Assembly (NCBI GenBank): GCA_949358305.1
Contig: OX442315.1
Coordinates: 12,860,427-12,924,426 of the forward strand
DNA from: Strigamia acuminata
Lineage: Eukaryota; Arthropoda; Chilopoda; Geophilomorpha; Linotaeniidae
DNA: 64,000 nt
Reading direction: 5' to 3'
The notes under the pieces are model-generated. The model saw nothing but the letters and a program-made list of their open reading frames with translations, made no database searches and was not told the origin of the DNA. Below, piece by piece: positions 1 through 64,000 of the stretch (the first letter of the stretch is position 1; each line of letters begins with the position of its first letter). A program made the translations under genes and the position numbers.

Positions 1-2
1 AG

Positions 3-2081
3 GAAGCCAGAAAAGAAAAAGAACAGTTTCTGAAAGAGAAAGAAGAGTGGGATCGAGTCAGATGGACCGAAGAGTACAAAGCGAAGAAACAAGCTATAAT
101 AGATGAGCAAAAAAGATGGGAAGCCGAAAACTGGGAGAAGGAGACAGAAAAGTTCCAGAAAGAGTACGCACAAGACGTCTCGGACAGGAAGAAAAATGAA
201 GAAAACCTGAAACGGAAACCAGAACCCCCCAGCGGCTCTGATACCGACACAGGAGAAGGTGCAACAAAGCCGGCAAAAACGGCGAAAAGGGGGAAATCTC
301 AAAAGAGAGACGAGTCGGTCCCAAAAACAAAGGACCGTCACCCCTCAAAAAGATCCGAGACGGGAGCAGCCATCGACGCGTTACTCGAAAAGAAAAACGC
401 AAATAAAAATCGGGAACGCCCCGAAAGCGAGGAAAACAGATGGCATTCTTTTTACGAGAACAACGACGGAGGGGAGCCGCCGCCATCCGGAGGCTCGAAA
501 CAGAAGAAGGCTGGCGGAGAGACCCCACCGAGAGGGCCGAGGTTTCACCCCCAAGGAGATCCCTCCGAGCCCTCCGATTCGTCGGACGACGACCATCCGA
601 GTCGACCGTCTACAGGGAGGAGTCAAGAAGACAGCGATGGGCACCGGTCGAACCGGCCGAATGCTTCAGACCGCTCCTCCCGGAGCTCCAACCCTCGTTC
701 GGAGGAAGGGAACTTTCAGGACTCATCTGGCCGACATTACACGATGTCTGAGCTAGGCCGAGCCCTGCTGAACTCTTTCAGAAGAGAAGGAATCGATCTA
801 GGCCATCCAGGCGACGAACATAATCGCGCTGGAGAGAGGGTTAAGCGTAAATATGGCGTACGAAACGAACCAAGCAGCGAAGCCACGGGTAACATCCGTT
901 GGCAACACTACATACAAACACGATTCGACGGTTCGTGGAAGGCCGGAGACCGCTTCCTAGACGAAGTAATGCGTATCAAGAAAGCGACAAAAGCCACCGT
1001 CGCCGACATGCTAACCCACGGTCTAGTGGAGCTAACCACGGGGTCAGCTCGAGAATGGTATCAGGGACTGAAAAACCCAACCTGGGACGATTTTCTCGTC
1101 CGTTTCGATCTCCGATACGGCGAGACTCCAGACGAGATCAGTAACAAATTACGTGGTCTACGGCAAGCCCCAGGAGAAACATTAGCCGACTACGACGCCC
1201 GAGCGAAACTCCTGTTTGCAAGAGCGCCGTACGAAATAAACCCCGCTGGTTTTACGATGATCTTTTACGGAGGATTATCGGCCAACTCGCAAAGAATTCT
1301 GCTAGACATGCGTGCACCCCGCACTGGCGATTACCAAGATGTCAGTAACTATCTTCTAACAAACACGTTAGAAATAGAACAGCGGTATTACGCCACTCTG
1401 CCCCCGGAGGAAGCTGACGCGCACGAGAAACGGTTGCAGACGAGCGCCGAACGTCACAAGACCTCAGAGAAATTAATGAGGCCAAGTGAATATTTGAGCG
1501 GCATAATGAGTCTCACCGAAGCATCCTTCGGACGAATGCTGACGCCTAAAGCAGGCAGTATTCTTCCAGCCAACCCGATAGCTGCCCCAAAGAAAGCACC
1601 GGCAGCAACGGCGATGCAGGTGACCTCGACGGACTCCACCCAGATGGAGAAAGTCGAAGAGACAACACCTCTCGCCACGGCTAAAGAAGAGGAGCCAGCA
1701 TCAAGCGACGAGGAAGCCCTAAATGAGCACCTCGAAAACTTGTCGACGGGATGCGACGATCAAGGTCCCTATTTGCACCATGCACACCGGGCCTTAGCAA
1801 TCGCACAATTCAGAGCACACGTGCAGGCAACAAAAGCGAGAGGGGCATTGGGAGGAAAAAGACGATTCCCGACGCCCTTCGTCCCGAAAAAACCGGGATT
1901 CACTCCCACAGGGGATAAAAGTAACATCAAATGTTACAGCTGCGGAGAATACGGTCACTACTCCGACAAATGCGAAAAAACCGTCAAAGAAAAAGGCATC
2001 ATGCAAACCTTGATGAAAATGATGATGGAGTTAAATACTAATCTAGCAAAAAACTCCCAAGCGCAGGCGTCGCCGAAATAA
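3..2081 (+). CDS. gag: Gag polyprotein of Gypsy element A (5' partial)
   Basis: Gag is the structural protein that packages element RNA into virus-like particles. The frame is open from position 3, well before the first in-frame ATG at 744, so the true start lies upstream of the window and at least 692 residues are present. The first part is rich in Glu, Lys and Arg and probably coiled coil, followed by a Ser/Arg/Pro-rich stretch. The central part (about 1040-1450) is a retrotransposon gag core with the pattern AREWYQGLKNPTWDDF. A CCHC zinc knuckle (CYSCGEYGHYSDKC) sits near 1929-1973. The core resembles the gag remnant of element D at 55361-58377. The stop at 2079-2081 lies just past a -1 frameshift signal leading into pol. 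Confidence 0.88.
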   Translation, partial: EARKEKEQFLKEKEEWDRVRWTEEYKAKKQAIIDEQKRWEAENWEKETEKFQKEYAQDVSDRKKNEENLKRKPEPPSGSDTDTGEGATKPAKTAKRGKSQKRDESVPKTKDRHPSKRSETGAAIDALLEKKNANKNRERPESEENRWHSFYENNDGGEPPPSGGSKQKKAGGETPPRGPRFHPQGDPSEPSDSSDDDHPSRPSTGRSQEDSDGHRSNRPNASDRSSRSSNPRSEEGNFQDSSGRHYTMSELGRALLNSFRREGIDLGHPGDEHNRAGERVKRKYGVRNEPSSEATGNIRWQHYIQTRFDGSWKAGDRFLDEVMRIKKATKATVADMLTHGLVELTTGSAREWYQGLKNPTWDDFLVRFDLRYGETPDEISNKLRGLRQAPGETLADYDARAKLLFARAPYEINPAGFTMIFYGGLSANSQRILLDMRAPRTGDYQDVSNYLLTNTLEIEQRYYATLPPEEADAHEKRLQTSAERHKTSEKLMRPSEYLSGIMSLTEASFGRMLTPKAGSILPANPIAAPKKAPAATAMQVTSTDSTQMEKVEETTPLATAKEEEPASSDEEALNEHLENLSTGCDDQGPYLHHAHRALAIAQFRAHVQATKARGALGGKRRFPTPFVPKKPGFTPTGDKSNIKCYSCGEYGHYSDKCEKTVKEKGIMQTLMKMMMELNTNLAKNSQAQASPK

Positions 2082-5000
2082 ATTCAGCTTCGTCTGCGCC
2101 AGCCGCGGAAATTAAAAAGAAGAAATATCACACTGGACCCGCAGGTCATGCCTTGGCAGAAGCACAGATCAAAGATCGCATGCAGACCATTCCGAAGAAG
2201 GAAGAAACAGTGACGCTGACAAGTATGCAAGTGAGAACGAAGCCGGAGGTCGACATAGATTGGACGGACCTCCCGTTCAATCTGGAGGTTGAGCCCCAAA
2301 CATTACGCGTTTTTCACTGCAATGTCACGAAAACACATTGCGAAACTCTGTGTATGCTGCCAGTGGAGATCGAAAACCAAAAATTGTTCGGTCTGCTGGA
2401 TTCAGGAGCAGATCGTTCATTCATATCCGAAGATATAGTAAAGGACTTGGATATTGAAAAAAAGGTGGCACAAGTGAACGCGAACGTAGAATTGCTCACC
2501 GCCAACGGCTACGTCAAGCCGAGGGGCGTAGTTCGCATCATGATCGACTGGAAGGGGGGGAACCTGTCCCACCCCTTCATAGTCTTGCCATCCCACGACA
2601 AAGTATTCCTCTTAGGGATGGATATCATGGCAAAACTGAAAATTCAGCCAAACCCGATAACCCGTTCATGGAACTGGATAAGTCCCGAGGGAGAACGGCC
2701 AGTCCCCGTAGTTCCCCAAAAATTACTGGACGAAGCCAAGGACAAAGAGGAATACGGAAGAGGATTGCGAAAATTCGTCCAAGATTACGATTTCGCAGCC
2801 TTCACTCTGGAATTACAGAGGAGTAACGTCGTGGACACACTGGTCGAGGAGGCAGCACTGCGTGTTAACGAGGCATCGCTACTAAGGCGAGTGCTTCGAA
2901 AACATGAAAGAATTCTGACCAAGACACCTGGTCGAACGACGGAAGCAACCCACGAAATAGTCTTAACCACAGACAAGCCGATTCGAGTGCCTTACAAGGG
3001 GATGAACCCCCAGAAAAGAGACATTGTGACGCAGATGTGCCAAGACATGCTCGACAAGGGCATAGTAACTCAAGCGCTGGGCGAATACGCGATGCGGATC
3101 GTCCTGGTAATGCGTCCAGGCTCGGAGCCTCGACTATGCATTGATTATCGCCCCCTGAATGCGATAACAGTTATAGACCCGATTCAGATGCCGTCTATAG
3201 ACTCGATCCTCCGGGAACTGAGCCCGTTCAAGTGGGTAACCACCATGGACCTGTCAAAGGGGTATTGGCAAGTGGAGCTAAAACCCGAAGACAAACTGAA
3301 AACGGCTTTCTACTCCCCGATAGGAAGACTAATGTTCAACGTGATGCCGTTCGGGCTTGTAAACGCCCCGAGCACGTTCCAGAAATTGATCGAAAGCGTG
3401 TTGGGAGATATGCTTCACGACTTCGTGTGGGCGTATCTCGACGACATAATAATAACGTCGGACACATTCGAAGAGCATATAGACCACATCGACAGAGTGG
3501 TCTCTCGCCTAGCCAAGGCGGGACTCCACATCCATCCAGGGAAGAGCAAGTTTTGCAGAAAAGAGCTTGCCTTCCTAGGATATCGAATAGGAGTCGAGGG
3601 AATCGCGATTGACCCCGAAAAGGTCAAAGCAATAAACGGATTCCCCGCCCCCGAAGATATAAAAGGTGTCCAAAGATTCATGGGCATGGTCAATTTCTTC
3701 GGCCGACTACTCTCTGGTCTGGCTGAGGTGGCCGCGCCTATAACGGATCTCTTACGAACGGATAAAGAGTTTGAGTGGACGGTCCAGTGCGAGGCCGCAT
3801 TTAGCACTATCAAGCAAATGCTGGCTGACGTCGAAAAGATGCCATTGCCGGACCTAAACCGACCGTTCGTGTTGCACACCGACGCGAGTAAAATCGGACT
3901 GGGTGCAGCCCTTCTGCAGACCCACGTGTACAACGGAATCTCGCAAGAAGTACCCTGTATGTTTATAAGCAGGAAAATACAGGGCGCGGAGAAAAATTAC
4001 ACGGCAACGGAACTAGAATGCCTAGCCGTAATTTGGGCAGTTCGAAAATTTCGCGACTATCTGGAGTACACGAACTTCGAGGTTCAGACAGATCACCAGG
4101 CACTAAGCTGGTTGATGAAGCTCAAGGAACCTTCCGGCCGACTCGCAAGATGGCAACTGGAGTTAATGGCGTGCGATATAACAATTACGTACCGCCCCGG
4201 GAAGTACAATCATGTGGCCGACGCCCTCTCAAGAGCCCCAGCCTCTGACCCCCAGAGACCAGACGACGACGGCGAGGACGACACCCACCTCTTGTACTGC
4301 CCAACTCCACGCAGAATATGGCGCTTACGAAAAGCAAACGAACTGCCGGTGATGGAGCCCGAAGATAGAACGTTTTGTGGTTTTTGGACTCGAACGTACC
4401 AGCCAGCTGGGACGAGCGATTCAACGTCCGCAATTCAACCTCCGCCCCCCGGAGAAACCCACAAAACACTACTACGCGCCTTCACAGCAAAAATTGAAGA
4501 AAAAACGCAATATGCTCCACCCACGAGACGTGAGTTCGTCGAACACCAGGCAGCAGACACAAAATGTCAAATTATAACACAATATTTGCTGAACGGCGAA
4601 TTTCCGGAAGGGATGACAAACCCACACCGCCGGAAACAGTTCGTCAAAGAAGCAACAAGCTACCTCATAGATGATGAACTCCTGGTAAAATACCACCCGA
4701 CATTTCAAGATGACCTCAGTGGAGCGGGAAACTCGGTGAAAGTGGTCGTACCGGCATCACTGCACAACCGACTGTTGTGGCTGATGCACGGACACCCGCT
4801 CGCCAGCCATTCCGGCATAGCGAGAACCCTTTATCGAGTAAAGCAACTTTTCTTCTGGCCGGGCGCGCGGCAAAAGATAACGAAATTTATCCGACACTGC
4901 CCCCGGTGCCAAGCATGCAGACCGCGAGATAAAGTAGCCAGAAACGCCATGTCTCTCGGACCCTACGCACCGTTTGACTGCTTAAGCATAGACTTGATGG

Positions 5001-6184
5001 GCCCCAAGCCCACAACGGGAAACAAGAACATGTATATTCTCGTAATTATGGACGTGGCCACCCGATGGCCGGAGCTGTACGCCCTCGCGAAGCCCTCGGC
5101 TGAAAACATAGTCGAGTGCCTTTACGACGTGGCAATGCGATTTGGGTTTCCCAGAAAACTCATTTCGGATAACGGCCCCCAATTCCGATCAAGAATATAT
5201 AAGGACTTCTGTAGGAAATTTAAAATGGATGCATCGAACACCTCCACATATAATCCTCAGACAAACCCAGTCGAGAGATTAAATAAAGATATAAAATATG
5301 CGCTGACAGTATTCACCGACATTCACAATCGATGGGACGAATACCTGCGAGAAATCGCTTTCAGCATTCGCTCAACCGTGTCAAGAACACGCGAATTCTC
5401 ACCGGCGTACCTCAACTTCGCCCGCGAATTAAGGATGCCATGGGACCCACGCGTTGCCGAAGCTGTTAACGTATTAGACCCGTCGAGCCCACATGAGTAC
5501 GTGTGCCGGTTGGAACAGACTATATCCGACACGTACCAGCATATGATGGCGCATATTTTCAACATGAGAGAGAGAATCGCAGATAAAGAAGGCGATCTCG
5601 CTTTCGCGAACTTTAAAGTGAATGATCTAGTGTGGAAGGAGGCACACACGTTGTCCAATGCAGCGAGGGGCATCGCCGCCGGTTTAGCCGACAAGAGGGA
5701 CGGTCCCTACGTAATTGTGGCCGAACACGGAGGCAACGCATACCAACTACGCCGCCTAGAGGACAACAAAAATTTTCAGTCGATACATGGCCGAGATTTA
5801 AGGCCATATCTGCCAGAATTTCCACAGGAAATTTGGCTGGAAGGTCAGACACACAGCGGCCAAGGGGGCACCGTGGTCGACACGTTCCAAAAAACAAATG
5901 AAGCTGAAAATATAGCGGAAAACGAGGATGAATTCTTCGACGCCGAATCCCCAGCCGACGAGGCTCCAACTCAGCCGGAGCAAGCAATTTCGGAGAGGGA
6001 GGAAGCAGAAGAATGTACTTCTGAAATGGAAAATAAAAAAATTAATAATGAGAAAAATGCCAACACATCGGAGATGAACGAGCAAGTAGAGTCACGATCT
6101 ACGAGCACGTCGAAAATCAACCTTCGACCACGACGAAGCAATAATCCGTTCATTCGGGACGGCAAAGTCGTGGGGAAGAACTAA
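2042..6184 (+). CDS. pol: Pol polyprotein of Gypsy element A (PR-RT-RH-IN)
   Basis: Pol carries the enzymes for reverse transcription and integration. The frame opens at 2042 and is entered by -1 frameshifting from gag; no ATG is needed, and the first plausible near-cognate codon is TTG at 2153. Domains in order, numbered from 2042: aspartic protease with LDSGADRSFI near residue 120; reverse transcriptase with LCIDYRPLN and the YLDD catalytic motif near 464; RNase H with LHTDASKIGLGA and HVADALSR; integrase with an HHCC finger and the D-D-E core (SIDLMG near 982, ISDNGPQF near 1041, NPVERLN near 1077). A GPY/F-type module (KRDGPYVI) and an acidic tail end the protein. The order protease-RT-RNase H-integrase is diagnostic of Ty3/Gypsy. 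There is no internal stop. Confidence 0.95.
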   Translation, partial: SSKKLPSAGVAEINSASSAPAAEIKKKKYHTGPAGHALAEAQIKDRMQTIPKKEETVTLTSMQVRTKPEVDIDWTDLPFNLEVEPQTLRVFHCNVTKTHCETLCMLPVEIENQKLFGLLDSGADRSFISEDIVKDLDIEKKVAQVNANVELLTANGYVKPRGVVRIMIDWKGGNLSHPFIVLPSHDKVFLLGMDIMAKLKIQPNPITRSWNWISPEGERPVPVVPQKLLDEAKDKEEYGRGLRKFVQDYDFAAFTLELQRSNVVDTLVEEAALRVNEASLLRRVLRKHERILTKTPGRTTEATHEIVLTTDKPIRVPYKGMNPQKRDIVTQMCQDMLDKGIVTQALGEYAMRIVLVMRPGSEPRLCIDYRPLNAITVIDPIQMPSIDSILRELSPFKWVTTMDLSKGYWQVELKPEDKLKTAFYSPIGRLMFNVMPFGLVNAPSTFQKLIESVLGDMLHDFVWAYLDDIIITSDTFEEHIDHIDRVVSRLAKAGLHIHPGKSKFCRKELAFLGYRIGVEGIAIDPEKVKAINGFPAPEDIKGVQRFMGMVNFFGRLLSGLAEVAAPITDLLRTDKEFEWTVQCEAAFSTIKQMLADVEKMPLPDLNRPFVLHTDASKIGLGAALLQTHVYNGISQEVPCMFISRKIQGAEKNYTATELECLAVIWAVRKFRDYLEYTNFEVQTDHQALSWLMKLKEPSGRLARWQLELMACDITITYRPGKYNHVADALSRAPASDPQRPDDDGEDDTHLLYCPTPRRIWRLRKANELPVMEPEDRTFCGFWTRTYQPAGTSDSTSAIQPPPPGETHKTLLRAFTAKIEEKTQYAPPTRREFVEHQAADTKCQIITQYLLNGEFPEGMTNPHRRKQFVKEATSYLIDDELLVKYHPTFQDDLSGAGNSVKVVVPASLHNRLLWLMHGHPLASHSGIARTLYRVKQLFFWPGARQKITKFIRHCPRCQACRPRDKVARNAMSLGPYAPFDCLSIDLMGPKPTTGNKNMYILVIMDVATRWPELYALAKPSAENIVECLYDVAMRFGFPRKLISDNGPQFRSRIYKDFCRKFKMDASNTSTYNPQTNPVERLNKDIKYALTVFTDIHNRWDEYLREIAFSIRSTVSRTREFSPAYLNFARELRMPWDPRVAEAVNVLDPSSPHEYVCRLEQTISDTYQHMMAHIFNMRERIADKEGDLAFANFKVNDLVWKEAHTLSNAARGIAAGLADKRDGPYVIVAEHGGNAYQLRRLEDNKNFQSIHGRDLRPYLPEFPQEIWLEGQTHSGQGGTVVDTFQKTNEAENIAENEDEFFDAESPADEAPTQPEQAISEREEAEECTSEMENKKINNEKNANTSEMNEQVESRSTSTSKINLRPRRSNNPFIRDGKVVGKN
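2048..2099 (+). promoter_or_regulatory. -1 ribosomal frameshift signal, element A
   Basis: The heptamer A AAA AAC lies at 2048-2054, correctly phased to gag codons (gcA AAA AAC). It is followed by a 6-nt spacer and a 9-bp GC-rich stem: 2061-2069 pairs with 2091-2099, with one G-U pair, and the loop contains the gag stop. The -1 frame is open from 2042, right after a TAA at 2039-2041, and leads straight into pol. Slippery site, spacer length and stem match the canonical retroviral arrangement. Efficiency has not been measured. Confidence 0.85.
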
Positions 6185-6564
6185 AAATAAAAGAAAATGT
6201 GATAACATGGAGCGGAGGCCTTGTAAAATAAAAAGATTTACTTACGAGAGCTGCTGCACATGTTGAAACGCGAAAATTTGGCTAAGTCCAAACTTCGCAA
6301 CGAATTGTCGCAGTCACCACTAACAGACGAGAAGTTATGACGTATCGGGCGACCACGTGACAATGAAACCACGCGGTCGACCCCGTAGCGTCATTGCCAG
6401 CACGGCGGATCTCGCAAAATACGAGACGCGTTCGAGACCCACAATTCTCAGCGTCGATAGGCCCAGTTTCCGACTGTTTTTAACACGACGAGACGTGTTT
6501 TTGCTTCTCCCCCAAAGAGAAAGACAAAGACCTCTCAAACAAAACTTCATTTTCCTAAATTGAA
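6185..6564 (+). other. Spacer between pol and third ORF, element A
   Basis: This 380-nt stretch has no convincing ORF. It probably holds the 5' untranslated part, and possibly the promoter, of the spliced third-ORF transcript whose ATG is at 6565. No clear TATA box was recognised. Confidence 0.4.
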
Positions 6565-9500
6565 ATGGCCGATCGACGCAACCCACGATTAGAGCCGAGC
6601 GCATCGTCGAGAGACGAGAGCGACGGCCTAATCGTAAATGCAGAAGACGATGAGAATTGGGACGAACAACCGCCGTTGCAGGTAAATTAGTGTGATTTCC
6701 CCAGAGAAATCACATAATTCTTTGAATCTGTTGCATCCAACCCAGATTGGAGCGTGACTTGTGACTGATATATTTCTTTCTGTTTTATTATTGATTTAAG
6801 GCTGGCTAAAAACCCGAGAGTGGACCCAGATTCACCTCGGAGTCAAGGCCGCCAAAAAACTAGAACAAAGGAAGTGTTCGCGGAATGGCGTCGTGGCAAA
6901 CCAAAACCAAAACTAAAGGTTTTCTTTCTTTTAAAATTAAACATCGTAATAAATTAAAATACGATTAGAGTTAAAATAAAAAGTTTAACGTAATATTAAG
7001 AATTTAACGATCGGTTTTGCCTGCGACCCCTTCCTAAAAAGCGGATCACCTGAGTTCAAAGGTAGTGTTGGATCAGCGCTACGACGGCGGAGATCATCGC
7101 AGAACTGCGAAACAAGAAAATAAGACCGACGGCCGCAACAAAAGAAAGGAGTTGCTGCCACCGTCGATCTTGAGCATATTTCTGATCCCCATCGTTAAAC
7201 TGGGATTTATTATATTAATCTTGTGATCTAAAATTATTCAGGTCGACCCGCTAGAATCGTGGGACGCCCTGCCTTCGACGGTGTCAACCGCCAACAACAT
7301 CTTTCGCGGAGCCCTGCCGATTTACCTGCGGCAGGCCTATCCTGCAGAGACCAGCGCCTGGAAAATCCGATTGATGTATTCCAGGACCCTCGAGGAAAAA
7401 TTCGAGCGATCAAAAACGCTGGTCGAGTGCATGACGAAGGAGATGAGGGAGCGAGTGGGGCCGCGGATCCCACCCGATGCGGATCCGCCGAGCCCCGTTT
7501 ACTCCGGGTACCTGGAAGAGGCTTACCCAGGCACGGTGGCCGAGCTGCACACCTCCCATAGGTGGAGCGAGGCCCCGACCTTGGCAGCCCGCCAGAGAAT
7601 AGTGGACGACGAGATCAAACGCTTAAAGCGCACCGAGACTCACGGAGTAACCCGAGTTCTCGAGAGAAACGGTTTCTCCCCCGAAGAAATCCGTAGATGG
7701 CTTCGCGACATCGAAGAAGATCATCTGACACCCAGATGGATACCGCCGGCGAATTTTACGGCCACGCAGTCTGAGATGTGGCAGTTATACCACGCTGGTA
7801 TCCTGGGAAGTCGCCGCCATCACAGAAGATCGAAGCGTCCGGCGGAGTCCGCCCCACGCGGACCCGCACGAAGAAGACAGGCCGTCTCCCCAACAGAGGC
7901 CGGCCCGTCAACGAGTCGCGACTACCGCAGCCGCTCGAGCAGCTCCAGTTCCCGAACTCGAGTTGTCGTGCGCTCGGAGTGTCGCCGAGTAGTAACGCTC
8001 GAGCCTGCCTCGCCAGACGACGCGCGGGCTGAGCGAACGGTCGAATCTTCCGCCCACTGGGCTGCGAGGACCGAGACACACCAAGATCGAGGAAAGAAAA
8101 GATCCTCGTTGTTTATGGCGATTACCACACAGTCGTCAGATCAATCCTCGTCGCGACGAACCGTCTCAACACACCAGAGACCGGATTCCCCGACGGACGT
8201 CCCCCAGAGGACGGTCCAACAAAGATCCGTCGCAGCCAACACCAGGAGGAATCGGAAGCGTAAAGTACGACAGAAGACGCGTGCGCGGTCTCTGATCGCG
8301 AAAGGATTGGAGAAAGAGCGAGAGATGGCCGCCGCAAAAAGGTCCGAACCCCGAAGTCTCGGATCCGCGGCTGGGCCGTCCAGGCTCCAGGCAGAGATTG
8401 ATTTGGGAGAATTGACGGAAGAACAAATATCCCAAGAAGAGTCGGACAAGGATGGACCGGTCACGAAACAAGATCTGGCCATGGCATTGAAGAACGCCTT
8501 CCGAGGATACGCGGCCAACCGGCCGTCGGGCTCAACACCGGCTGTGCCCACCGCGCTTGTGCCCCCACAGGTGCAATCGCGATGGCCGCCACTCCTCGAG
8601 GGTACAAACCCAGCAGTGACCACGTGGACCCCTCCCCGGATGATTCCGGTGGGAGATCCAACTCCCAAACGGGTCAGATACGACGACCTACCAGGGATGG
8701 GCCGTCCACCGTCACCCCCGACGCCACGAGTGTACCATCCTCATCGCAACGCCGAGTGGTACGCGCAGCGGGAGATGGACGCCAGATGCCGGCGTGAAGC
8801 GGCCTATCCCCCACTCAGCGAGTTACAAGAATATCTGGCCGAATACGAGAACCCCGCGATTGCCGAGTTGGCCATACGACAGGCCGACGCCGCCCAAACT
8901 CACCACATCAACTGGGCGATCGAACAGATGCGGACGTTGTCACAACAATTCAGTGACAATCCGGACCGCGCTCACCCCTGCCATCGGAGCAGTTTGAATT
9001 TGGCTGTGACGAACGTACTGGCCCAGCTGCTATCCCTGGGCGTCTTCTTGGACAGTCGGCAAGCTATGGCGGCCTGGACAATCGTCGACCGTGAGGGAGT
9101 TCACCTTCCTCGGGCGTTGTACCAGGTATGGGCCGGATGGACTCCTGAGCCCGCCTCGCTGCGCTTCGACCTGGCCAGAAATACGGAAAACCCAGGCCTA
9201 CAGTTTTCAAAGATGCGTTCGTTAGCATTCCGCTACCGGAACCCCGGAGTCCACCCTTCCTTGTTGCGAACAATTCGGGAGGTTCCGGAGATACCGGGAA
9301 CGGCGGCGAGCCTTCCACAGGCCATCGAGACCGCCCCCCCAGAGGCGGCGGTCCAACCATACATACCGACCCCAAAGCCGGTATTCCCGAAGGAGAAGCG
9401 ACACGCGAATCGACCCATATTGATTCCGAAGCGTTCCAAGCGAGGACCCCGAACTCCTCCGCTGCCCTCTCCTTCACCACCAGCGGCAGGGCTGGCCGCT

Positions 9501-10028
9501 CTCTCTGCAGAGCCGGCTACGCCACCGTTGGAGAGCCCAATGGAGATTCCGCTCCCACCATCGCCTCCGCCGCCCCCAGCAGCGCAGCTTTATTTGAGGC
9601 TGGGAGTGGAATACCCCTTCCTTCAGATGTCGGAGTTCACGCGACAACGCATCATTGACTCCGACGATCACGGCGAATCAATCCTCAAATGGCTAAACAG
9701 AGAAGCCCGATCCACCATGGACGCCGTCTTCCATCGCCGTATCCTACGGGCCCACAGGAAACCCGGATCGAGCGCCGAGTCGCGAAGGATCCGACTCGTC
9801 CCCGATCGATTCCCCGCGTCTACCCGGATTTGGATCCATGAGCGTACGGGGTTGGTTGGCGAGCCAGCCGGCAGTCACCCGCAGTACTTCATCAACGAGC
9901 GACAAAATCCTGCGGATCTGACAACCTCTCTGCCCCCGGATTTACCACCGCCGCCACCGGCAGTGCCACCCGTGATCCTCCGCCCATGCAGAGGAGTGCT
10001 GCCGGCTCTTCGCAGAGGAGAGCGATGA
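6565..10028 (+). CDS. Third ORF of Gypsy element A, two exons, unknown function
   Basis: I do not recognise this protein. It is proposed as exon 1 6565-6681 (ATG, 39 codons, donor CAG|GTAAAT) joined to exon 2 7242-10028 (acceptor AAAATTATTCAG|GTC). Both are phase 0, giving about 967 residues. It sits in the position of env between pol and the 3' LTR, but I see no signal peptide, transmembrane segment or furin-like site. The product is very basic and disordered in parts: a Ser/Arg-rich stretch near residue 268, an Arg/Lys-rich middle, and Pro-rich runs near 780-830. Two more ordered parts are conspicuous, the first about 150 residues of exon 2 (SAWKIRLMYSRTLEEKFE) and a segment around 8890-9250. 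A nucleic-acid-binding or particle-associated role is a guess. Confidence 0.6.
6682..7241 (+). other. Predicted intron in third ORF of element A
   Basis: The intron is bounded by CAG|GTAAAT at the left and a T-rich tract ending ATTATTCAG at the right. Removing it joins two open frames in phase. Unspliced reading stops at a TAG two codons past the donor, so the long downstream frame needs splicing or another start. A second possible acceptor near 6800 (TTGATTTAAG) would give an immediate stop and was not used. Confidence 0.6.
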
Positions 10029-10063
10029 AAAAATTGAGATCGCTCCGATCCGAGATCGAAGCT

Positions 10064-10075
10064 GGAGGAGGGACG
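10064..10075 (+). other. Polypurine tract of element A
   Basis: The sequence GGAGGAGGGACG directly abuts the TGTGGTGA start of the LTR, where plus-strand DNA synthesis is primed. The same junction (GGGACG|TGTGGTGA) occurs in element D on the minus strand. Confidence 0.75.
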
Positions 10076-10895
10076 TGTGGTGACCCAGTTGGATAAGTGT
10101 CCCCCCAGGGCGGATACTTGTCCTATGAGTCACTATGATTAAAGAGTCGTTCCCCCCCGAGTTGGCTCCACCTCCCCATGGCAGGTGTGTGCCCCGAGGG
10201 GGAGGAAGCGGCTGGTGGTCAGCCCCCATTGGTTGATCGCCGGCCCTTCACCCCACTGCATAAAAGGCTGTGTTTCCCGCCTAAAGACAGAACTTACACA
10301 AACGACACCAAGAACACAGCAACTACCTCACCGTCAGGCCAACTTCAACTACAAGTTAGGATTGATCGAGGATCGCTGAGTAAAGTGCAAACTGTAACTC
10401 TCACGAAGTCACTTGCGAGCTATTCCTGCGAAAGCACGAGAATAGCCCTTGTGAAATCACCCAGAATAATCGCCCAGACGATTATTCGCCGAAGTAAGTG
10501 TCCGAGTGCTTTGTAGGGAACCCCAAAGTTCCTAGACGAGGCCTCTGCGACGCTAAACAAACCCTAGACAACAGGCACGGATAGAAGACTCGAAAGAGCA
10601 TTCCACCGCGTCCGTGAAGACGAATCCGTGACGAATTAACGACAACTCGAGACGCCGCCTTTGTTCCGCCGACCACGCGGAATCGACGACGCCATCTTGA
10701 GAAATCCTTTGTTCGACGCTGACCACGTCGACTCTAGAATTATTACTGAGTGTATTTTAAAGGCATAAAGCCTGGTGAATAAATTACCTGTTTATTTACA
10801 TACGTTTGGTATTCATTTGGGTATTTACATAATTGATCACAGGTAAAGTATTACACGTTAGCGCTATTTAAACCTATACCAAGTAGGACGCGACA
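10076..10895 (+). repeat. 3' LTR of Gypsy element A (820 bp)
   Basis: The LTR starts TGTGGTGA after the polypurine tract and ends GGACGCGACA, giving imperfect inverted ends. It contains a CCATTGG box near 10226, a TATA-like CATAAAAGG near 10259 and an AATAAA near 10779. The partner 5' LTR is outside the window, so the ends rest on the TG...CA termini, the polypurine tract and the resumption of an open reading frame at 10896. Confidence 0.75.
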
Positions 10896-12992
10896 GGCGT
10901 TTCAAATGAAACAGCCGGACCATCTGGAGAGAATAGGGCTCCACGTGAACCTACTCCGCCTGGAGAAGAGGAATGCATTCCTGAAGGTTCTCATTTAGGC
11001 CAAGGCGGTCTATTATTTTGTCAGGATCACGGTTTGAACCCAAACCAATTTAGATCTTTGACCGAAGTATTAGATTTCGTGCACGCGCGTCGTACTACGT
11101 CGGAGCAACCTAATTCCCCAGCCAGCCAAAGATTAAATAATTTTAGTCCCACTCCTTCGACGCCTATTTCTAGATATAGAAATAAAAATGCACAACCTCC
11201 TCGTCAAGATCAGTCGAATTTGACACCAGGAGATTTTAATCGTGCTTTCCAGCAACGATTACGAGCGAATAACTTCGCTCGCAACCAACAAAGAGGATTT
11301 ACAAATCCAGAGAACTTTGAGAATACGTTCAACAGAGCGAATTTGGGTCCGCCTAATATGGCCAACCCTAATCCAAGTTTTCCAAACGGATCAAATAGTT
11401 GTCCGAATCTCGCTGGAAATTTGAACCCAAATTCAGGTGCGACAAGAGGTCCAAACCGCCGTTTTGACCCAAATTCTAGATTTGCAAACAATTCTAGTCC
11501 AGCACCTAATATGCAAAGGGGTCACCCAGTTCCTCCGAACTCGAATAACCCAAATAATCCTTCTACTGGAACTCCAGGAAATTCAAATAACTATTTGAAT
11601 CGGGGTACGCCAGGTAATTCGAACAATCGTCCGAATTTTGGTAATCAAGAAAGTTCGAACAATCGCCCGAATTTTAACAATCGAGATAATTCTAATAATC
11701 ATTCGAATTATGGGAACCAAGGTAATTCGAATAACCATTCGAATTTTGGTAACCACAGTAGACCGAATCAAGGAAGGTCGAATAATTTCAACCCTAATAG
11801 TGGTGGCTCAAGTCAAAATAACTCGAGTCAACCAAACAATGGCGGATCGTCAAATGACAATTCGCGCCCCCCCAGTAGCTTTGGAATGACGGCTGATGAC
11901 CTCGCGTCAATTGCCACAACCATGCACAAGTTGATGCAGGCAGGAAAAAGTTCCGCCTCTGTCCCTCAAACTAACTGTTTGAAACCGCCAGATATCCCTG
12001 TTTTCTCCGGAAAAGCAGAAGAAAGCGAACGCTTTCTCAATATTGTAAAAAATGTCGCTTTTCTGCGAAACATGTCACTCGATGACATGCTTGTTAAAGG
12101 CGTGGCCGGTTATTTAACCGAGCAAGCGCATGGTTGGTTTCATGAAAGGAGAGAAGATTTCATATCTTGGGAAGTATTTGAACAGGCGTTCAAAGAACGG
12201 TTTGTAGCCACTCGACAAGAGCGGACGAACCAACTAACCAAGTTGAAACAACTGGAAACAGAAAGTCTTTACGACTTTATGCACAAATATTACCAGTTAT
12301 GGATATTACAAGACAGTCTTGATGCAAAAGGGGCTGGTTGTCTTTTTATTGGGAGTGTAACTCCTGCTAACGATTTGCTTTTGCATACGCAAGGCATAGC
12401 GGATTTACCTCTGACAGAGATTTATACCGTTATAACTAAAAATAAAGGCTTGTACAGTCGTACAGCTAATGGAGCAAGGGAAAATATTTCCAATCCAGTT
12501 GTTTTCCCATCTCGGAAAACTGACACTCGTCCTCAGCCAAAGACAAATGTTAAATCTTTAACTTTGGATTCACAAGAACAACTTAATATTTGTGATGAAG
12601 AGTTACCTGAGGAATGCGAGGCCGTTTATCTAATAAATGGAGTAGTGGATCAGACCAGACGTGGTCAATTAGTTTGTTACCACTGTAAGAAACCAGGACA
12701 CATGCGTCGAGAATGTCCAGATTTAAAACCACGTGCAAATTTCAACTCTGAAGAGTTGCAAAAACGAAGTACGCCGGATTCCCCGACTGTGGATCCTACT
12801 TCTAAACGTCCTAATAACAGATGGATAACTCAAGAAGTGTTGGATGCAACACTAGATGCTAAACTTGATGCGAAATTAAATACTTTTGAAAATAAGTTAC
12901 AAACTTCGCTGACCAACTCGTTGGCAGAAATGGTCAAAACTTTGATCAAGCCCGAATCGACAGATTCAAGTGCGACTAGTTCAAAAAACTAG
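10896..12992 (+). CDS. gag: Gag polyprotein of Gypsy element B (5' cut by element A)
   Basis: The frame is open from the first base after A's LTR. It begins GVSNETAGPSGENRAP and reaches the stop at 12990-12992, about 698 residues. No in-frame ATG occurs until about 11359, so the start was most likely separated off by the insertion of A. The N-terminal 280 residues are Asn/Ser/Gly/Pro-rich low complexity with a 12-residue tandem repeat. A gag core follows (GYLTEQAHGWFHERREDFISW, near 12100), then a CCHC zinc knuckle (CYHCKKPGHMRREC, near 12675-12720). The tail LDATLDAKLDAKL looks helical. The last sense codons AAA AAC form the frameshift site into pol. Confidence 0.85.
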   Translation, partial: GVSNETAGPSGENRAPREPTPPGEEECIPEGSHLGQGGLLFCQDHGLNPNQFRSLTEVLDFVHARRTTSEQPNSPASQRLNNFSPTPSTPISRYRNKNAQPPRQDQSNLTPGDFNRAFQQRLRANNFARNQQRGFTNPENFENTFNRANLGPPNMANPNPSFPNGSNSCPNLAGNLNPNSGATRGPNRRFDPNSRFANNSSPAPNMQRGHPVPPNSNNPNNPSTGTPGNSNNYLNRGTPGNSNNRPNFGNQESSNNRPNFNNRDNSNNHSNYGNQGNSNNHSNFGNHSRPNQGRSNNFNPNSGGSSQNNSSQPNNGGSSNDNSRPPSSFGMTADDLASIATTMHKLMQAGKSSASVPQTNCLKPPDIPVFSGKAEESERFLNIVKNVAFLRNMSLDDMLVKGVAGYLTEQAHGWFHERREDFISWEVFEQAFKERFVATRQERTNQLTKLKQLETESLYDFMHKYYQLWILQDSLDAKGAGCLFIGSVTPANDLLLHTQGIADLPLTEIYTVITKNKGLYSRTANGARENISNPVVFPSRKTDTRPQPKTNVKSLTLDSQEQLNICDEELPEECEAVYLINGVVDQTRRGQLVCYHCKKPGHMRRECPDLKPRANFNSEELQKRSTPDSPTVDPTSKRPNNRWITQEVLDATLDAKLDAKLNTFENKLQTSLTNSLAEMVKTLIKPESTDSSATSSKN
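11577..11756 (+). repeat. 36-bp (12-residue) Asn-rich repeats in gag B
   Basis: Five consecutive 12-residue units of the type GNSNNRPNFGNQ are read in the gag frame. Asn makes up close to half the residues. The composition resembles prion-like, phase-separating segments; that property is inference. Confidence 0.75.
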
Positions 12993-15900
12993 ATCCGGGG
13001 GACGAAGGTTTATTCCATCCCCCAGAAGTGGCTAATGCTACGTCGGAATCTTTATTTATGGATGTAGACACAACTTGTCTTGAAGTAGCCACTAGTCATA
13101 GTGGCGGAGTAGAGGAAAATCTGCAAGAAATGACAGAACAATTAAAAAATCTGACATTGTTTCCACACAAGTGCTACACGAAGAAATTCTGTAGACTCCG
13201 TCGACTCAATCGAGTCATAGGTGGTAATAATTTGCACAATATTACTTTAGGTAATAATAAGGATGATCCTCGAATGAAGATCACAATTGGTGGGCTCACC
13301 TACAATGCGCTCATGGATACAGGAGCATCTCAATGTTACATTGGGGAACAACTCTTGTCTGAAACTCAGGCTTTGCCAGAATTTTTGCAAGAGGCCCCCA
13401 GAAATATGTTGGTTAACGCTGTAGGCGTAGCACACAAGCCTGTCGGACAAATAACTTTGTGCGTGCAATGGGCTGATGAACTTACACCAATGAATTTCAT
13501 CGTTTTGGCAAAACGAGTTTGTGGCTTGATACTTGGTCACAATTTCATGCGCAGACAGAAAATTAGTCCGCATCCACATTTACAAGAGTTCTCTTGTGCA
13601 GATAAACCCAATTGGTCCGCCCCGTATGAGTCGGAAGAAGCCAATTTTGCCCTCGCCCCGTTAAATCGAATTACTTTCGATTATTTAGGACTGTCGTCCA
13701 CTCTCAACTCAATTGAGTTAACAGACACTCCTGTGTTGACTTGGGATAAAAAATTAGTTGAGGAGAGCGACTGCACTCCAGAACAAAGACTAGCACTTCG
13801 CGAAGTGGTTAAATCGATACCGAATGTATTTCGTGATCAAGTTGGGTGCACTAACGTGACCCAACATCGAATTAAGTTCAAGGAAGGGCATTCATTGCCT
13901 AAAATGCAGTATAGAATGTATAACCCGGCCAAGAGAGCCATTATGACCAAACTAGCTGCAGAACTTGAACAGGATGGACTGATTGAAAAGGCCAAAGGGC
14001 CATTTATAAGTCATCCAGTCATCGTTGCGAAGCCTGACGGCTCGTATAGGATGTGTATTGACTACCGGTGGCTGAATGCCATCACCGAAGTCGAAGTAAT
14101 ACAAATGCCGAGTATTGACCTTTTGTTGCATAATACTGGTCCGGCAAAGTATTTTACGTCTATTGACCTTGTTAAAGGTTACTACCAAGTCGAAATGTGT
14201 AAGGAAGATCGTCCAAAAACGGCGTTTTATACGCCAAACGGCCCTTATCAATTTGTGCGAATGCCATTCGGCCTTTGCAATGCGCCTTGTACTTTCCAGC
14301 GTCTGATGGAAGGCATTTTAGGCTCAGCTTTGCAAGACTACGCGTTAGTTTATTTGGATGACGTAATTGTGTATTCAGATAATTGGGATGATCATCTCAA
14401 ACATGTTCGAGATGTTTTGGAAAGGCTTAACCAAGCCAACATGACAATAAATAAAGCGAAATCTCGTTTTGGGCGTACAGAATTAAAATTCTTGGGCCAC
14501 TGGATTAAACCCGAAGGTCTCTTCGGTGATCCCGATAAAATATCGGCGATCATGAAATTTTCCACCCCCACGTGTGCTAAAGATATTCAGCGCTTTCACG
14601 GCATGACTAACTTCTTCAGGAAGTTTGTTCCAAATCACGGAACTATTGCCGCACCATACACACGTATGATGAATGAGAAAACTCCATTTGAATGGGGAGA
14701 TGAGCAGACAGAAGCTTTTAATAAAATTAAAGAGCTACTTTGTGGTGACAATTGTCTACACAAACCTGATATGACTTTGCCATTTGTTGTCATGACTGAC
14801 GCTTCACATGAAGGCTTAGGAGCTGTCCTTTGCCAAGACGTCGATATATTCGATGAAAAGAAGCAGAAAAACATTTCTGTACCCAGACCTGTAGCTTATG
14901 CAAGCAGAGTTTTACGAGGAGCAGAGAAGCGTTATACAACGCCGGAACTCGAATGTCTCGCAGTCGTGTGGGCTATTGATCGATTTAAACCATATCTCGA
15001 ATATGGTACATTCACTTTAGAGTCAGATGCAGAAGCACTGAAATGGTTGATGCGAACGCCTGAACCATCTGGGAAATTTGGCCGATGGGCCTTAAGAATC
15101 CAATGTGGAAATTTTAAAATTGTTTTTCGAAAAGGTGCTGCTAACCAAGTTGCAGATGCACTTTCTAGAGCCCCACTAACAGAGGAAGACATTCCTCTTC
15201 GTGACCATGTGGAACCTGTTGAAATTAAACAATATTGGCCTGAGTGGGACGGAAATCCTTCTGTTTCATTAAATCGTGCCCCGGAGAAACGAGAATATTT
15301 GGCTAGTGTGCGTTCCTATTTTTCAGAAAATTCTAAAGAATGTTCTGAAGAAAAGGAGGGGGAGGAAGTACAAGAAACCTTGTACAGTGCGTTGACTGAA
15401 GTACTTAAAGAAGTCCCTCCTACAAGGAGAGAAATAATAGATGCTCAGTTACTAGATATTGAATGCAAACGCATTCGAGAATATTTATTGAATGACAAGG
15501 TTGTTGGGATACCACAATCCGAAATAAAAGAATGGAAAAACAAAGTCAAAAACTATTGTTTAGACAGAAAAGAAAAAGATGGTGATCAAATGATCATCTA
15601 TTTTAACCCTTCGTTCGAAGAGGAATTAAATGATTCGGGAAACGGCTTTAAAGCCGTTGTACCCAGTTCACTCGTAAAACGAGTACTCTTCGCTTGTCAT
15701 GGCCACCCCCTAAGCGGTCACGCTGGGATGAGTAAGACGTTGGAGAAAACACGTTTAATATATTTCTGGCCTGGTATGAGTAGAAGTGTCAGGAACTACG
15801 TCAAAAGCTGCACGCACTGTGCTCAGTACAAACCTATTCAACAGAAAAGGCACGCAGCTCCGTACACACCACACAACATGACCAATCCTTGGGAATGTAT

Positions 15901-17188
15901 TAGTATGGACTTGATGGGCCCAAAACCCGCGGGAAGGTCCCAAAACCAATATATTTTTGTCATTATTGACAATTGTACCAAATTCGTTGAAATTAAGGCT
16001 TTGACAAAAGCCACGAGCGCTAACTGCGTTCAAGAATTAAGATCTGTTACAAACAGATGGGGACACCCCAAAAAGATTGTGAGCGATAACGGAAAACAAT
16101 TTGTTTCTGATATTTACAATGAGTATTGCGATATGTACAACATTCGCCCGTCTCATACGAGCACGTATCATGCCCAGGCGAACCCGACAGAGCGAGCCAA
16201 TAGAGATATAAAGACGATGCTGGCTGTGTACACAGATGTGCACACGCAATGGCCACGATATTTAGACGAATTCGCGTTCGCGATGAGAAATAATGTCTCA
16301 GCGGCAACGGGCTCAAGCCCGATGTTACTGAACACGGGACGAATTGTAACATTACCTTTCGACCCAAGGATTATTAAACATGCCAATCCATTTGACAAAG
16401 AAAATCCAGAAAAATATGTCAGAGTACTATTGGATGTATTGCGCAGATCGCATCAAGAGATGCATCGCAGAATTCAATTGAATTTTGAACGACATAGGAA
16501 AATACACGAACAAAAGTTTGTAATTACGGAGTTCGAAGTTGGAGATTTAGTTTGGAAGCAAACTCACATTCTCTCGTGCGCAGATAAAAATATCTCCGCT
16601 GGATTTGCTGAGAAGAGAGATGGACCGTGGGAAATTACTAAAGTACTTCCTGGCGGAGCGTATAAATTACGCAAATTAGCTGATGGTTCGATTGAAAAAT
16701 CAGTGAATATTAAAGCGTTGTACCCCTATACGCCTTCGTACCCGATTGAGACTTGGAAAGTAGGACAAAAGTCCGCCTCTTACTCGCCTCAAGAAAATCC
16801 TAAATGGATGGACGAAAGTAATCAACTTCCGGATGCTGAAGAAATGGAATTAATTCCTGAAACTTCTTCAGAAATTCCAATGGAATTATCCGACTCAACT
16901 TCGGTGCAAATTGACAAATCTGCGCCCATTAAGTCTAAACATAGACATAGACAACGATTAACTGCTATAGAAAAGAAAGCGGCGTTAAAAAGAGGCGAAG
17001 TTCCAAAGAAACCGCCTCGAAAACCCCGCAAACCCCAACCGATAGTTCCACGAACTAGCACTCGTCCACGACGAGAACGAAAACCAAACCCTAAATATGC
17101 AGATGAAAATTTCGTGCGAAACATTACTGCAGTATTTAAAAAACCATACCAACAACGAGGAAAAGCCTCAAAGTTCTGTTGGAATTGA
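12980..17188 (+). CDS. pol: Pol polyprotein of Gypsy element B (PR-RT-RH-IN)
   Basis: This frame is entered by -1 frameshifting from gag; the first near-cognate start would be GTG at 13028. Domains, numbered from 12980: protease with LMDTGASQCYI near 112; RT with MCIDYRWLN and YLDD near 457; RNase H with MTDASHEGLGA and QVADALSR; integrase with an HHCC finger (CTHCAQYK) and D-D-E residues in SMDLMGPKP near 975, VSDNGKQF near 1034 and NPTERAN near 1070; then a GPY/F-like module (KRDGPWEI). The last 80 residues are very basic (KKPPRKPRKPQ), possibly a nuclear or chromatin targeting tail. It is related to pol A but clearly a different family. No stops occur inside. Confidence 0.95.
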   Translation, partial: FKKLDPGDEGLFHPPEVANATSESLFMDVDTTCLEVATSHSGGVEENLQEMTEQLKNLTLFPHKCYTKKFCRLRRLNRVIGGNNLHNITLGNNKDDPRMKITIGGLTYNALMDTGASQCYIGEQLLSETQALPEFLQEAPRNMLVNAVGVAHKPVGQITLCVQWADELTPMNFIVLAKRVCGLILGHNFMRRQKISPHPHLQEFSCADKPNWSAPYESEEANFALAPLNRITFDYLGLSSTLNSIELTDTPVLTWDKKLVEESDCTPEQRLALREVVKSIPNVFRDQVGCTNVTQHRIKFKEGHSLPKMQYRMYNPAKRAIMTKLAAELEQDGLIEKAKGPFISHPVIVAKPDGSYRMCIDYRWLNAITEVEVIQMPSIDLLLHNTGPAKYFTSIDLVKGYYQVEMCKEDRPKTAFYTPNGPYQFVRMPFGLCNAPCTFQRLMEGILGSALQDYALVYLDDVIVYSDNWDDHLKHVRDVLERLNQANMTINKAKSRFGRTELKFLGHWIKPEGLFGDPDKISAIMKFSTPTCAKDIQRFHGMTNFFRKFVPNHGTIAAPYTRMMNEKTPFEWGDEQTEAFNKIKELLCGDNCLHKPDMTLPFVVMTDASHEGLGAVLCQDVDIFDEKKQKNISVPRPVAYASRVLRGAEKRYTTPELECLAVVWAIDRFKPYLEYGTFTLESDAEALKWLMRTPEPSGKFGRWALRIQCGNFKIVFRKGAANQVADALSRAPLTEEDIPLRDHVEPVEIKQYWPEWDGNPSVSLNRAPEKREYLASVRSYFSENSKECSEEKEGEEVQETLYSALTEVLKEVPPTRREIIDAQLLDIECKRIREYLLNDKVVGIPQSEIKEWKNKVKNYCLDRKEKDGDQMIIYFNPSFEEELNDSGNGFKAVVPSSLVKRVLFACHGHPLSGHAGMSKTLEKTRLIYFWPGMSRSVRNYVKSCTHCAQYKPIQQKRHAAPYTPHNMTNPWECISMDLMGPKPAGRSQNQYIFVIIDNCTKFVEIKALTKATSANCVQELRSVTNRWGHPKKIVSDNGKQFVSDIYNEYCDMYNIRPSHTSTYHAQANPTERANRDIKTMLAVYTDVHTQWPRYLDEFAFAMRNNVSAATGSSPMLLNTGRIVTLPFDPRIIKHANPFDKENPEKYVRVLLDVLRRSHQEMHRRIQLNFERHRKIHEQKFVITEFEVGDLVWKQTHILSCADKNISAGFAEKRDGPWEITKVLPGGAYKLRKLADGSIEKSVNIKALYPYTPSYPIETWKVGQKSASYSPQENPKWMDESNQLPDAEEMELIPETSSEIPMELSDSTSVQIDKSAPIKSKHRHRQRLTAIEKKAALKRGEVPKKPPRKPRKPQPIVPRTSTRPRRERKPNPKYADENFVRNITAVFKKPYQQRGKASKFCWN
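12983..13023 (+). promoter_or_regulatory. -1 ribosomal frameshift signal, element B
   Basis: The heptamer A AAA AAC at 12983-12989 is followed at once by the gag stop TAG. A 6-bp G/C stem (12997-13002 GGGGGA with 13018-13023 TCCCCC) starts 7 nt downstream. The -1 frame is open from 12980, after a TAG at 12977-12979, and continues into pol. It is the same slippery heptamer as in element A, although the flanking sequence differs. Confidence 0.8.
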
Positions 17189-18233
17189 TAAGTTTTATTC
17201 AAAACTTGAAAACTGTAATTATTTACATGTCTGACAGGTGTAGTGATTTATAATCTCAACACCGGGGGACAAGATATTACGATATTTATTGAAATTTATA
17301 TTAAAATATGAATTTGTTGCGATGAATTAAATATTCGATAGAATATTTTAATTTTTTGGTTGTATTTACATGTATTTTAACTAAATACAGAGAATTACTT
17401 TGAAAAGTGATAATCTCGCGTAATTACGAAGATACGAGACTTACGAGGTGTGATTAAACCTCGAACCCGACAATTAATAGGGAATAAAATTCCCAGGGTT
17501 CATTGCACACAAACACTTCGTTAAACACGTGGATACAAGTGACTTCGTCCCCTCGTCTCCTCTTCATTTTTTCGACTTGAGAATTTCGACGCTAATTCAT
17601 TTAGCCAGCTTCAAACACGAAACTTCCAACAGTAAGTAGTTTCGTTATTTTTCTTTGACCAAAGAATTGAAAATTGTTCGCAACAATTGATAAATTATCG
17701 GCGTCCCGATAAAAGTTAAAAAATTCACGTGTATTATAAGCGTGAATCGGCATTAAAATCACTCTGGAAGTTTAGCTATTCAGTCGAATAGTTGGGTTAA
17801 ATATTAATAATGAATTATTAAGATTTAAGTATGTAGGCACTAATTATTTAAATCAAGTCGCGGTCGAGGCTTGCATGAATTATTTAGCGGTGAATTTTCG
17901 ATGTAAAAAATTATTAGACTAAGTGTTAATTAATTAATACGAAAGTTATCCTTGACACTCGAAAGTTGGATTAAATAGTTTAAAGAAACTAAGGGGATTT
18001 TTCTTCTGAAAAATCAACAAGTTGCGATTTTTGATGAAAATCTTTGCCGGCGAGTCCATTCTCGTGTCATAAACACAAGGGGAATGTGACTCATTAGTGT
18101 CACGTGTTAGGGGTTATAAATAACTCGAGTTGTGTATTTTCGTTGCGAACAATACGTTTTAATTCTTTGGACTCAAAGAATGACTATTTAGTGTGGAATT
18201 ATTTTTAATAAAATAATTTATTTGCGTCTGCAG
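17189..18233 (+). other. Pol-to-third-ORF spacer with predicted intron, element B
   Basis: This AT-rich stretch has no coding frame. A donor ACA|GTAAGT at 17632 and an acceptor TGCGTCTGCAG ending at 18233 define a predicted 602-nt intron whose 3' exon starts exactly at an ATG. A G-rich string ACCGGGGGAC at 17261-17270 resembles the polypurine tract before the LTR (ACCGGGGGATG at 34257) and could be a central tract. Confidence 0.45.
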
Positions 18234-18734
18234 ATGGGAAGCGGTAAACACCGTTCGAAACGGAGTCATCGACGACACCGTCATGAAAGTTCCAGCTCGT
18301 CTACCTCGTCTAGTGACGAGCAACGCCGTTCAGCGGAACGTGCATATTTGAGGGCCCAACCGATACCAACGGCACCAGCCTCCATGTATGCCCTGACGCC
18401 ACTGCAGTTAGCAACGCTAAATTGGCTGAGCGTCCATCCGGACGGACTTCCGCTCGACTTAAATGCGATGATGCAGGCCCCATCCACATCTGCACAGCCA
18501 ACCATTTACGAGTCGGCGCAAATGGCCCCGCTGGCCCAGGTGGCGTATCCGCCCGTGAACGTTATCAACGTCCCTTTGGCCCCGCATTCACCCGAATTTC
18601 GGCCGCCAACTGCAAGCGTGGCGCCCACCGTCGCCAACACGTCGAATACAACTGCACCGACTGTGGCAGGACAACCAACGTCTGCTGCGCATCTTCCTGC
18701 CGGTGCTGAGTCTTCAGCATCTGAATACGGATGG
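18234..18734 (+). CDS. Third ORF of element B, N-terminal part, broken by Copia C1
   Basis: The frame begins at an ATG immediately after a predicted splice acceptor and encodes 167 residues before the C1 LTR. It opens with a basic, Ser-rich stretch (KHRSKRSHRRHRHE, then a Ser run), followed by an Ala/Pro-rich part. The TGA that seems to end it belongs to the C1 LTR (TGATGAGG). The frame resumes after the second C1 LTR at 32509 once one copy of the GATGG duplication is discounted. It is not a known family. It occupies the env position of B yet has no membrane segment. Confidence 0.65.
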
Positions 18735-19192
18735 TGATGAGGTAAAACGGTCCTGTGGCTCTCGGAAATCAGTGGAAACGCAATTACAAAGTGCGGTTAA
18801 TTCGCAACACGCGACCGCCATCTTTATTCACCGTGAGAACATAAAACAGTGGTCTGGGTTGAGGCTGTATAATCTCAACCCCGATAACAGATCAACAAGG
18901 AGAACAAATCTATTATCACACTTACATAGATTTATTCTTTACAATAAAACATAGGCTAAAGTAATGGATAAACAATACCAAACATAACTAAAGTATCGTC
19001 GCTTAACAAGCAGACGACGGGAACGCACGTTATCAAGTCGACACAGCCAATTGCGGTACAAAACAAGCTTATAGATAAAAATCAAATCAATTGGCTGACC
19101 ATTCGTAACAATACAAGACAACGCGCTTGTTGTGCTTATTCGGAAATACACAACTGATAAACCTATCGCAAATCGTTCATCGTAAATCAACA
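18735..19192 (-). repeat. 3' LTR of Copia C1
   Basis: This 458-bp copy is almost identical to 32046-32503. On the element strand it starts TGTTGATTTACG and ends CCTCATCA. Confidence 0.92.
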
Positions 19193-19203
19193 AATCCCCC
19201 TTC
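19193..19203 (-). other. Polypurine tract of Copia C1
   Basis: On the minus strand the sequence GAAGGGGGATT abuts the 3' LTR. The same tract is present at 23095-23105 in C2. Confidence 0.7.
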
Positions 19204-19209
19204 GATGAA

Positions 19210-22200
19210 CTACTTTGCTGCTACAAAAATATGCTCGCACAATGCGTCTAGTTTTGCGCGAGACAGCCACTTGGTCATAAGATCGGCCACATTAAGGGTT
19301 CCCGGGATGTGTCTGATTCGAAAGACACCCTTTTCAAACCAGTCGCGCACGAAGTGTAGTTTAACATCTATGTGTTTGTTTGCGCGATTCTCTATGCGAT
19401 TCTTCGCATATTGGATCGCTGGCATTGAGTCGGCGTATACACACGGTATTTCCCGGTTAAACCCATCCACCATCACGTCAGCACCAAATATGCGCTCTAG
19501 CCAAATTATTTCCTTCACACCGTCTACCACCGCCAAGAATTCGCTCTCCATAATGGAAAGTGCAGTGATGGTCTGCTTATGGCAGTTCCAAGAGATCGGG
19601 ACGCCTCCCAGGTAGATGATGTGCCCACCAAAACTCCGACGTTTGTCCTGGTCTAATGCGAAGGACGCATCCGTATAAACGGTCAAGTTTTCACTTTGAC
19701 AGTTTCCAAGATTAATGGAATAATTTGGCGTATTCCCTAGGTATCGCAAGATTTGGAGCAGCATATTCACGTGTCGAGTCGAGTGAGTCTCGTTGTATTG
19801 AGACAACACTATCACCGAAAACAGAATATCGGGTCTTGTACGACTTGCGATGAAAAGCAAACTGCCGACAAGAGACCGATACGGAAAACTCGAATTGACA
19901 CGTTCCCCCGTTTGAACCTTTTGGATCATGGTGCCTGGGGTGCCAGGTACTCTAACACGATGACAAGAGTCGATCCCATATTGCTTGCACAACTTCGCAA
20001 TATAAGCGCGTTGATGAATAAAGATATTCTCCCCGTCCCTACAAAACTCTATCCCTAACAAAAGGGTGACGGGGCCCAAATTGACAATCTCAAATGATTG
20101 TTGAATCCAATCCAAAACGCACTCCTCTGCTATGTTGTCTTTTGAAAACAATACAATGTCATCGACATAGAAAATAAGTATAGCGTCAGTCCCCAAGCTA
20201 TACACGCAATTGAGACCCAAGACCGGTTCAAATCCAATTTCAATCAGCTGGTCGTGGAGTCGCTGGTACCACATACGACCAGACTGGTGAAGTCCGTAAA
20301 GAGATTTTCTCAATTCCCAACATTTGTGTTGGTTTTCAGATGTTCGATATCCCTTTGGAATATGGATATATTGCACTTCGTCGAGGTCCCCATATAAATA
20401 TGCGGCCTTGATGTCGAGGTGTACGTCACGCCAGCCCCTCAGTACCACTAAGATACAAAAGAACATCATGACTAACACAAAATTGACTACCGGGGAAAAT
20501 ACCTCGGTAAAGTCAATGCCCGGCTTTTGCTTAAAGCCCTGTGCAACAAGACGAGCACGATATCTTCTAATCGTACCCGTGTGATCTCTTTTTAACTTGT
20601 AAATCCATTTTGATCCCAATAAGGTTTTGTCTTTAACCTGGTCTTTGTCGACTTCGACATAAACCTCACGTTCTTTGAAAATGTTTATTTCGTCCTCCAT
20701 TGCGTTTTCCCAATCTGGTTTACTAACTCCCGTTACGGCCTCCTCATACGTGTCTGGCTCGACAGAGCAGCAACCAGCAAAACCAATAGTGACGTCTTTG
20801 AAATTAAACAATTCCGACCTATATTCGTATCCCTCGGTTTTGCACCAACGAACAACCTCAACACGGCTGCGGAGCTTTTCGTGCTTTGGTGTGATATACC
20901 AAACATCAACTTTCCCAGCTGTTGCCCCGCTTTGACGTACAGTCTGCCGTCTTTGCCACAAAGTCATGTCTAAAGGCAACAATTCACTAGTTGAAGCTGT
21001 ACGTTCGCCAGTGTCTTTCCCTTTTCTAGGCGGGTTGCGACGAGGGACTGTGGGCGACAATTGGGGTGATAACTGCGGACTTGCGTCCGGGTCCTCAACT
21101 TCCTCGCCTTCATCTTCGTCGTCGGGATAAATGTTGAAGAAATCCCTATTATCCCCCTTCGCCCCACCGATTTCGTCATCATTTATAACATTTAAATCCC
21201 CAATGATGTATTGCATTGCATCAACATAGTTTAAATCCTCAGGTGCCCCACCCTCAACGGGGCCTTCTTCCCCTTCTCCTTCAGGATATTCGGGTATGGG
21301 GTCGCCGTGGACACTATCTGTCTCCGAGACAGAGTCATCAAAAGAATCCTCACCCGACGAGTCTGAATCGTCAGTGAAAGGCGAGGGAGTCAGTTGGGGA
21401 TTCTGGAGATTTTCATACCAGAAATTCTGTTCTAGAATTTTAACATGCTTAGAGAGGAAAACTTGGTTTCTATTCGGATCCCAAATCCGATACCCACGAG
21501 TAGTAGAGGCGTATCCAATCAAAGCCCCCGCCCATGCTCTCTGTTGCAATTTTCCAGCTCTGGTTTGTGAAGGGACATGTACATAAGTCAATGCACCAAT
21601 GCACTTGACATGACGCAAAGACAATTTCTTGTTGAAAAACACATTATAAGGTGTCCTCCCACCCAATCCCGCATGCGGAAACCGGTTCTTTAAATAAACG
21701 ACAGAAACTGCGAGTTCTGCCCACAGGGATGGAGGAAGACTATTTTCAATCATTAAAGCTCTAATTCCACCAAGAATGGTACGGTTCGTTCTTTCAGCAA
21801 TGGAGTTCATCTCAGGGCTGTATGCGTTCGTCCGCATACACTTCAGCCCAATGCTACTGGCATATTCATCCCATTGTTTGGATACAAATTCCCCTCCATT
21901 GTCAGTTTTGATTGACTTGACTTTCCTAGAAGTCGTTCTTTCAATTTCGGTTAACCACTTCTTAAAATGGCCCAAAACTTCGCTCTTTTTCTTCATAATC
22001 ACGATCCACATTAATCGTGAGAAGTCATCGACCATGACCAAATAGTAGTACGCCCCACCTATGCTCTTAACTGGTGAAGCGCCCCACACGTCTAAATGAA
22101 CGATTTCTAAAATCCCTTTGGTCGAAATGGTCGCAATGGGGGGAAAACTGGCACGTGTGCTTTTCGCCCTCGAACAAGCATCACAACTCGACAATTCCGT

Positions 22201-22661
22201 GTTGGACAACTTTAAACCAAATACTTCAGTAGATTTGTTTAACAATGCAATTCCCTTTGCATTGAGGTGTCCCATACGAGAGTGCCAGATGTCCATCGTT
22301 TGGGGTTTATCTGGTTTAATGGAAGCATTCTTTCCATTTCCAACCCCATTTCCATTTGTTAAATTGTTTTGCACAATTGTTTTCAAAATTTTCGCATCCT
22401 TGGGCTTATTGCCCTCACTGGCCACTAAGCTAGTCTGTGTGTTGTTTAAAACACTCAGTTGTTGATTCGAAATTTCCATACTCGCATTGTTTGCAACGAT
22501 CGCTGGCGCATTATCCGCAGTTTTCGCTTGCCCCTTAATTGCAGGTACAGGTTTCCCTGATTTACTCAAATTTTGGGTTAATGCAGTCTTAAAATTTAAA
22601 TGGGTTAGTAAAGGATCAACAATTTCTTCACCCTTTGAAGGTGGGCTAGATGCCACTGTTG
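19210..22661 (-). CDS. Copia C1 gag-pol, C-terminal part (integrase-RT-RNase H)
   Basis: This is the downstream part of the C1 polyprotein, cut off from its N-terminal part (29518-30906) by the C2 insertion. The ORF continues artificially a few codons into the C2 LTR, to 22689. Domains: GAG-pre-integrase with CDACSRAK; integrase with HLDVWGASP, KTDNGGEF and NSIAERTNRT; an acidic, disordered spacer; RT with ARLVAQGFKQKPGIDFTE and FYVDDIVLFS; RNase H with VYTDASFALD and the usual HIPGTLNVADLMTKWL end. Integrase before RT is diagnostic of Copia. It is closely similar to C2 throughout and shows no stop codon. Confidence 0.92.
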
Positions 22662-23094
22662 TGATAAGTCCGTGGAGGCCAGGAAACATCGGAAAGGAGT
22701 TGAAACCAGCTTAAAATGTGCGGGGAGCTCGCACTTCGCGCCCGCCATGTTTTAATCACATGAAAGCATAAAAGCAACTGGGTTTGAGGCTAATTGGTCT
22801 CAAACCGTACAAAATATGACAATAGGACAAATCAATAGCAACAAGCATTGATTTGTTCTTTACAATATAAGTAATTGTTAACCTAGGCATAATTAACCGA
22901 TAAACAACACGGAAAACAACATTTATCGCTCTCTCAAGCAGACGACACAAGAAACATAGAATATGTGTGTTAACACACAAGAGTAGCATTAATATGCGCT
23001 ACACGGGTATCCAAAGGATGCCAACACACATATCTGCCATGCCTATCCAGAAATGCATGGGGAAACGGACAAAATAATTAATCGCATACTAATA
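22662..23094 (-). repeat. 3' LTR of Copia C2
   Basis: This 433-bp copy is identical by eye to 29085-29517. On the element strand it starts TATTAGTATGCG and ends GGACTTATCA. Confidence 0.92.
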
Positions 23095-23111
23095 AATCCC
23101 CCTTCGATTAA

Positions 23112-26100
23112 TCAATTTGTCGCGACAAAAATGTGCTCGCACAACGCGTCCAATTTTGCGCGGGACAACCACTTTGTCATAATGTCCGCGACGTTGAGGG
23201 TCCCTGGGATGTGCCTGATTCGAAAAACACCTTTCTCGAACCAGTCGCGCAAGAAATGCAATTTCACGTCTATGTGTTTGTTTGCGCGATTTTCTATGCG
23301 GTTTTTCGCATATTGAATCGCAGGCATCGAATCGGCATAAACACATGGTATTTCCCGGTCAAACCCGTCAATCATCACTTCCGCGTCAAATATGCGTTCT
23401 AACCAAATTATCTCCTTCACACCGTCCACAACCGCCAAGAATTCGCTTTCCATAATGGAAAGAGCGGTAATGGTCTGCTTATGGCAGTTCCAGGAGACGG
23501 GGACACCACCCAGATAGATAATGTGCCCGCCAAAACTTCGGCGCTTGTCTTGGTCCAGCGCGTAAGACGCATCTGTGTAAACAGTTAACTTGTCACTTTG
23601 ACAGTTCCCAAGATTAATGGAGAAATTCGGCGTATTAGCCAGGTAACGCAACACTTGAAGCAGCATGTTTACGTGTCGTGTCGAGTGAGTCTCGTTGTAT
23701 TGAGACAATACAATTACAGAAAACAAGATATCGGGTCTTGTGCGACTTGCGATGAAGAGCAAACTTCCGACAAGAGACCGATATGGAAAACTCGAATTAA
23801 CACGTTCTCCCGTTTGGACTTTTTGGATCATAGTGCCGGGCGTGCCAGGCACTCTAACACGGTGAGATGGGTCAATACCGTATTGCTTGCAGAGCTTCGC
23901 AATATAGGTGCGTTGATGAATGAGGATATTCCCCCCGTCCCTACAAAACTCAATCCCTAATAAAAGGGTGACGGGGCCCAAATTGACAATCTCAAAGGAT
24001 TGTTGAATCCATTCTAAAACGCACTCTTCTGCCAACTCATCCCTCGAAAATAATACAATATCGTCGACGTAAAAGATGAGTATGGCGTCCGAACCCAAGC
24101 TATACACACAGTTAAGACCCAAAACCGGTTCAAAACCTATTTCAATCAGCTGGTCGTGTAAGCGCTGGTACCACATACGACCAGACTGATGAAGCCCATA
24201 GAGAGATTTTCTCAACTCCCAACATTTGTGTTGGTTTTCAGGTGTTCGATATCCCTTGGGGATGTTGATGTACTGCACCTCATCGAGGTCCCCATATAGA
24301 TATGCGGCCTTGATGTCAAGGTGTAAGTCACGCCAGCTCCTTAATACTACAAGAGTACAAAAGAACATCATGACCAACACAAAGTTGACTACGGGGGAGA
24401 AGACCTCCGTAAAGTCAATGCCGGGCTTCTGCTTGAACCCTTGTGCAACAAGACGAGCACGATATCTGCTAATCGCACCCGTATGATCCCTTTTGAGTTT
24501 ATAAATCCACTTTGATCCTAGCAAGGTTTTATCCTTGACTTCACTTTTGTCAACCTCGACATACACCTCTCGTTCTTTAAAGATGTCGATTTCGTCCTCC
24601 ATTGCCCTTTCCCAATCAGGTTTCCCAACACCTGTCACAGCCTCTTCGTAGGTGTCAGGCTCTACAGAGCAGCAACCAGCAAAACCGACATTGATGTCTT
24701 TGAAGTTGAACAATTCCGAGATATACTCGTATCCCTCGTCCCGACACCACCGCACAACTTCAACACGACTTCGAATTCTGTCATGCTTTGGTGAAATGTA
24801 ATAAACATCAACCTGTCCAGCCGTTGCGCCTGATTTTCGCACAGACTGCCGTCTTTGCCATTTAGACATGTCCAACGGCAATAACCCACCAGCTGGAACT
24901 GTGCGTTCCCCTGTATCCTTTCCTTTTCGTGGGGGATTACGACGCACAGGTGTAGGTGACGTTCGGGGGGATAGTTGAGGACTCGCATCAGGATCCTCAA
25001 TTTCATCCTCGTCATCGGGGTAAATACTGAAGAAATTCTCATCGTCCCCCTTTGCCCCACCAATTTCATCAACCTTTGCATCTCTAAGGACATCTTGCAC
25101 TATATCCTCGATGACATCTTCCACGACACCAGCGTTCTCAACTTGTTCAGGTGCCTTTTCGGGCGCAGGTTCCTGAATTGGGGGTGGGGGAACCACTGCT
25201 TCCGGTAGGGGGCCACCATGAACGCTGTCGTCGTCTGACGAGGAGCCATCCTCGTTTGAAGAATCAGACACGCTGTCGAAATATGAGGGGCTCGAGGGAG
25301 GAATTTTCAAATTTTCATACCAAAAATTCTGTTCCAATATTTTGACATGTTTCGAGAGGAACACTTGGTTCCGTTTCGGGTCCCAAATTCGATACCCACG
25401 GGTGGAAGCCGCATAACCAATTAATGCCCCTGCCCACGCCCTTTCTTTCAATTTCCCACCCCTTGTCTGGGAAGGAATGTGGACATATGTCAATGCCCCA
25501 ATGCATTTGACATGACGCAGGGACAATTTCTTATTGTAAAACACATTGTAAGGTGTTTTCCCTCCTAATCCCGTGTGTGGGAATCGATTTTTCAAATAAA
25601 CGACAGAAACTGCAAGTTCTGCCCACAAAGTTGGGGAAAAATTATTCTCAAAAAGAAAAGCCCGGATTCCATTAAGAATGGTGCGGTTCGCTCGCTCAGC
25701 AACCGAATTCATCTCGGGGCTGTATGTATTCGTCCTCATACATTTCAACCCAATGCTGTCAGTATAAGCATTCCATTGTTTCGATATGAATTCCCCACCA
25801 TTGTCAGTTTTAATGGCTTTGACCTTTTTAGAAGTAAGCCGTTCAATTTCCGTCAACCACTTCTTGAAATGACCCAAAACTTCATCTTTCGTTTTCATGA
25901 TGATAATCCACATCAGTCGGGAGAAATCATCAACCATAATTAGGTAATAAAATGCCCCACCAATGCTCTTAACCGGTGAGGGCCCCCAAACATCTAAGTG
26001 AACAATTTCCAAAATCCCTTTAGTGGAGATATTAATAATGGGAGGAAAGCTTGCACGTGTGCTTTTCGCCCTCGAACAAGCATCGCAAGCCGACAATTCA

Positions 26101-27923
26101 TTGTTGGAAAGTTTCAGCCCAAATACTTCATCGGATTTCTCCAACAATGCAATCCCTTTCGCATTAAGGTGCCCAAAACGTGAATGCCAAACATCCATCG
26201 TTTGAGGTTTGTCAGGCTTAATAAGAGCCTTATTCCCACCATTATCTTTCAAACTGTTTTGCACACCTTGTTTGGAAATCTTCGCAGTCTTTGATTTATT
26301 CCCATTGTTGACTACCAGGCCAGTGTGTGTGTTATTCAAAACGTTCAATTTCTGTTTCGGACTCGCATTATTCGCAACGATCGCTGGCGCATTGTTCGCA
26401 GCAGTCACTTGCCCCATATTCGCAATTGCAGGTTTCCCTGTCTTACTCAAATTTTGGGTTAATGCAGTCTTAAAATCTAAATGAGTTAGTAATGAATTAA
26501 CAATTTCTTCACCCTTTAAAGGTGGACTAGGCTCCACTGCCGCATTCTGTTGCGCAGGTAATGCAGCAGCGTTAACAATGTGTGCAGTATTCACTTGACA
26601 ATTGACTTTATACATTCTATCACTCGTACGTGTCGCAGTGATAGAAGGCGCATCAATACTGTCATGAAAAATGGACATTTTTCCATTCTTTACAAATGTG
26701 GTAGCCCCAGCTTCATCTGCACGACCTAATGAAATCAGATTCTTTCTGAAGTTTGGAGCGTAGAAGACATTTTTCAATTGTAATTCCCGTTTCTTTTGTC
26801 CATAAAAAGATATTAATGTCACAGTCCCGATGCCCTCGATTTTCGACTTTCCTTCGCCCTGCTGGACGCTGTAACCAGTTAATGGTTTGAAGTCGGAGAA
26901 CCAGGACTTGTTGAACGAGAAATGGTCTGTCGCTCCTGTATCGACGTACCATTGCGAATCAAAGTTCGCATGTGACACCAGCGATACGACAGGAGGTTGC
27001 TCTTGATTCGAAATCGCTGCGGAGAAGTAAGAGATGGGGACGTCATCAAAAATATTCATTTGGGTGACGGCGGCCTTTTGCCGGCCTTTTCCACGTGATT
27101 TTCCTCGTGGATTGCCCCTAAACTGTCCTGTTGATCCGCCTCTTCCAGTAAGTTGCTGTTTAGGTGGAGAAGGGCAGTCGCGGGAAAAATGGCCTGTCCC
27201 ACCGCAGGTAAAACACACACGTGGGGAACTGGGCGCGGTTCCGCCGCGTCCACGTTGACCACTGCCTCCGCCAAAGAAGGCTCCAGTGTTTTCCAACGGT
27301 GTCGGGTTGGGCACTCCAAATTCGTCCCCCTTCTCGTAAAGGCGATTATACTCGCCTAAAAGTCTTTCTTTCACGGCAGCGGCCGTAAATTCCGGGTCGG
27401 GCCAGTGATACACTGTCTGTTTGACTGGCTCGAATTGGGGCGGCAAAAGGTCCAAGTACTGGAAAGCGTGGAACTCATCCGAGACCACAATCTTCACGTC
27501 GGCGAGTTGTGTAACTTTCCGGTCGACACGGGAAGTAAAGACGACCATCTCTTCATCCTCCCGTAGACGCATATCGAGGAATTCCCGCCGGAGTCGGGCT
27601 TTGCGTGCGCGCGTGGTCGGCTGGTAAGCCGCTTTCAGCGCTTCCCACACACCCTTCGCGGTTGGGTGGGCCACAGCCACGACTTGCTGTGGTTCGTTGC
27701 AAGCCAGACAAATGGTGGAGCGGGCTTTTTCTTCGCCCTTTTCGTAGTCACGAATTTCCTTTGCCGGCGATCCAGCAGGCGGTTCCTTGATTTTGCCGGT
27801 CACATGTCCCCAAACACTGTATGATTGAAGCAAAAGCTGGATCTGCATGCTCCAGGTGGGATAATTGGAGCCGTCCAGTTTGCGTACATCCTTGTAATCA
27901 TCATGTCGGTCCCAATTCGACAT
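23112..27923 (-). CDS. Copia C2 gag-pol polyprotein, full length
   Basis: This is one frame of 1603 residues from an ATG at 27923 (MSNWDRHDDYKDV). The frame stays open slightly upstream, but this Met aligns with the C1 start. Approximate residue positions: gag with a CCHC knuckle (CFTCGGTGHFSRDC) near 235; aspartic protease VDTGATDHF near 326; GAG-pre-integrase CDACSRAK; integrase HLDVWGPSP near 642, KTDNGGEF near 704, ERANRT near 740; a Pro/Glu/Asp-rich spacer; RT with ARLVAQGFKQKPG and FYVDDIVLFS near 1284; RNase H at the end (VYTDASYALD, ADSMPAIQYAKN, MTKWLSRAKL). The domain order is Copia type. All catalytic residues I can identify are kept, with no stop or frameshift. Confidence 0.95.
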   Translation of the reverse strand: MSNWDRHDDYKDVRKLDGSNYPTWSMQIQLLLQSYSVWGHVTGKIKEPPAGSPAKEIRDYEKGEEKARSTICLACNEPQQVVAVAHPTAKGVWEALKAAYQPTTRARKARLRREFLDMRLREDEEMVVFTSRVDRKVTQLADVKIVVSDEFHAFQYLDLLPPQFEPVKQTVYHWPDPEFTAAAVKERLLGEYNRLYEKGDEFGVPNPTPLENTGAFFGGGSGQRGRGGTAPSSPRVCFTCGGTGHFSRDCPSPPKQQLTGRGGSTGQFRGNPRGKSRGKGRQKAAVTQMNIFDDVPISYFSAAISNQEQPPVVSLVSHANFDSQWYVDTGATDHFSFNKSWFSDFKPLTGYSVQQGEGKSKIEGIGTVTLISFYGQKKRELQLKNVFYAPNFRKNLISLGRADEAGATTFVKNGKMSIFHDSIDAPSITATRTSDRMYKVNCQVNTAHIVNAAALPAQQNAAVEPSPPLKGEEIVNSLLTHLDFKTALTQNLSKTGKPAIANMGQVTAANNAPAIVANNASPKQKLNVLNNTHTGLVVNNGNKSKTAKISKQGVQNSLKDNGGNKALIKPDKPQTMDVWHSRFGHLNAKGIALLEKSDEVFGLKLSNNELSACDACSRAKSTRASFPPIINISTKGILEIVHLDVWGPSPVKSIGGAFYYLIMVDDFSRLMWIIIMKTKDEVLGHFKKWLTEIERLTSKKVKAIKTDNGGEFISKQWNAYTDSIGLKCMRTNTYSPEMNSVAERANRTILNGIRAFLFENNFSPTLWAELAVSVVYLKNRFPHTGLGGKTPYNVFYNKKLSLRHVKCIGALTYVHIPSQTRGGKLKERAWAGALIGYAASTRGYRIWDPKRNQVFLSKHVKILEQNFWYENLKIPPSSPSYFDSVSDSSNEDGSSSDDDSVHGGPLPEAVVPPPPIQEPAPEKAPEQVENAGVVEDVIEDIVQDVLRDAKVDEIGGAKGDDENFFSIYPDDEDEIEDPDASPQLSPRTSPTPVRRNPPRKGKDTGERTVPAGGLLPLDMSKWQRRQSVRKSGATAGQVDVYYISPKHDRIRSRVEVVRWCRDEGYEYISELFNFKDINVGFAGCCSVEPDTYEEAVTGVGKPDWERAMEDEIDIFKEREVYVEVDKSEVKDKTLLGSKWIYKLKRDHTGAISRYRARLVAQGFKQKPGIDFTEVFSPVVNFVLVMMFFCTLVVLRSWRDLHLDIKAAYLYGDLDEVQYINIPKGYRTPENQHKCWELRKSLYGLHQSGRMWYQRLHDQLIEIGFEPVLGLNCVYSLGSDAILIFYVDDIVLFSRDELAEECVLEWIQQSFEIVNLGPVTLLLGIEFCRDGGNILIHQRTYIAKLCKQYGIDPSHRVRVPGTPGTMIQKVQTGERVNSSFPYRSLVGSLLFIASRTRPDILFSVIVLSQYNETHSTRHVNMLLQVLRYLANTPNFSINLGNCQSDKLTVYTDASYALDQDKRRSFGGHIIYLGGVPVSWNCHKQTITALSIMESEFLAVVDGVKEIIWLERIFDAEVMIDGFDREIPCVYADSMPAIQYAKNRIENRANKHIDVKLHFLRDWFEKGVFRIRHIPGTLNVADIMTKWLSRAKLDALCEHIFVATN

Positions 27924-29084
27924 GGTGAAGAATTTGGTGAAAAATCGATGCACAAATCACAAAATTCACAAATTTCGGCGAAAAACACTCGAAAAATTCA
28001 CCAATTTGATGAAAACACACACTAATATTCACAATTCCGGTGAATATGCCGTGCAGAGAAGCGAAAACACCCCCAAAAATTGAAGGCGAAACAATCACAA
28101 ACTTCCCTTTGGGCACCTCAATAAGTGAGGTGAAAAACCCGAATCTGGTCGCCCTACTAGCTTCCGACCGACCCACCTGGGGGCCGCGGGACGACTAGTT
28201 GGCCACGGACAAGCCCAGACCGGAATGAGACTGCACGTAGGCGACTGCCTAAAGGGTGCAGAATAAACAAAAGGACCCCAAAACAAAAACCTTAAGAATT
28301 AACAGAGTTTCACGAAAATAGCAACTAAAATACACTTTTCAGATGTGAAGTTGGCCAATTACGGGATCCTTGCGTCGTAATTGGTTCCCACGTTGCAGTA
28401 AACGTCGGCTTCACGTTGTCTTCGCACGGAACTGGGCTGACGTGCAGACCGCGTACACACTTCCGTGTATCGGCCAAAATCGATGTTGCGTACGTCCACG
28501 CCTTCGTACCCGCTTTCCTGGATGCGAAGCACGGAAATAACCGCCTGCACACACGCTTATCGTGTGCAGGACTTCTCGGTGATCGCCGGATTAAATTCGC
28601 GAGTTGAATCTCGTCGTTCTTGACGAAAAATCCAACGAAAATGGCTGCCGGTGCAACAATCGTCGATTCGCGACGATTTCTTCGCAAAATGACGGTTTCC
28701 AGACGTTCCCACGCTGGAAAGACACCAAATGCGGCGGCTAATCGACGTATTCGTTCGTCGAAACGTTGGGCGTGCGTGTGTCGTTCCGTACACACTCGTA
28801 GACACGCTAACTTCGCAAACAAAAAAATGGCGCCGCCCGAGAAAAACTCGGTTATATCGGCGAAAAATAAACGAAATGCAATGTTCCTTACACCGTTTTG
28901 CTCCAAATTCACTGTAGAATTGTCCGCACACGTCGTCACGGCTGTCCTTCGCGAAAAATTCCGGTTTTCGGCGATACGTCTCGGCGACGATCTGCGACGA
29001 ACTTCCAACGTTCGTTTTCGCCCGAAAAACCTCACGAACTCGTCAATAACCTGTTGGCCCGATCGTGAGACCTCTGCTACCATT
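27924..29084 (-). other. 5' leader of Copia C2
   Basis: This 1.16-kb untranslated leader runs from the 5' LTR to the gag ATG. A block at about 28090-28260 is strongly conserved with the C1 leader (31075-31235), including CGGGACGACTAGTTGGCC, and may serve packaging or translation. Open frames here (for example minus 28325-29200) lack domains and are treated as chance. Confidence 0.6.
29071..29082 (-). other. Primer binding site of Copia C2 (initiator tRNA-Met)
   Basis: On the minus strand, two bases after the LTR, TGGTAGCAGAGG is complementary to the 3' end of animal initiator tRNA-Met (CCTCTGCTACCA). Confidence 0.8.
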
Positions 29085-29517
29085 TGATAAGTCCGTGGAG
29101 GCCAGGAAACATCGGAAAGGAGTTGAAACCAGCTTAAAATGTGCGGGGAGCTCGCACTTCGCGCCCGCCATGTTTTAATCACATGAAAGCATAAAAGCAA
29201 CTGGGTTTGAGGCTAATTGGTCTCAAACCGTACAAAATATGACAATAGGACAAATCAATAGCAACAAGCATTGATTTGTTCTTTACAATATAAGTAATTG
29301 TTAACCTAGGCATAATTAACCGATAAACAACACGGAAAACAACATTTATCGCTCTCTCAAGCAGACGACACAAGAAACATAGAATATGTGTGTTAACACA
29401 CAAGAGTAGCATTAATATGCGCTACACGGGTATCCAAAGGATGCCAACACACATATCTGCCATGCCTATCCAGAAATGCATGGGGAAACGGACAAAATAA
29501 TTAATCGCATACTAATA
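29085..29517 (-). repeat. 5' LTR of Copia C2
   Basis: This is the partner of 22662-23094. It is followed on the plus strand by TGTTG, the second half of the target duplication. Confidence 0.92.
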
Positions 29518-30906
29518 TGTTGCACTCTGTTGCGCAGACAATGCAACAGTGTTTACAGAATTTTTAGTATTAATGCGACAATTGACTTTGTACATCCTAT
29601 CACTCGTACGTATCGCAGTGATAGAAGGATCATCAATTGTCACATCATAAATAAACATTTTACCATTCTTCACAATGGTTGTCGCCCCAGCTTCATCCGT
29701 ACGACCTAAGGAAATCAAATTCTTTTTGAAGTTGGGTGCGTAATAAACGTTTTTCAACGTTAGTTCACGTGTACGTTGTCCATGAATTGAGATTAATGTC
29801 ACATTTCCGATGCCCTCGATTTTCGACTTTCCGTCGCCTTGTTGCACAGAATAACCAGTTAATGGTTTAAAGTCCGAAAACCAGGATTTGTTAAACGAAA
29901 AATGGTCCGTCGCACCTGTGTCGACGTACCATTGCGAATCGTAGCTCGCATGTGACAATAACGACACTGCAACCGGAGGTTGCTCTTGACAAATCGCTGC
30001 AGAGAAGTAAGACACGGGGGAATCGCTGAAAATGTCCATTTGTGTGACGGCGGCCTTCTGCTGGCCTTTTCCACGATTTTTCCCTCGTTGACTTCCCCTG
30101 CTGAACTGTCCTATCGGGTTTCCTCTCGCAGCACCTTGTTGCTGTTTAGGTGGAGAAGGGCATTCCCGGGCGAAGTGGTTGGTTCCACCACAATTAAAGC
30201 AGACACGTGGAGAACCGGAGACATTTCCACCCCGGCCACGTTGCCATCTGCCTTTGGTGAAATAGGCACTTGCATTATCCACCATGCCTGCAGGAACCCC
30301 AAACTCATCTGTTTGTTCATAAAGGCGATTATATTCGCCTAATAATCGTTCTTTGACGGCCTTGGACGTGAATTCTGGGTCTCCCCAGTGATAGACAGTC
30401 TGCTTGACCGTTTCGTATTGATGTGGCAGCAGATCCAGGTACTGAAAAGCCAGGAATTCGTCAGAAATGTCCACTTGGATGTCCTTTAACTCCAGGGCTT
30501 TCCTGTCAACTCTTGCCAAGAAGACCATCATCTCTTCTTGCTCATGGAGTTTCAACATGAGAAATTCGCGACGAAGCCGGGCTTTGCGTGCCCTGGTAGT
30601 GGGCTGGTAGGCTGCTTTGAGCGCTTCCCAAACCTCTTTGGCCCCTTCGTGTGCCACAGCCACTACCTGTTGGGCTTTTCCACAAGCCAGACAAATGGTG
30701 GAGCGCGCTTTCTCCTCGCGCTTGTCAAACTCCCTGATTTCTTTCGCAGAAGCCGTGGCTGGCAAGGCTTTCTCCTTGCCAGTCACGTGGCCCCAAACTC
30801 CATACGACTGCAAAAGGAGTTGTATTTGGACACTCCAAGTCGAATAATTAGTCCCATTCAGTTTTTCCACATCCTTGTAATCGTCACGACGATCCCAACT
30901 TGCCAT
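29518..30906 (-). CDS. Copia C1 gag-pol, N-terminal part (gag and protease)
   Basis: The ATG at 30906 begins MASWDRRDDYKDVEKL, matching the C2 start. About 463 residues precede the C2 insertion. It contains the gag region, a CCHC knuckle (CFNCGGTNHFAREC) and the aspartic protease motif VDTGATDHFSF. The frame runs a few codons into the C2 LTR before an artificial stop. Across the 5-bp duplication the frame would continue directly into the part ending at 22661, so C1 was uninterrupted before C2 arrived. Confidence 0.9.
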
Positions 30907-32045
30907 GTTGGGAAAATTCGGCGAAAACAGAAGCACGAATCACTTTTCACAAAAAACACAAATTCCCGCAGGAAAAACACAAATATTCACAATACACGTG
31001 AATATGTCGCACGGAGAAGCACAAATTTGCCCCCAAAAATTGAAGGCGAAATAAAATACAGTACTTCCCAAGGGGCACCTCAATAAGTGAGATGAAAAAC
31101 CCAAATCTGGTCGCCCTACTAGCTTCCGACCGGCCCACCTGGGGGACGCGGGACGACTAGTTGGCCACGGACAAGCCCAGACTGGAATGAGACTGTACTG
31201 GGGCGACTGCCCGAAGGGTACAGAATATTCTAAGTGACCCGACACAAAAACCTTAATAAATAACAAAGTTTCACGAGAATCAATCAAAAAATACACTTTT
31301 TGGTGTGAAGCTGGCCAGTTACGGGTTTCCCGCGTCGTAACTGGGTCCCACGTTGAATTAAACGTCGGCTTCACGTTGTCTTCGCACGGAACTGGGGCCG
31401 ACGTGCAATCCGCGTACACACATCCGTGTAAGCGCGGAGAAAATCGACGTTGCGCCCGTCCGCGCCTTCGTACTTGCTTTCCTGGATGCAAAGTACGGAA
31501 ACAATTGCCCACACACACGCTTATCGTGTGCAGGACTTCTCGGTGAATCAATTCGTGTCGAAACGTCGTTTTTCCGTCTCTTTTCGACGAAAAATGGCCG
31601 CCGTCGCAAAATCGTCGATTCACGGTGATTTCCGTGATGAAAACACGGCAAAACGGTTCGAAATGCGACGTTGTTCCGACGTATTCCTTCGCAGAATCGA
31701 TGCAAGCGTGTATCGGCTCGTATACACAGCTGGCGACGGGCTTCACTGCTAACCGCGATGAAGTCCAAACAAAAATGGCGCCGCCGGAGAAAATCCGTTA
31801 TATCGGCGAAAAAAAACCGTTCAAATTATTCGAAATAAATGTTCCTTACACCGTTCCGTGTCGAATCCTTCGTGCAATCGTCCGCACACGTATTCCAGAC
31901 GTTTGCCGCACCGAGAATTCGTTTTCACGACGAATTGGGCGGGCGCGCACTTCGCGACTTCTCGTAGTCGCAAAAATTGGCCGTTTTCTCTTCAATATTC
32001 CTAGAATTGGCCGGCGCTGGTCGTCGCCAATCCTCTGCTACCATT
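30907..32045 (-). other. 5' leader of Copia C1
   Basis: This 1.14-kb leader corresponds to the C2 leader. The best conserved part is 31075-31235. It includes a frame reading LIPVWACPWPTSRPA in both copies, probably through nucleotide conservation rather than coding. Confidence 0.6.
32030..32043 (-). other. Primer binding site of Copia C1 (initiator tRNA-Met)
   Basis: On the minus strand TGGTAGCAGAGGAT lies two bases from the LTR and matches the 3' end of animal initiator tRNA-Met over 14 bases. Confidence 0.82.
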
Positions 32046-32503
32046 TGATGAGGTAAAACGGTCCTGTGGCTCTCGGAAATCAGTGGAAACGCAATTACAA
32101 AGTGCGGTTAATTCGCAACACGCGACCGCCATCTTTATTCACCGTGAGAACATAAAACAGTGGTCTGGGTTGAGGCTGTATAATCTCAACCCCGATAACA
32201 GATCAACAAAGAGAACAAATCTATTATCACACTTACATAGATTTATTCTTTACAATAAAACATAGGCTAAAGTAATGGATAAACAATACCAAACATAACT
32301 AAAGTATCGTCGCTTAACAAGCAGACGACGGGAACGCACGTTATCAAGTCGACACAGCCAATTGCGGTACAAAACAAGCTTATAGATAAAAATCAAATCA
32401 ATTGGCTGACCATTCGTAACAATACAAGACAACGCGCTTGTTGTGCTTATTCGGAAATACACAACTGATAAACCTATCGCAAATCGTTCATCGTAAATCA
32501 ACA
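32046..32503 (-). repeat. 5' LTR of Copia C1
   Basis: This is the partner of 18735-19192. It is followed by GATGG (32504-32508), duplicating 18730-18734. Confidence 0.92.
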
Positions 32504-32508
32504 GATGG

Positions 32509-33525
32509 AACGAGCCGCCACCGGGCGCTCTGCGTTTTTCGGAGCCTGTTTCTCGCAACCGCGAGTACCGAGCGGCCAATAAGGCACGAAAGAAGGACGA
32601 GAAGGCCCGCCTGCGCAAGGAGCAGTGCGAACGAGACATGGCAGCCGGAATACCTCACGATAACATCGTGACGGACCAAGCCACGGAGACGATCTGCCCA
32701 TTTTGCGTCGGCTGTGGGTGGTGCTGCGGTGCATCCGCAGGGTCTTCATTGATGCGTTGTCCAAATTGCCGTGGAAGAAAAACGCGACCGCGTTCGGAGC
32801 CGTGGCGCAAGGAAGTTCAGCCCCACGTGGTTAAAGGCATTAAGCCTAACGAGAAGCGATGTTGGGCTCACTGCCCCAAGTGCCGATTGTTTCTAAACAG
32901 CCGCGGCGAGGCTGTGTACATCGACCCGCGCTTCCTCACCTGGACCCGTGCTGAAGCCAACGCCGGGGTAAGAGTCGAACTCCTTCGACAATCGCCACCG
33001 CCGTCCGAGGACTCTGAAGTTTCCACTGAAACTGTCCAGGCCGCCGAAAGTGTCGAAAGCGAGGTGCAGGAAGAATTTGTTCGACCAAGAGCGATGTCGC
33101 GTGGGCGAGGCTGTCTGACGCTCGACCGAGCGAGAGAAATTGCCAAGGTTCAACGAACCAATATCTTGGCACGAGGGCGAGCTCGTAAGCTTCAACAGGC
33201 CGTAGAAACACCGTCCAAACCCGTGGAGGATCCTCCAGCGGTCGTAACCGACGTGTCGAGCGCTCCTATCGCGTCTAAGTCCGAGACTTCGGACGACGCT
33301 CAGTTTGAGGACGCCGAAGAGCTGCTTTCCGTCGTCGATTTCGTGGCGGAGTTGCTCGAGGATCTACCGTTTCCGCCTCCGAGTCCGGATGAAATCGAAG
33401 CGCCGGAAGAAGCTGTGTTTTCCGCCGTCTCGACAGAGGCGACTGAAGAGTCGGATTTTCTGACTTCTGCTGAAGTCGAGAAAAAGGGAGAGAAAGATTC
33501 GACTGACGTCGAAAAGAAGGATTAG
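32509..33525 (+). CDS. Third ORF of element B, C-terminal part (Cys-rich)
   Basis: This is the continuation in frame of the ORF broken at 18734. It runs from AAC at 32509 to the TAG at 33523-33525, 338 residues; together with the first part about 505. It opens with a basic helix-like stretch (ANKARKKDEKARLRKEQ). A cysteine cluster follows (CPFCVGCGWCC, CPNC, CWAHCPKC at about 32694-32885), suggesting one or two zinc ribbons. The end is a long acidic, Ser/Pro-rich tail. There are no membrane segments. The function is unknown; basic plus Cys-rich parts fit nucleic-acid binding. The first in-frame ATG of this piece is 32638, but it lies inside the interrupted frame. Confidence 0.65.
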   Translation, partial: NEPPPGALRFSEPVSRNREYRAANKARKKDEKARLRKEQCERDMAAGIPHDNIVTDQATETICPFCVGCGWCCGASAGSSLMRCPNCRGRKTRPRSEPWRKEVQPHVVKGIKPNEKRCWAHCPKCRLFLNSRGEAVYIDPRFLTWTRAEANAGVRVELLRQSPPPSEDSEVSTETVQAAESVESEVQEEFVRPRAMSRGRGCLTLDRAREIAKVQRTNILARGRARKLQQAVETPSKPVEDPPAVVTDVSSAPIASKSETSDDAQFEDAEELLSVVDFVAELLEDLPFPPPSPDEIEAPEEAVFSAVSTEATEESDFLTSAEVEKKGEKDSTDVEKKD

Positions 33526-34267
33526 AAAGGACAAAATTAACATTCGTTATTTTTCCGAGTGGAGATTTTTATGACTAAAAATGTTCCAAGTGTTTGTTGT
33601 GTTTTTGCAATTACGAAATATTCCCACGAGTATTGTGTTTGTTTGTTTCAAGATTTTGAACTAATCATTAAATACTCGAACGAGTATAGTTTAATTTTAA
33701 AATTGGATTCAATTTAATTTGCTTTGTTTTCGAATTCAATTTGAATGTTTCTTTGAACTAATCATATTAATATATGTTTATTTGATTTATTTACGAATTT
33801 TCATAATTATTTGTGGAAATTGTGTTTGTTTTGCTTTGATTGAAGCGGTGAAGAATTTCAAGTTGAAATTCGTTATTTTTTATGACAATCGTAATAAAAA
33901 ATTAGTAGTTTAGATTTTCGATAAATAAAGTTTTGCATAAATTTATTTTTATTGACTATCTTGTTGATTAATAAGCTATGAATAAGTTTATTTGACGGAG
34001 AAATAGAATTTCTATCGAAATTTGTATTTTCTCGAACATGTATCCATGTTCGGACGAGTTCATTTCCGTCGCTTAGCAACCGGGAGTTGCGCAGTGCAGA
34101 GAAGCCGATTAGTCTAATCGGGTGACGAAGTTTCTGAAAGAAATAACATGATTAAGTTAATAAAATACTTACCAAGTGGATTAATTCGATAGAATTAGGT
34201 GAACATTCTTATCCATTAAGAATGACAATCGAGAGTTAGTAAACTCTATGCTTGTCACCGGGGGATG
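33526..34267 (+). other. 3' untranslated stretch and polypurine tract of element B
   Basis: This AT-rich region without a coding frame lies between the third ORF and the 3' LTR. It ends in ACCGGGGGATG (34257-34267), the polypurine tract adjoining the LTR. Confidence 0.65.
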
Positions 34268-36013
34268 TGTGATGATTACAAATCGATAGTTATCAATGTT
34301 CACCATAGATGGCGCTGTTTAACCAACGCGCGTATTTCAAACTCGGTTAAAACTAAAAAGTGTGATAAATAATTATTTAGACACGGTGAATAAAATATAA
34401 CTATTTTATTCGATATAAATTAAGTATTAATTACTTGATGATGTTGATTCTATCGAATCAATATCCACTTTACTTACCTGTCGAAGGGAACCAATCGGAC
34501 CCTTCCGGACCCCAACTGGGCCCATCTGGACATAGTCATATATTAGGTCCGGACTAGTGACCCACGAATCCGCCGATTCGTACGCTGATTGGCTGTCGCC
34601 AATCTAGTAGTTCTACAGAACTATATAAGCATCAGTTTTTCACTTCCCCAGCGCTTGCTTGATAACTGAACTTGTATATTGTCTGTAGTTGAATTGTTAT
34701 CGTTTGATTTCATTATTCTCTATCGACACATCAGGCCACCTCAGCTCTCCACAGATAGTATTCATTACTATCTGTTATTGTTGTTGTAAGGCCTTTTCGG
34801 GAAGGCCAACTCCGGTAATAGACATGCATTCGCATGAAATGGCCCCGTAACGTTAGCCAGCTGTTCTACGGGACAGTAGGACTTCGTACGGTGGCTTAAT
34901 ATAACGGTCGTATACAGTACGACCTTGCTAAATGAAAATAGGTCCCTCAGCTAACTGGCCACAGTCCGCTGCAGGATGGTTGTTGTAAACAGCCCACGCA
35001 GGTTCCCGTCTTTCTACGATTGGTCCTTCCGCTCGTTAAAAGTCGGTAAAGGCCTAATATACAGGCGACACGCCGGGTTGGTAGCCCGTGAGTAATATCT
35101 AAAGATGTTGCGAGAAACAACTACCTGGATAATGGTAATCCAACGGCAGTGGTCGATTAATATTTTACCCGGTGCTCGATCATTGGATCCCGCCATCGTA
35201 AGGCATGCTGGCGGATGGAGGAGTCAAATCCTCCCGCGATGGTTCTCTCGACCGTCGTGACGGTCCCCGCCCCATCGTACCCTCCGGGTTAGTAACCCGT
35301 GAACGATATATAAAATATATCGTGTTAAACAAATTACTCGGGCATTGGTAATCCTGTATTGGCAATATCTTTTAAACCCGGTAAGTCCATAGAAATGTTT
35401 ACCTGGTGGTTGGTACCACCGATAGCGAGTTAAAGCACACAATTAAATACTCGGCGCCTGATCACGAGATCTTGTCGTCGTAAGGCATGCCGGCGGATGG
35501 AGTCTCAACAACTCCCGCGACGTTCTCTCAATTGTCGTGACGGTCCCCGCCCAATTAATATTTATATAACAATTCATTTGTTGTATTATTTTAATCACTT
35601 GACTTTTATTCATTTGAAACAATGGAATATTCTGCCGAATATTCCTGTTTATGCGAAGGACTCTTCGCATATTTAGATAATCGATGCTGCGGACCAAATA
35701 CGTCTCCGTAGCGATATTTGTGACGATGCCGCAAGTCAGCCGTATCCCTCTGGCTTCGCCCGGATCCTCAACCAGTTGATGCCGCCCGTTTACACGCGTC
35801 AAGAACCCATCTTTTGTCGTTAATATTTAGTAATAAATATGTTATGTCACACTAAAACTGTAAGTTATTTCTATTCGATCACGTGCCATGTTTGTAAAGA
35901 CTTCCGTAGCTTATCTCGGTTAGGTTGTTGCTAAAACTTAGCAACGTCTTGTATAAACCGAATTATCTATCTCAAAAGGACTAATAAATTAGCCCAAAAG
36001 TAGAATCGTCACA
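34268..36013 (+). repeat. 3' LTR of Gypsy element B (1746 bp)
   Basis: The LTR starts TGTGATGATT and ends AATCGTCACA, imperfect inverted ends, directly after a polypurine tract. A TATATAAG promoter motif is near 34622. It contains an internal duplication of about 282-bp period: 35198-35275 and 35480-35555 share GTAAGGCATG and GTCGTGACGGTCCCCGCCC. Its first 250 bp resemble the solo LTR at 61522-63112 (both have ATAGATGGCGCTG and GAATAAAATATAA). The 5' partner is outside the window. Confidence 0.75.
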
Positions 36014-36180
36014 AGAGTCAATGATGCTTGGAGGGCTTCAAGTGCTCGAGCAACTGAGGTATACACCACAAAAATGATTAAAATTGCAATTTATCTTTTG
36101 AGCTTTCTGTTTTTTGTTTGTTACATTTGTAATTATTGGGTGAATATTAATCTATTTTATCAATCTATTTATTTTTGTAG

Positions 36181-38213
36181 GACCAAACTCGAACAGTTGC
36201 ATTAAAAGTCAGACCCGATGATTTTACGGTAAGATTTTGGAATTTGCAGAACCGAAAAGCATTTTAGGATTTTTGGTTGTTTAAGTTAATTCAACAGCTG
36301 TTTCAAAATGTCTCTTTAATTTCAACTTTAATTTTACATAATTTATTGAATTATCGTCAACAGGGAATTTTAAAAATATGGTTAATTTAAAGAATATATA
36401 TATTTTTAGAATTGTCAACCTGCCGCTGATTTTCAAACTGGCAAACCTAGAAGCAATTTAATTTTGCCGGCCAAGTTGGTGCTGAATCCTACATCATCAA
36501 CTAGACCTACAAGTGATGTTGGATCGGAAAACCCACCATCCCAATCAACGCTGCAGGTAAGCTCATGTACAGTCGTGGACAAAAAAAACTTGCGTTCAGT
36601 TTAGCTGTTTTATGTTTATCTGTCATTATTTGCTCGGTCTATCTTTTAATACTGTGTCACGTATTAATTTTAGATGTTAGAATTAATGAGACTTGAATTC
36701 GCGCAAACGTGAGTTTAGCACAAATAAGTGGGCTCGTTCGTAGATTTACTCGTATTGGGCCGTCGTCAAGTGTGGACATCAGACGGTGAATAAACCTAAA
36801 CTCGCTTGTAACACCATTATTTATATTCGACGGGCTCGTATCTCACGTTGTAGGTCTTTACGTTTAAAAGAAATGAGTATGCGCAAATAACATGATCAAG
36901 CGGGTGGGCGAGAATGTCATAAGGCATGCGAATTAAAAGGTGGGCAAAAAGAGGCGCTATTAAGAGTTAAATTGGAGGTGCGCGGTTGAGAACGCAATGT
37001 TAAATTAGGATGACTAACTCAGCTCTAACTAGAGGTGTGAACCATTTGAAAGAGTGGTGAGAAGTGATAAGATTTGGGAAAACAATTATTAAGTGAACAT
37101 GAGTCATGTGGTCTGGTTTATAGAAGTAGGAGAGGGGGTGAAAGGATGGATTAGTCTAAAGGTAAAATGGATAAAAAAAGAGGGTAGGTTGCATGCCCGT
37201 GACAACTGTTGTCGTACTTCATATATTTATTATTATTAGACCAGGGCTTTTTTTTTTTAACTTTTTCCACTCACGACCCCTTTTTGCCTGTAGGTATTAC
37301 AATAGTACACATTGGCAGAAGTATGTTTAGAGCGTGAAATTGATGAACTTTGGTGTGGTTTGTTTGTTTCCATGAACTGTATTTTATTTTACACTTGTTG
37401 TTGCTGTTTTTTATTTCTTTTTAACCGTTGAAAAGGACAAGAAATGATACTAAGATAAATTATATTAACTTTCAGCCATTTGCATCATTGCATGTGTGTA
37501 ATCCTTTTCTGAATCCAACACCAGCAATTTTAAGAGCTAAACCTCGCTTATCGATATTCAAGTCACCTGTTGGTTTGTTGCAATAAGAGATCAGGTGCGT
37601 TCAAAGTTAAATGAATTTGTTTGATTTCACTGATTACTTTGATTTTCTTCATTTTTGGAGGTCTGAGGTGATGATTTTTACGACATCAAATTGAAAACCA
37701 ATTTTTGATTATATGATTTCTGAAAATCCACGTTAGGGGTCGTTTTTCTTGATTCCTTGATTTTCAGCCATCTTGAATTGCACACACGAATGATCGAAGA
37801 ATGTTGTTTTGAATTCAGAATTTGAATTCAGTATTTCCAATATCCATTTAGCTTTGAATTTGAATGCATCTGTTCTAATTTATGAAAAATTACAAATTGT
37901 TTATTTGATTATTTATTATTTTCTAGCTTCAGAAATTGTATTGCACTGGAACATGAGCCTGAAAAATATGCATGCTAAAATTGTGGCTTATCGGGTATTT
38001 GCTTGCAGAAAAGCCAGATCCAACCCCATGGCTATAGCTATGGAATTTAATGCCCTGCTACTTCCCATGGAATGCAGAGTTTCACGTTTAATTGATAAAG
38101 AAAAATATTATTTTTCTGTCTGCGCCTTAGATGAATTTCAACAACAAGGACCTCTAAGTGAGATTGTTGGTGTTGGACTAATCGCGAATAAACTTTTTTC
38201 CACCTGTGATTAG
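36181..38213 (+). CDS. ATF7IP/windei-like protein, 3' exons with FN3 domain (partial)
   Basis: Predicted exons are 36181-36228, 36410-36556, 37476-37572 and 37927-38213. Phases agree throughout (0, 0, 1). The introns end in T-rich AG acceptors and begin GTAAGA, GTAAGC and GTTTGT. The last exon encodes EIVLHWNMS, then NALLLPMECRVSRL and KYYFSVCALDEF. This pattern closely follows the C-terminal fibronectin-III domain of ATF7IP/MCAF and Drosophila windei (ALPLPMACTLTQF, KYYFAVRA), partners of the H3K9 methyltransferase SETDB1. A short open stretch at 36014-36058 with donor GAG|GTATAC, in phase, may be the remainder of a preceding exon that element B entered. Earlier exons are not visible. The assignment rests on this domain alone. 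Confidence 0.65.
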
Positions 38214-38479
38214 TAATAAGTTGATTAAGTTAGTTTTTTTTCTTAATGTTGGAATTAATATTAATATTTTTGATATTATTAATGTTCTATACTTTTTTCA
38301 ATTAGCATGTTGAAAGCACATGGTTTCCTCACTTAACTCAATATCTGTCATTAACAAATAAAAACTGTTTTGGTTTGTGCATGTTCATCTCCACATCAGA
38401 TAAATCATTTAAAAGGATTTCTTCAGAGTGAAACGATTTATCGGGCCTCTAAGCTTATATATATGTGATATTCCTAAGT
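38214..38479 (+). other. Probable 3' untranslated region of the FN3 gene
   Basis: This AT-rich stretch follows the TAG. An AATAAA at about 38357 is a possible polyadenylation signal. Nothing else is recognisable. Confidence 0.4.
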
Positions 38480-38737
38480 CAGCGGTCGGTAACAGGCGGA
38501 AGGTCGAAACTTGGACCGCGGTGACGTTTTAGCGACGTTTTTTCCTCGGTTTCTTCGGTTTTTTGGTGTTTCTTGTTTTTCCTGTTTTTTTTCTCTCGTG
38601 TTTTTTAGGATTTATTGGTTTATTTTGGGTTGTGTGTGTTTATTGGGGGGTTTATTTGATTTTTAAGTGTTTTTTTTTCTGGACCTTGATAAAAATTTTC
38701 AATAGTATCCGGACCCCACTTAAAATTACTTGCTGAC
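38480..38737. mobile_element. hAT-like miniature element, copy 1
   Basis: It begins CAGCGGTCGGTAAC and ends ATTACTTGCTGAC, degenerate versions of the hAT-type end CAGGGGTCGGCAA. The interior is shared with 50220-50550: a T-rich middle, then GGACCCCACTTAAAATTACTTG. No transposase is present and a target duplication is not clear here. Confidence 0.6.
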
Positions 38738-38852
38738 TACACACTTGGCTGTTTCGGGCGCAACAATAATCTGTGCAGCCTCCAAGTGTGCCTCTTTCTC
38801 CGCATCCCCCCATTTACCTACGAAGCACATAATCTAGCGCGGACATTACGAA

Positions 38853-38937
38853 ATTCTTATGCGTGAGCCACGTCCGTACATCGCGCACTTGCATGAACAC
38901 GTAATTTGTGTGCGCGATGTCGGACGTAAGAATGGTC
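38853..38937. other. Long imperfect hairpin
   Basis: 38871-38888 pairs with 38908-38926 over about 18 bp with one bulge (CATCGCGCAC with GTGCGCGATG), loop about 19 nt. An outer ATTCTTA/TAAGAAT pair is separated by an asymmetric internal loop. The size is in the range of a microRNA precursor, but no mature sequence can be claimed. Confidence 0.4.
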
Positions 38938-39233
38938 TGTAAGAACCGAGACTTGTGAAGATGAAGCAACTAATGAGTGTATTTCAAGCTGAATCATTTT
39001 AAGGAAGGGTTGGGCTAAGTAATTTACAAGAATTCGTTATTCGATATTATAAGAATGAGGCGATATTAATCGATATTGCATTTAAAATACACAAGCGATA
39101 TAAAACGATGTAAAGATATTATTGTTTAATTTGCACTTCATACTCATTAAGCCGCTCCAATCGCTGGGTATGGTTTATCATTGTATTGTATGAGGCCAAA
39201 AAAGCACTTCACATGCTCACAATACTTCATCTA

Positions 39234-40059
39234 CAGTGGTGGCCAAAAGTTTAGCACCACTACTGTCACTTGCACTATTTTGTGTTTTGACAAAAAAGTA
39301 AAGCCCGCAACATCTTTCTGATAAAAAATATGAATTCAGCATTAAATTCTGCCTTGAAAAATGTTAAAAAATTTAAACAAATCATCCATCATAATTAATA
39401 ATAGTAATTTTTAGTGTTTGTGTGCTGGACAAAAGTTTAGCACCACATTCAAAAAAAGCACAAAAAAACCCGGTTTCTTCAGAAAATTATTGTTTATTTG
39501 AACAATACATTTTAATATTATGTTGGTTAATCAAAATTTTGTATATGTGATTGTGCAGGCCAAGTCAAAACTTAAATGTGATGGGTTTGGAACACTTGAC
39601 TTTGTGCTTAGAATCATTTTCTTGCTGAAATATCCAAGTCAAAGGCAGTTTATCATCTTCAAATGGAAGCATAACAATCCTCCAATACTTTTTTATAAGT
39701 ATATTGGTCCATGATACCCTTAATTCATTTTTGTGGACCGATACACATACAGAAAAACGATCCCAATGGTAAAATGGCTTGAAATGTATTGTTCAAATAA
39801 ACAATGATTTTCTGAAGAAACCGGATTTTTTTGTGCTTTTTTGAATGTGGTACTAAACTTTTGTCCAGCACACAAACACTAAAAATTACTATTATTAATT
39901 ACGATGGATGATTTGTTTAAATTTTTTAACATTTTCCAAGGCAGAATTTAATGCTGAATTCATATTTTTTATCAGAAAGATGCTGCAGGCTTTACTTTTT
40001 TGTCAAAACACAAAATAGTGCATGTGACAGTAGTGGTGCTAAACTTTTGGCCACCACTG
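39234..40059. mobile_element. Tc1-family element with 280-bp inverted repeats
   Basis: Ends CAGTGGTGGCCAAAAGTTTA and its reverse complement are flanked by TA. Arms 39234-39513 and 39781-40059 pair along their length. Each arm carries two copies of AAAAGTTTAGCACCAC-like sequence (39241-39260 and 39427-39446), the IR/DR layout of transposase binding sites. The short centre keeps a piece of transposase on the minus strand. Confidence 0.85.
39571..39712 (-). pseudogene. Tc1 transposase remnant
   Basis: The minus strand reads MDQYTYKKVLEDC, then after a frameshift LPLTWIFQQENDSKH, matching the Tc1 catalytic region around the second Asp (FQQDNDPKH). About 45 residues remain; the rest was lost in an internal deletion. 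Confidence 0.75.
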
Positions 40060-40549
40060 TAGACAATAAAGTCGGGACATGCCAATCCGCCCAGGGAAGG
40101 GGGGGGGGCATAGTTATTGTCCCCATGGTCGTCTAACTCGTGGTCCCCTGGATCCGCCCTTGTTGTGCTGGGTTGTACAGGGTGGCCCACATAAAACAAG
40201 CCCGACAATACAAGGAGGATTACGAAGGGTGACTCAAAAAAATGTAAACACACGCAAAATTAAATGTGTTGTTTAATTAACGTTTCTAGTACCGCTCTTT
40301 CGTTTGGTGTTTAGTTTTTGACGATCCAAGCTTTCGTTCTCGAGATATTTGCATTTTTCATCAAATTTTTTCAGAATGTTTCAAGTTTGATGGCACTAGT
40401 CAGCTTGAATTTTGAATTTTGTGGTAATTTTGTGGATTTCTTCAGCAGTACTGGTACAGGTACACAGTACTTTTCAAAAAATACTGCAATATGTGGGAAT
40501 GGTACGGTACCTGTAACACTTTTTTGGTACCATAATTTACTTCAGCAAA

Positions 40550-40835
40550 ATCTCAAAAATGTAGCAAAATTTCACAAAATCATGCACAATTTCACAAAAT
40601 TAAGCACAATCTCACAAAATCAAGCACAATCTCACAAAATCAAGCACAATCTCACAAAATCAAGCACAATCTCACAAAATCCAGCACAATCTTATAAAAT
40701 CAAGCACAATCTCACAAAATCAAGCACAATCTCAAAAAATCTCACAAAATCATGCACAATCTCACAAAATTAAGCACAATCTCACAAAATCAAGGACAAT
40801 TTCACAAAATCAAGCAAAATCAAGCAAAATCACGT
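40550..40835. repeat. 20-bp minisatellite
   Basis: About 14 units of CAAGCACAATCTCACAAAAT with some variants. It creates a spurious open frame (repeats of TKSSTISQN type) that is not a gene. Confidence 0.85.
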
Positions 40836-40855
40836 TGTGGTACATCTGAAGAAAT

Positions 40856-40940
40856 TCACATATTTCAACTGTACGTTACACATATTTTAACTGTACTTTT
40901 CACATATTTTAACTGTACTTTACACATATTTTAAGTGTAG
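40856..40940. repeat. 22-bp minisatellite, first block
   Basis: Four diverged units of ACACATATTTTAACTGTACGTT. The array continues at 41112 after a 167-bp insertion. Confidence 0.75.
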
Positions 40941-40944
40941 GTTA

Positions 40945-41111
40945 TGGTGTGTATTTATGATTGATGAAAGATGGTCAAGAAAGACAACGTGTCGGCCATA
41001 GTAAACTAAAGTGACTGGTTTATTCGAGAATTACAATATAGGTGGCGCTGCTCTTAAAAGCGCCGAAACATTACGATTGGTCAAGATTGACCCATGGAGT
41101 AGAACACTCCA
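40945..41111. mobile_element. 167-bp solo-LTR-like insertion in the 22-bp array
   Basis: It starts TGGTGTGT and ends ACACTCCA, with GGTTA immediately on both sides (40940-40944 and 41112-41116). TG...CA ends and a 5-bp duplication fit a very short solo LTR or TRIM. It carries AGGTGGCGCTGC, like the longer LTRs here. Confidence 0.55.
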
Positions 41112-41328
41112 GGTTACACATATTTCAACTGTACGTTACACATATTTTAACTGTACTTTTCACATATTTTAACTGTACTTTACACATATTTTATGTGTAG
41201 GTTACACATATTTTAACTGTACGTTACACATATTTTAACTGTACGTTACACATATTTTAACTGTACGTTACACATATTTTAACTGTACGTTACACATATT
41301 TTAACTGTACGTTACACATATTTTAACT
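41112..41328. repeat. 22-bp minisatellite, second block
   Basis: About ten units of GTTACACATATTTTAACTGTAC. The same unit and the same right flank occur at 60793-61360. Confidence 0.9.
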
Positions 41329-41754
41329 AAAGAAAGGATAGTTCCCAAATTTATACATATTAATCAATAAACAAATACATTCTCAAATACAACTAACGAA
41401 TGTACAACTAATGATTTTATATGTAAGTAGTGCAGGGTGAGCCAGAGAGACCTGACGATTTCGAAAATGTAATTACTCTGTAACTAACTAAAATTTTTAT
41501 TTGAAACCATTACAGAGGTTTTAAAATGCTATTTTTATGTCTGGAAAATTATATCACTCAGATGCCTTTCTTGAATGAATTGCAGTTTGCAAGTATTTTT
41601 GCTGTTCTTAGATCTGTGCAGAAAAATGATCTAGCATGGCTAGAGATGTGCAGAAACCAGCCATGGTTATGTGAATATGAAGGTTAAGCTGACTAGATAA
41701 AGTGACACTAAATTTTCACTGCTCTTAGGTCTTTGACCCTGATCGATTTTTACA
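41329..41754. repeat. Dispersed repeat attached to the 22-bp array, copy 1
   Basis: From TAACTAAAGAAAGGATAG to CTGATCGATTTTTACA it is shared with copy 2 (61361-61521 plus 63113-63402). It contains AGTGCAGGGTGAGCCAGAGA. The unit array plus unique tail suggests a non-autonomous element, perhaps Helitron-like; no ends are proven. Confidence 0.65.
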
Positions 41755-42691
41755 TATCGTAAAGCGGGGTGACTTTGTGCCACTTTTTGTTTCAGATTTC
41801 AATAACAACCGTAGAAATAATCATATTATTATGAAAGTTTAATGGAAGGTGTATATTTGTATGTGCTAAACAGTGGCAAGTTTAAAAAAAATTATATCCT
41901 GTTGCTACAACCAACCCCAATATTTTTTTATTCCTCAAGATTTCTTTCTAAATTGTCTCTGTAAACAGTAGTATCCATTATTTATTCGATGGATTGGAGA
42001 TTTCCAACCTTTCGCATCCCCAAACCAACACTGAACTATTTTTTCAGGGCAGTCACTTCATAAAATAATTTTTTTCTCTAGAACTAATGGATAGATTGTC
42101 ATAAAATTTTAGGTGAACAAAGCAGAATGTTGGACCAGTATTCAGTTAAAATTTCATTGGTTTTCCTCCTTTTATTCTTGAGATGCAGTCATGAGATTCA
42201 AATGTTGCGATTGTTAACTTAGTTTTGCCCCACACTACAATACTTCGCAGATTGAAGGCAGCCATACGATCCAGAGGCCATCCAACAAAATACTAAACAA
42301 AATTATATGTAATGTCCTATTTTCAAGTCGAAATAAAGGAATTGTGTTGCACTTTCTAAACTTATGAATATTTTTTCAACTTTCTAAACTTTTGACACAA
42401 GTTATGTTTTGAAAATCTCGATTTGTAACTAAACTACCGGTATATAACTAAATATATGTAACTATAAGTTATTTTAGATGAAAAATAATTGTTTTATTCA
42501 AATCTGATGGTATAAATTGGTTTTGCTCAACTTTTAAGTCATATTTTTGGTGTTATTCACAAAGTGAGTGAATTTTTCACTCACTTTCTAAACTTTTGAA
42601 ATGTAGTTGTATAATGCAAGACTGTTATAAGTGATATGCCAGCAGGGAGGATCAAACAGCAGAAAATTATAAAATTGCTCTCATGATGTTC
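41755..42691. other. No gene recognised; fragment duplicating channel TM2
   Basis: This is AT-rich sequence. At 42607-42651 there is a near-copy of 42746-42785, the part of the DEG/ENaC gene encoding its last pore helix (minus strand reading AGISLITVLHYT), a remnant of an extra duplicated piece. Otherwise nothing is seen. Confidence 0.5.
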
Positions 42692-45600
42692 TTAGGTTTT
42701 TGAACCTGACTGATTAAAATAAACGTGTTTTTTGACAAAATTGACAGTATAATGCAAGAGTGTTATAAGTGATATGCCAGCAGTGACACACAAACTGTTG
42801 CCAATATCGCAGAAAAGAGCAGCGATTGAGTAATTTTGAACTTCGATCACATTTTCTACAACATTGCTGTGCATAAAAAAAAGTAGAGCAAATGGTTCTT
42901 TAGGTCCACTATTGAGTGCAAAACTTTGAACTGTGAACACATTTTGTTGACACGGTCGAGTACAGGAGCAGATTTTATCTAAATTTATTGCCATTTCAAT
43001 GTATTTTTGAAGACTGCTCTTTATATTTTCCAATGAATCACAGGCCACCATATCGAATAAGGTGTCATTCAGGAAAGGCAACCTAAAAATATATTTAATT
43101 GATTTAACATGGAGGTACAGACAAAATAGTACGTATATTACCGGCACAAGTTTGCTTCTTTAATTTTTGAATCCAAACAGTTCTTACGGCAGTCGTTGAA
43201 TTCAGTTTTGTCTAAGCATGGATTGGTTGTTAAATTTGTTTTAAGAATCTAAATTTGACAATTTTATCAAAGCATTGACCGTAAATGGAGAGAAGGAACT
43301 ATTTACAGTTGAAAGTCGAATGTCATTTATTAGATTAGCGGGTCCAGGAGCGAGGATTACTCTTAAAGGATTATATCGTTCAAAACCTGAAGATCCGATG
43401 TCACTTAGAAATACCTAAATTCGTGTTTTAATTATAATTTTGAATTAACTAAAATTAACTTTCACCTCATAGTAACATTTTTTGCATTCCAATATTTGTT
43501 CCTTATTGTCTCTTCCACTAAACGGAATAGGAAACAGTGTGGCTAATCCAGCGTAGTCAACAACCCCTGTGTAAAAGAAGAGACTGTTCATTTATTTTGT
43601 CCATTCTAAACTGATTAGACAAATTTCAATTGTGATTAACAAGTCTGTCAACTTTGATTTTCAAAAAGTATATAGTATCTCTTAATTATTCTAGTGTGAC
43701 TATAAACATACTTTACCAAATTGATAGTGATAACAGTTTCCCAAATGTGTTGGAATTATAAGACTTTGGTTTGGAGTCAAAATATTTGCGTTCACTTGCT
43801 TCTAAAAATACATACGGTATCAGCATTTTTTATTTCTCACACATTAAATTTGATTTTACTGTAAAAGTACCGTAAAAGTATTGGGCATGGGTTTATCTTG
43901 TTTTTCAAATCTGGCTCAAAAAGCGTATACCAGCCTATTTTAAATACATTTTAAATATTTTTATAAACATCTGAATATAACACCATGGTGTTGTATTTAA
44001 AAACAATACAAAATCCGAATATAGCACCATGGGGATATATTTGCATTTTACACCATGGTATTATAGCTGAAGTGGTGTTATATTCGAATTTTTGCTCAAT
44101 GTTTACAAAATTGCCATTTCTAGCAAAACTCGAATACAACACCATAGTGTTATTTTCGGGTGAAAGACGGCAGTCCCTTTACAGCATTGTGAACTAGTAA
44201 AACCGGATTTTATGGTAAGAATTTCACAATTTACCTTTATAGCAATTAAATACTCCTGAAGTATGACAATTTGCGATATATTCCACAGATGATCCAAAGT
44301 GAATTTTGGTTTGAAAAACCATAAATCGACCAATTGCACATCGCACCAACTCCTTAAATTGCTACTGTTCCGAGCAATATTTTCCTTGAAAAACATTTTT
44401 TTCATGAAAGAAATTCGTGGAGACGGAGCACACATAGTAAGTGACGGAAAAGCTAATTTATCTACCGACTCAACCGAGACCAGATTGCGCGGTGGATATG
44501 TGAAATAATAAAAAATACGATTTTGAATCATGAAAAGGCCGAAAATTATACAAATCAGAAAAATTGCATTTTTCAGATATTTCTGCCCGCGTGATTTCAA
44601 TAATTTCGTTTCGTTTTGAGCTTGAGTGATGCATTCTTTGTATATCTTGTCTAATAGCAACACTTGTTTGGTTTTTATCTTCTTTTGGTGGCGCAGTTTT
44701 CTCACAGAATTCACAATTGCGTTCAAAATTTCGACAATTGATAATAAGGATAGACCCAAGTAAAGTCCCAAATTGCCACCGATGTCCACGAATAAGCTGA
44801 TTAAATCGTATTGCAGACGTTCATTTAACAGCATTTGTGTGTTGTCGCCTTGGATTGCAAATATTGTATCATTTAAGTCTTCACGTTCTTCTGCAGTCAA
44901 GAGGATTTCAAATGTATTTTGGGTGCAAACAGTGGGACATTTACAAAGACTGCTTAAGTATGCCGTAGGAATTAGAGTGACGTTGAAAGTTACAATGAAA
45001 TTCTTTACTGAATCGTGCCAATTGCTAGAGTTGCATGGAGGAAGATTGACACTCCGAGGCGTAAATGGAAATCTGTTAATTTTTTTTAAAAATAAAATAT
45101 CTATTAGTGGAATATGTTGTTGCAGCACAGTGTGCAATAAAGGTGCTGCTGTTAGAATATGGACAGCTGCAACAAAGGTACAGTACTTCCAGGGGTTAAA
45201 GTAAGCCGGAACTCCCCAGAACATCGTCCTGGTATAAGATTTGGAAACAGAAAGCTTTTCCAGTAAAAGATATGGAAAGAAAAAGTCATAAAACAATTTA
45301 GTTTTTTGCCCATATCTCTGCAATGGGGCCAGATATGCAAATTCCAACCAGGGGAATCGATTTTTTGGGTCATTTTACGTCAAATCAGCACGTTTTTGGC
45401 ACTTTTTCAATTTTGGCCATGTTAGCTTTTGACTTGTGTCTACTTTGAAAATTGTGATTTTCTTAAAATTTTTTAGTACAAAAGATTTGAGGAGTAGTTA
45501 TTTTTAGACTAAATAAATGTTGCTCTACAAGTTTACAATCGGAAATTTCTGTCTATCTCTAACGGTTTCCTAGATAACAGCATTGGAGTCCATCCTTATT

Positions 45601-48600
45601 ATGGTAAAAATCCCACTCTAATCACCTCTTTCCCTTCATCCTCTCCTTCTAACACCACTAACTTGCCCTTTTCGTCGTCGCATGACCAATAGGTCATGCA
45701 AAAACCGTGATCTTTCGGTCTGTTATCTCAATGCCCGTTCTATTTTGCCCAAAATTAATGACATTGCCGACCTAGTGAATATTCAATCCCCTGATCTCGT
45801 TACTGTAACTGAGTTTGAACAAGGAGAAGACAGGTTTTATCACCTTTAGTCGACCCCCCCGGGCGGTGACCCCCTACCCTGTTAATACTGTCACAGTTTT
45901 AGGCTTGATCCTTGACCCTCACCTCACTTTTGCCCCTCACATCCGCCACATCACCAGGTTTCTCTCCTGCACAGCGTACATCGTGAAACACCTGAGAAGT
46001 GTATTATCTCGCACAGAGATGATATCCTATATCCGCTCAAAGGTGCACCCCACCATTTTGTATGCCTCCCAATTTTGGAACTCCTCCCCAGACCGCTTCA
46101 AGCATCAACTTACGACTGCTTACAACCGGGTACTCCGTGTCGCCTTCAAGTTTCATGACAAGACCCACGTAACTCCCCTTTATAACAAACTGAACATCTT
46201 GACGCTGAACAACTTACTGCTCCTGAATGACTTATCATCGCTGGCTGATGTCATCCGGAACCCAGACCATCCTGCACGAGCTGTGGTTGAATACTACCAC
46301 ACTGACTTGGACACCTGCACTGCTCGACGCCACAAATTTGAAGTCACCGCCGAGATCTCTACCTATCTTGGGAAGACCTACCCTTATCGGTGTATGTCAC
46401 TCTGGAACAATCTTCTGTTTGATGTCAGATCCTCGGTCTTTGACTGTTCTGCGTCTCGTTGCCATTTCCATTGCAAGCACATGCGTAAACGGCTGCGCAT
46501 TCATATTTTAAGAGCTCAAAACACCGCTTAATCCCTTTTATCCACAATGTATTTACTCCATTGGAGTGTTTGAATTTAATAAATAAGTAACTTTCAAATA
46601 ACCTTGAAGGAACATCCCAAGGTCAAATTTCGGGTCACCAAAAGATTGCCCCACCCAACTTTAGTACTTTGCCATCATTAGATTAGATGCATTGTCAGCA
46701 CTTTCGGAAATATTTTGTGAAGTGACAGACTTTTCATTCACCCTGTACAATGGACATACCGGAAAATGTGATGTAAAATATATCTAGGTTATAATATATT
46801 TCAAATATATTGGTTATACATTGTAAATATATGTAAATATGTCGACTATAAGTAGAATATTTCTGCAATATATCACTTTTTCGTGTGGATTTTCTCATTT
46901 CACACTGTTTTCGTACTAAGTGTCATTGGTATGTCGATCTAACATATCGTTAATATGATAATCCGACCATATTCCGATCAAAGTATTAAAATTTTGCATG
47001 TACGCAGTTTTCAAATCACACAAAATCTGCTACATACAACTGGAGTTAACTTTTCCAAATAAGTCTGCCTTTTCTGGAAAACTGGTTCGTTTACATGATC
47101 AGTTTTCCAGAAAAATGAAAATCGCATTTTTACTTATCTGGAGTGCATATAAATTTTGTAAGCTAAATAATATACAGTAGTACTTCAGATGGGCCCTGAT
47201 AATACCTGCATTGTGTCAATTCTTTAATTCTTTTTGCGACGCAATTTCTGTAACATTTGTCAAATTTGTTGATGCTATTGGTGCATGGTTTTCCAGGCTT
47301 ATCGATAAAGTTGTACTGGAAGAAAACAAGGAAACAATTATTTTTTCTACTTTTCTTTTTTACGTAATGTTTACCTTTCTCAACGAGAGTTGCACTTTCA
47401 GATTAAGACTGCTTGGTGTTGGCATGATGTAATAATAGTCAATTTTATTTTTAATGATAAACTAATAGAAAAATAAAATATCGTAGTGTTGCTTTTGTTC
47501 ATTAAGTTTCGTTTATGAATCTTACCATTGGAATACAATATTTATTTCTTCGTATCGTGAGTTTCAATGGTGTTCTGGATACGTTGGTTTCTGAAATATA
47601 ATTTCAGTTTGATGTGTATTACACTTGATAAAAGAAAAAAATTGACGATTGCTTACTTGACGGCTCAAAAATGGTACATTGTCCCATCAAGGATGATTCC
47701 AATTTTATTGTAGCATTCTTAATGAAATATTAAATTAGAAATGTACACAATAAACTCTCAACTTGTGTACTAGTCAAATCCATATATCCTCATACTCCTG
47801 TAAAATTAAAAAAAATAAAATATTTGGATTGACCTAAAATTAAATCTAGTTTAAATTAAACCTTGAAATTTTAAGCAGTTAAATAGATACATCTGAAGAA
47901 AGTACACACAAAATTTCATACCAATCGGGCTTAAAATAATAAAACTAGAAGCATATTTCAAAATAACATTTGATTCATATATCCTCATACCAGCTTGCAC
48001 ATGGTACAAATATCTTCATACTCTGTATTTTAATGTAAAAATTTTTACATTTACACAAAATTTTTATGTGAATGTGATCATATTAGTTAAAATAGCATGT
48101 AACATTTCAAATATAGATCATTTGTCAGTAAAATGGCACCAGGAAAGACTGTTTTCTGCACAAATACATGCCTGAAATGACAAAGTTGCACATTGACCGG
48201 GGTATTTTCCTTTTAAAACTTATAGTATTCCCTTAAGAATAGCAGTGTATACTTTAATTTTATCTTTTATCATATTGCTACAGGATAATGAGTTCTTATG
48301 ACCTCTGAAAAAACTTTATATCTGATTCATCATGGCCTGAAAATTCCATCCAAATGTGCCGTAGAAATGCCAATCATTTTTTCACCTATTTGCATATATC
48401 ATCAACTTCCAGTCATGCCAATCACTTCTCCTACATGTAAATTGGTGTTTTATCCAAAAATGTGACAAAGTACATTAATACATCAAGAATATTGTGTTTT
48501 TCATGTGATGATCAAATGGTCAATTTTTATTTTTCTCTGCTAGTGGAGCTCTGATTCCTGTGTAATTGTAAGACACATAAAAATAGTACAAGATGAGCCC

Positions 48601-49597
48601 GAAAGCACTATTTTATCTGACATTTTCCATGCTGCTAGCCTAGCAAAGTTACCAGGGCCCAAATCTGTCATTTGGTTCTGGTCAATGTGCAACTTTGCCA
48701 ATTCAGGCATGTATTTGTGCAGAAAACAGCCTTTCCTGGTGCCATTTTACTGACAAATGATCTATATTTGAAATGTTACATGCTATTTTAACTAATATGA
48801 TCACATTCACATAAAAATTTTGTGTAAATGTAAAAATTTTTACATTAAAATACAGAGTATGAAGATATTTGTACCATGTGCAAGCTGGTATGAGGATATA
48901 TGAATCAAATGTTATTTTGGAATATGCTTCTAGTTTTATTATTTTAAGCCCGATTGGTATGAAATTTTGTGTGTACTTTCTTCAGATGTATCTATTTAAC
49001 TGCTTAAAATTTCAAGGTTTAATTTAAACTAGATTTAATTTTAGGTCAATCCAAATATTTTATTTTTTTCACTTTCACAGGAGTATGAGGATATATGGAT
49101 TTGACTAGTATTCTCACATGCTTGAATTCAAAATCCTTCAAGGCACTCGGGGTGTCTGTAAAGTTCCAAATTGAATTGTAATCTGCATTTGGGTTGTATT
49201 GCACGATTTTCAAATAGGGCATTATTCTAGTAAAATCGTCTCCCCAACCTTGTTTTTCTAAAAGTTTAAGGTTGTAATCACTTTCAAATGTGCAAATCTG
49301 CATGTCTGGCATTTGGAATAAAGATGTATAGTCAAAATAAATATCGACTGCTAAAGGATATGTGTAGTAAAAGGAAATTCGTTCCACTGTTTGGTATAGA
49401 CAAAGCGATGAGCAGCAAATGAGCAGAATGGCCAAGATAAGGCGTAAGTAAATCGAGTTGTTGGAGTCGAACAAAACGTTAAACTCGTGTGGCAATTCGA
49501 AGGCACTTTCCTTTTCTTGGTTTGAAATGTGTCTTTGAATAGAATGACGAAGTGCTCTTTGAGCCGCATTTGATGTACTTGTATGTTTGCAGCTCAT
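42692..49597 (-). CDS. Tandem two-subunit DEG/ENaC (pickpocket-like) channel, 11 exons
   Basis: Predicted exons (minus): 49118-49597, 47657-47717, 47526-47590, 47375-47461, 47206-47315, 44235-45072, 43717-43801, 43466-43566, 43307-43414, 43142-43248, 42692-43082. All junctions are GT/AG and all phases agree, giving 810 residues. Subunit 1 has TM1 near residues 51-72 followed by SFYYTYP, a Cys-rich ectodomain (PCTNSINKFDKCYRNC) and TM2 with DIGGNLGLYLGLS near 366-375. A 50-residue linker without Met or stop leads to TM1 of subunit 2 near 437-455 (FYYFTYP), a second ectodomain (PCLDKTEFNDCRKNC) and TM2 with DIGNSLCVTAGIS near 783. The filter-type G-x-S is GLS and GIS. Exon 6 carries TM2 of one and TM1 of the next. 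The other introns fall at equal places and phases in both halves. The family forms trimeric amiloride-type cation channels. An upstream exon may exist, since the frame is open to an acceptor at 49618. Confidence 0.85.
45640..46531 (+). pseudogene. Internally deleted LINE (endonuclease start joined to RT end)
   Basis: This lies in intron 5 of the channel gene, opposite strand. From 45682 the frame reads CYLNARSILPKINDI and SPDLVTVTE, the start of an apurinic-type LINE endonuclease. At about 45813 it jumps, in a different frame, to the end of a LINE reverse transcriptase (EKTGFITFSRPP, VTVLGLILDPHLTF, then KVHPTILYASQFWN) ending in a stop at 46529-46531. The catalytic core is missing, so this copy is dead. 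It resembles Jockey/CR1-type elements; the clade is not certain. Confidence 0.75.
46600..46755. repeat. Dispersed repeat ending CACCCTGTACA, right part
   Basis: Shares an order of short blocks (ACCTTGAA...AAGGTCAAATTT, CACCCAACTT, GAAATATTT, CAGACTTTTC, CACCCTGTA) with 49680-49925. A left part resembling the same repeat lies at about 45490-45600, so the LINE probably inserted into this repeat. Confidence 0.45.
47770..49108. mobile_element. Foldback transposon with 431-bp inverted repeats
   Basis: Arms 47770-48200 and 48678-49108 are near-perfect inverted copies, starting CTAGTCAAATCCATATATCC, with TA on both outer sides. The 477-bp centre has no transposase frame. TA flanks suggest mobilisation by a Tc1/mariner-type transposase; the family is unassigned. 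It lies in intron 1 of the channel gene, only 7 nt from the exon 1 donor. Confidence 0.85.
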
Positions 49598-49618
49598 TTT
49601 GACATCCAATTGGTAGAC

Positions 49619-50219
49619 CTGAAAAATTTATATTTTTTTACAAAACATTTAACTTAAGGTGACTAACAAGTAAGATAAATTGGATAGTACTAATTTGATG
49701 GTGCTGCTCTACAACTTTCTTATTGAAAATTTTGCTCTAACCCGATTGGTTTAGAAGTTAGCAAGTGAATGACCTTGAAAATGGCCTTCAAGGTCAAATT
49801 TGATAAAATCATTGGATTTCTCTCACCCAACTTCCTATATGATCGCTTCATCAAAGTTGACCTAGATGCAATTGCTCAGGAAATATTTGGAGGGAAACAG
49901 ACTTTTCTTCCACCCTGTATATTTGTAATTTAGATAGTGCTTCTTTTCTGCGTTCCGTATCTATTTCAAGATTAAAAATTGATCTTACTGTCTAGCTATG
50001 ACTGTAAACATATGTGCGTGTCTTGTTTGGATATATTGAAACACCATTAACTATGATTACGTCCAATCTAACAAGAAGCTCTCAAAACACTTGCTTTGGC
50101 CATTAGTCATAATTGACTTCGATTCTTGTGCTTAGCAACTGTTTTAAAAGGACAAAAACTGTAGAAACATTGCACACCCAATAGATAGATGTGAAAAAGT
50201 GTAAAAGCATGATTTAGCC
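49619..50219. other. Upstream region of the channel gene; dispersed repeat
   Basis: No gene is visible. 49680-49925 is a second copy of the repeat ending CACCCTGTATA. A promoter or 5' noncoding exon of the channel gene could lie here but cannot be pointed to. Confidence 0.4.
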
Positions 50220-50550
50220 CAACGGTCGGCAACAGGCGGACCGCGGTCCGGATACAGACCGCATAAGGTCAAAACTTGGACCACGGTGACGTTTTAGCGA
50301 CGTTTTCCCTTCCGTTTCTTTTGTATTTTGGGTGTTTTTTTCTTATTTTACCTGTTTTATTTTTCGTGTTTTTTAGGTTTCATTGGTATTTTTTGGGTTG
50401 TGTGTGTTTATTAGGGGATTTATTTGGTTTTTAAGTGTTTTTTTTGTTTTCTTAGGTTTTTAGTAAGGTTTTTAAATGTTTTTTTTCTGAACCTCGATAA
50501 AAATTTTCAATAGTATCCGGACCCCACTTAAAATTACTTGCCGACCCCTG
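50220..50550. mobile_element. hAT-like miniature element, copy 2
   Basis: Ends CAACGGTCGGCAACAGG and CTTGCCGACCCCTG are inverted hAT-type termini. The flanking 8-mers ATTTAGCC (50212-50219) and ATTTAGTG (50551-50558) agree at 6 of 8 positions, as expected for an aged 8-bp duplication. The interior matches copy 1 at 38480. Confidence 0.75.
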
Positions 50551-50931
50551 ATTTAGTGTATTCTTTTGTAACACAAGATAGTGTATCACTGACACACCGT
50601 AAAAACTGGAGTTCTTTGTACAGTATTAGCAGGGACGTGCGTGTTCGAGGGAAATGAGACGTTGAAGTGCGGAGAAGCCAACTTTCAGCAGGAGTTTTTG
50701 AACGATAACGAATGACGCGCAACAGGAAGTCGGCGAAAAGTGTCATAAATTATGCTAAATCATCCTTTGTTCCCTTGAATATTGAAATGTAAACCTCAAG
50801 AAATTACAAAAAACTTGTTCTCAACTTAAAAAGACATGTTTTTATTGCTTGAATCCAGAAAGCTAGAAAATCAGTAATTATACAATGTTTTAATCAAAAT
50901 TAATCATAAATCGACTTTACGAATCTTCAAA
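50551..50931 (+). other. Possible 5' LTR region of the BEL/Pao relic
   Basis: No coding frame. It precedes a BEL-type primer site and ends CTTCA about 2 nt before it, as an LTR would, but no partner LTR is in the window, so the left boundary is unknown. Confidence 0.35.
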
Positions 50932-50949
50932 TGGTGCCGAAACCCGGGA
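50932..50949 (+). other. Primer-site-like sequence of the BEL/Pao relic
   Basis: TGGTGCCGAAACCCGGGA is the type of sequence that follows the 5' LTR of many BEL/Pao elements. The priming tRNA is not identified here. Confidence 0.55.
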
Positions 50950-51029
50950 ATTTCGTTGAATCCGCACAGAAATAGTTGAAAAGAGCCTCGTAAAGCCGAC
51001 CACACCGAATTTTGATCGAAAAATTCAAG

Positions 51030-54000
51030 ATGGATGCCCTCTATCAGTTACGTGCTCAACAAGCCACGTCCAGAGAAGGAGCGAAACGTCTTGTGAACAC
51101 GGTAATTGTTGAATTGGTCGCCACTGCACCAGAAGCCCCACACGTTGAAACGATTAAAAAACCAGTTGCTCGTGAAGAGCGAACAACTGACAGCGCTCAA
51201 CGATAAGATGATTCTTACTCGTGCGGAATTGGAAACAGAAGAAGGCGACAATGAAGAGTACCGTGAGAAGATAATTGACGCTTTAACTGATATTGACTGT
51301 AAAGTAGACAAATTACTACGACCACCACCACCAGTTATACCCCCAGCGAACCCCGGCAGTACCTCGAACAACTCAGGCAAAGGGAGGATTAAACTACCAA
51401 AATTAGTAATGTCGAAATTTAGTGGGAATCCTGTTGGTCGAATTTTGAGCTGAGTGTCCACAACAACGGTTCACTTACCGCAAAAGCCAAATTTGTGTAT
51501 TTGAATTCAGTACTCGAATGTACTGCAGCAACAGTTGTCCATGGTCTCAAAATCAGCTATGAGAACTATGTGGAAGCTGTAACCTTACTCCAAAACCGTT
51601 TTAGAAGGAAAGAAGTCATCGTCAATGCTCATATTCAGACTTTGATGAAGTTGAAAGCCGTAAAATGAGTTAGCGACCTCGTTGAGCTACGAAAACTCTA
51701 CGACACTTGCTAAATACACATTCGAAGTCTCGAGAACGAACAAATCGATATGACCACATTTGGAATTGTATTGTGTCCATTGATACGAGCTGCAGTGCCA
51801 GATGTTATTGCACTAGATTTTTCACGCAAAAACAAAGAGAACACTGTTGTGATCTCAAATGTTCCTTTTATTTGGAATATTTGGAGTATAAGAAATTAAT
51901 AATTTAATCTATTTAATGTGTTAAATAAATTGTTTTACAGTCCCTTTAATTATTTAGAAATAGTAGAAATTGGTAATTTAAGGAATCAATTTATTTTAGT
52001 GTTTTTAATGAATTATTTGTTAAAATAATTACATATTTTTGCTTGCTTGTGCAAATAAAATACTCATTTTATTTGCAATTGCCAAGTGCTTTCGGCTGTT
52101 AAACAGAAGCCGTTAGGACTGCCATGGCAACCTAACTGCCAAATTGGGGGGTTGCTATGGCCAGCTCCTAATTTGCACCGTTGCTGGGCACGAAGTGTGC
52201 CAGGTGCATGCCACGCATGCGCACTCGGCCGATTTTCCGGCCAAAGTTTGAGTAATAAATTCGTTTATTACTCACTCTTTGCCTCCTCCTCACACCGTTC
52301 ACACCGACACAGCTTTGTTCAAACCAAAAACACTGTTTTGTCCGTGACCCGTGAGATATTGCAAAGTTTCAACCGATTTGCTTGATGCCAATACGCATCA
52401 AGTGACTCCTTCCCGGACGACGAAGTCGACGTGCAACGGACCGAGCAACCGTTGTTTCCGCCGCCGCCCGAAGATAAACGTACACACGCCATCGTAGACC
52501 GACGCCCGGAATACGCCAAGCCGACGAGGGACGACGCTCGCCAAGCCGACGAAACCTCGACGCTAGCCACCGACGACGGTAATTCGAGTGATATACGTTG
52601 AAGACCGACGCCAGCCAGCCGCCGAGTTGACGAGGGACGACGCGCGAAAGCCGACGAAACCTCGACGCTCGACCTACTGACGACGGTAATTTGCCGAGAA
52701 GAAGCGGACACCTGAAGACCGAATTCGACAGTGCGAACCACGCCGTGAGTCTTCAACGGAGAATTTCCCGTTTCAACTCGAGGGTTCACACCTCACGATT
52801 CCGCTCCCGTTTGTGTGCATTTGCACCAATTTTCACGGCGATCCGTTGCCGCCATTTTCCAAACTTATTGTTTCCGCGCGCGCGAACAATTCCATTGTTC
52901 TCGCGCCTTTCTCTTCTTTCCTTGTTTAACTTTAGCAATATTCACTTAATTATTTATTTATCCCTTGTATTCATATTACTCCTTAATTTTAACATTAATA
53001 AAACTGTTTATCCTTTTTTAAATTACTTGTTATTATTGCATTTGCTACCAAAAAAACCCCTAGACACAAAAACCACAGCCAAAAAACCCCTAGACACCAA
53101 CTTAACTGCCAAACCCGATAGAAGACCTTTTACGGCATTCAACTGCTTTCCACAGGTTGAATACCGGGACCTTTTGCATTGAATTAGATTAATATTCTGT
53201 GCAATTATTATTATTATAATTTTGGGAACATCCAGGAACGCAACAACACTCACGATATGAAATTGTTCTTAGAATTTCTCAGAACTGAACTGGAGTTACG
53301 AGAAGAACACGTAGCCGTGAGCGACCAAACAGAGGAACAAGCCACCGAGATGTTTGTCGACTACAAGAAGCCGACACATAACGACAAGCCAGCTTACGCA
53401 AGTGCGTTGACCACCAGCATTTCATTGTCCAGCTGCGTCTTCTGTGAAGATGCATCGCACAAGAAGGAAGATTGTCCGCTCAATATTCAAGAACGATTGA
53501 AGCAATGCATGGCGAAACGAACGTGCTTAAGATGTTTGGGTAGCAAACATGGCATGCAGCTGTCCCCAGAAAAATAAGTGCGTAAATTGCGAGCGGTTTC
53601 ACCATATCCTGTTGTGCGAGGCACCGACTACCAAACCAGAGGTTGTTATTGTGTCAACAGTGACAGCAGCAGCGATTACAGCAGAGAACACTGACTTGTT
53701 TTTGCAAGTATTGATGACAAATGTGGAATCGAACTGTAAAACCAAGGCCGTGCAGTGCATGTTTGATGGCGGAAGCCACAGGTTGTTCATTAGCCAGAAG
53801 CTAGTGAAGGAGCTTGATGCCCAAGTAGTGGGTGAACAAGAAATGAAGATTTCCGGTTTTGGCGATTCAAACACTGAAACCGTTTGTCGTCGTCTAGTTA
53901 ATGTAACTTTACGAAATATTGCCGATCATAATAAGTTTGTTGATTTAGAACTGATCAAAGTGCAAGGATAACACACTCCATCGCGAAACAGTCCGGTCCA

Positions 54001-54200
54001 AACGTGCGCGAGTCCCTACCTGCTAAACGGGACAATACAACATCACCTGGAGCGCTATGAAAGTCTTTATGCAGAGTTAATTGCGAAATTAATAAAGAGA
54101 TTCTACGTGGACGATTTTTTGAACAGTGAAAAAACAGAAACAGAAGCCATTGATGTCTACTAAAACGTGTCAACCATCATGCTCGAAGCTAATGTGACCG
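51030..54200 (+). pseudogene. BEL/Pao gag-pol relic, interrupted by a solo LTR
   Basis: Starts at ATG 51030 (MDALYQLRAQQATSREGAK), frameshifts near 51150, then reads IKLPKLVMSKFSGNPVG, the typical BEL gag entry, with a second frameshift near 51440 and a stop near 51668. A solo LTR occupies 51845-53245. Gag resumes in frame with zinc-knuckle cysteines (CVFCEDASHKKEDC, CLRCLG, CVNCERFHHILLC), followed by an aspartic protease piece FDGGSHRLFI. After 53980 only a short RT piece remains (SPYLLNGTIQHHLERY, then RFYVDDFL), so most of RT and everything beyond is lost. The copy is clearly inactive. Confidence 0.8.
51845..53245. repeat. Solo LTR (1401 bp) in BEL gag
   Basis: Begins TGTTGTGATC and ends GGAACGCAACA, flanked by ACAC at 51841-51844 and 53246-53249. 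Without it and one ACAC, the BEL frame reads straight through (KENTHDMKLF). An internal duplication of about 105 bp (copies starting 52497 and 52602) shares GACGAGGGACGACGC. The parent family is unknown; the strand cannot be fixed. Confidence 0.8.
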
Positions 54201-54274
54201 TTTGGCTACCCTACGTGGCCTACGTCACTCTACACATCGCCCAGTGGCCCCAAGCCGTCCCCCCCAGTGGACTG

Positions 54275-55067
54275 TGTCGTGATTCGACTTTGGTGGATGA
54301 GAAATACAAATAGTTGTCGGGACAAATAATGCACTTTATTAAACACTTACAAATGTTCCAATACAATTAATAGTTGAAGGATTGATGGTCTCGGATTCTG
54401 CTGCGAATACGAGTTGTTGCTGAAACAATCAGTCCTCAATTGTTCAGACTTACACGTGGCTTCTGTTGTCTGTTGTCTAGGGTTATATTTTTTACACTTC
54501 GCGAATCGGGCAAGTCTCAATTCGTTTAGCAGTCTGGATATAGTGGTCAGTTGAATCCAAACTGAATCCGTTTCGTGCGGAATACGTCCTGCGGAACACG
54601 TGGCGTACGTGATTTCTTCGGCGATCGATCGGCGATTTAGTCACGAAATTGTGTTCGGTTAACACGTGTTTCGTTGAACACGCGGGAATTCGCTTCGTGC
54701 GAATTAAACGATTGATTCGTTCGGAATATTTATTCCAACGTGGATTGGCCACGTCAAATAAATGTGACTTGTTGTACAGTTGAATAATCAGCGGGCACCG
54801 GTCCTCGATCAATCCGTAAAACGGCCTGAAAGGTGAGGAAAGTGGTGCTCTTGCTGAAATCTGGTAACTGTAGTGTCATTTCCGGTCAAGCCTCGGTCTT
54901 ATATACTGACCGGAAGTGACGTCATATGTAGATTATTCTGATTATTCAGATTCGCAGAAATGCGAGACTAGTCAATCTAGTCTATTTCTAGTAGCGCTCC
55001 TGGCAGTCGGATTCATCAACACGATAAATCTTATCAATTTATCTTCAGGTGATTCGGAATCACCACA
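54275..55067 (-). repeat. 3' LTR of element D
   Basis: 793 bp; on the element strand TGTGGTGATTCC to AATCACGACA. Matches 58473-59265 except for two substitutions noted. Confidence 0.93.
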
Positions 55068-55081
55068 CGTCCCTCCCCAAG
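55068..55081 (-). other. Polypurine tract of element D
   Basis: The minus strand reads CTTGGGGAGGGACG directly before the 3' LTR. Confidence 0.75.
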
Positions 55082-55360
55082 AATAAACTATCGGGACCAA
55101 ACCAACATTTGCAGGTTGGCCAAGAAAACTACTTATTTTATGAAATAATTTACATCTGAATAAACTTTTTGTGATGAATTTAAAATGAGAACGAGAGATA
55201 CTCAAATTTTTAAAATAGGTTAACATAACTGGCCTTAGTCTTGGGGATAACTGGTTATTCCAGTGTCGCTGGACTGCTGAGTTTTTTCTCAGCTTGGTGA
55301 TTAGTTTTTTGATCAGTTCGAAATCTATGGGTGACGAGATTTGCGCAGACGGAGTTATCT

Positions 55361-58300
55361 TTATTCCGCCTGCGAACGCCAGTTTTTTGCCATGTTTTCA
55401 AATTTAGCGGTGAATTCCTTCATGATTCTCTCTTGTTCTTTAGCGAGCATTTTCAGCAATTCTTCTCGCTCTGCAGCTTTATCGTCGGCTTTTTGCTTTG
55501 CTCGTTCAGGACAATCCTGTCGCCAATGGCCGTCCTCCTGGCAGAAGTTGCAGGGACCGCTTTTTTCTCCTTCTCGGCTGACTGGTCTCTTCGTATACTC
55601 CTTGTAACAAGAAGACGAGATCAAATCTAAATAGTCTTCCGATCTTTCCCCAGCACTAGACGTCTGGGTTTGGTAAGCGTTCCCAGGAGGCGGTATCGGA
55701 TTTGTACTGTGATGATTCTTTTTTGACGGGAGTGGTTCTATACTTCCGTTCAGATAGTTTTGTGACTGGAGCAGCTTAGCGGAGTCTATGCTTCGCTCTT
55801 GGATTCTTTGTTGTCTGGCTACTCCCAGAGTCCGTTCTTCCTTTGTCAGAGCTTCGTTATACCGAGCGTTTGCTTCGGTGTGTTTCTTCTTGACAAACGA
55901 AAAAATGGCTGTAAAGCTGTCTCCCCTAGGGGCGTTCATGTCCCGTAAGACTTTCGTCGCGATTGGGTTCAGGCCCTGCTCGAAGAGAGCCTTTTGCGCG
56001 TGTTGATTAAATGGCTTGTCCATTTCTCGAAACATGCTATCCGCTCGCTGCACATATTCTCTCAGAGTTTCCCCGGGAGCTTGTTGCATGGAGCTTACTC
56101 TTTTCTGGATTTCTTGGCTCGTCTCGCCATATTGGTTGTGGAACTTTATAACAAAGTCCTCCCAACTTCGGGGCTGGACATTGTTATACCAGATTCTGGC
56201 TCGGTGTATGAGCATTTCCGGTACTCCGCGCGCGACCATCTCGTCGGGTTCCGCTCCCAGTCGGTTTATCGTCAGGGCGACCTCGTCGAGAAAGAAGTTT
56301 CCGGCATTCCATGATCCGTCAAACTTGGTTAGTCATAGAGTCGTCCATTTGATGTTGTTATCCTTGCGGGCGTACAACCATCGGTCTGCAGAATATCGTT
56401 TCAACAATCCCTCGCTCTGATCGTCCTCTTCGGTATCTTGGCTGTGACTTTGTTGGAATTTTCGGTCAACTACCTGAAGGAGTTCGTCTTTCATTGCTTG
56501 AAGTTTGTCGCTTAGCGAGTCAGTCTCACCAAGCAACGGCAACGATCGAGTGTTGTCGGAGGGAAGACTTGGAAAATGATTGCCATGTCTTGTAGATCCG
56601 ATTTGGTTTGGTTGGAACAGAGTCTGTCCTCGTAACCCCATAGGATTCGGGTTGTCCGTAAGGTCTTGCGCTACCGTTGAGTTATCGGGTTTCGTTTTTT
56701 CGGGAGCGGAGGTCTGACTCAATTGGGTTCCGGGCGGTATCAAGTTGTCTAGTCGAGTCCCCGTGGTTTTTCCGTCTACCTTTTTGATGAAGACATAGGC
56801 GTTTCTCCCAGCGTAGGCTTCGGCGGCGTGCTTCTTCTCGAGGTGGTTCTTAACCGCGTTGATCTCCTCGAGCGTTGGCATGGCTGATTTATTACGGCCC
56901 GCCTCGTTTTGTATTTGGTTCTTTTGATTTATACATCGAATCAGCTCGGAGTTGGAGTTGGGGTCACTTGGGTGCGTGTTACTGGTTTGGCCAGTTTTCA
57001 TCGCAAACGAATTCTTTAGTGCCCATGAATCGGCACCCTGATTATTTCGCCTATTTTGTATAAACGCCTCGTAAAGTTCCCCTTGAACCTCGTCCGATTC
57101 GTTTACTATACTGTCTAGTGCGGTAACTCGAATACTGTCGTGGGAGGCTAGCGAGTCGATGCTTTCGCTGTCCGAGGCTTGGTCGTCCTCTTTTTTGGTC
57201 GGTGGTCGAGTTGTCTCAACGCGTCGTCGTTTATCTTCACCGTTTGAGGAATTCTCCGCTGGTCGTTTATCCGTCTTTTGGTTAACAAGATCGATTATCC
57301 TGCTCAGTTCTTCATACGGGTCCTTATCCTGGTCGATCTCTATGCCGTGGGCGCACGCTGCTCGAGTCACTTCGATTGCTTTTGCGACCAGTTCTCTCGG
57401 GTCTGGGGTTCGTGGCGACTGGCTTCGGGAATTTCGATGGGAGTCGGATTGAGAGTGTCCGCTTGATCCGCTGCCCTGTGGCTGGGTTTGATGACCCTTT
57501 GCCATTTCTCGTTCTACGAGTCTTTGTTTCCTGAGCAATTCTCGGGTCAACTCTTGTTCTATTGCCATTTGTTTTTCTTGGCTCTCTTTAGCGGCGGCCA
57601 TTTGTTTTGCGTGGCGCTCTCGGGCAATTTCTTGCTCTACGTTGGCCATTTTCGCTTGATGTTCTTTTTCCAACTCGCGAAACATGGCAGCTTTTCGTTC
57701 CTTCAAGGCGTCTATTCAAAAATTTCACGTTCCATTTCGGCTCGTCTTTCTGCCACTTCTCGAGCTATTTCGCGTTCGAATGCGGCTCGCCTATCTGCCG
57801 CTTTTTCTCGCCTTGCCTGATTTGCTCTGGCCTGTTCGTGTAATATTGCGGTTTGCGTTGTGACCGCGCTATTGATGAGGGTCGTTTGGTCTCTTATGGA
57901 AGTCGACCGTGGCGAATTTGGTAATGAAACCGATGATATTGGTGAACGATGAAACGTTAATTGTTTCTGGGGCGTCAATTTTTTGCGCTGCCTGTTAGCC
58001 TGATCGATTTGGGCTGTTTTATCGTCTGCAGCTTTGTTAATACGATTTACTAATTTGTTTTGACGGTCGTTTTCATTATCCAGTTCGCTGTTGTTTGGGT
58101 CATCTGGATTGTTGAAACTATGGACAGGCGAGTCCTGTCCGTTTTCTTTGATCAGATTTTCATCGTCATCGAAATCTTCATCGTGGTCGCTTTGAATCGG
58201 TGATTTCCGTTCTTGGCTTTCGTCGTGTTCAAATTCATTTTCGTGAATTCGATCTTCCGGCGTCAAGAGTGGATCGTGGACCGTTCCATCCCGACGTTCA

Positions 58301-58377
58301 CGTTCTTGTCTTTGCACGTAACGTTTTTCACGATCGCTAGCGGCGGTCGCATAATTATTTGAATCTGATTTTGACAT
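55361..58377 (-). pseudogene. gag: Gag of element D, one frameshift and one stop
   Basis: ATG at 58377 (MSKSDSNNYATAAS). The N-terminal half is highly charged and probably coiled coil (EREIAREVAERRAEME). The frame ends at 57712 and continues in another frame from about 57706, a frameshift next to a T5 run. A TGA at 56333-56335 then interrupts the gag core: NIKW, stop, KFDGSW corresponds to NIRW...RFDGSW in element A. After it the frame continues to 55361 with WYNNVQPRSWEDF and a CCHC knuckle (CNFCQEDGHWRQDC). About 1000 codons in all, longer than the visible gag A. No pol follows the gag stop. Confidence 0.85.
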
Positions 58378-58452
58378 TTTTTGGTTCGATTCGGCTCAAA
58401 CGATTTCGATATCCCGGTATTTCTCAGTTTTGTCGGAAGGTTAGCAAAATCT

Positions 58453-58470
58453 ATCGCGGACAGGCCCCCA
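58453..58470 (-). other. Primer binding site of element D
   Basis: The minus strand reads TGGGGGCCTGTCCGCGAT, two bases after the 5' LTR. It resembles the complement of a tRNA-Pro 3' end (about 15 of 18 positions, from general knowledge of tRNA-Pro). Confidence 0.6.
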
Positions 58471-58472
58471 CG

Positions 58473-59265
58473 TGTCGTGATTCGACTTTGGTGGATGAGA
58501 AATACAAATAGTTGTCGGGACAAATAATGCACTTTATTAAACACTTACAAATGTTCCAATACAATTAATAGTTGAAGGATTGATGGTCTCGGATTCTGCT
58601 GCGAATACGAGTTGTTGCTGAAACAATCAGTCCTCAATTGTTCAGACTTACACGTGGCTTCTGTTGTCTGTTGTCTAGGGTTATATTTTTTACACTTCGC
58701 GAATCGAGCAAGTCTCAATTCGTTTAGCAGTCTGGATATAGTGGTCAGTTGAATCCAAACTGAATCCGTTTCGTGCGGAATACGTCCTGCGGAACACGTG
58801 GCGTACGTGATTTCTTCGGCGATCGATCGGCGATTTAGTCACGAAATTGTGTTCGGTTAACACGTGTTTCGTTGAACACGCGGGAATTCGCTTCGTGCGA
58901 ATTAAACGATTGATTCGTTCGGAATATTTATTCCAACGTGGATTGGCCACGTCAAATAAATGTGACTTGTTGTACAGTTGAATAATCAGCGGGCACCGGT
59001 CCTCGATCAATCCGTAAAACGGCCTGAAAGGTGAGGAAAGTGGTGCTCTTGCTGAAATCTGGTAACTGTAGTGTCATTTCCGGTCAAGCCTCGGTCTTAT
59101 ATACTGACCGGAAGTGACGTCATATGTAGATTATTCTGATTATTCAGATCCGCAGAAATGCGAGACTAGTCAATCTAGTCTATTTCTAGTAGCGCTCCTG
59201 GCAGTCGGATTCATCAACACGATAAATCTTATCAATTTATCTTCAGGTGATTCGGAATCACCACA
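58473..59265 (-). repeat. 5' LTR of element D
   Basis: 793 bp, partner of 54275-55067, followed by the second ACTG. Confidence 0.93.
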
Positions 59266-59269
59266 ACTG

Positions 59270-60222
59270 GCCTAGCAGGGAAGGAGGCAGCTGAGTGGTG
59301 TGGTGAGAGAAAGACGTTACTGAGAGAGCCGAAGGTGAGGACTTGTAGTATGAGGCAACGGTCCTAACCACAGCAGACAACTGCCGATTCTGCTCCTCTC
59401 ACCACTCACCACTGTGATGCTCAGTGGCAGATTGATATGACTGCTGCAGTACCATGAGTGGCTACATGGGTAGTACGGGTAAGTACGGCAGAGTGTTTGT
59501 CCGATATGATCGACCACGTCACCCATGGGGCTCATGCCCTGTGTGGGACGGGTCGGTTGTCAGTGTAGCGTGCTTAACAACACTGCCACACAGTGAGATA
59601 GGTGACCCAACCCCTAGACAACGATTAAAGGCCTAAACCCAACAATCTGAGTCCCTGTCTCGTTCTTACGAGAGAGATATGCTTCCCATCCATATTGCGC
59701 GGGTAAGACCATATCCAGTCAATGGTTAAACGAGAAAAAGAAAGCAATCCCATTGGAAACCTGTAATTCTTCTGCTTATTTTGATTTGATAAAATCAAAA
59801 CATAACTCTTTTGCCTTTTATTCAAATCGTAATATGAAATTGTTAATAAATATATTTAATCAACTTTATTTATTATAATTTACCAAACCGAAAACATTTT
59901 TATTACTAGTGTTATAAAAATAGAAATGACTTCTTAGCAAAGCCTACAGCTAAAATTAAAGCAGGTAAGACACAAAATAATCATTATAATTATTTTAAAC
60001 TGGGTTCAGTGTTAGAATTTTAAGACAAAGTTACGATCGTGAATGATTGCGATAGTAACAATATTAACAATTGAATCCAGCTTAGTTAACATCAAAATTT
60101 GCATAAGATTTTAGACAAACAAACGCCATACTCTTAATTAATGAAATACGAAAACAGAACTATCACAACACTCGATACATTCTTTGATTAAGGATGCACA
60201 CTAAAAAAATAACCGAGTGTTG
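59270..60222. other. No gene recognised
   Basis: Moderately GC-rich to about 59640, then AT-rich. A short plus-strand frame just after element D (LAGKEAAEWCGERKTLL) could be a retroelement fragment but has no partner. Nothing else is seen. Confidence 0.35.
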
Positions 60223-60790
60223 TGTTAATGTTTCGCTCCTTAATTATACTAGTAGATGGCGCTATATATTTAATCCCACGATTCATTTGCCGGTGCATTG
60301 CAAAGTACTGCAGAACCGAACGGAAGGACAAGCAGCCTACGTAAAAGGATAAAAACCGAGGCATCAATCGGAATCGGGACCGGAACAATGCTGACGAGAC
60401 GAAACATGGCAGCATGCGAGGGTTTTAAAGAGGGACAGTGGTTGGTAAACTTTTTGACCGAAATTGGAGTGGCAAAATTATGCAAAGCACCATTTCTAGT
60501 TCATAGTGATAACACATCAGCAATTGCACTAGCAAATGGAGTCGTTAATCGACACATTAAACTGAGATACTACTTAGTACTTTGTAAAAGATGCAATCGA
60601 AAAAGAAAAGTTTAGTTTAAAATTTACAGGAACGGATAGCATGTTGGCAGATTTTCTCACAAAGCCGCTGAGCCACGAGGAATTGCTGAAAAATGTAAAG
60701 AATTGGTTTAGTGGATGGTTTTTAGGCTAAATTTTAGATCAATGATTAATCGCAGGAAGGGGAATTGTTAATGTTTTGCTCCTTAATCAT
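60223..60790 (+). pseudogene. Copia relic: LTR starts and RNase H end
   Basis: TGTTAATGTTTCGCTCCTTA at 60223 and its copy at 60766, after a GGAAGGGGAA purine tract, mark the starts of two LTRs. Between them remains the end of Copia RNase H: PFLVHSDNTSAIALANG, then after a frameshift DSMLADFLTKPLSHEELL with a stop near 60730. Everything before RNase H is deleted, and the second LTR is cut by the 22-bp array. It is unrelated in detail to C1/C2. Confidence 0.75.
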
Positions 60791-60792
60791 AC

Positions 60793-61360
60793 GTTACACA
60801 TATTTTAACTGTACGTTACACATATTTTAACTGTACGTTACACATATTTTAACTGTACGTTACACATATTTTAACTGTACGTTACACATATTTTAACTGT
60901 ACGTTACACATATTTTAACTGTACGTTACACATATTTTAACTGTACGTTACACATATTTTAACTGTACGTTACACATATTTTAACTGTACGTTACACATA
61001 TTTTAACTGTACGTTACACATATTTTAACTGTACGTTACACATATTTTAACTGTACGTTACACATATTTTAACTGTACGTTACACATATTTTAACTGTAC
61101 GTTACACATATTTTAACTGTACGTTACACATATTTTAACTGTACGTTACACATATTTTAACTGTACGTTACACATATTTTAACTGTACGTTACACATATT
61201 TTAACTGTACGTTACACATATTTTAACTGTACGTTACACATATTTTAACTGTACGTTACACATATTTTAACTGTACGTTACACATATTTTAACTGTACGT
61301 TACACATATTTTAACTGTACGTTACACATATTTTAACTGTACGTTACACATATTTTAACT
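60793..61360. repeat. 22-bp minisatellite, about 26 units
   Basis: GTTACACATATTTTAACTGTAC repeated almost without variation over 568 bp. Much more uniform and longer than the block at 41112-41328, with the same right flank. Confidence 0.95.
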
Positions 61361-61521
61361 AAAGAAAGGATAGTTTCCAAATTTCTACGTATTAATCAAT
61401 AAACAAATAAATTCTCAAACACAACTATCAAATGTACAACTAATGATTTTATATGCAAGTAGTGCAGGGTGAGCCAGAGAGACCTGATGATTTCGAAAAT
61501 GTAATTACTCTGTAACTAACT
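61361..61521. repeat. Dispersed repeat attached to the 22-bp array, copy 2 (left part)
   Basis: Matches 41329-41483 closely; interrupted at AACT by the solo LTR and continued at 63113-63402. Confidence 0.75.
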
Positions 61522-63112
61522 TGTGACGGTTACACTGTCATGCACTTTGTTAGTATAGGACGGTTATTTCACCAATAGATGGCGCTGATACGTTTTAGCG
61601 GCAATTTCAAATTTCGACAATTTTTGAGTGAATAAAATATAAATTACTATTTATATTTTATTCCACTGCAACTTTAGACACTTTTAAATACTTTTGGATG
61701 TTTGAATACTAGTTGATTTATTTGTCACATAATTCTATTGAATTATGTACAAACTTTACACCTGGTGAAGTCACCCTTCATCACCCACTGTGAGTTGGAC
61801 TCCTTTTGGATTATAGTTAAAAGGACTTAATCCAAAATGTGTCTTGCGTATCCAGTTCCTGTAGTGGACCTAGTAGAAGACTATGTCCTGAGTATCCACT
61901 TCCTATGACCTAGGATTGGATGGATTTGGCTGCCCAGTGATCCCATTGGATCACTGAACAGCTATTCTCCTCACCGAGTATATATCCCCCTGCAAAACGG
62001 ATATAGCTCGCTCTTGTTCTGTTTTTGTTTGATACTGATATTACTTGAGCACATATTATACTTCTCTGCGTTCCGACAATCCGTTGTAGAAATACTTTGT
62101 ATTTAGTGTAAGTATCTAGAGTGGGTAGAAGACTCACAGACACACTGCCCGCCTCTTCATGCCAACATTCCGTTGTAGAAATGTAGTAACTAGAGTGGAG
62201 AGATTCACAGACACATTTAAGTGTAGTATCTAGAGTGGGATACAACCCACAGACGCACTCCCTCCAGCTTCATGCCAACATTCCGTTGTAGAATGCAGAA
62301 TCTAGAGTGGAGTAAAATTCACAGACGCATTGGTAATGTAGAATCTAGAGTGGAGTATTTATATTTCACAGACGCATTATCAGAGTGATCGACGCGGAGT
62401 AATTTCCCGGTTACTCTCCCGCCAGCCAGGACCGAGTGGAGTAATTTCCCGGCGATGGATAACCTTTCCTGCGAGATATTTCGATTCAATTCGTTATTGG
62501 TTTGGCGGAACATTTAAGTCTAACTTAGATGTTGATTGCACTCGGGGCAAAAAATAGCTCGGCGCTATTTTAATATATTTTGCTTATTTTCACAGTTTAA
62601 GTTAAGTTTGTGACTCTAAAATATCATGATTAATTCCATAGAATTAATATGACTATTTATTCTCACATTGTTACATCTCGCGGTAATTATTGATTACAAC
62701 AATTATCTGCGATGCGATGTGTGTGACGATACAGAAAAGTCAACCGCACCTCTCGGATATAACCCACCCAGCCTAACCATTTACACGCCTTTTAGAACCA
62801 AACCCCGGACCATTTAGGAGCCAAAGCCATTCATAGATGACATCTTTTACGTCACAGCAATAAGACCGTTACAAATTCTTATTGCATGACTGAAGCCTTC
62901 AAATGATATTATCTCAGGGCTTTTGCCAAATAACTGTATAGTTTAACTTCTCGTCATTTTAGCCACTTGTAGGCATAGTATTTATATAAGGTCCAAACCG
63001 GAATAAATGTTATATGTTTTGAGAAAACATCAGGTTTGCATATTTTACATTTTCACACGGATAGTTCACACTTTAGTTTAGCAATTGCTATCTCCAGAAG
63101 GTAATCGTCACA
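61522..63112. repeat. Solo Gypsy LTR (1591 bp)
   Basis: TGTGACGGTT...AATCGTCACA with AACT on both sides (61518-61521, 63113-63116). The uninterrupted site is present in copy 1 near 41475-41490 (GTAACTAACTAAAATTT). Its start resembles the LTR of element B (ATAGATGGCGCTG, GAATAAAATATAA). Five copies of CTAGAGTGG with CACAGACRCA lie at 62110-62390. Confidence 0.88.
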
Positions 63113-63402
63113 AACTAAAATTTTTATTTGAAACCATTACAGAGATTTTGAAATGCTATTTTTATGTCTGGAAAATTATATCACTCAGATGCCTTTCTTG
63201 AATGAATTGCAGTTTGCAAGTATTTTTGCTGCTCTTAGATCTGTGCAGATTGGATATATCGAAAGTGAGAAAATGGATCGAGCATGGCTAGAGATGTGCG
63301 GAAACCAGCCATGGTTTTGTGAATGTGAAGGTTAAGCTGACCTCATAAAGTGACACTAAATTTTCACTGCTCTTAGGTCTTTGACCCTGATCGATTTTTA
63401 CA
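63113..63402. repeat. Dispersed repeat copy 2 (right part)
   Basis: Continues the homology with 41480-41754, ending CTGATCGATTTTTACA. It differs by a 24-bp insertion after GTGCAG relative to copy 1. Confidence 0.7.
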
Positions 63403-63426
63403 CACGTTTACTTTGACAACTTTGAC

Positions 63427-63981
63427 AATAGAGAGTTTGCGGTTGCCAATTATTCCTTATAATTATGAGTTACAAGCTCATAATTATAAAAATGGACTTA
63501 TAACATAACGTAACTCCTCAACTTTTACACTATTTTGTAAAATAAGGGAGCCAATCAGATCGCTTAACACTATTTGAAGCTCCTCCCATATTGCAAATGG
63601 CGCTGATGGTGCTGACGGAAATTCAAAATGGCTGCCTCACCTGTTTCAACATTCAGCCTCAATCACAATTTCTTTCTGCCATCGAAGGATAGAAACAACT
63701 AAAATCATTCCAGGTAGGCAAATAAATAAACTGGAAGACAATTTTATGTCTGAAAAATGTCAAATTAGTAAAACTACAGACTTTCATTTTCTTTTGCATA
63801 TGGATTTGTTCTACCATTACATGCAAGAGATTTGTACTGTTCACATGGTATTTAAAAGTATGATTTATAAAATATAGTGGTTGTACTGCAAGTGCCTATT
63901 CCAAGAAGGAATTATAATTATGATTATGAGCTTGTAACTCATAATTATAAGGAACAATTGGCAACCGCAAACTCACTATTA
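63427..63981. mobile_element. Foldback miniature element
   Basis: Inverted arms of about 60 bp: AGTTTGCGGTTGCCAATTATTC at the left recurs in reverse complement at the right end. Inside each arm ATAATTATGAGTTACAAGCTC forms its own palindrome. No transposase frame occurs in the 430-bp middle; target duplication not determined. Confidence 0.7.
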
Positions 63982-64000
63982 TATTGCAAGAGAGTTATAA

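What the first reader, a model, noticed from the sequence alone, without database searches (positions are those of the whole stretch)
42692..49597. Single gene encoding two DEG/ENaC channel subunits in tandem
Eleven exons join in consistent phase into 810 residues with TM1-ectodomain-TM2 repeated twice. Exon 44235-45072 runs from the first TM2 (GLYLGLS) through a 50-residue linker into the second TM1 without a stop or a Met. The remaining introns fall at equivalent positions with the same phases in both halves, pointing to internal duplication and fusion. DEG/ENaC channels are trimers of single subunits as far as I know, so a covalent dimer raises a stoichiometry question (for example a dimer plus a monomer, or a six-domain ring).
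Basis: partly seen in the sequence, partly recalled or inferred. Interest (0 to 1): 0.9.

Follow-up and report, generated by a model that had tools for sequence, protein, structure and literature searches.

The report
Two sodium-channel subunits in one gene
A single intact-looking animal gene reads straight through two complete sodium-channel subunits joined by a short linker, which, if its RNA confirms it, would be a natural linked pair in a channel family otherwise known to assemble from three separate pieces.

Summary
Eleven minus-strand exons (42692-49597) with GT-AG borders join into one 810-residue frame, intron phases 0,1,0,0,2 in each half. Each half alone passes Pfam's DEG/ENaC cut-off (61.4 and 36.8 bits against 23.6); best solved relatives are centipede BRTNaC1 and PDPNaC1. 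Ten extracellular cysteines align between the halves. Exon 44235-45072 is open for 279 codons from the first TM2 through a 47-residue linker, without Met or stop, into the second TM1.

One correction: the halves are no more alike (22%) than either is to the centipede channels (21-24%), and a four-sequence tree is unresolved. Fusion of long-diverged neighbours is as likely as internal duplication.

The second half's pore motif is altered (DIGNSLCVTAGIS against DIGGNLGLYLGLS). I infer a natural tandem dimer in a pseudo-trimer.

Not shown: transcript, relatives, organism. Three protein searches and one viral-contig scan found none; the genome search did not complete (15 calls). Linker codon statistics are not decisive.

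The parts
49118..49597 (-). Exon 1: N-terminus, TM1 of half A (residues about 47-72), start of ectodomain (residues 1-160)
   Evidence: GT donor at 49117; in-frame stop is the 11th codon before the Met
47657..47717 (-). Exon 2 of half A
   Evidence: GT-AG, phase 0 in, phase 1 out
47526..47590 (-). Exon 3 of half A
   Evidence: phase 1 in, phase 0 out
47375..47461 (-). Exon 4 of half A
   Evidence: phase 0 in and out
47206..47315 (-). Exon 5 of half A (PCTNSINKFDKCYRNC...QCR), counterpart of exon 10
   Evidence: aligned to exon 10 with the same intron position and phase at its end
44235..45072 (-). Exon 6, fused exon: last exon of half A (to TM2 GLYLGLS) + linker + first exon of half B (TM1, FPSLTMC)
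   Evidence: 279 codons open; other frames 9 and 24 stops
44583..44723 (-). Linker, residues 385-431, 47 residues, net charge +9, no Met, no stop
   Evidence: codon statistics inconclusive
43717..43801 (-). Exon 7 of half B
   Evidence: phase 0 in, phase 1 out; weak donor (0.0 in a rough score)
43466..43566 (-). Exon 8 of half B
   Evidence: phase 1 in, phase 0 out
43307..43414 (-). Exon 9 of half B
   Evidence: phase 0 in and out; weak donor (-0.4 in a rough score)
43142..43248 (-). Exon 10 of half B (PCLDKTEFNDCRKNC...LCR)
42692..43082 (-). Exon 11: rest of half B ectodomain, TM2 with altered pore motif DIGNSLCVTAGIS, C-terminus, stop
   Evidence: AATAAA at 42498 downstream, but such signals are common here (26 of AATAAA/ATTAAA in 41500-49700)
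47768..49110 (.). Foldback insert in intron 1: two 431-nt arms, 98% complementary, ending 7 bases from exon 1
45809..46531 (+). 240-codon open frame in intron 5, looks like the tail of a non-LTR reverse transcriptase (recalled resemblance); no Pfam match

Best explanation
This is one gene of the DEG/ENaC family that encodes two complete subunits, A (residues 1-384) and B (432-810), joined by a cytoplasmic linker of about 47 residues: a natural tandem dimer. SHOWN from sequence: one frame, two ASC domains, membrane segments for TM1 and TM2 in each half (the last one weak by hydropathy), equal intron phases in both halves, a conserved cysteine frame in both, and no stop or start in between. INFERRED: the transcript runs through exon 6 and the protein is not cut. 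A and B then sit side by side in one ring, and the third place is taken either by a separate DEG/ENaC subunit (my first choice, about 45%) or by one domain of a second dimer with the spare domain left out (about 30%); a four-domain or six-domain ring is less likely. Linking fixes A:B at 1:1. B changes the gate and selectivity positions of the pore: Asn776 where PDPNaC1 has its lower gate Gly375, Cys779 where it has the selectivity residue Gly378. I therefore expect an asymmetric pore with altered ion selectivity, or one in which B is a regulatory partner. The gene most likely arose when a deletion joined the last coding exon of A to the first coding exon of its tandem neighbour B.
For:: 11 exons, GT-AG, 810 residues, phases 0,1,0,0,2 twice; 5 of 5 phases equal, 0 of 200,000 random placements as good; each half passes PF00858 alone; both halves match BRTNaC1 (E 1.5e-16, 7.9e-16) and PDPNaC1 (8.9e-16, 4.3e-9); exon 6 open, no Met from 348 to 449; 10 ectodomain cysteines aligned in A and B; linker charge +9, as expected on the inner side (the N-terminal 46 residues, also inner, have 0); no AATAAA/ATTAAA on this strand between 46580 and 43834. 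Literature: trimeric and tetrameric artificial ASIC1a constructs were functional, and a pH0.5 is tabulated for the dimer construct too (PMC4529235, abstract and passages); ASIC concatemers were made with 19-residue linkers added between subunits (PMC10329638, passages), so 47 residues look enough. PDPNaC1 gates at Asp372 and Gly375, selectivity at Gly378, no canonical HG motif (PMC12714832, passages and section 9); I counted these residues onto the and 42 alignments by hand.
Against: No transcript or protein evidence. No relative with the same fusion: 0 hits in 3 protein searches (E limits 0.001, 0.01 and 10) and in 1 viral-contig scan, though even plain DEG/ENaC relatives were absent, so those collections say little. 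Linker codon usage does not separate it from noncoding DNA: 7.6% of intron windows and 21% of stop-free shuffles score as high, both other frames score higher and one of them is also open; against that, 57 of 153 windows of the gene's own coding sequence score below it. TM2 of B is weak by hydropathy (best 19-residue mean 1.60, not above my 1.6 cut-off) and its pore motif departs from consensus, so B could be drifting. Ten AG sites lie in 44540-44830, and real acceptors of this gene are weak too, so an alternative first exon for B cannot be excluded; 4 of 10 real donors score below 2, so the lack of strong donors there is weak evidence. I cannot test the assembly. The single-sequence fold of exon 6 was worthless (mean pLDDT 43.8).
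Confidence: 0.64

Rival explanations
1. Two tandem genes that share exon 6 by alternative ends: A uses an internal donor or poly(A) site in or after exon 6, B uses an alternative promoter and a first exon in intron 5 spliced into an acceptor inside exon 6. Proteins are separate, ordinary subunits.
For: B has homologous first-exon content inside exon 6; 10 AG sites exist in 44540-44830, and the gene's real splice sites are themselves weak in my rough scoring (4 of 10 donors below 2); the linker alone is open in 3.3% of shuffles and its codon usage is inconclusive.
Against: Needs unobserved exons or ends on both sides. No donor scores above 2 in 44540-44830 and no AATAAA/ATTAAA lies between 46580 and 43834 on this strand. 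The frame is kept exactly across the join, which separate genes would not need.
Confidence: 0.16
2. Recent fusion allele or decaying copy: the locus is a chance in-frame fusion that is not maintained, with B already drifting, beside intact single-subunit genes elsewhere in the genome. (Not exclusive of the fusion being real.)
For: Altered pore motif and weak TM2 in B; a foldback insert with nearly identical arms, presumably recent, 7 bases from exon 1; a TE-rich window.
Against: 810 sense codons without a stop or frame break over 11 exons, all splice sites canonical, cysteine frame kept in both halves.
Confidence: 0.12
3. Assembly artefact: reads of two tandem copies were collapsed so that the last exon of A abuts the first of B.
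For: Tandem paralogues are a known cause of collapse (general knowledge); reads are not available here.
Against: A and B are only about 22% identical as proteins, so little shared DNA is expected on which to collapse; the join is in frame and the window has no N.
Confidence: 0.05
4. One polypeptide is made but then cut in the basic linker, so that mature channels are ordinary trimers of free A and B in fixed supply. (Shares the fused gene with the best explanation.)
For: The linker is rich in K/R (net +9); in artificial ASIC concatemers smaller products were seen (PMC4529235, PMC10329638, passages).
Against: No protease site was tested; the linker should face the cytoplasm, where furin-like enzymes do not act (general knowledge).
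Confidence: 0.1

Closest known systems
BRTNaC1 (broad-range thermal receptor 1, centipede; PDB 8YMR and relatives)
   Same: Best solved match of both halves (E 1.5e-16 and 7.9e-16); similar subunit size (431 against about 400 residues); cysteine-rich ectodomain, DIG motif, TM2.
   Different: Single subunit per chain; has an HG pair where A has HE (a weak stretch of 11.4 bits) and the linker before B has none; pore DIGGVLGLFLGIC against B's DIGNSLCVTAGIS.
PDPNaC1 (centipede proton-dissociation sodium channel; PDB 9JF7, PMC12714832)
   Same: Second match of both halves; 421 residues; homotrimer of two-TM subunits; also lacks a canonical HG motif.
   Different: One subunit per gene. A keeps its gate and selectivity glycines (G367, G370); B has N776 and C779 there.
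Artificial ASIC concatemers (PMC4529235, PMC10329638; passages)
   Same: Two or more DEG/ENaC subunits joined end to end through a linker; functional.
   Different: Made in the laboratory from well-known subunits. Here the joining is in the gene and the halves are strongly diverged.
Natural repeat fusions in other channels (two-pore-domain K+ channels, TPC, four-repeat Nav/Cav; recalled, not searched)
   Same: Subunits of a multimeric channel fused in one chain.
   Different: In those, the repeat number divides the ring size of four. Two repeats do not divide a trimer, which is what makes this odd.

Membership tests
DEG/ENaC (ASC, PF00858) | Matches the family profile above the curated cut-off | tested here: met
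   A 61.4, B 36.8 bits, cut-off 23.6; whole protein 87 bits
DEG/ENaC (ASC, PF00858) | Two TM helices per subunit flanking a large ectodomain | tested here: met
   TM1a, TM2a, TM1b clear; TM2b only 1.60 by hydropathy, not above my cut-off, but aligned to TM2 of BRTNaC1 and PDPNaC1
DEG/ENaC (ASC, PF00858) | Conserved cysteine-rich ectodomain | tested here: met
   10 ectodomain cysteines aligned in A and B; 9 Cys columns common to A, B, BRTNaC1 and PDPNaC1, one of them in TM1
DEG/ENaC (ASC, PF00858) | TM2 selectivity motif G-x-S after D-x-G-G | tested here: inconclusive
   A: DIGGNLGLYLGLS, met. B: DIGNSLCVTAGIS, the G-x-S kept, the second G of DIGG and the Gly378 position changed
DEG/ENaC (ASC, PF00858) | His-Gly motif before TM1 | tested here: not met
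   A has HE aligned to BRTNaC1 HG (weak stretch, 11.4 bits); no HG in the linker. Not universal: PDPNaC1 lacks a canonical one
DEG/ENaC (ASC, PF00858) | One subunit per polypeptide, trimeric channel | tested here: not met
   Gene model holds two subunits; assembly state itself not testable here
Natural tandem-dimer DEG/ENaC | One mRNA and one uncut protein | not testable with these tools
   No RNA or protein data held
Natural tandem-dimer DEG/ENaC | Conserved in relatives | tested here: inconclusive
   searches found no relative of any kind; own genome did not complete (15 calls)

The most novel reading that the evidence does not exclude
A naturally concatenated, strongly asymmetric DEG/ENaC dimer in which A carries the standard pore and B an altered gate and filter. 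It would either force a fixed A:B plus third-subunit heterotrimer, or assemble as two dimers in a four-domain pore, an assembly state argued for ASIC1a from crosslinking although ASIC1 crystallised as a trimer (PMC4529235).
Probability: 0.4. Interest if true: 0.8.

Novelty: new variant of a known kind. Interest (0 to 1): 0.58.

Why it matters
Channels built as rings of four have repeatedly fused their subunits into chains of two or four (recalled). A family of trimers with two subunits in one chain does not divide evenly, so it must either recruit a third subunit, leave a domain out, or change ring size. A natural case would give a direct test of DEG/ENaC stoichiometry, which has been argued from artificial concatemers and crosslinks, and would show how a pore tolerates fixed asymmetry. 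The listings of my paper searches on this point (titles and abstract starts of the part listed, not full texts) showed no natural tandem DEG/ENaC. Three of them (17, 28, 39) used the term 'deg enac', which appears not to match the usual spelling with a slash, so they count for little. Automatic two-ASC-domain gene models may exist in databases as suspected annotation merges (recalled, not checked).

Tried and rejected
Relatives: whole protein over residues 1-810 (E up to 0.001), alignment of both halves (E up to 0.01) and half A alone (E up to 10) against the 5.8-billion-protein set gave 0 hits; in viral contigs 0 of 121 pattern matches were confirmed. The window's genome was asked for PF00858 fifteen times and never answered. 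Genome contigs was not scanned (bacteria and archaea only).

Structure: AlphaFold of the fused exon alone failed (mean pLDDT 43.8).

Other DEG/ENaC genes in the window: tblastn gave none beyond this gene; the best match outside it had E 0.15 at 56414-56491, taken as chance.

Linker coding test by codon usage: no decision. Rfam: 0 matches. Age of duplication by a four-taxon tree: unresolved.

The rivals are not all exclusive, so the odds add up to more than 1.
Full report
WHAT IS THERE. The gene lies on the minus strand of a transposon-rich window. They join into 2433 nt, 810 residues and a stop, with GT-AG at all ten introns. An in-frame stop is the 11th codon before the start Met, with no other Met between.

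TWO SUBUNITS. Split at residue 402, each half passes the Pfam cut-off for ASC (PF00858) by itself: 61.4 and 36.8 bits against 23.6. Against solved structures both halves find BRTNaC1 first and PDPNaC1 next; ASIC chains follow far behind, and for A also two FMRFamide-gated channels. Most of A's score comes from its second part (residues 213-394); its first part matches BRTNaC1 only weakly (11.4 bits). Both channels come from the same centipede (PMC12714832, passages) and have 431 and 421 residues, about the size of each half. A and B align by BLASTP at 27% over 185 columns, E 9e-13. Ten extracellular cysteines line up between A and B, and nine cysteine columns, one of them in TM1, are common to A, B, BRTNaC1 and PDPNaC1. 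The half-B ectodomain is thus not a random remnant.

THE FUSED EXON. Exon 6 (44235-45072) holds the end of A and the start of B. Its coding frame has no stop in 279 codons; the other frames have 9 and 24. 0 of 2,000 shuffles of the exon were open. The linker between TM2 of A and TM1 of B is residues 385-431 and has neither stop nor Met; the first Met of half B is 449, inside TM1. Its net charge is +9, as expected for a cytoplasmic stretch, although the N-terminal 46 residues, also expected inside, have 0. By itself the linker is weak evidence: 3.3% of shuffles are open; its codon score is reached by 7.6% of intron windows and 21% of stop-free shuffles; both other frames score higher and one is also open; 57 of 153 windows of the gene's own coding sequence score below it. 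The argument rests on the lack of any end for A or start for B. No donor scores above 2 in 44540-44830, but 4 of the gene's own 10 donors score below 2 as well. No AATAAA or ATTAAA lies on this strand between 46580 and 43834, while 26 such signals lie in 41500-49700 overall. A different first exon for B, spliced into one of the 10 AG sites there, is not excluded.

INTRONS. Phases are 0,1,0,0,2 in A and again in B. Positions differ by -3, -1, +11, -3 and 0 columns in the pairwise alignment and by -3, -4, +9, 0 and 0 in the four-way one. 0 of 200,000 random placements matched phases and offsets as well. I placed the borders by eye with the homology in view, so the position match is partly circular. 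The large offset lies in a gap-rich stretch.

HOW OLD. On 316 gap-free columns A and B are 22.2% identical, while A or B against the centipede channels is 20.6-24.4% and the two centipede channels are 24.7% identical to each other. The AU test rejects none of the three four-taxon trees (p 0.60 for A+PDPNaC1, 0.47 for A+B, 0.09 for A+BRTNaC1). So the data do not show that A and B are sisters. The shared introns may be a family trait. The event to explain is the joining of two long-diverged neighbours, and a deletion between the coding part of A's last exon and that of B's first would do it.

PORE. In PDPNaC1 the gates are Asp372 and Gly375 and the selectivity residue is Gly378; changing Gly378 to Ser or Gln raised sodium selectivity (PMC12714832, passages and section 9). 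Counting by hand along the and 42 alignments, A keeps D364, G367 and G370, while B has D773, N776 and C779. Both keep G-x-S (GLS, GIS). A has HE where BRTNaC1 has HG (in the weak stretch), and the linker has no HG; PDPNaC1 also lacks a canonical HG. TM2 of B is the least hydrophobic of the four (1.60). B may be a modifying partner in the pore, or may be drifting.

MECHANISM. Trimeric and tetrameric artificial ASIC1a constructs were functional, a pH0.5 is tabulated for the dimer construct too, and the same paper argued from crosslinking for a tetramer (PMC4529235, abstract and passages). ASIC2a/3 concatemers were built with 19-residue linkers added between subunits (PMC10329638, passages). A linker of 47 residues can therefore plausibly join neighbours in a ring. 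I put AB plus a separate third subunit first (about 45%), two dimers with a spare domain second (about 30%), four- or six-domain rings after that. These numbers are judgement.

LIMITS. The protein and viral collections returned nothing, not even ordinary DEG/ENaC proteins, so absence there means little. The own-genome search did not complete (15 calls). The fold of exon 6 alone was useless.

SURROUNDINGS. Intron 1 is 1400 nt, of which 47768-49110 is an insert with 431-nt arms, 98% complementary, ending 7 bases from exon 1. Without it the intron would be about 57 nt, like most others of this gene (51-66 nt for six of the ten). Intron 5 (2133 nt) holds a plus-strand open frame resembling a reverse-transcriptase tail (recalled), with no Pfam match. 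Elsewhere the window holds gypsy-like, copia and gag frames.

Noticed in passing
19213-22710 (-) and 23115-27956 (-): Two copia-type pol frames each carry a methyl-CpG-binding domain (PF01429, E 7e-10 at residues 585-638 and E 5e-9 at 1033-1075) between the integrase/SH3 part and the reverse transcriptase. A targeting module in a copia element would be notable; the 12 of 19 papers listed by one search showed nothing on it.
   Followed up: partly
47768-49110: Foldback element in intron 1 with 431-nt arms, 98% complementary; its end lies 7 bases from exon 1, so the RNA could form a long hairpin beside the splice donor.
   Followed up: partly
60790-61360, 41113-41328, 40857-40944: A 22-bp repeat (TACGTTACACATATTTTAACTG) in 26 copies with 100% matches, with less regular arrays of the same unit on the far side of the gene.
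   Followed up: no
45809-46531 (+): Open frame of 240 codons in intron 5 resembling the tail of a non-LTR reverse transcriptase (recalled), without a Pfam match.
   Followed up: partly
2042-6181 (+), 10887-17185 (+), 55364-56332 (-), 53531-53968 (+): Two gypsy-like pol frames, gag frames, and a DUF1758 peptidase fragment: much of the window is retrotransposon sequence.
   Followed up: partly
40544-40832: Tandem array of about 20 bp, 15 copies, 82% matches, next to the 22-bp arrays.
   Followed up: no
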